DNA of 24,178 nt from a virus, in IMG/VR virus record IMGVR_UViG_3300032053_000507, positions 1 to 24,178 of that record; one strand, written 5' to 3'. This document shows, one piece after another, positions 1 to 24,178 of this stretch. The position numbers and the translations under genes were made by a program. The number at the start of each line of letters is the position of its first letter. The stretch's first letter is position 1. The notes under the pieces are model-generated. The model searched no databases. It was not told where the DNA came from and worked only from the letters and a program-made list of their open reading frames with translations.

Positions 1-1304
1 CCCTGAGTCAATCGAACGGCTGCATCGGCACGAGACACCGCTTCTCGTTGTGCTTCCTTGTCTCCTGCTGAAGCAGCAATTTCCGCAATTGCTTGGTTGT
101 ATGCGCCAAGCCACGTCACAATGTCCAACTGGTTGTGAAGCACGGTGTTCAGGAACATGCCGTGCTTACGCGCCAACGCTTGAGCCTTGCCTAGCCCACT
201 CTGATTTCCTATCAAGTCATCAAGTCGAGCGCGCGTGTCGTTGATGTGGTTGTTCAATCGCTCGTCCATCATCGGCGACGCCTCGGCGATCATGGTTGCT
301 ACTTCATGCGGGCTATCAAGGTACTGTTTCATTGCAGCAGCCAACTGCCCCCTATTTACCTTTGTAAGCGCAACGGCGATTCCACCAACGTCGCCGAGTT
401 GCCTGAGGTTCAAAGACATAAACATCAAACTTGTTCGACCGCGGACAGCAATCCAAAAATCATCGACTGCTTTGAACCGTCCCTGTTCTACAGCCGTGTG
501 CCGCGCAGCACGACCGAGGAACGGAATCAACATTGTCTCGATAGCGGTCGGGTCAATCTTGGAAAGCGCCGAAGCAAACTCTTCGTTACCAATGACTTTC
601 AACACATCCTTGATTGCGGGCTGCACGTGTGCAAACCGAATCACATCATAGATGTGTTTGCCAATCATGCGCAGGTCAAGCGCAAGCGGCCTGTTGTATT
701 CAACGCGAGGCTTCGTAAACCCAAGACCCGTGCTCGGCATCACCTGATTGAAGTTGCCTTCAAGCGCATCCATCTTGGCGTGGCGCTGCGCGTCCTTGAC
801 CATGAACGGATCAGCCTTGGCGGGGACGTATCCGCCTCGATACGTGCCAAACGGCGTGTTGAGAGGCGTTGCTTCAACCTCTTTGAAGTAGAAGCCGTAG
901 AGGTCGCGATGCGACTTCTGCGTCATCGGCTTCAGTTCCTCATTGAGATCCCAAACGCTTTGGACAAAGTCAAAGTCCGCTTTGACCAACTTGCCCTCGG
1001 TCACCATTCGGTTGATGAACTTCATCATCCGAGAAGCGTCTAGGTTTCCTTCGGCGTCCAGTTCGCCCCACTTTCGACCAATCAACAACTTGCGCATGTT
1101 GCTGTCGTTGCCCATGTGAAGCAAAGCGCCGAGCAGTTCGGACTTTCCACCTCCACCATTGCCGACGCCGAACGTGTAATCAAGTTCAGGAGCGGCAATC
1201 CTGCCCTTTGGCAATTCGATTGTTGCGCACAACTCAGCGTACCGCTTCAAGTACTTCGTGCGATCGGCTCGGTACGCATCCATTGCATCAACAATGGGGC
1301 GGAA
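1..1304 (-). other. Helical C-terminal module of the giant protein (incomplete)
   Basis: Residues about 3440-3873. Landmarks are LLGALLHMGNDSNMRKLL, FVQSVWDLNEELKPM, FGTYRGGYVPAKADPF, GFTKPRVEYNRPLALDL, RTSLMFMSLNLRQLGD and DIVTWLGAYNQAIAEI, ending in ADAAVRLTQ at the edge. This is the usual C-terminal region of giant phage polyvalent proteins (pattern 'LN.GN.sN...f...iWd...G.Y.GGY.P...T..G..k.R......Ld...l...D...W..aY....AD..VR.tQ'). In relatives this pattern lies near the end of the chain, so perhaps one to a few hundred residues remain outside the window. All-helical; probably structural. Confidence 0.65.
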
Positions 1305-4300
1305 GATGTATTTGGTGAATGGGCCTCCAGTGTTGCCAAGCCCGTCCATCGCGTCGCACCAATGCTCGACTCGACGCATCATGTTCTTCACGCCGTTAAG
1401 CGTGCGCATCATGCGTTGACGCTGTGTTGGCGCAGACTTATCACCCGCCATCTCGGTAGGCACGCCCAACTCGGTTGTCCTATCAACGAGTTCTCCAACG
1501 ACCTGCGCAAGCGCAACCTTCTTGTCACCAACCATGATCTGCTTGTCTCGGCGCGCGTCGTTCCACAAAGCGGTGACGCCGTCACTCAACGCGCGGAACT
1601 CCGCAACCGTCATTTCTCGGTAGTCCTGCGCTCCTCGTGATGCGCGCGCAATGATCGGCTCAAGACCCGCAAACAGTTCAGGATTGAACGCTTCAATCTG
1701 CTTGACGTAGTCAATTGGCGCTTTGTCCGAACGTCCGAAACCAAATGCCGAAAGGATCGAGCGCGCAGCCATCACCATTTCAATGTCGCGGCTCTTGCCA
1801 ATCTTGGAATCAGCCTTGAAGAACTTTGAGAAGCCTTTGACTGTGTCTCGCACTTCCTCTTGCACTTCACCTGCAACAGCAGCCAACTGATTGTTGAACA
1901 ACTGGTGCTGCTTGGCGCGGCGCGCCGACTCCATCGGGTCAACATCGCCGTACTGTTTCTTGTGAAGGTTGATGCGCTCTTGCGCATTCGCGGCAGCAGT
2001 CTTTGCTGCGTCCTCGCCCAACTTCACCGCAGCGGCTTCGTCTACGCCATTGGCAATCGCCTTGTTGTATGCCCTCGTGCCCGCCGACTTTCCAATGGCT
2101 TCGGGGTTTACCTTTGAGTCGGCGGTGCTGCGCGCTGCACGCGCGGCGCGCGCCTCGGCTACAGCAAACTCATGTGCTTTGACATCCTTAATCTTGCGAT
2201 TGTTGATGTGATCAACCGCAGCCTCTCGGGCAGCGGCAACCATCTCTTTCACAGGCGTCGTTGCCTTTGTGATGAAGTTCAGTTCGGTCGCCACCGCACG
2301 AGCCCGAGCATCGTTGTGCAGCGCAGCATTTGCAGCCTGCTCCATACGCTCGGGATCGTTCAGGTCGCCAAACTCCTTCATCATGCGCTCATCAGTACGC
2401 GCATCAATTTCATCTCCAACCTTCTTTGCCGCCGCAAGAGCCCGAAGCAATTCGTCTCCGCTCTTGAACCCAAACAGTTCAGCAACGAGGTCAGCAGGCA
2501 TTCCGTCCTTTGCAATCATGCCGTACTTGCCGTATCCAAGTTTGGCGGTTTCGTCTCCGAGGACGGCCTTTGCGTCGGCGAGGTTAAGTTTGCCAACGTT
2601 CTCTGCCGAAACCCGCTCGCCACTTTCCGACGTGGTCATTCCGTACTTCAAGAAATCAATTGCCCTGAAGATCGGTTCAGCACGTACTTGTTCCTCAACT
2701 TCGTCACGGACTGCTCTTCGAGTAGCAGCGTTCTTCTTTGCCAGTTCCTTCAGGAACTTGCTCTTCATGTTGCCGACCCACTGGAAGTCGCGCATGCTGC
2801 GCGCGGTCAGTTCATTGACAGCGTCGCGGTGACTTGCGCCGAGCACGGTTTGATACTCAGCCCAAGCCGCGTCAGATACTCCTGCTTCCTCTTGCGTTTG
2901 GAACATTGCCTTCATGTCGCGGGCTTCAGCCGTACTTCGGATTTGCTCCTCAGTCGCAAGCATGCGATCCATGACGCGGCGGACTTCATCGGTAAGCGGA
3001 GGAAGTTCCTCGCCGAACTGCTCCTTGTACAGAGTGTTCTGATGCTTTACGACGTCGGTGTAGACTTGGATGATCCATGACTTGAAGCGATCAAACAACG
3101 GCTGCAACGCAATGGTTGGCGCCTTGCCTTCCGCCACGTAGATTTCAAAGTTGTAGGAGAACTTCTCGTAGTGCTTCCTGCGCGCCTCAAACGAGAGAGT
3201 ATCCCACTCAGCGTTGTCCTTGACGCCAAAGAATGTAAGCAGCGTTTGGAAGTCATCGGCGACCCACTTCGGTGCGCTGCCGTCCAAGATCATCCTGTGG
3301 TATGTCTCGAACAAGTAGTGGCTCGACTCGTGCACCCACGATGTCATGTCCGAATGATGTCCAAGTTTGACCTCGAACGTCTTTGGGTTAAACGAGGCGC
3401 GAGCAGGTTTCTTTGATTCGGCTTGGAACAACGGAAGGCCACCTGCCTCGTTGATCTTTGCAGCCATAGCGTCGGTAATTTCCAACGCAGGAAAAACGGT
3501 GCCGTCGCTCATGGTCAAAGATTCAACTTTGCTTCCGCCCAACCTCTTCGACATTTTGTTGGCAAGGTCTATGACCATGCTGTCGTAAAACTTGCGCATG
3601 CCTGCGCCGCCAACAGGCATGTCCACCGCGTTAACATGTACCTGCGTGTCCACCTCAGCGGCGTCCGCAACCCGAACCAATTCCTTTCCGCCCTCTTTGC
3701 CAAAGGTTTCTGCAATTTCCTTGCTTGACACATTGGCGTCCCATCTGACGTTCTGACCATTTTTTTCTGCGAAGTATGTGTACGTGCCGTCTTCGTTTCT
3801 ATTGATTTTTACGGTATCAATGACTTTCAGCAACGCGTCCTTGTATCGCTGTACGCTTTGCTCCCCCGTAATAAACGTCACATACTTGTAATTGCCCTTG
3901 ACGGCTTCCATAAGCGTATGCTTGAGCGCCAATTTTACGTAACCATCAGTTGATGTAATAAATGGCGCGCGCGGCACCAACAGTTTTGTCTTCTTTCGAC
4001 TGTTTCGAAAATCACGTACTTTTCTATCGGCTTCTACATACTTTTGCAGATCATTCATCTGCGCCTCAGTAAGAGGCGTTAGTCTAGGAAAACGATTTTC
4101 AAAATCCCACTCAGATTCGCTTTGTAGCCATCGAAGCGGGCCGCTTCGATCCCCATCGTCAAAGCCAATGTTGTCAAGTAGCCTAAGTGCGTCAAGCCCA
4201 CCCAAAGTGCTTTCTCTCAGACGGGCGTACAAAATACTTTCTTGACGTAGATATTCGTCTGTCGACACCATGCCTTCTTTTGTTTGAAAGCCTTCTTCTT

Positions 4301-7300
4301 GACCTTTTGCTGATTGATCGGATTGAATTTCTTCAACGTGAAGCGCGGGCTTGCCCTGCTCAGTTACTCGGTCATTCAAACGTGTAGATACAAGAACATT
4401 GTTATCTACGCCTGTTTGACCAAAGTGCTGAATCTTCCACCGAAGTTCATTTTCCTGTTCAGGAATTGGAAACTCACTTGCTTCTTGATCCCGAGCGTTT
4501 TCCAATTTATTTCGCTCAAATCTTAGGTCGTACCGCCTGATTTGTTGATCGTCCATTTCTTGAGGAGTCATACCGCTTGAAACACGTAAATCGAATAATT
4601 CCGCTTCTATTTTTTCGATTGCTGTGTTGTACTTCTTAAATATTTTGGCGCGAGCCGCAAGCGTTTCGGCACTTGCGGGTTTAACTGGCGGACGAAAGTT
4701 AGGAAGCGTCAGCAACACTTCGCGGTAGTTTGTGCCGTTAGGCAAAATCAGGGGTTCGTATTCGTACTGTGACTCAAAATCTTTTCCTTGTCCACCAAGG
4801 TTAACTTCCTTAATGGCAAAGGATTTTTGATACCTTTGCCTTTCAATGTCAACGAATTTTTCTCTCGCTTCTTCTCTAGAAGTTTTTGCGTAGGCTTCCG
4901 CAGATTCGCGAGAAGAAAATATCAAGCCTGATGGCTTACCAAAAACCGTTTCCTTTTCCGATACATACCAATCTCCGTCAAATTCCTCTACGTAACGATC
5001 AAATACACCTTCGCGAACCGCCATAGAGGATTGAAAGTTTTTTTCCAACTTTGCTTCTGCTTTCTCTTTGCTTGAGAAAGTTCCATACAAACCCCCAAAA
5101 TCAGTACCACGTATTTCGTACGTCTTGTATCCCGAATGTACTTTTTCCGACGACAACACTTGAACATCTACGCCCTTGTTTTGAAGGAACGCAGCAAGTT
5201 CTCCTTTCGTAATCTTGCCTTCGCGCTGCATGTCAAGGAAGTCGTAGAAGCCCGTCCAATAGATTTCGTCTTCCTTGACCTCGCCCTTGTTTACCAAGGT
5301 GGCAATGCGATCCTTCCACTGGGCGCCCGTCAACTCCTTAGCGTCAACGGCGTCAACGCTGCGCTTGAGCGCGGAGAAGAACTCAGGCGATACAGGAGCG
5401 GCTTGCTCTAGGAGTTCTCCCTTGTCCCCCCTACCCAACTGTCGTGAGGATTCTCTGCGCGAGGTTTCTCGTGCATTGCTATCTGCTCCCTCAAGTCCTT
5501 CGCGAACGGAGCGTCCTTGCCACGCTTCTCCAACACGCTGTTTAGTAGGCGATTTAGAAACTCCAAGTGGGTCTGCGGTGGCCGTTGGGACATTGCCAAG
5601 AATCTCGTTGTAGTCGCTAGAAAATGCGACCTGTGTTTCATAAAAGACAACTGACGCATAAAGAACATCAACCAGTTCTTTGCTGATCTTATCCTTTAAC
5701 GTGCCAAGTTCTTCTGCTTTGTCTTGCATATGCAAAGCAATTTCTACATCAGACATGCCTGCTATGCGTGCACGTTCCGTTGCGTTGGCAAATTCAGGGA
5801 CGTACTGCATGCGAATGCCGACGGCTGAAGGCATTTGACCGCCGATAGCCTCTACTGTTCTAGCGGGATTAACGGCAAAAGTTACCCCGTCAATTTTGAG
5901 CCCGTTTAAGTATTGAACAACTTCTGCTAGTCGTGCCCCATCAATGGGCTCGCGAAAGTTCAGTTCAATTCCTGCACGATGCTTTTGAGCGTCAATGGGT
6001 TCGTCAGCGCGCACTACGCGAGACAAAAACGTAACTTCTTGACCAGTGGCTTGCGCCGTAGAAACCATTTCGCGCCACGATGCCGTAGTGTCGTAATTTT
6101 CTCTTGTGACAAACTCAATGTCAAACGCGCGTTGAGAGTTGTTTTGGTATCGGCCTTCAGTGGTGTAAACGCGAGAAGCGACAACACGACCACCATCAGA
6201 GTTGATTGCAAGACGAAGCCGCTTGCTTCCTGCTTCCATCTGCGCATCTGATGGGATAACTCGATTGCCCTTTATGTCCATAGTTTCAATAGACAAACCG
6301 CCAACAAATCGGTCAAGCGGGCGCTCTAATTGTTGTAGGTCAATTTTGGCTTGATCTTTATTACGAGACTGCTCTTGTACAAATGTGACCGCCTCTTGAT
6401 AACGATTAATTACGGAAGCAATATTTTCAGGAATGTCTGCTTGACGCTCAAGGTCGGCAATCTCGTCGGCATACAACTTAAATGGTTTGCCAATATTTGG
6501 CCCCTCTCGCCTATTGATTCCAACTAATTCGCCTGCGTTGTTTCGTTGCAATTTATCGACTGCGGCATTTCCAACATCATTCATGTGCTTGTTAGCAGCC
6601 GCCTGCGCTTTGCCGATATCAAGAGCAAGAGCGTCAGTTACCCACTGTGGTTGCCTTGCATCAATAATTTTCCGAAGTTGTTTGATGTTTACGGGGTTGT
6701 CAGATCCCGCAAGACTGGCTTCAAGTTCAAAACTTCCGCCCTCACCCGCAGAGTTAGTCCAATCGTTTCGCGTCCAATGTTCCTTCTCAAGGAACCAAAC
6801 AACTGCTTGCAAGTCATCGTCTTGAATTTCAGAAAGGATTTTGTTTTCTTTCATCGACTCGTCAGAACGAATTCCTTCAGCGGCCCTACTAAACACGTCC
6901 TGTCCAAATCTAAATTGCCCTGCCGTTTCTCCGCTTTGAAGCATTTTTCCTGCAACGCCTGTTTCCGCAGCAACAGGAATCCGAGCGCGACCACTAAGAC
7001 GTTGCAGCAAACGCGCAGCCCACACATCAATTGTTGCCTTACCGCGAAACCCCGCAAGGTTTCCTGAGAAGTTGATTGCCTTTGGCGCAGTTGGGCCGCG
7101 GTCAATATCTGCATTTTCATCTTTAATTACACGCCACAATTCGATGAAAGCGCGAACCAAGTTCTTTCCGTTGAAACCGTACTTTGCGCCTGTTTCTTTA
7201 AGTGGATTTAAATGCGCAGGCAACTCTCGCGCAGTTTTTAACTTCTTTAATTTTTCTTTGTAAATTGGGTCATTTTTGATTTTCGCTTTTGTTGGCGTTT

Positions 7301-10300
7301 TTCCCGTTGTAGCGTTAACCTTTTCAAGTTCTTGGTTGAACCACGACGTCAAATCAAGTTCTAACTTATCAATGTTGTTAGCCCATGATTCCCATTGAGG
7401 CATCAGTTCGTCGTAGTCGCCACGCATTGCACGGCGAATAGCATGAATGGAATTGTCCCAATTGTCACGAACTGGCGTGTTGGGGCTAGTTGCGCCAAGT
7501 AGGTCTGCAAACAAATCCCCAAACGCGCCAAACTCTAAACGAAGGCGTTTGCGCATGGCTCTGTACCAAGACGCTTGTTCGATAATTTTTTGCGCGTTTA
7601 CATCGCCCGCTTGCGCTCGTTTAAAAATCTTGCGGACTTCGTCCACCATTGACTTTGAAAGTTCTTGAACCTGAGCATCGTATAGCGCAGTTCCCTTTAC
7701 AAGACGAACGTCTTTATTTGATCGATCAAACGCATAGGGAATTCCTTTGTACACGTACTCAGGCTTTCCACCGACATTTTTAATTTCACTCAGCGTAAGT
7801 GGTGCCCAACCCGCTTTAGTTGGATGTGCCCGTTTTGCCGCAGTAACCGTTTCGGTCAACTGCTTGCGGTCAAACCCTGACTCATTTACCGCGCTTTCAA
7901 TTGCTGTTTTTTCATCGGCATCCAACACAACCCTTTTTGCAAGTTCGCGCGTTTGCCGCGTCACGTCAAGAGTGTTGCGATTTACTTCAGATGCATTTGG
8001 ATCTACAGCCTCTGGCTGATACAGAAAATTGTCCGACTTAGGGTTAAACCGCTCCGACAACGGAATGACGTTGCCTTGTTCGTCGCGCGTAATCGGATCA
8101 GAGGACTTGATGCGTGAAGGATCGCGAATTGCAATCGTGTCAAGGTTTCCGTCAACACGGGATTCTTGAAGACGTATTGCGTCGTACCTAGACAACACCG
8201 CGTCAACAACCTCACGGTTTTCCCAAACAAGGTAGTTCCCCTCTGTAACAGCCTGCATTTCACTTTCAGTCAATTCCTTTATTGATTGCTTGTCAAAAAC
8301 TTTGAGGATTTGCGGAATGAACTCTCGCCAATTTTCGCGAGGATTAAAAACGTCATTGGCGCGTAAGAATCCATTTATTACTCTGATTCCCATGTCAGAA
8401 TCTGCTTGAGCGACAGTCATTCCGTCAAGCATTGATCGTTCAAGTTCATGCCTTTGATCTCTAATCGCATCTAATTCTTTGTCAGGCATTTTATCCCATG
8501 CCCCGTACTTCTCTAAAAGTTCAGCCCACAGTGGTTTTCCTAATTCGGCAGAAGCAGCCTTTGTCGCGTTAATGCGCGCGCGTATTTCAGGAGATGGTTC
8601 GCGCAACCCTCCGCTGCCGCGCGGCCATTTTTCAGCAAACGCCTTGTTAAAACTAAAGTACGACAGGTCGCTTGAATCGCGGACGCTGCCTTTGAAAGTA
8701 GTAAAGGCTCGCTTTGTTCCATGATAAACAGGGCCAACGTTGTATCCCGCGTTCCGAGCCGCATCGTTCACCATTTGCTGTTGCGTCTCTGTGTCTCCGC
8801 GCTCAACAGCAGCCTTGTATTCGACATCGCGCTTTCGGACAGCGGCTTCTTGATTTAGCGCGCCTTCCTCGTCCGTCTTTGGCGTGCTCTCAATCCGATC
8901 CAGTTCATCGCGTGCGGTGTCAATCAGGCGCTGCGCAGTAGTAGCAAGTTGCTTTGCAATTCCAGGTTGCTTGACGGCGTTGCGCGCCTCGCGAATATTG
9001 CCTGCGCGAAGCATTTCCTGCAAGATTGCAATTTCGATCTGAAGACCAACCGCATCGCCTGCTTTCACTTCACGCTCAACAGCAGCAATTTGATCGCTCA
9101 TCATTTCGTGCATGGAAGCAGTCTTCGACGTAGAGCCCTCGTCTTTAGAAAACTCCTTGTGCGCTTCATTTGCCTCGCGCAGGTTTGCAATCGCTTCAAC
9201 AACGGCATCGTTGCCTTGGCGCGACATTTGACCAACGGGCTCGTTCGCTTGCGCTTCTTCCGCGCGGCGGTTCTCCACCAACATTTCTGCGACGGTGCGA
9301 GGTCGCGACGTAGGATCCGCGGTTGTTGGCACAACTGGTTTGACTTGCGCTGTCGTTTCCGTTGGCGCAGCGACTTCGGCCGCGGGCTCGGAAGGCTTCT
9401 CAGATTCGCGCTCGGCAATGTGGATCGGGTACTTCCGATGGAACTCCTCAGGAGTCATCCGTGTTGCCTTGCCTTCTGATTCGCGCGCTGCTCCCGCAAA
9501 CGCAATCGCTCCCAAAAAGCGGCTTTCAGTACGCGCCTGCTCAGCGGTTCGACCTTCACCAATCAGTTGCGCTTCAATTACATTGGCAACTTTTTCCGCG
9601 CTTTCTCTGTTTGCATCGTCCTTGTTGATTGCCTCATTCACCTCATCGGCAAACTTTTCTACGTTCTCGTTGATTTCGGAAATGAAGGTCTTTAGGAACG
9701 CACTGCGCGTTGCCGATTCTCTCAGCGTTCCAATTTCAGACGACCAAGTCACATCTCCTAGAAGAAGACTGCCAAGCGGAGTCTTCTCAATGCGCGCCTT
9801 GAAATCAGCGGTCTTGACCTTGATGTAGCCGCCGCTTTCCGCCGTTCCGCTTGCAACGTCGTTGAATTGAGCCAATGCCCCAGGAATCACTTCATCAAGT
9901 TTGTCCATCGGGATTTCGAGCGTCGCCATCGCTCGTTGAATCCCTTCTTTGCTGATCAGGATGTCTTCAATAGGCGTGCCCGTCAGCGTGCCTTCCATCA
10001 ATGACTGCGCATCTTCGGGAGAACGCACGGCTAGTTTGGAAGCCTTCTGAAGGATGCTTAAAGTCGCAAATCCTTCTGCTTGCTTTTCGGCAGCACGGAT
10101 CCTAGATCGCTCACGTGCCAACCCCATAATTGGGTTTTGCGCGGATGGCATCAGCACATGCATGCCGACAGCGCCGACCGCCATAAACTTAAAGCCCTGC
10201 ACAGCACTATCAATGATTTCTTCTCTGCCTTCGGGTGACGCCGAGCGCATAGGAAGATTTGATGCGCGCCGCGCGTCTTCATTAGCCGCTTCAAACATCA

Positions 10301-11621
10301 GCACCGTTCCACCAACGTGAGCAAGAATTTTTGCTGTTGTCTTAGCAGACTGCGCACTAATGCGTTTGACGGCTCCTTTCATTGATGCATCTGCAATTGC
10401 TTCTGCAAGTTTTTTAGCCAACAATTTGTCAGCAGCAGCCTTGGATGCCTGTGTTTCGAGGATCGAAGTTGCAATCTTTGGATACAACACCTTCATCAAT
10501 CCCACTTGAATGCCGCCAAGAGTCAAACCCCATGAGGCTGCTTTCCAACGTGCAACGTTAGGATCTACCCCCTCATCAATCATTCGGTTGTACATCATGC
10601 CCGCCCCTTGGCGAACTTGATCCTCAATAAGGGCTGCGGAGAGCCCTGCCTTTGCGCCAAGTTGCGCGCCGACAAGCGTCGTAACTGGGGTTGTCACTTC
10701 CGTCCACGGCAAAGGCGCTGCGCCCGCAAGCCCACCCGTGAGCCCTCCAACAATGGCGCCACCGCCCGCAGCAGGGACTGCTCTAAGAAACTGATATGCC
10801 GTCATCCCAAACATGTTGACAACGGGAAGCCAACCCGTTTCGCTTTCGGGGTCAAACGTTAGTTCCTGCGCGTTTAATTGCGCGTTCCTATTTGCAAACG
10901 TTTGAGGGTCAGCCATTGACCACATTGTGGGATGCAAGGGCGACGGCCCAAACACTTGCGTAGCGCCCGATTCTGCGTGCTCATAAGCCGAAAAGCCATG
11001 CATAAAAGCGGTTGGGATTCCCGTAACTTGATGCGCAAACCAACTGAACCATCCTTCTTGTTCTTTGAGGTTAGCAAGGTCATCGTTCGCCACGCGCGCA
11101 AAGTCAGGGTCAGTGGTTAACTTCTGAGCAAGCGCAGGCGCAGTTACTGGAAGATCCAATTTTGCAACGTCACGACCGTAGAGCCGACGTTGCGTTTGCT
11201 TCATATTCTCAAGCGTAAAGTCGTAACTCGTACCCGAATCGCGCGCTGCCTTCAAAGTCTTTGCGGCGGCGTCGGCGTCTTCGCCCGATGATCGCAATGC
11301 TGATTGGTAAACAGCGCCTCGCCGAATGTCCAACATTTCCTTTGCGGCTTCCGTTGCAGCCGCAGCGTCAAGTTTCTTTGATGGCGACGCAATTGCCATG
11401 GGCTCTTGGAGAGGCGCATTAGCAATTGGCTCTTCGGGCGGTGTTGGTGGAGCAGGTTCTACCTTGTCTTTGCCACGAATAATCTTCACCGTCGTTGCCA
11501 TTGGATTGACGCGCGTTGGCACGAGCGCATCCGTCACCTCAGGCATTCCGTTGCGGTTTACATCAGAACCAATGGTTCGATCCTGTGCATCAAGATTCGT
11601 TTGGAAATCAATTGGGGTCAT
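1..11621 (-). CDS. Giant large polyvalent protein in the gp16 (ejection protein) position; partial, runs off the left edge
   Basis: I read this frame codon by codon from the ATG at 11621 to base 1 without meeting a stop: 3873 codons plus two bases, so the C-terminus lies outside the window. The ATG overlaps the TGA of the gp15-like gene (ATGA, 11618-11621), which indicates translational coupling; the Shine-Dalgarno is weak (AGGGA, about 11 bases upstream). Order of regions: disordered Pro/Ala-rich N-terminus (1-110), hydrophobic Gly/Ala-rich segment (265-335), ADP-ribosyltransferase-like domain (955-1200), ATSPNT domain (1330-1620), a domain ending in GIRMQYVPEF (1865-1950), a helical adaptor (2075-2155), two FSS repeats (2175-2245), the EIQSD/TGEQ module (2395-2735), an HESSH zincin-like module (2735-2850), long charged helices (2850-3440) and a helical C-terminal module (3440 onward). 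Such multi-domain chains are known as phage polyvalent proteins and are thought to be injected with the DNA. Position after gp14- and gp15-like genes makes an ejection-protein role likely. Catalytic activity is inferred from motifs only. Confidence 0.93.
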   Translation of the reverse strand, partial: MTPIDFQTNLDAQDRTIGSDVNRNGMPEVTDALVPTRVNPMATTVKIIRGKDKVEPAPPTPPEEPIANAPLQEPMAIASPSKKLDAAAATEAAKEMLDIRRGAVYQSALRSSGEDADAAAKTLKAARDSGTSYDFTLENMKQTQRRLYGRDVAKLDLPVTAPALAQKLTTDPDFARVANDDLANLKEQEGWFSWFAHQVTGIPTAFMHGFSAYEHAESGATQVFGPSPLHPTMWSMADPQTFANRNAQLNAQELTFDPESETGWLPVVNMFGMTAYQFLRAVPAAGGGAIVGGLTGGLAGAAPLPWTEVTTPVTTLVGAQLGAKAGLSAALIEDQVRQGAGMMYNRMIDEGVDPNVARWKAASWGLTLGGIQVGLMKVLYPKIATSILETQASKAAADKLLAKKLAEAIADASMKGAVKRISAQSAKTTAKILAHVGGTVLMFEAANEDARRASNLPMRSASPEGREEIIDSAVQGFKFMAVGAVGMHVLMPSAQNPIMGLARERSRIRAAEKQAEGFATLSILQKASKLAVRSPEDAQSLMEGTLTGTPIEDILISKEGIQRAMATLEIPMDKLDEVIPGALAQFNDVASGTAESGGYIKVKTADFKARIEKTPLGSLLLGDVTWSSEIGTLRESATRSAFLKTFISEINENVEKFADEVNEAINKDDANRESAEKVANVIEAQLIGEGRTAEQARTESRFLGAIAFAGAARESEGKATRMTPEEFHRKYPIHIAERESEKPSEPAAEVAAPTETTAQVKPVVPTTADPTSRPRTVAEMLVENRRAEEAQANEPVGQMSRQGNDAVVEAIANLREANEAHKEFSKDEGSTSKTASMHEMMSDQIAAVEREVKAGDAVGLQIEIAILQEMLRAGNIREARNAVKQPGIAKQLATTAQRLIDTARDELDRIESTPKTDEEGALNQEAAVRKRDVEYKAAVERGDTETQQQMVNDAARNAGYNVGPVYHGTKRAFTTFKGSVRDSSDLSYFSFNKAFAEKWPRGSGGLREPSPEIRARINATKAASAELGKPLWAELLEKYGAWDKMPDKELDAIRDQRHELERSMLDGMTVAQADSDMGIRVINGFLRANDVFNPRENWREFIPQILKVFDKQSIKELTESEMQAVTEGNYLVWENREVVDAVLSRYDAIRLQESRVDGNLDTIAIRDPSRIKSSDPITRDEQGNVIPLSERFNPKSDNFLYQPEAVDPNASEVNRNTLDVTRQTRELAKRVVLDADEKTAIESAVNESGFDRKQLTETVTAAKRAHPTKAGWAPLTLSEIKNVGGKPEYVYKGIPYAFDRSNKDVRLVKGTALYDAQVQELSKSMVDEVRKIFKRAQAGDVNAQKIIEQASWYRAMRKRLRLEFGAFGDLFADLLGATSPNTPVRDNWDNSIHAIRRAMRGDYDELMPQWESWANNIDKLELDLTSWFNQELEKVNATTGKTPTKAKIKNDPIYKEKLKKLKTARELPAHLNPLKETGAKYGFNGKNLVRAFIELWRVIKDENADIDRGPTAPKAINFSGNLAGFRGKATIDVWAARLLQRLSGRARIPVAAETGVAGKMLQSGETAGQFRFGQDVFSRAAEGIRSDESMKENKILSEIQDDDLQAVVWFLEKEHWTRNDWTNSAGEGGSFELEASLAGSDNPVNIKQLRKIIDARQPQWVTDALALDIGKAQAAANKHMNDVGNAAVDKLQRNNAGELVGINRREGPNIGKPFKLYADEIADLERQADIPENIASVINRYQEAVTFVQEQSRNKDQAKIDLQQLERPLDRFVGGLSIETMDIKGNRVIPSDAQMEAGSKRLRLAINSDGGRVVASRVYTTEGRYQNNSQRAFDIEFVTRENYDTTASWREMVSTAQATGQEVTFLSRVVRADEPIDAQKHRAGIELNFREPIDGARLAEVVQYLNGLKIDGVTFAVNPARTVEAIGGQMPSAVGIRMQYVPEFANATERARIAGMSDVEIALHMQDKAEELGTLKDKISKELVDVLYASVVFYETQVAFSSDYNEILGNVPTATADPLGVSKSPTKQRVGEAWQGRSVREGLEGADSNARETSRRESSRQLGRGDKGELLEQAAPVSPEFFSALKRSVDAVDAKELTGAQWKDRIATLVNKGEVKEDEIYWTGFYDFLDMQREGKITKGELAAFLQNKGVDVQVLSSEKVHSGYKTYEIRGTDFGGLYGTFSSKEKAEAKLEKNFQSSMAVREGVFDRYVEEFDGDWYVSEKETVFGKPSGLIFSSRESAEAYAKTSREEAREKFVDIERQRYQKSFAIKEVNLGGQGKDFESQYEYEPLILPNGTNYREVLLTLPNFRPPVKPASAETLAARAKIFKKYNTAIEKIEAELFDLRVSSGMTPQEMDDQQIRRYDLRFERNKLENARDQEASEFPIPEQENELRWKIQHFGQTGVDNNVLVSTRLNDRVTEQGKPALHVEEIQSDQSAKGQEEGFQTKEGMVSTDEYLRQESILYARLRESTLGGLDALRLLDNIGFDDGDRSGPLRWLQSESEWDFENRFPRLTPLTEAQMNDLQKYVEADRKVRDFRNSRKKTKLLVPRAPFITSTDGYVKLALKHTLMEAVKGNYKYVTFITGEQSVQRYKDALLKVIDTVKINRNEDGTYTYFAEKNGQNVRWDANVSSKEIAETFGKEGGKELVRVADAAEVDTQVHVNAVDMPVGGAGMRKFYDSMVIDLANKMSKRLGGSKVESLTMSDGTVFPALEITDAMAAKINEAGGLPLFQAESKKPARASFNPKTFEVKLGHHSDMTSWVHESSHYLFETYHRMILDGSAPKWVADDFQTLLTFFGVKDNAEWDTLSFEARRKHYEKFSYNFEIYVAEGKAPTIALQPLFDRFKSWIIQVYTDVVKHQNTLYKEQFGEELPPLTDEVRRVMDRMLATEEQIRSTAEARDMKAMFQTQEEAGVSDAAWAEYQTVLGASHRDAVNELTARSMRDFQWVGNMKSKFLKELAKKNAATRRAVRDEVEEQVRAEPIFRAIDFLKYGMTTSESGERVSAENVGKLNLADAKAVLGDETAKLGYGKYGMIAKDGMPADLVAELFGFKSGDELLRALAAAKKVGDEIDARTDERMMKEFGDLNDPERMEQAANAALHNDARARAVATELNFITKATTPVKEMVAAAREAAVDHINNRKIKDVKAHEFAVAEARAARAARSTADSKVNPEAIGKSAGTRAYNKAIANGVDEAAAVKLGEDAAKTAAANAQERINLHKKQYGDVDPMESARRAKQHQLFNNQLAAVAGEVQEEVRDTVKGFSKFFKADSKIGKSRDIEMVMAARSILSAFGFGRSDKAPIDYVKQIEAFNPELFAGLEPIIARASRGAQDYREMTVAEFRALSDGVTALWNDARRDKQIMVGDKKVALAQVVGELVDRTTELGVPTEMAGDKSAPTQRQRMMRTLNGVKNMMRRVEHWCDAMDGLGNTGGPFTKYIFRPIVDAMDAYRADRTKYLKRYAELCATIELPKGRIAAPELDYTFGVGNGGGGKSELLGALLHMGNDSNMRKLLIGRKWGELDAEGNLDASRMMKFINRMVTEGKLVKADFDFVQSVWDLNEELKPMTQKSHRDLYGFYFKEVEATPLNTPFGTYRGGYVPAKADPFMVKDAQRHAKMDALEGNFNQVMPSTGLGFTKPRVEYNRPLALDLRMIGKHIYDVIRFAHVQPAIKDVLKVIGNEEFASALSKIDPTAIETMLIPFLGRAARHTAVEQGRFKAVDDFWIAVRGRTSLMFMSLNLRQLGDVGGIAVALTKVNRGQLAAAMKQYLDSPHEVATMIAEASPMMDERLNNHINDTRARLDDLIGNQSGLGKAQALARKHGMFLNTVLHNQLDIVTWLGAYNQAIAEIAASAGDKEAQREAVSRADAAVRLTQ
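3072..3419 (-). other. Zincin-like metallopeptidase module (HESSH) of the giant protein
   Basis: Residues about 2735-2850. The HExxH motif is HESSH (His2764, Glu2765, His2768) in SDMTSWVHESSHYLFETY. It is preceded by a strand pair (ARASFNPKTFEVKLGHHSD) and followed by HYEKFSYNFEIYVAEGKAP, in which Glu2826 is a plausible third metal ligand, and LFDRFKSWIIQVY. This layout matches the metallopeptidase module that follows 'PLFQ' in phage polyvalent proteins. Known zincins use the two His residues for zinc and Glu as general base. The substrate is unknown: self-processing of the giant chain after injection or cleavage of a host protein are both possible. Confidence 0.75.
3417..4439 (-). other. EIQSD / TGEQ..RY / GMRKFYD module of the giant protein
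   Basis: Residues about 2395-2735. Conserved landmarks in order are HFGQTGVDNNVLVSTRLND, EIQSDQS (Glu2431-Asp2435), APFITSTDGYVKLALKHTL, FITGEQSVQRY (Thr2585-Tyr2593), GGAGMRKFYD (2671-2680) and ITDAMAAKINEAGGLPLFQ. This arrangement is strongly conserved in giant phage and mobile-element proteins (usual form 'H..EpNvl.h.R...EiQSDwHQ...TtGeqqa.RY...GGeGMkgFYD...GqPLFQ'). The biochemical activity is, to my knowledge, not established. The usual Trp-His after EIQSD is replaced by Gln-Ser here (EIQSDQS), a visible deviation. Confidence 0.75.
4881..5100 (-). repeat. Pair of FSS(K/R)E.AEA repeats in the giant protein
   Basis: Two short protein repeats lie in tandem about 50 residues apart: GLYGTFSSKEKAEAKL near residues 2181-2192 and SGLIFSSRESAEAYAK near 2231-2243. 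Each follows an aromatic/charged strand (YKTYEIRGTDFGG and GDWYVSEKETVFG). The pattern 'G...FSS.E.A.A' is typical of small alpha/beta modules that occur as insertions in phage polyvalent proteins. The similarity is at protein level; no long DNA repeat is apparent. Function unknown. Confidence 0.5.
5157..5399 (-). other. Helical adaptor module (SALKRSV...GFYDFL) of the giant protein
   Basis: Residues about 2075-2155. It begins SPEFFSALKRSVDAVDAKEL and continues to EIYWTGFYDFLDMQREGKIT and ELAAFLQNKGVDVQV. This is a very common module of giant phage proteins ('...elewtGl.dwL...vtk.el...l..n.v.v'). It normally stands directly before the EIQSD module, as here. The module is predicted to be all-helical and of unknown function. 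An RS/ES-rich linker (about 2045-2075, with RETSRRESSRQ) separates it from the domain before it. Its local GC content is higher than that of the flanking blocks. Confidence 0.6.
5772..6029 (-). other. Small domain ending GIRMQYVPEF in the giant protein
   Basis: Residues about 1865-1950. The segment contains AGIELNFREPIDGARL, then LKIDGVTFAVNP and finally AVGIRMQYVPEF. This pattern of a strand, a 'GVTF' turn and a closing R.QY.PEF strand recurs in other large phage polyvalent proteins as I remember them, upstream of the helical adaptor and the EIQSD module. Function unknown; an alpha/beta fold is suggested by the alternation of strands and helices. No catalytic motif is recognised. Confidence 0.4.
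6762..7634 (-). other. Uncharacterised domain with ATSPNT and F..NL...ATIDVW motifs in the giant protein
   Basis: Residues about 1330-1620. Visible landmarks are FGDLFADLLGATSPNTPVRDNW (core ATSPNT at 1377-1382), NFSGNLAGFRGKATIDVW (Asp1532) and a late helix DDDLQAVVWFLEKEHW. The order 'SP..., N, K...F..N..G....TID, QA..W' resembles a phage domain family of unknown function (I tentatively think of DUF7178, a helical, possibly DNA-glycosylase-like fold). The name is from memory and uncertain. The paired motifs and invariant-looking Asp suggest an enzyme rather than a spacer. It lies fully inside the AT-richer block. Confidence 0.45.
8022..8759 (-). other. ADP-ribosyltransferase-like domain of the giant protein (ART-PolyVal type)
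   Basis: Residues about 955-1200. The domain opens with GYNVGPVYHGTKRAFTTF (His967 in YHGT), the first conserved strand of the H-Y-E class of ADP-ribosyltransferase-like folds found in phage polyvalent proteins, then SYFSFNKAFAEKW (second strand with aromatic residues). It ends with YDAIRLQES (Glu near 1153) and the characteristic tail IRDPSRIKSSDPITRD...IPLSERFNP. Family knowledge: these domains are usually assigned as mono-ADP-ribosyltransferases that modify host targets early in infection, but few have been assayed. Whether this one has all catalytic residues cannot be decided by eye. The domain lies near the edge of an AT-richer block of the gene. Confidence 0.75.
10691..10829 (-). other. 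Hydrophobic glycine-zipper-like segment of the giant protein
   Basis: Residues about 265-310 form a Gly/Ala-rich hydrophobic run containing GGGAIVGGLTGGLAG, with regularly spaced small residues, followed by a second apolar run (LVGAQLGAKAGLSAAL, about 318-333). The following sequence (GMMYNRMIDEGVDPNVARWK) matches the helical N-terminal region I recognise from other giant phage proteins. Glycine zippers often pack in membranes, so a role in crossing or inserting into the host membrane during ejection is possible. That role is inference; there is no signal peptide, and the segment could equally be buried in a helical core. Confidence 0.45.
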
Positions 11622-13384
11622 CGAGTAAGTTTCCCTGCTTGAATGAGCAAATCAACAACTTCTTTGTCTGTTGGTTCCCGCCCGTAAGCGTTCTTAAGAC
11701 CCTCGCGATACAACTGAACATCGTCAGGATCAAAGAACGGCACGCGTTTGTTGTCCTTATCAACCTCATACCCTTCGAGCATTTGACTTGTTGTTGCGCT
11801 AAACAGCGGCATTTTGTCAGAAGAAGTGCCTAGCCACCAAAAAGTATTGTTGCGCAAATCAAGTTGATTATTGATTCTTCGGTTGATAATGGCGTCTTTT
11901 TCTTGCCAAGTAAGATTCCTGCCAAAGCGCTCCTGCTGCCCATTCACTTCTATCTTGATGTTGTCTTTCATCCTAAGAAGTGATGCCTTGTCCGCATCGC
12001 TTGCGCCCGTTTTGACCCAGTCGTCATATCCCGCACCTATCAAAGCCACGTTGAGGTGTTCCGCATCAAGCGTCGGCTCGCTATTAGTTGGATCTTTTTC
12101 AAGCGCCTTTCGCAACGACACGTAGGTTTCGCGCGTGATTTGATTTCGATGATCTTCCAAATACTGTGGGGTAAGCAGCGATGGATTTACCGCAATATCC
12201 CACATGACGTTGTCGTCGTTCTTAGCGCGTTGACCACGCATGTAAAACTGTCGATCTCTTGGCGCAAGTGCTGCAAAGTCCTTTGCAGGAATGTTGTTTA
12301 CAGATTTGTTTGGGTCTGAAACAATATCGTCTACGCGGTCGCGCAAATCGCGATATGCCTGAGTCTTAAATTCTTCGATCTGCGCATACTCTTGACCCAT
12401 ACGTTGCTTGACAAACCTTCTCGTGTCGGAATCAGTGATGTTGTCATCAGCCCATTGAAACGCTTCAGGCTTTGTTCGTGGATCAGGGAACCCCTCAGCC
12501 GTGGCACCCAACGAGCCGTCCATAATTTGCTCGGTGTATGTTTCGACTTCTACGCGCATTTGGTCAGCAGCCAAGCCCCTGAGCAACTCGTCTGACACCT
12601 TAGAAGAAATGTGATCAAGGTTTTTTTGTTCTTGCACAAACTTGATTGCGGATGAATAGTCCTTGTTTAAAGCCAGTTTCTCCGCAACGCCAATAGACGC
12701 TTGCGTCCATACTGACTGCTCAAGAGCCTTCATTTGCGCAGAGTCTTCAGCAATGCCGTTCAACCGACCAAACGTGTGAACTTCATCAAGAGCAACAATC
12801 ATGTTCTCGTGGAAGAGTCCTTTTGGTCGTCCCGTTTCATCGTCGGTTTCGTATCGACTTTTCCATTCGCCAACCGCAAGGTCGGCAAAGTTGCTTGCTC
12901 GCGTCTTTGCCTCGTTTGAGGCATAGACGGTGATCTCTTTGGTTCGATGATTGTCCGCAGTCGCGGTGTTGTTCAGGTTATGACGGACGACTGCGTTTTG
13001 AATCATCTGTCTTTGCGTGTCGTTGTCCGCAGCGCCAATGGCTGAACTAGCAGCCTCGTTCAGTTGACTGATCGTTTGTCCGTACCTATCTGCTGCGTCT
13101 TTGCCGTTGGTCGCGAAGTATCCGTTCTTGCCCTGCAAGATCGACATAGACGCCTTGAGGTAGTTCGTCTCAATCTCTTTTGATTTTGCTTCGTCAAACT
13201 CATTAAGCAACTTCAGACCAACGCTAGCGGTGGCGCCGCCTACATCCGTAAGGGACTTGCCAAGCGCCGCCGTTTGACGAGCGCCAAAGTCTTGGACTGG
13301 CTGAACGGGCGTCGCTTGATACGGGGCCGCGGCGCCTGCTTCAGTTGCAATTTGCGGGACAAACGACGATGGTACGGTTGGCAT
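11618..13384 (-). CDS. Internal virion protein, T7 gp15-like (588 aa)
   Basis: A mostly helical, polar 588-residue protein without signal peptide. The N-terminus (1-50) is Pro/Ala/Gln-rich and looks disordered; a long helical region follows, with NGYFATNGKDAADRYGQTIS near 95-115, a pattern common in podoviral internal core proteins of the gp15 position. T7 gp15 is 747 residues, so this is shorter. It starts nine bases after the gp14-like stop, preceded by AAGG, and its TGA overlaps the ATG of the giant gene. The gene order gp11-gp12-gp14-gp15-(gp16) is the main reason for the assignment. In T7, gp15 forms part of the inner core and of the channel assembled in the host periplasm during ejection. 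The right half (about 11.9-12.4 kb) is rather AT-rich. Sequence identity to T7 gp15 is not evident by eye. Confidence 0.75.
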   Translation of the reverse strand: MPTVPSSFVPQIATEAGAAAPYQATPVQPVQDFGARQTAALGKSLTDVGGATASVGLKLLNEFDEAKSKEIETNYLKASMSILQGKNGYFATNGKDAADRYGQTISQLNEAASSAIGAADNDTQRQMIQNAVVRHNLNNTATADNHRTKEITVYASNEAKTRASNFADLAVGEWKSRYETDDETGRPKGLFHENMIVALDEVHTFGRLNGIAEDSAQMKALEQSVWTQASIGVAEKLALNKDYSSAIKFVQEQKNLDHISSKVSDELLRGLAADQMRVEVETYTEQIMDGSLGATAEGFPDPRTKPEAFQWADDNITDSDTRRFVKQRMGQEYAQIEEFKTQAYRDLRDRVDDIVSDPNKSVNNIPAKDFAALAPRDRQFYMRGQRAKNDDNVMWDIAVNPSLLTPQYLEDHRNQITRETYVSLRKALEKDPTNSEPTLDAEHLNVALIGAGYDDWVKTGASDADKASLLRMKDNIKIEVNGQQERFGRNLTWQEKDAIINRRINNQLDLRNNTFWWLGTSSDKMPLFSATTSQMLEGYEVDKDNKRVPFFDPDDVQLYREGLKNAYGREPTDKEVVDLLIQAGKLTR

Positions 13385-13393
13385 GGTTGAGCC

Positions 13394-14089
13394 TTATGCG
13401 CGCCTTAATAGGCGTTCTGACATCATGGTTTTGAGATACCAAGATCCGAGATCAGCGGTTCCTCCGAGAAGGCTTGATGCCCCTGCGGAAGTTGCACTGA
13501 GTGACCTTGCACTTGCGCTCATGTTTCGAGACGACATGAACTCCATTGTTGATTGGTTTGCATAATTCGTTCTTTGCGTACGAAGCGCTTGCTCCTCACG
13601 AACCGCGTTGGCGTCCATCGTGAGTTTGTCGATTTCTTTGATGATGTCCATGCTGCCGATTACCTCGGCGGCAGAACCAACTCCGCCCTCAATTCCCCTG
13701 CCTGCAATTGCTGTCTGCGCCGAAGCGCGAGCCTGCCCCGCTGCCATCGTGTATCGCCCAATTGCCTTCTGCGAAGCCTGCCTGCTTGTCTGAGCGGAGA
13801 ACTCAGCGCCTCGCGCGTTGATTGCCGACATTTGCGCCGAGAACTTTAGGTTCTGCGCTTGTGCTCGCAATTCGCTCTTTTGATTCTCTGCTTGGTAGAA
13901 CGAACCAACCGCGGAAGTTGCTGCGCCAAAGATGCCAATGAGAAGCCCTCCCATTGCCATTGATTTGAAATCGGCTGCGGAGGTGTTCGGCGCCATTGGT
14001 GGTGGTGGTGGCGCATTTAATGACGACAAGTTAGCGGAACTAAACTGCGTAATAGAAGGGTAATTCATCCCATAGTAATTGCTTGGCAT
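13394..14089 (-). CDS. Internal virion protein, T7 gp14-like (231 aa)
   Basis: A 231-residue protein, similar in length to T7 gp14 (196 aa). The N-terminal 40 residues are Ser/Asn/Pro-rich with five prolines in a row (27-31). A hydrophobic segment MAMGGLLIGIFGAATSAVG (about 46-64) is the likely membrane-inserting part; an Ala/Gln/Ser-rich coiled-coil region with QAENQKSELRAQAQNLKF follows, then GRGIEGGVGSAAEVIGS. This combination of an early transmembrane-like helix and a long Ala-rich helix is typical of gp14-like proteins, which form the outer-membrane pore during DNA ejection. It begins eight bases after the nozzle gene stop, with a GAGG ribosome site in GATGAGGTAAACAATG. Neighbours on both sides fit the T7-type order. 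Confidence 0.85.
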   Translation of the reverse strand: MPSNYYGMNYPSITQFSSANLSSLNAPPPPPMAPNTSAADFKSMAMGGLLIGIFGAATSAVGSFYQAENQKSELRAQAQNLKFSAQMSAINARGAEFSAQTSRQASQKAIGRYTMAAGQARASAQTAIAGRGIEGGVGSAAEVIGSMDIIKEIDKLTMDANAVREEQALRTQRTNYANQSTMEFMSSRNMSASARSLSATSAGASSLLGGTADLGSWYLKTMMSERLLRRA

Positions 14090-14097
14090 TGTTTACC

Positions 14098-16809
14098 TCA
14101 TCCGCCGATAGCGGCTTCTAGCGTCAATCCGACAACAGTGAGTGGGAGCGGATCGCTCTGCCTGATGTAGATTTGCCCGCCGTTTGACCATGACGGGGTC
14201 AGCATTACAAGCACCTCTTCACTCTTTGGCGTTGGCGCTACGCCGTACGTTTCTGTGGTTCGCTGCTTGTATTCAACAAGGTGATCAGCGTCGGGCCCGA
14301 TGAAGATGCCTGACGACTTTTCAACCTTGATCCAAGCCTTGTTGATGTTCTTCATGCGCCCCTGCCCGAATCCCTCGACGTTCATCGTGAGCGGGAGCGT
14401 TTGGATATCACTTTGAAACGGGAGTCCGACCGAGATGTACGAAGCGGCTCGCGGAAGCGAAACAGTTCCTAACACCACAACTTGCTGCGGAACCACAGCG
14501 CCGTCTGCAAGGATGCTGACCGTCTTGCCTTCAAGGTGATTCAGACCAGTGAAGGTGTCACGAGCAAACGTCCACGAACTCGTTGCGGTGTTGCGAAGAG
14601 CAACGGGAATTGTTCCATCAACCTTGACTTGTGCAACAAACGTCGATGTGGTTCCGATGATCCTGCATCGGTACTGATTTTCCGCTGCATCAGAAAGGAC
14701 GATGGCGTCGTTCAAATCGGTTGCTACAGGAAACAGGAACGTAGCAAGGCTAGCGGTTAGGGTCAGCGTGTCGCTCGGCCCCCACGTTGTGCCTCCGCTC
14801 AACGTCATCGTTCCAGTGACCAACGAGCCGTTGTACTTCAGGCTGCTATCGGTAAAGACCAAATTGAGAATGCTGTTTGCTCGACTTCCAAACCGCTCGA
14901 CGTATCGAACGGTCGATCCGTTGACTTCACGACAGACTACGACGTATACAAAGTCCTCAAATCCTTCTGCGACGGCGCAGCAAGATTCAAACGTGCCGTC
15001 AGTGTCGTGCTGATGCCAAGCGCCAATTTCCTCTTCAGGAACATACGAGAGTCCAAGCATCTTGCCATTGCTTGAAATGAACCACAGGATCTGCTGTGGG
15101 CTCTTGGCAAAGCACATGTCCACAATGTCGAGATTGTCGAAGAGATGCGCTGCACGAAGCGATAGGTCGCCTGTGATGAAGCCTTGTGATTGCCACGAGT
15201 AGCCAAGTTCGCGCACGTGCCCGCCGCGGGAAGAACAGTAAACAACGGTGTTGTTTACGATCTGAGGCTGCACCGTGTTTGCTCCGACGTACGACTGAGG
15301 TCGAACCGAGATAGTCGATGGCGTGATGACGTCGCTGCTTGATGGGCTCACGCGCCACTCCGCAGCGTTTGTCAGCAGCAGCAACTGCGTCAAAGGCACA
15401 ACGTGCCGAATCGTGTTCGATTCGCGAGCCGACACACGAATCGCCACGCGATCAATGTCTGTCGTTGGAATCGAGTACGACATGTCCGATTCAGTTCCCG
15501 ACCGAGTCAGCCACAGATACTGCGGGTCGTTGTCTGTTCCTGCAAACACGCGGCGCTGCTCGTAGTACGAAACAGCCCCAGGATAGTTCCCCGTGGAACT
15601 AAACACCGTGTCGTAGATCGGAGGCGTGATTCCCATGTCGGGCGCAATGTTGTTGTCAGTAAACGAAAGCCCGTCAGTCTGACCGATGTACCCGTACAAA
15701 CCGCTCTGCCGCTTGTAGACGTTGTACCGTTGCGCGCCCGTCGTTCCCCAACTGATTGTGTTGTACGCGCCGTTGATGTACAGGTTGTTGATGACGTTAA
15801 CTGGAACACTTGCTGCGCTTTCTGTACCGCCTGTTGATACCGATGTGACAACGTAATAGTTGTTGATGTCGGAGATACGACTTCCAAATTGGACTCTGCC
15901 GCTGCTTCCTGTGTAGTTAAGAAGGTTTGCATACGTAACAATTGCTCCCGCGTCGTACGTCTTTAAAGAAAACGTACCTGCACCAATGGTGTTAATGACG
16001 TAGAAACCATCAGGAAACACTGCGCCTGAACTTGCTAAACATCCATTAACGTAAACACTGTCGCCAACAACAAATTGATGCGTGGTACTTGCCGTGATAG
16101 TAAATGTTAAAGGCGGGCCGACTGCTATTGTTGCGATCGTTAACTGTTCGCCGCGAGTTGCGGTAATGGATGGTGCAGCAGGCGGGCTAACCGAAGGCAA
16201 AAAGGACACATCGGTAAACGCCCAACGGCTTGATGAATACCGTCGCAATTCAGCAGGCTTGTGAGCGGGGTGCACAAGCGTGATGATGTCCCCGCTCTGC
16301 ACATAGTGAACGTCAAACAATTCGGTAGCGGTGTACGTAGTTGGAATCTCAAAGACAGTGCTTGTTTGCAGATACCAATTTGTTGGGTCAACGTTTGGGG
16401 CTGCGGTTACTGGAGAAATACTAGTCTTGCAGTAGTAGGTGTTCCCTCCATACGTGTACATGTTTCCGACAAGGCTGTTTGTAACAGTCAACACTACTGC
16501 GCCTGCTGTAGTCGTGTTCAGCAGCGTCTTTGCGTTTGTATGGAACCGAATGTAGTTCACACCAAGTTCGATGACCATTGTCTGACTCATCGAGTACGTG
16601 AACGGGATTAGGCGCGCGCGTACCGAACCCTTTGTTTCTCGTACGAAGACAGTGCCTGTTCGATTCTGCGCGGGCCCTTGCGGCATCGCAATAAAGTTTC
16701 GCAGGTAAGCAGCGCCAGTTGAATAGCGGTTGTCGTCGATGCGCCCGTACATGTTCGGCGAAATCTCGCCGCCTGAGAACGAACGATGGTAGTCGCGGGT
16801 ACTCGCCAT
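14098..16809 (-). CDS. Tail tubular protein B, T7 gp12-like nozzle (903 aa)
   Basis: A 903-residue beta-rich protein, longer than T7 gp12 (794 aa). The start is diagnostic: RDYHRSFSGGEISPNMYGR, then AAYLRNFIAMPQGPAQNRTG and RLIPFTYSMSQTMVIELG, the signature of the podoviral tail nozzle. Later landmarks are GAVSYYEQRRVFAGTDNDPQ, SRGGHVRELGYSWQSQGFITG and a C-terminus TPSWSNGGQIYIRQSDPLPL. The protein forms the hexameric distal tube below gp11. Residues about 236-305 carry an extra module (TTHQFVVGDSVYVNG...GFYVINTIGAGTFSLKT) like the HGL modules of the 453-residue protein upstream. The DNA encoding it is locally AT-richer (24 of 60 bases GC at 15961-16020 against 37 of 60 at 15181-15240). The gene starts three bases after the tail tubular A stop. 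Confidence 0.93.
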   Translation of the reverse strand: MASTRDYHRSFSGGEISPNMYGRIDDNRYSTGAAYLRNFIAMPQGPAQNRTGTVFVRETKGSVRARLIPFTYSMSQTMVIELGVNYIRFHTNAKTLLNTTTAGAVVLTVTNSLVGNMYTYGGNTYYCKTSISPVTAAPNVDPTNWYLQTSTVFEIPTTYTATELFDVHYVQSGDIITLVHPAHKPAELRRYSSSRWAFTDVSFLPSVSPPAAPSITATRGEQLTIATIAVGPPLTFTITASTTHQFVVGDSVYVNGCLASSGAVFPDGFYVINTIGAGTFSLKTYDAGAIVTYANLLNYTGSSGRVQFGSRISDINNYYVVTSVSTGGTESAASVPVNVINNLYINGAYNTISWGTTGAQRYNVYKRQSGLYGYIGQTDGLSFTDNNIAPDMGITPPIYDTVFSSTGNYPGAVSYYEQRRVFAGTDNDPQYLWLTRSGTESDMSYSIPTTDIDRVAIRVSARESNTIRHVVPLTQLLLLTNAAEWRVSPSSSDVITPSTISVRPQSYVGANTVQPQIVNNTVVYCSSRGGHVRELGYSWQSQGFITGDLSLRAAHLFDNLDIVDMCFAKSPQQILWFISSNGKMLGLSYVPEEEIGAWHQHDTDGTFESCCAVAEGFEDFVYVVVCREVNGSTVRYVERFGSRANSILNLVFTDSSLKYNGSLVTGTMTLSGGTTWGPSDTLTLTASLATFLFPVATDLNDAIVLSDAAENQYRCRIIGTTSTFVAQVKVDGTIPVALRNTATSSWTFARDTFTGLNHLEGKTVSILADGAVVPQQVVVLGTVSLPRAASYISVGLPFQSDIQTLPLTMNVEGFGQGRMKNINKAWIKVEKSSGIFIGPDADHLVEYKQRTTETYGVAPTPKSEEVLVMLTPSWSNGGQIYIRQSDPLPLTVVGLTLEAAIGG

Positions 16810-16812
16810 GAT

Positions 16813-17493
16813 TTATCGTCCCGAAGTCCAAGGAACCACATGCTCGGGCTTGATGTTTCGCTGTAGCGAGTCAGATTCCTGCGCTTCCTTCAAATACGTC
16901 ATCATCATCTGAAGGCAACGCTTTGCTTCCGCAGCGCCTGCTTCGCCCTTAATGACTGGGCCCGCAAGCATCGACGCAAGGTGCCACGCCAACGTCATCG
17001 TGAACAGCGGGCTGAACAGGTTGGTGTCGAGCACGTGCGCTGTGTATCGCAGCACAGCGTTCTCTTGATTCGTGTACAGAACCTGAGATCCATCCGCTTG
17101 AGTCTCAACCGCGTATGGCTGCGGGATGTATCGACCCGTTTGAATCATTGGGCTGTAGTTGTGCGCGTATACGGGCGCGTCGGTCGGTACAAACTTGACC
17201 GAGTAGTCGTCCGCCACGTCGGGCGGGATCACGGCAATCAGATTGATTGCGTCGCTCGGAAGAAGGTACGCAAACGACCATGTCGATGAATTGTATGCGG
17301 CTAGCGCAATCGCAATTCGCCGCGTCGAAAAGTTCCAAAGGTGCATTTCAAGCAGCGTGTCTCGCGCAATCGGATAGAACCGATGGCAATGGTCTGCTTG
17401 AGCCGAACCTTCGGGCGGATCAATGCTCGACAGTGATGCCGTATCGCCAAGGTAGGCGAGCGCAAGATTGCAGATATCAACTTCGGATGCCAT
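16813..17493 (-). CDS. Tail tubular protein A, T7 gp11-like adaptor (226 aa)
   Basis: A 226-residue protein close in length to T7 gp11 (196 aa). The N-terminal pattern SEVDICNLALAYLGD, then DPPEGSAQADHCHRFYPIAR and LEMHLWNFSTRR, is the well-known start of tail tubular protein A. In the virion twelve copies bind the portal and connect it to the nozzle. The start at 17493 is supported by a strong ribosome site, GGAGGA, three bases upstream. The gene follows the hairpin at 17511-17542 and is the first gene of the tail block; the nozzle gene starts three bases after its stop. Confidence 0.93.
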   Translation of the reverse strand: MASEVDICNLALAYLGDTASLSSIDPPEGSAQADHCHRFYPIARDTLLEMHLWNFSTRRIAIALAAYNSSTWSFAYLLPSDAINLIAVIPPDVADDYSVKFVPTDAPVYAHNYSPMIQTGRYIPQPYAVETQADGSQVLYTNQENAVLRYTAHVLDTNLFSPLFTMTLAWHLASMLAGPVIKGEAGAAEAKRCLQMMMTYLKEAQESDSLQRNIKPEHVVPWTSGR

Positions 17494-17496
17494 TGT

Positions 17497-17502
17497 TCCT
17501 CC
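17497..17502 (-). promoter_or_regulatory. Shine-Dalgarno site of tail tubular A
   Basis: GGAGGA lies three bases before the ATG at 17493. It is one of the two strongest ribosome sites in the window and sits just after the hairpin, consistent with independent re-initiation rather than coupling at this point. Confidence 0.7.
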
Positions 17503-17510
17503 ATTGCAGC

Positions 17511-17542
17511 AGGGGGCGAGCCGTTGTTACGACTCGCCCCCT
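17511..17542 (-). terminator. 13-bp GC-rich hairpin between the head and tail blocks
   Basis: On the transcribed strand the arms AGGGGGCGAGTCG and CGGCTCGCCCCCT pair over 13 bp (one T-G wobble), closing a six-base loop TAACAA. The hairpin falls in the 70-base space between the 54-residue gene and tail tubular A, the longest non-coding gap in the operon. No run of T follows on either strand, so a classical intrinsic terminator is unlikely. A transcript-stabilising or processing stem, or a partial attenuator that lowers tail-gene expression relative to capsid genes, fits better. The pairing is seen directly; the role is inference. Confidence 0.6.
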
Positions 17543-17563
17543 CCTGATTTGCCTCGGATGTGA

Positions 17564-17728
17564 TCACTCTTCGTCGGAAGCGTTGTCCCGTTGCTTGCGC
17601 TTTGCCTTCGGAGATTCCTCTTCGACGGCGTGCAGAATGGTGTCGGGGTCGCCGTTGTACTCAAAGACTTCGCCTTCCTCGCGGATGGTGTTGCCGATAT
17701 AGCACTTGGCCGTGGCGCGTACCTTCAT
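17564..17728 (-). CDS. Small phage protein of 54 aa (DUF7302-like)
   Basis: A 54-codon reading frame, MKVRATAKCYIGNTIREEGE followed by VFEYNGDPDTILHAVEEESP and a Lys/Arg- then Asp/Glu-rich tail ending ASDEE. It has the best ribosome site of the window (AAGGAGG, eight bases before the ATG). The pattern 'M.V.A......G..RE.GEVFE' resembles the small beta-barrel family I recall as DUF7302, common next to capsid and head-completion genes of phages; the name is tentative. It begins 18 bases after the stop of the cement protein gene. The function is unknown; the position suggests a minor head component or assembly factor. Confidence 0.85.
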   Translation of the reverse strand: MKVRATAKCYIGNTIREEGEVFEYNGDPDTILHAVEEESPKAKRKQRDNASDEE

Positions 17729-17736
17729 TGAGAGAT

Positions 17737-17743
17737 CCTCCTT
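17737..17743 (-). promoter_or_regulatory. Strong Shine-Dalgarno site of the 54-aa gene
   Basis: AAGGAGG, fully complementary to the 16S rRNA 3' end, stands eight bases before the ATG at 17728. It decides that this short frame is a real gene. Confidence 0.8.
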
Positions 17744-17746
17744 GGA

Positions 17747-18277
17747 TTAAGTGACCGTGAAACCCGAACCGTAGAACTTCTGAGAGTCGTAGATATCGGT
17801 CACGATGTCAACATACACCTTGCCTTGTCCCAAGGCAGTTGTAACGCCATTGGTGTACCTAATTTGAAGGTAACGGTAGGTAGTGCCAAGGGATCGAAGT
17901 CGTGGATTGATGCGCGCCACAAAATGGCGACCCGAAACACCGAGGTCGCCCGTAACAGCAGTCGTTGTAAGAGTGCCGAACGTGCCAACCACAATAGCAT
18001 TAGTGGCGGCAAGATCGTCAGACATGATGACATCGATGGTGACGCCATTGCCTAGTGTCGTGTTTGTTGCAACGGTAAGGACGGCAAACAAATCTTCGCC
18101 CTCGCCAATATCGCGCATCTGAGTAGTGGTGGTTCCACCCGATACGTTGGTTGGGTTGCGAAGATCCAACGCGTTTTCTGAGTAGTAGGCAAGGTTAGCG
18201 GTGACTGTCAGCGTTTGCGGAGTGTCAACTCCTGCAACCAGTGTTCCACTAAGACGAGTGAGTTGGTCATTAATCAT
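17747..18277 (-). CDS. Capsid cement/decoration protein, Bbp16-like (176 aa)
   Basis: A 176-residue beta-rich protein immediately downstream of the major capsid gene. Landmarks are AYYSENALDLRNPT, RDIGEGEDLFAVLTV, RYLQIRYTN and the C-terminal YGSGFTV. Lack of Cys and high Thr/Val content suit a small jelly-roll. The combination 'D...RDIG.G..L.......RYL...Y........YASGFTV' is what I recall of the Bbp16 cement protein of Bordetella phage BPP-1 and its relatives, which sits on the capsid surface and stabilises the shell. The start is supported by GGAAGGGAA about eight bases upstream. The gap to the capsid gene is 21 bases. Confidence 0.8.
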   Translation of the reverse strand: MINDQLTRLSGTLVAGVDTPQTLTVTANLAYYSENALDLRNPTNVSGGTTTTQMRDIGEGEDLFAVLTVATNTTLGNGVTIDVIMSDDLAATNAIVVGTFGTLTTTAVTGDLGVSGRHFVARINPRLRSLGTTYRYLQIRYTNGVTTALGQGKVYVDIVTDIYDSQKFYGSGFTVT

Positions 18278-18298
18278 GTGTGTATTCCCTTCCGTCGT

Positions 18299-19330
18299 TT
18301 AGGAAACGACTGCTTCAGTGTTGAGGATGGCATCGACGCGACGGAGAGGCACGCCAAGGAACGATAGCCACGAGTATGGCATTCCGAACTGCGACAGACC
18401 TTCGTTGACCTTGAGAACGTACTGGCTCTTGTCGAGGGCCATGATGCTCAGTCCGCTGTGGACTGTGCGGTTCATGTAGAAACACGCCTTGCCCATGCTC
18501 ATGTTTGGAACACGGTAGAGAGCGCGCGCCATCAACTTGATGAGCGCGGTGCTTGCGGTGGACGCCTGTACACCCGACTGAGCAAGCAGAAGGCTTGGCT
18601 CAATGTTGCAGATACGAACGACGTAGCGCCAGTCCTTGACGACGAGACCGTTCTTCCACTGATAGCGGGTTGCGTACGCCTGAAGACGAGTGCCGTCCGA
18701 GTTGTACACGGTCTGCTCGCCGAGATCCTCGTGGATCAGACCTGCCTTGCTTCCCTTCGGGAACGGGCAGTACACAGTGTTGTCGCCCCACACGCAGAGG
18801 TAGACCGAAGTCTGCGACGTAGGAGTGCCACCGCCTGCGCTGATAACGTTCTGCGAGTTGCCTGCGCCCGTCAACGCCGAGTAGCGCGTTGCAAGACCAA
18901 GGAACTGCTTTGCGTCAGTGGCAGGGTTGCCGTAGAACATCGTGTTTGCTTGAGTCTGATTCATTGCCTCAAGGAACGCGGTGTCCTCGGACAAGCGGAA
19001 CTGAGCGGTGTTGCCGTTCAGCATCGCAAGATCCTTGTCCACCTCAGAACGGGCTTCAAGGATGCCGCAAGCCTCATCGACCTGTGCGGTCGTGCTCTTG
19101 CTGCTCGGGATACCTTGATTGAGCGCGCGCCAGTACACGGTCGGAAGACCCGTGCGGATGACGACTCGCTCGCCCGTTGGAAGGTTGCCCTCCTTGAAGA
19201 CGGCGTCCTCAAGGATTTCGTTGCTCTGCGAGAGAAGTTCGGCGACGATTGGAATGCGACCATCGGGATCGCAACGCTTCGCCCAATCAGCGAGCGTCAG
19301 ATTGTTGGTTGAAAGTGCTTGTGCTGCCAT
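18299..19330 (-). CDS. Major capsid protein, Bbp17-like (343 aa)
   Basis: A 343-residue protein with the highly conserved N-terminal part of the podoviral capsid family seen in BPP-1 (Bbp17) and relatives: LTLADWAKRCDPDGR, NEILEDAVFKEGNLPTGER, TGLPTVYWRALNQGIPSSK and VDEACGILEARSEVDKDLA, followed by FLEAMNQTQANTMFYGN, FPKGSKAGLIHEDLG and VVKDWRYVVRICNIEPS. The HK97-type fold is inferred from the family. The gene is flanked by the scaffold upstream and the cement protein downstream, the usual order. An AAGGATTTAAGG purine-rich leader lies just before the ATG in a 30-base gap. No fusion, truncation or frameshift is visible. Confidence 0.95.
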   Translation of the reverse strand: MAAQALSTNNLTLADWAKRCDPDGRIPIVAELLSQSNEILEDAVFKEGNLPTGERVVIRTGLPTVYWRALNQGIPSSKSTTAQVDEACGILEARSEVDKDLAMLNGNTAQFRLSEDTAFLEAMNQTQANTMFYGNPATDAKQFLGLATRYSALTGAGNSQNVISAGGGTPTSQTSVYLCVWGDNTVYCPFPKGSKAGLIHEDLGEQTVYNSDGTRLQAYATRYQWKNGLVVKDWRYVVRICNIEPSLLLAQSGVQASTASTALIKLMARALYRVPNMSMGKACFYMNRTVHSGLSIMALDKSQYVLKVNEGLSQFGMPYSWLSFLGVPLRRVDAILNTEAVVS

Positions 19331-19360
19331 TTGCCTTAAATCCTTGTTCTAGGTGTGAAA

Positions 19361-20029
19361 TCAAGTGTTGTACATTGCCGCTGCCTGCGAATTGAAGTCG
19401 CGCGGGGCACCCTTTGATGGGGTTGACCCGTTTGACGATCCGACGAAGCGGTCTTCTGAAATGGACTGTCCTGCTCGAAACATGAACCGAACAAGTTCGG
19501 GATGGTTTCCAAGACCTGACTCGTTAAGCAGTGTGCGCAATTCAGGGGTGCCAAACGAGTCCAGCGCCCTCTTTGCGGTTACAAGGTTCTCGTTGAGTTT
19601 GTCACCACCGAACTCCTTGTCTGACCGCGACGACTCCGTCCACTGAGAACGGAGAGCCTCCAGTTGTGCAGCCTGACGTTCCGCCATCTTTGGCGCAACG
19701 CGGTCGAGCACCTTCTGCGCAGATTCCTGCGATAGGTTGAGTTCCTTGGCAACTTCCGAGAATGATCCAATCACCTCGGCGTCGAATTCTCGGCCTTCAG
19801 GGGCTTTAAACTCGTACTTCTCGGGAGCGTTGTTTGACGTCTCCGTCTTGTTGCTATTGGACTCCGCATTGCGTGCGGCATCTGCCGACGCTTGCGTCTG
19901 ATCGCCTGAACCCTTCTGCTGATTGCCGTACAACGCCTCAGCCGTCGCTGCGGGGATGCCCGACATTGGACTAGATGGGTTGCCGCTTGTTGTTGTCGCG
20001 GCGTCACTCATCGTTGTTTGTTCGTTCAT
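19361..20029 (-). CDS. Probable capsid assembly scaffolding protein (222 aa)
   Basis: A 222-residue, charged protein directly upstream of the capsid gene. The first 65 residues are low-complexity (Ser, Thr, Asn, Gln, Ala), as usual in scaffolds; then come YEFKAPEGREFDAEVIGSFS, a helix VAKELNLSQESAQKVLDRV, coiled-coil AERQAAQLEALRSQW, and DKEFGGDKLNENLVTAKRAL with GTPELRTLLNESGLGNHPEL. I recognise this pattern from scaffold-position proteins of BPP-1-like and other podoviruses. The ATG at 20029 is preferred over the one at 20011 because AAAGGA stands before it and the latter has no ribosome site; the choice makes a 26-base overlap with the Bbp19-like gene. Some relatives may carry protease activity, but no catalytic motif is seen. 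Confidence 0.85.
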   Translation of the reverse strand: MNEQTTMSDAATTTSGNPSSPMSGIPAATAEALYGNQQKGSGDQTQASADAARNAESNSNKTETSNNAPEKYEFKAPEGREFDAEVIGSFSEVAKELNLSQESAQKVLDRVAPKMAERQAAQLEALRSQWTESSRSDKEFGGDKLNENLVTAKRALDSFGTPELRTLLNESGLGNHPELVRFMFRAGQSISEDRFVGSSNGSTPSKGAPRDFNSQAAAMYNT

Positions 20030-20333
20030 TCATCGATTCCTTTATCATCAAGGGGTACTGTTCTGAGCAGAGCGCGTGCACCATCGCCATCAGTCGAAGC
20101 CCGTAGTTCCTGTTCCCTTCGGCGAACGCCATCTGCATGGAGTTTGTGTTGAAGGTTGAGCGGAACACGCCTGCTTGATCTAGAAGTCGCCACACGATGC
20201 GGCGACCACGCTTGTTTGCCATCAGCCATTTGACATCAGACTCCTCTGCCTCACGCAGCAACCGCAACTGCATGTCCTTGTCGGACTTGCCGCGTTCCTG
20301 CGCCTTGAGGTCAAGAGGGTCGTAGTTGCTCAT
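20004..20333 (-). CDS. Bbp19-like phage protein (109 aa)
   Basis: A 109-residue helical protein with the very conserved core DVKWLMANKRGRRIVWRLLD, QAGVFRSTFNTNSMQMAFAE and GNRNYGLRLMAM. This is the Bbp19 family, found next to scaffold and capsid genes in many podoviruses and some siphoviruses; its function is unknown but the position implies a role in head assembly. Its ATG overlaps the stop of the 453-residue gene by ATGA (20330-20333), and its own 3' end overlaps the scaffold gene by 26 bases, so all three should be translated in a coupled way. No Shine-Dalgarno is visible before it. Confidence 0.9.
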   Translation of the reverse strand: MSNYDPLDLKAQERGKSDKDMQLRLLREAEESDVKWLMANKRGRRIVWRLLDQAGVFRSTFNTNSMQMAFAEGNRNYGLRLMAMVHALCSEQYPLMIKESMNERTNNDE

Positions 20334-21691
20334 TCGACGGTCACGTCGTAATAATCAAGAGAAGTCCAAGTATTTGCCAACGCTGCTCCGTTTTGAACCA
20401 AAGTCGCCGTCAACGTTGTGTCTGCTGTTGCGTAGTTTACAGACGAAATAGTTGTAGTTGTGTTTGCACTTACACCATGACCGCTCATTGCTGATGTGGT
20501 GGTCACAACTTGCGTTGGGCCGTTTGCTACAATGATCTTGTTGAGCATCAAGCAGCCCGTGCCGCTAAATGTTTGTTGATAAATAGTGCCGCCCGCGTAA
20601 GTCACAGTAAACGTTCCAACTGCCAACGATGGGTTAGAAACAAGCATGTTGACTTCTAATCGACCCGTACGCGTCAGTGTTCCCGCAGGAATAGTGACGG
20701 AAGCAAGCGTCGCCGTGCCGCCCGAACCCGCGGTTCCTTCACAAACCACAACAAGCGCGGTTCCGTAGAAACTTGACGCAGTGTGCGTTCCTGCTCCTGC
20801 AAGCGTAAACACAATCGGCGTTCCGCCCGCGGTTGCAGAGATCTGCAAGGTGTTTGCATTAACAACTTTTACAACGTAGTAAGTTGTGAGAAGTGCAAGC
20901 GAAGCAGGAAGCGTGCTTGAAGTTGTGAATCGGATTGCATCTCCGACCAGTAGACCGTGCGTAGTCCAAGTCAACGACGTGGACACGGGGTACATCGTGA
21001 ACGTGCCCGAGCCGTTGTCTCCTGTAGCAGTAGTCTGATAGACCTCAGGCCCACCCGCGCTTGTCGAGATCGTGAACCGATCCGACGCAGTTCCTGGCGT
21101 AAGATGTTGAATTACTCTGCTGACGTAGTAGGTCGTAGGCGTCGGAGTGTTTGTAAGTGGGGACGGAAGCACGGGAGTTCCCGTTGTCGCCGTGAACTGC
21201 ATTGCATCCCCAGGAACAAGCCCGTGCGAAGCAAGAATGACGGTCATCGGCGCGCCGTTTGTCGGCGAAGCAGTGACCTGACCCACAATCTTGTTGTCGG
21301 CGCCGAACGTCACGACGCTGCCCGCGCTTCCCATAGTTGCCGTGCCACTGTTGTACCGCACGTTTACGGTGATCTTTGGGGTTGGAGTGGTGTCAATTGC
21401 CGTAATTACGGCAGGGGCTGCGGTTCCTCCTGTCCAATTGAGGTACACCGACCTACCGACAGCCGAAAGTGACGTCAAGCCATGCGCGTTTGTAGTGATA
21501 ATGCGCAGAAGCCCTCCACTGGCTTCCCACGTGACCGCTCCCGTTGCCGCAGGAAAGGTTAAGACAAGCGGGCTCGTCGAGTGAAACCCGAGCGGGTAGA
21601 ACCGCTGCACGCCCGTTGAACTTACAACGCCTGCAATGTTGTTTGATGAGTCGTCAACAAGGAAAGGGCTGTTCTGTGCAAATGATTTCAT
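20330..21691 (-). CDS. Beta-rich fibre or decoration protein with three repeated HGL modules (453 aa)
   Basis: A 453-residue Thr/Val/Gly/Ala-rich protein with few charged residues, almost certainly all-beta. The N-terminus FLVDDSSNNIAGVVSSTGVQ looks like a virion attachment segment. Three modules about 86-90 residues apart start with an HGL motif near residues 69 (NAHGLTSLSAVGRSVYLNW), 155 (ASHGLVPGDAMQFTATTG) and 245 (TTHGLLVGDAIRFTTSS), the last two continuing with TTYYV. The C-terminal part (about 310-453) is a separate, jelly-roll-like domain. Such modules occur in phage tail and fibre proteins. The gene lies between the portal and the capsid genes, unusual for a receptor-binding protein, so a head fibre or decoration role is equally possible. 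Not identified by name. Confidence 0.85.
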   Translation of the reverse strand: MKSFAQNSPFLVDDSSNNIAGVVSSTGVQRFYPLGFHSTSPLVLTFPAATGAVTWEASGGLLRIITTNAHGLTSLSAVGRSVYLNWTGGTAAPAVITAIDTTPTPKITVNVRYNSGTATMGSAGSVVTFGADNKIVGQVTASPTNGAPMTVILASHGLVPGDAMQFTATTGTPVLPSPLTNTPTPTTYYVSRVIQHLTPGTASDRFTISTSAGGPEVYQTTATGDNGSGTFTMYPVSTSLTWTTHGLLVGDAIRFTTSSTLPASLALLTTYYVVKVVNANTLQISATAGGTPIVFTLAGAGTHTASSFYGTALVVVCEGTAGSGGTATLASVTIPAGTLTRTGRLEVNMLVSNPSLAVGTFTVTYAGGTIYQQTFSGTGCLMLNKIIVANGPTQVVTTTSAMSGHGVSANTTTTISSVNYATADTTLTATLVQNGAALANTWTSLDYYDVTVE

Positions 21692-21700
21692 GTTGTTTGC

Positions 21701-21955
21701 TCAATAGAGGGCGATCAGCAAAGTTGCTGTAGTCACAGTAACGATAGTATTAGTTGCACGGATCGGAAGAATTGTTCCCACGGGCACGGCTGTAAACAGA
21801 ACTGAGTCGCCGTTTGACATAATCGCCTGAATGTTGCCCGCTCCTCCGACATAAATCCCCCTGCACAAAGTGAAAGAAGTGGCAATCGTAATAGGAACAG
21901 CAAACGAGTAACTGTTGATCGTGTCGGACGCGGTAAAGCCTGTCGGGAGTGCCAT
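21701..21955 (-). CDS. Small spike-base-like virion protein (84 aa)
   Basis: An 84-residue beta-rich protein. The pattern TLCRGIYVGGAGNIQAIMSN, then SVLFTAVPVGTILPIRATN and ending in LLIALY, matches my memory of the 'spike base protein, RCAP_Rcc01079' family of gene transfer agents and phages, small proteins near tail or head spikes. It starts ten bases after the preceding stop, with TAAGGA (stop and ribosome site fused) before the ATG, and is followed after nine bases by the fibre/decoration gene. The pair may build one surface structure. The family name is from memory; the virion location is inference. Confidence 0.75.
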   Translation of the reverse strand: MALPTGFTASDTINSYSFAVPITIATSFTLCRGIYVGGAGNIQAIMSNGDSVLFTAVPVGTILPIRATNTIVTVTTATLLIALY

Positions 21956-21965
21956 CGTTTGTTCC

Positions 21966-22394
21966 TTAGGAAAGTCGGGTCAACTTAAACAACGCGCTTG
22001 ACAACAAAGAAGAGATGTTGTCCACCTCGTTCTGAATGTGAGATTCGGTGCCCATCGCGGTTCGAGCAGTCTCAATGTACTCGTACAGCGCACGCACCTC
22101 CGCAACGCAATCGGGGTTCATTGTCACGGTTCCGCCCTTGAACACAAGCGGAGTACCCGTGCAACCAATGTACGACTCGGCAAGCGAATCGACCGCTTCA
22201 GTCAAATCGTCGTACACGCCGAGCGCGGTGTGCTTCGCGAACGAGCCCGCGCCCGTCACCATCAAGTGATGCATGTGAATTGCGGTAGCACCGTTCAGCA
22301 AACGCGCAATGAACTCGCTCGCAGCGCCCGCGTCACCCTTGTCGGAATCGTAAAGCAAAGAAGCCATAGGTGATTTCGATGCAACTACTGACAT
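21966..22394 (-). CDS. Ferritin-like four-helix phage protein, DUF5856-like (142 aa)
   Basis: A 142-residue helical protein. The central helix pair AIHMHHLMVTGAGSFAKHTA and LGVYDDLTEAVDSLAESYIG resembles the DUF5856 family of phage proteins, whose fold resembles Dps/ferritins (pattern 'aH..HL.t.Sya.H.AL..yY....dlvD...E.yqG'). His residues of HMHH and KHT and the Glu residues of TEAVDSLAES are in positions compatible with a metal site, but a working ferroxidase centre cannot be claimed. The ATG stands one base after the portal stop, with GGAGA as ribosome site inside the portal gene. A second in-frame ATG ten codons later has weaker context. Function in the virion is unknown. Confidence 0.8.
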   Translation of the reverse strand: MSVVASKSPMASLLYDSDKGDAGAASEFIARLLNGATAIHMHHLMVTGAGSFAKHTALGVYDDLTEAVDSLAESYIGCTGTPLVFKGGTVTMNPDCVAEVRALYEYIETARTAMGTESHIQNEVDNISSLLSSALFKLTRLS

Positions 22395-22395
22395 T

Positions 22396-24114
22396 TCAAA
22401 TCTCCGTTGCTGATGGTGATCCGTAACCCGAGAACTGATTCATAATGTCGGACAGAGCGTTCGGTTGCCCTGCGCCTGTCGGAGCCTGCGCAAGATTCTT
22501 GACCGTCTGCGAAGTCTGCTGCATCGCCTCAGACTGAGCCTGAGCAGCCTGAGCGTTCGCACGCGCAGTACGGATCAATGCCACCTGCTTGCCGCCGATG
22601 ATCAGGCTCGGATCAACGCCAAGCATGTCGCTGTAAGCGTCAGCCCACTGATCAGCGTCGAACTTGTCAAGCACGTCAGGCTTAAACTGCGCGACCGCAC
22701 CGATCGAACCAACAAACCGATCAATGCCGTTGGTGCCAATCGCGCGCTGCGCCTGCGCCAACATGCTCACAAACTCGATCGTCAGATCCATTCCCTGCAA
22801 CTCTTCAGGAGCAGGCGGCAGAACGCCCGCCTCAATCATGTGTTGAAAGGTGATATCTACGAGCGGTTCAAGCAATTCGTTGTGGATGCGCTCAATGACA
22901 GGGCCGAGCATCAGCAATTTCTCCTCGTGACGCTCTGCAACCTCAGTTGCAGTCATCCGAGTATCAGTCGCATTCGCAAGCAACAAGAACAAATCAGCAT
23001 AGAACGCACCACGCACACGGTCGCGGCAGTCCTGAATGTCCATCAGCAAGTGCTCAAGGTTCAAGTTCACATCGAACGCAGTGCGGATAGGCGCCGTAGC
23101 GCCATCGACAAAGGTGATACCCCCAGGAAGTGTGTCGATGTCGCGGTTCTTGTACGCGGTCGGTACTTGCAGAGGCGGCTTCGTTTGATAGTCGATGACC
23201 TGAGCCTTGCGCAACTGCTCGTGCTGCAACTGCTTGACATCGCCCAGTGCTTCCATTCCAGGACTGTTGCCGTAGATGTCGCCACCCGCAAGAGCCCAAC
23301 GCGGAACAACGCAAGGGAACTGCTTGTATCCCGACTCTCGAAGGAACTTGTTCTGATCGCCGCCGACCTCGAAATACCAAGATCCCCACGGCATGTTCTT
23401 ACTGTCGCGCTTCTTGATGTCTCGATCAGCCCTCGGCTCGATCGCGTGAATGATCGGGATCCACTTATCAAGCGTGCCGCGGTCGTACATGTGCTTGACC
23501 GTGGTCGAGCAGTTCTCGTAGCCGAACTCCTTCACAATCTCGCCGACAGTCTTCTCAAACTCTCGGTACAGCGTGCAAACTCTACCCTGATAGTCGTGCG
23601 CGATGCAATACTCGCCCGTCACCACAGGGTAGTGATGAATCAAGTTCTTGTGATCAGGCAGCACGATCGAAGCCGCAGTGCCGAAACAACCGAGTTCTTC
23701 GTACATCTGATGAAGCGTGCGGTAAGTGTTCGACTTCGCAAACACCATCAGCATGCGCTTCGTGACATCGTCAAGCCACACCTTCACAGGTTGATACTTG
23801 TTCAGATCAGGGTCGCCCGTCGCAAGCCGAAACCACGGACGAGCAGGACTCGTTGCGCCCGCCATCATGCCCGCGCCGAGCGTGCGAAGCGATCGAGTAC
23901 CCGTGTTGTCGTAGATGCTGTTGTGCCGACGCCATCCCTTGTCTCGATCCTGCCGAAAGAACCGACCGTTGCGAGGCAACAGAAACGTCGTTAGTTCCTG
24001 ATAGTGAGCCCACCACGTAGCGCGCTCAGTCTTCAAATGACCCCAACGCGTGAACAACTGGTCGCGCCGCGGGGCACCTTCGTACGATTGTGCGTCGCTC
24101 GGGTGTTGACTCAT
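22396..24114 (-). CDS. Portal protein, head-to-tail connector (572 aa)
   Basis: A 572-residue protein, comparable to T7 gp8 (536 aa). The N-terminal third holds the signature of the podoviral head-tail connector family: LFTRWGHLKTERATWWAHYQ, TTFLLPRNGRFF and LGAGMMAGATSPARPWF (79-95), followed by WLDDVTKRMLMVFAKSNTYR. The middle contains GGDIYGNSPGMEALGDVKQL and TATEVAERHEEKLLMLGPV, the helical wing and stem region. The C-terminal 60 residues are Gln/Ala-rich and look like a flexible coiled coil. Twelve copies form the DNA gate at one capsid vertex and bind the gp11-like adaptor. The ATG abuts the TAA of the preceding gene; there is no clear Shine-Dalgarno, which suggests translational coupling. 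Confidence 0.96.
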   Translation of the reverse strand: MSQHPSDAQSYEGAPRRDQLFTRWGHLKTERATWWAHYQELTTFLLPRNGRFFRQDRDKGWRRHNSIYDNTGTRSLRTLGAGMMAGATSPARPWFRLATGDPDLNKYQPVKVWLDDVTKRMLMVFAKSNTYRTLHQMYEELGCFGTAASIVLPDHKNLIHHYPVVTGEYCIAHDYQGRVCTLYREFEKTVGEIVKEFGYENCSTTVKHMYDRGTLDKWIPIIHAIEPRADRDIKKRDSKNMPWGSWYFEVGGDQNKFLRESGYKQFPCVVPRWALAGGDIYGNSPGMEALGDVKQLQHEQLRKAQVIDYQTKPPLQVPTAYKNRDIDTLPGGITFVDGATAPIRTAFDVNLNLEHLLMDIQDCRDRVRGAFYADLFLLLANATDTRMTATEVAERHEEKLLMLGPVIERIHNELLEPLVDITFQHMIEAGVLPPAPEELQGMDLTIEFVSMLAQAQRAIGTNGIDRFVGSIGAVAQFKPDVLDKFDADQWADAYSDMLGVDPSLIIGGKQVALIRTARANAQAAQAQSEAMQQTSQTVKNLAQAPTGAGQPNALSDIMNQFSGYGSPSATEI

Positions 24115-24178
24115 TTAGGAACCCAACATCGTTGTCGTGCCAAGTGCGCCTGCCGAGGGACTTCCACGAGAGCCCGTC
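24115..24178 (-). CDS. C-terminus of a small protein upstream of the portal (partial)
   Basis: The minus strand from the right edge reads TGSRGSPSAGALGTTTMLGS and a TAA directly adjacent to the portal ATG (TAAATG). Many podoviruses have a small protein just before the portal that ends in a Gly/Thr-rich '...TLLG' tail, compared by some to the T7 gp7.3 tail-assembly/host-range protein; this tail fits that pattern. Only 20 residues are visible, so the assignment rests on the end pattern, the perfect stop-start junction and the operon logic. The other two minus-strand frames are less plausible. Confidence 0.6.
   Translation of the reverse strand, partial: TGSRGSPSAGALGTTTMLGS

Follow-up and report, generated by a model that had tools for sequence, protein, structure and literature searches.

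What does an unbroken reading frame of 3,873 codons do in the ejection-protein place of a phage genome? The question is raised by the 24,178-base virus contig of a freshwater-type phage that was analysed here over its whole length (the window). The first-pass annotation of this DNA had proposed that the frame encodes an injected takeover toolkit, a role that the protein may indeed have. We consider it likely, at a probability of about 0.7, that the phage is a podovirus of the BPP-1 type and that the giant frame encodes its ejection protein in the gp16 position, in which a fixed delivery chassis encloses an exchangeable cargo bay.

Phage lineage and gene neighbourhood

On sequence grounds the window phage is assigned to the BPP-1/epsilon15-type podoviruses, as its portal protein is 63% identical to bbp21 of BPP-1 and 46% identical to that of epsilon15. 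The giant gene is placed among the late virion genes, which are the following.

22396..24114 (-), portal (head-tail connector) protein, 63% identity to BPP-1 bbp21
18299..19330 (-), major capsid protein of the epsilon15 gp7/BPP-1 type, Pfam GP7 E 5.5e-126
16813..17493 (-), tail protein in the adaptor position, 226 aa, phrog_394
14098..16809 (-), tail protein in the nozzle position, 903 aa, phrog_376 E 4e-195
13394..14089 (-), gp14-like internal virion protein, 231 aa, Pfam T7_gp14 and phrog_418
11618..13384 (-), gp15-like internal virion protein, 588 aa, from Pfam and PHROG scans
11618..11621 (-), ATGA overlap of the gp15-like and giant genes, predicted translational coupling
3..11621 (-), giant polyvalent, putative ejection-type protein of the Bbp10/phrog_9880 family, phrog_9880 E 1.7e-262

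The gp14-like gene reaches 27.3 bits with Pfam T7_gp14 (cut-off 27) and also matches a PHROG named internal virion protein. The gp15-like gene gives a weak match to phrog_10475 (endolysin), of the phage internal-protein type, and no peptidoglycan-cutting domain is recognised in its 588-aa product. Its counterparts are annotated as a transglycosylase (BPP-1 bbp11), a lysozyme (ctQRb9), and a peptidase M23 (ctEw122). The order of gp14-like, gp15-like, and giant gene is kept in the annotated relatives (bbp10, DC33, ctQRb9, and ctEw122), and in 59 of 67 relatives an upstream gene of 480 to 890 aa ends within about 40 nt of the start of the giant gene. A 4-nt overlap of the ATGA type is also present between bbp11 and bbp10 of BPP-1 and in several relatives. 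The ejection-protein place proposed in the first-pass annotation is thereby confirmed, and so is the order of a T7-type cassette, but the phage itself is not of the T7 type. It is because of this gene position that we infer packaging and injection of the giant protein.

The same neighbourhood bears on the names under which related genes have been deposited. Bbp10-type records carry names such as lysin or lysis protein, as in the annotations of Caulobacter, Nostoc, and Microcystis phages and in the OANV1 paper, where a 2,986-aa homologue is named a putative lysis protein only (PMC9239159). According to these records the giant protein would be a cell-wall lysin or lysis protein, which we regard as very unlikely. 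Pfam and NCBIfam find no peptidoglycan-hydrolase domain in it, the annotated relatives have separate endolysin genes, and the giant gene sits in the internal-protein cassette beside the gp14- and gp15-like genes. The record names crystallin beta/gamma and lysin are both without Pfam or NCBIfam backing in the window protein.

Some further features of these genomes were observed. A 453-aa gene (20330..21691), rich in Thr and Gly, lies between a scaffold/protease-type gene and the portal gene, and in DC33 a gene of 1,533 nt (5132..6664) occupies the same place. On the strand opposite the portal gene there is a 509-aa open frame (22465..23994, +), probably a shadow of codon bias. The record of DC33 (L006 among our L-numbered relatives; PQ492659, a phage of Limnohabitans sp. 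DCL3) has Inoviridae in its taxonomy line, which looks wrong, as its genes for portal, capsid, and ejection proteins are those of a tailed phage of the BPP-1 type.

The giant frame and its constant parts

The frame starts with ATG at position 11621 on the minus strand, runs through 3,873 stop-free codons, and is cut at its 3' end by the contig edge. A random frame of that length would survive with a chance of about (61/64)^3873, or e^-186. Compared with L011 (the same contig as L004), dN/dS is 0.04 to 0.07 in the C-terminal core described below, 0.35 in the N-terminal core, and 0.28 to 0.66 in the flanks of the bay. We conclude from these ratios that the giant frame is under purifying selection, and together with the survival estimate they exclude a chance open frame. 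The giant gene is also carried by L002, L003, and L004, where the C-terminal side is 69 to 98% identical to that of the window, and in L002, L003, and L004/L011 the stop lies 227 residues past the last residue of the window protein, which is therefore predicted to have about 4,100 aa. Thus, the unbroken frame, the ATGA overlap, and the chain of about 4000 residues described in the first-pass annotation are all supported, and the stop codon that it sought is found in close relatives. Moreover, L110 encodes a complete homologue of 4,115 aa on a separate 43.6-kb contig, and an independent homologue of this size means that the giant frame is no assembly artefact.

Other homologues have 3,647 aa (L050), 3,571 aa (L011), 3,209 aa (ctQRb9), 3,125 aa (DC33), 2,792 aa (ctEw122), and 2,052 aa (BPP-1 bbp10). 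The C-terminal half of the window protein matches phrog_9880 and is 29 to 98% identical to its relatives, and the window gene is the counterpart of BPP-1 bbp10. The contigs L061 and L104 have the giant gene as two frames, with the break inside the C-terminal core or close to it, through either an assembly error or a true split.

We compared 72 homologues in which both ends of the bay are visible. They come from virus contigs, from prophage regions (Bartonella, Magnetospirillum, Propionivibrio, and others), and from four GenBank phage records. In the alignments these giant proteins consist of a near-constant frame, made of an N-core and a C-core, around a variable bay. In the window protein the parts are as follows.

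11040..11303 (-), LPD22 domain, aa 107-194, E 9.8e-10, 39 bits (cut-off 28.6)
9396..10604 (-), N-core of the putative chassis, aa 340-742, from a profile
3408..9395 (-), putative cargo bay, aa 743-2738, 1,996 aa, set by the chassis boundaries
3..3407 (-), C-core of the putative chassis, from aa 2739 on, complete length about 1,360 aa, from alignments and a model
3318..3332 (-), HESSH zinc-peptidase motif, aa 2764-2768, which opens the C-core, from an alignment

The N-core profile, built on window residues 340-742, matches 61 of 62 complete homologues. Across the 72 relatives the N-core ends at a median residue of 637 (s.d. 57), and the C-core has a median length of 1,319 aa. The C-core of the window is mostly helical, and no solved structure matches its model (pLDDT 75, pTM 0.53); searches of the PDB by sequence and by fold were likewise without meaningful matches. 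A structural search with the same model found many phage giants named for cargo-type domains such as MuF-C, nuclease, N-acetyltransferase, or ART-PolyVal. One of them, A0A6J5MJA7 (uncultured phage), has 97% identity with the window C-core.

The C-cores of the relatives start just ahead of an HE[ST]xH motif, and H25, E26, and H29, with E80 and E87 downstream (alignment numbering), are invariant in 37 C-cores. This agrees with the zincin-like module that had been noticed earlier. The layout of HExxH and Glu residues is that described for polyvalent-protein zincins, which have been proposed to act in self-processing or host cleavage (PMC5512222). Here, the most likely role of the metallopeptidase would be to trim or release cargo, during or after entry.

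The bay and its cargo

The bay ranges in size from 12 to 2,338 aa in the 72 relatives. It has 12 aa in a Bartonella prophage, 169 aa in BPP-1, 1,996 aa in the window, which is the second longest, and 2,338 aa in L104, whose giant frame is interrupted close to the C-core end. The segments of the window bay are given below.

8127..8729 (-), ADP-ribosyltransferase-like domain (ART-PolyVal), aa 965-1165, from Pfam and an alignment with strong members
5439..8849 (-), swapped segment, aa 925-2061, from the comparison with L004/L011
5622..8012 (-), module B, portable, aa 1204-2000 (about 800 residues), from sequence comparison
7005..7196 (-), DUF7178-like core in module B, aa 1476-1539, FSGNLAGFRGKATIDVWAAR motif, from a profile match
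3408..5438 (-), modules C/D, aa 2062-2738, present in L011, with parts in L036, L042, L046, and L050

In L004/L011 an unrelated segment of 604 aa replaces aa 925-2061 of the window protein, with flanks that are 77 to 98% identical. The C-cores of the window and L011 are 98.4% identical, and 43 to 59% of their bays is in common. The common part is 11 to 15% for L045 and L046 (C-cores 94% identical) and 21 to 25% for L065 and L070 (93.5%), and the bays of L036 and L068 have nothing in common at a C-core identity of 98.1%. The converse is seen between the window and L110, where a stretch of the bay is 61% identical and the C-cores are only 27% alike. Sliding pieces of the window bay match different sets of relatives at different places, and the GC content at third codon positions (GC3) is 0.60 to 0.68 over aa 2601-3800, 0.40 to 0.45 over aa 1001-2000, and 0.38 to 0.41 over aa 2201-2600. 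All of this indicates that bay cargo is exchanged between phages.

Since the contig comes from a metagenome and its nearest relatives lack aa 925-2061, the middle of the frame could in principle be an assembly chimera of two related phages, in frame by luck. The chance of this seems very small indeed. The order of N-core, module B, and C-core recurs in the independent relatives L065, L068, L104, and L110, including the 4,115-aa frame, equal swaps are found in other phage pairs, and neither the 1,137 codons nor the two junctions interrupt the frame.

The domain content was scanned in 33 distinct bays. ART-PolyVal is matched in 13 of them and DUF7178 in 10; LPD3 is found three times, PBECR5 and MuF_C twice each, and PBECR1, PBECR3, DUF3293, and RelA_SpoT once each. 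Strong matches include E 1.5e-29 for ART-PolyVal, 1.6e-23 for DUF7178, and 5e-17 for PBECR5. Effector-type domains, the PBECR nucleases among them, are a frequent bay content. When the 37 C-cores were put through the same Pfam scan as a control, no family was found in more than one member. The Pfam scan of the L110 bay gave no recognisable domain, and the same holds for some other bays.

In the window the ART-PolyVal match is weak, at 22.1 bits below the Pfam cut-off of 31.2, but the candidate residues H967, Y988, and D1161 are in register with the published H-Y-D site when strong ART-PolyVal members are aligned, which favours the ADP-ribosyltransferase-like module named in the first-pass annotation. 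Module B, besides recurring with the chassis in L065, L068, L104, and L110, is found chassis-free in L105 to L108. The module B gene of L105 directly follows tail and internal-protein-sized genes. On the 58-kb contig L106 (3922-8415) module B forms the end of a protein of 1,497 aa that begins with a stretch rich in Gln and Gly, outside a Bbp10-type chassis. The DUF7178 match of the window is weak alone and below the cut-off; nine of ten relatives match. Against 50,697 isolate phage records module B gave no match, its PDB profile search gave chance matches only, and its fold search was not significant (best E 0.003 to 0.03, with a low TM-score). The candidate reading of DUF7178 as a helix-hairpin-helix DNA glycosylase is without support in that fold search. 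Modules C/D have a distant match to a Dolichospermum phage. The window chain is thus composed of several unlike domains, with LPD22 above its cut-off, an invariant zincin motif, and ART and DUF7178 each below cut-off. Some bays are free of recognised domains and module B gave no significant fold match, so the label effector should not be given to every cargo.

These results have to be weighed against the reading that the giant protein is purely structural, a core or tape-like ejection protein whose middle is a fast-evolving filler of length or mass and whose enzyme-like domains are relics. This would fit with the strongest constraint being on the C-core (dN/dS 0.04 to 0.07) and a looser one on the bay flanks (0.28 to 0.66), with the weak ART of the window, and with the bays that lack a recognised domain. 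Nevertheless, we consider it unlikely, because several bays have strong enzyme-type domains (ART-PolyVal, PBECR5, and DUF7178), modules are up to 61% identical between phages with C-cores only 27% alike, and the near-bayless natural member of the Bartonella prophage indicates that length is not required.

For the preferred reading, a delivery chassis with a cargo bay, we propose the following course of events. The giant chain would be produced late, share the head with the gp14- and gp15-like proteins, and be the first to leave the particle on infection. The N- and C-cores may then thread through and anchor in an envelope channel, as has been proposed for the virion RNA polymerase (vRNAP) of DEV and N4. 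The anchored chassis would put the bay into the cytoplasm, where the cargo could act on the host or on host defences ahead of phage gene expression, and the metallopeptidase would trim or free the cargo, either on the way in or afterwards.

A constant frame with a bay makes giant polyvalent proteins readable, and it suggests a design of packing plus usefulness that was previously not clear. Anything found in the bays of the Bbp10-type family becomes a candidate injected anti-host or anti-defence activity, and near-identical phage pairs with different cargo are ready-made natural experiments.

Comparison with known systems

The window protein resembles T7 gp16 and phiKMV gp37 in that its gene likewise comes after gp14 and gp15. 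It differs from them in having no lysozyme domain and in being three times longer. Kinship with T7 gp16, in whose place the first-pass annotation had put the frame, is not supported, as hhalign comparisons of the T7, SP6, and phiKMV gp16 proteins with both chassis cores gave at most 0.9%, which is no match, and Pfam and NCBIfam find no lysozyme or transglycosylase domain in the giant protein. Membership of the T7 gp16 family was therefore rejected. The zincin of the T7-gp16-type protein gp37 of phiKMV (L204:4567-8580), with the motif HEAVH, and that of N4-type virion RNA polymerases match each other at about 97% in a profile comparison (P 2.9e-10).

The Bbp10/phrog_9880 relatives (DC33, ctQRb9, ctEw122, and gp16 of OANV1) have the giant gene in the same place, with the same N-core, zincin-led C-core, and gp14/gp15-like neighbours. 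The bay of Bbp10 itself has 169 aa only, against the 1,996 aa of cargo in the window. The window protein is not isolated: in a family that has the frame in common and exchanges its bays, it ranks among the largest. Virion proteomics of Bbp10 homologues was not found in the literature searched.

Polyvalent proteins were described as single late-gene-encoded chains with several unlike domains (ART, zincin, and LPD), for which packaging and injection were proposed (Iyer 2017, PMC5512222), and the window chain is also multi-domain and late-gene-encoded. The words Bordetella, BPP-1, and ejection never occur in that text. What our alignments add to it is the fixed chassis, whose two cores enclose a swap bay.

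A parallel outside the family may be the virion RNA polymerase of N4-type phages (Schitoviridae). Pseudomonas phage DEV has such a polymerase of 3,398 aa, one of three ejection proteins equivalent to gp14, gp15, and gp16, with the gp16 role (PMC10925440), and in the N4 protein about 1,000 N-terminal residues precede the polymerase, which is followed by a C-terminal region that has an HExxH domain and is required for packaging (PMC5512222). As in the window protein, the product of this large ejection-cassette gene, of about 3,400 aa, has an N-terminal part, a cargo, and an HExxH-led C-terminal part; the difference is that the cargo is an RNA polymerase, and none is recognised in the window protein by Pfam, NCBIfam, and PHROGs scans. 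For this reason, membership of the window protein in the N4-type polymerases was rejected. With 52 distinct N4-type virion RNA polymerases collected, the distance from HExxH to the C-terminus is 1,059 to 1,340 aa, compared with about 1,294 aa in the window protein. In profile comparisons, for which 31 reversed controls reached a maximum of 4.7%, the window N-core matches the N-terminal region of these polymerases at 90% (P 1.6e-6) and in the matching position, and the zincin of the C-core matches theirs at 73% (P 3e-5). The N-core profile also finds single polymerases at E 5.9e-6 and 5.3e-5. The whole C-core reaches 8 to 15% only, with no clear rise beyond the zincin, and module B against the middle of the polymerases gives 0.3%. 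It is conceivable, at slightly less than even odds, that the giants of the Bbp10 type and the virion RNA polymerases of the N4 type are built on one chassis, with an N-core and a zincin-led C-core encoded by the large gene for ejection. The polymerase would then be one of many exchangeable cargoes, as other podovirus bays would carry ADP-ribosyltransferases, RNases, and further modules. If this link is true, one mechanism would bring very long chains across the envelope in two phage groups that have so far been treated apart.
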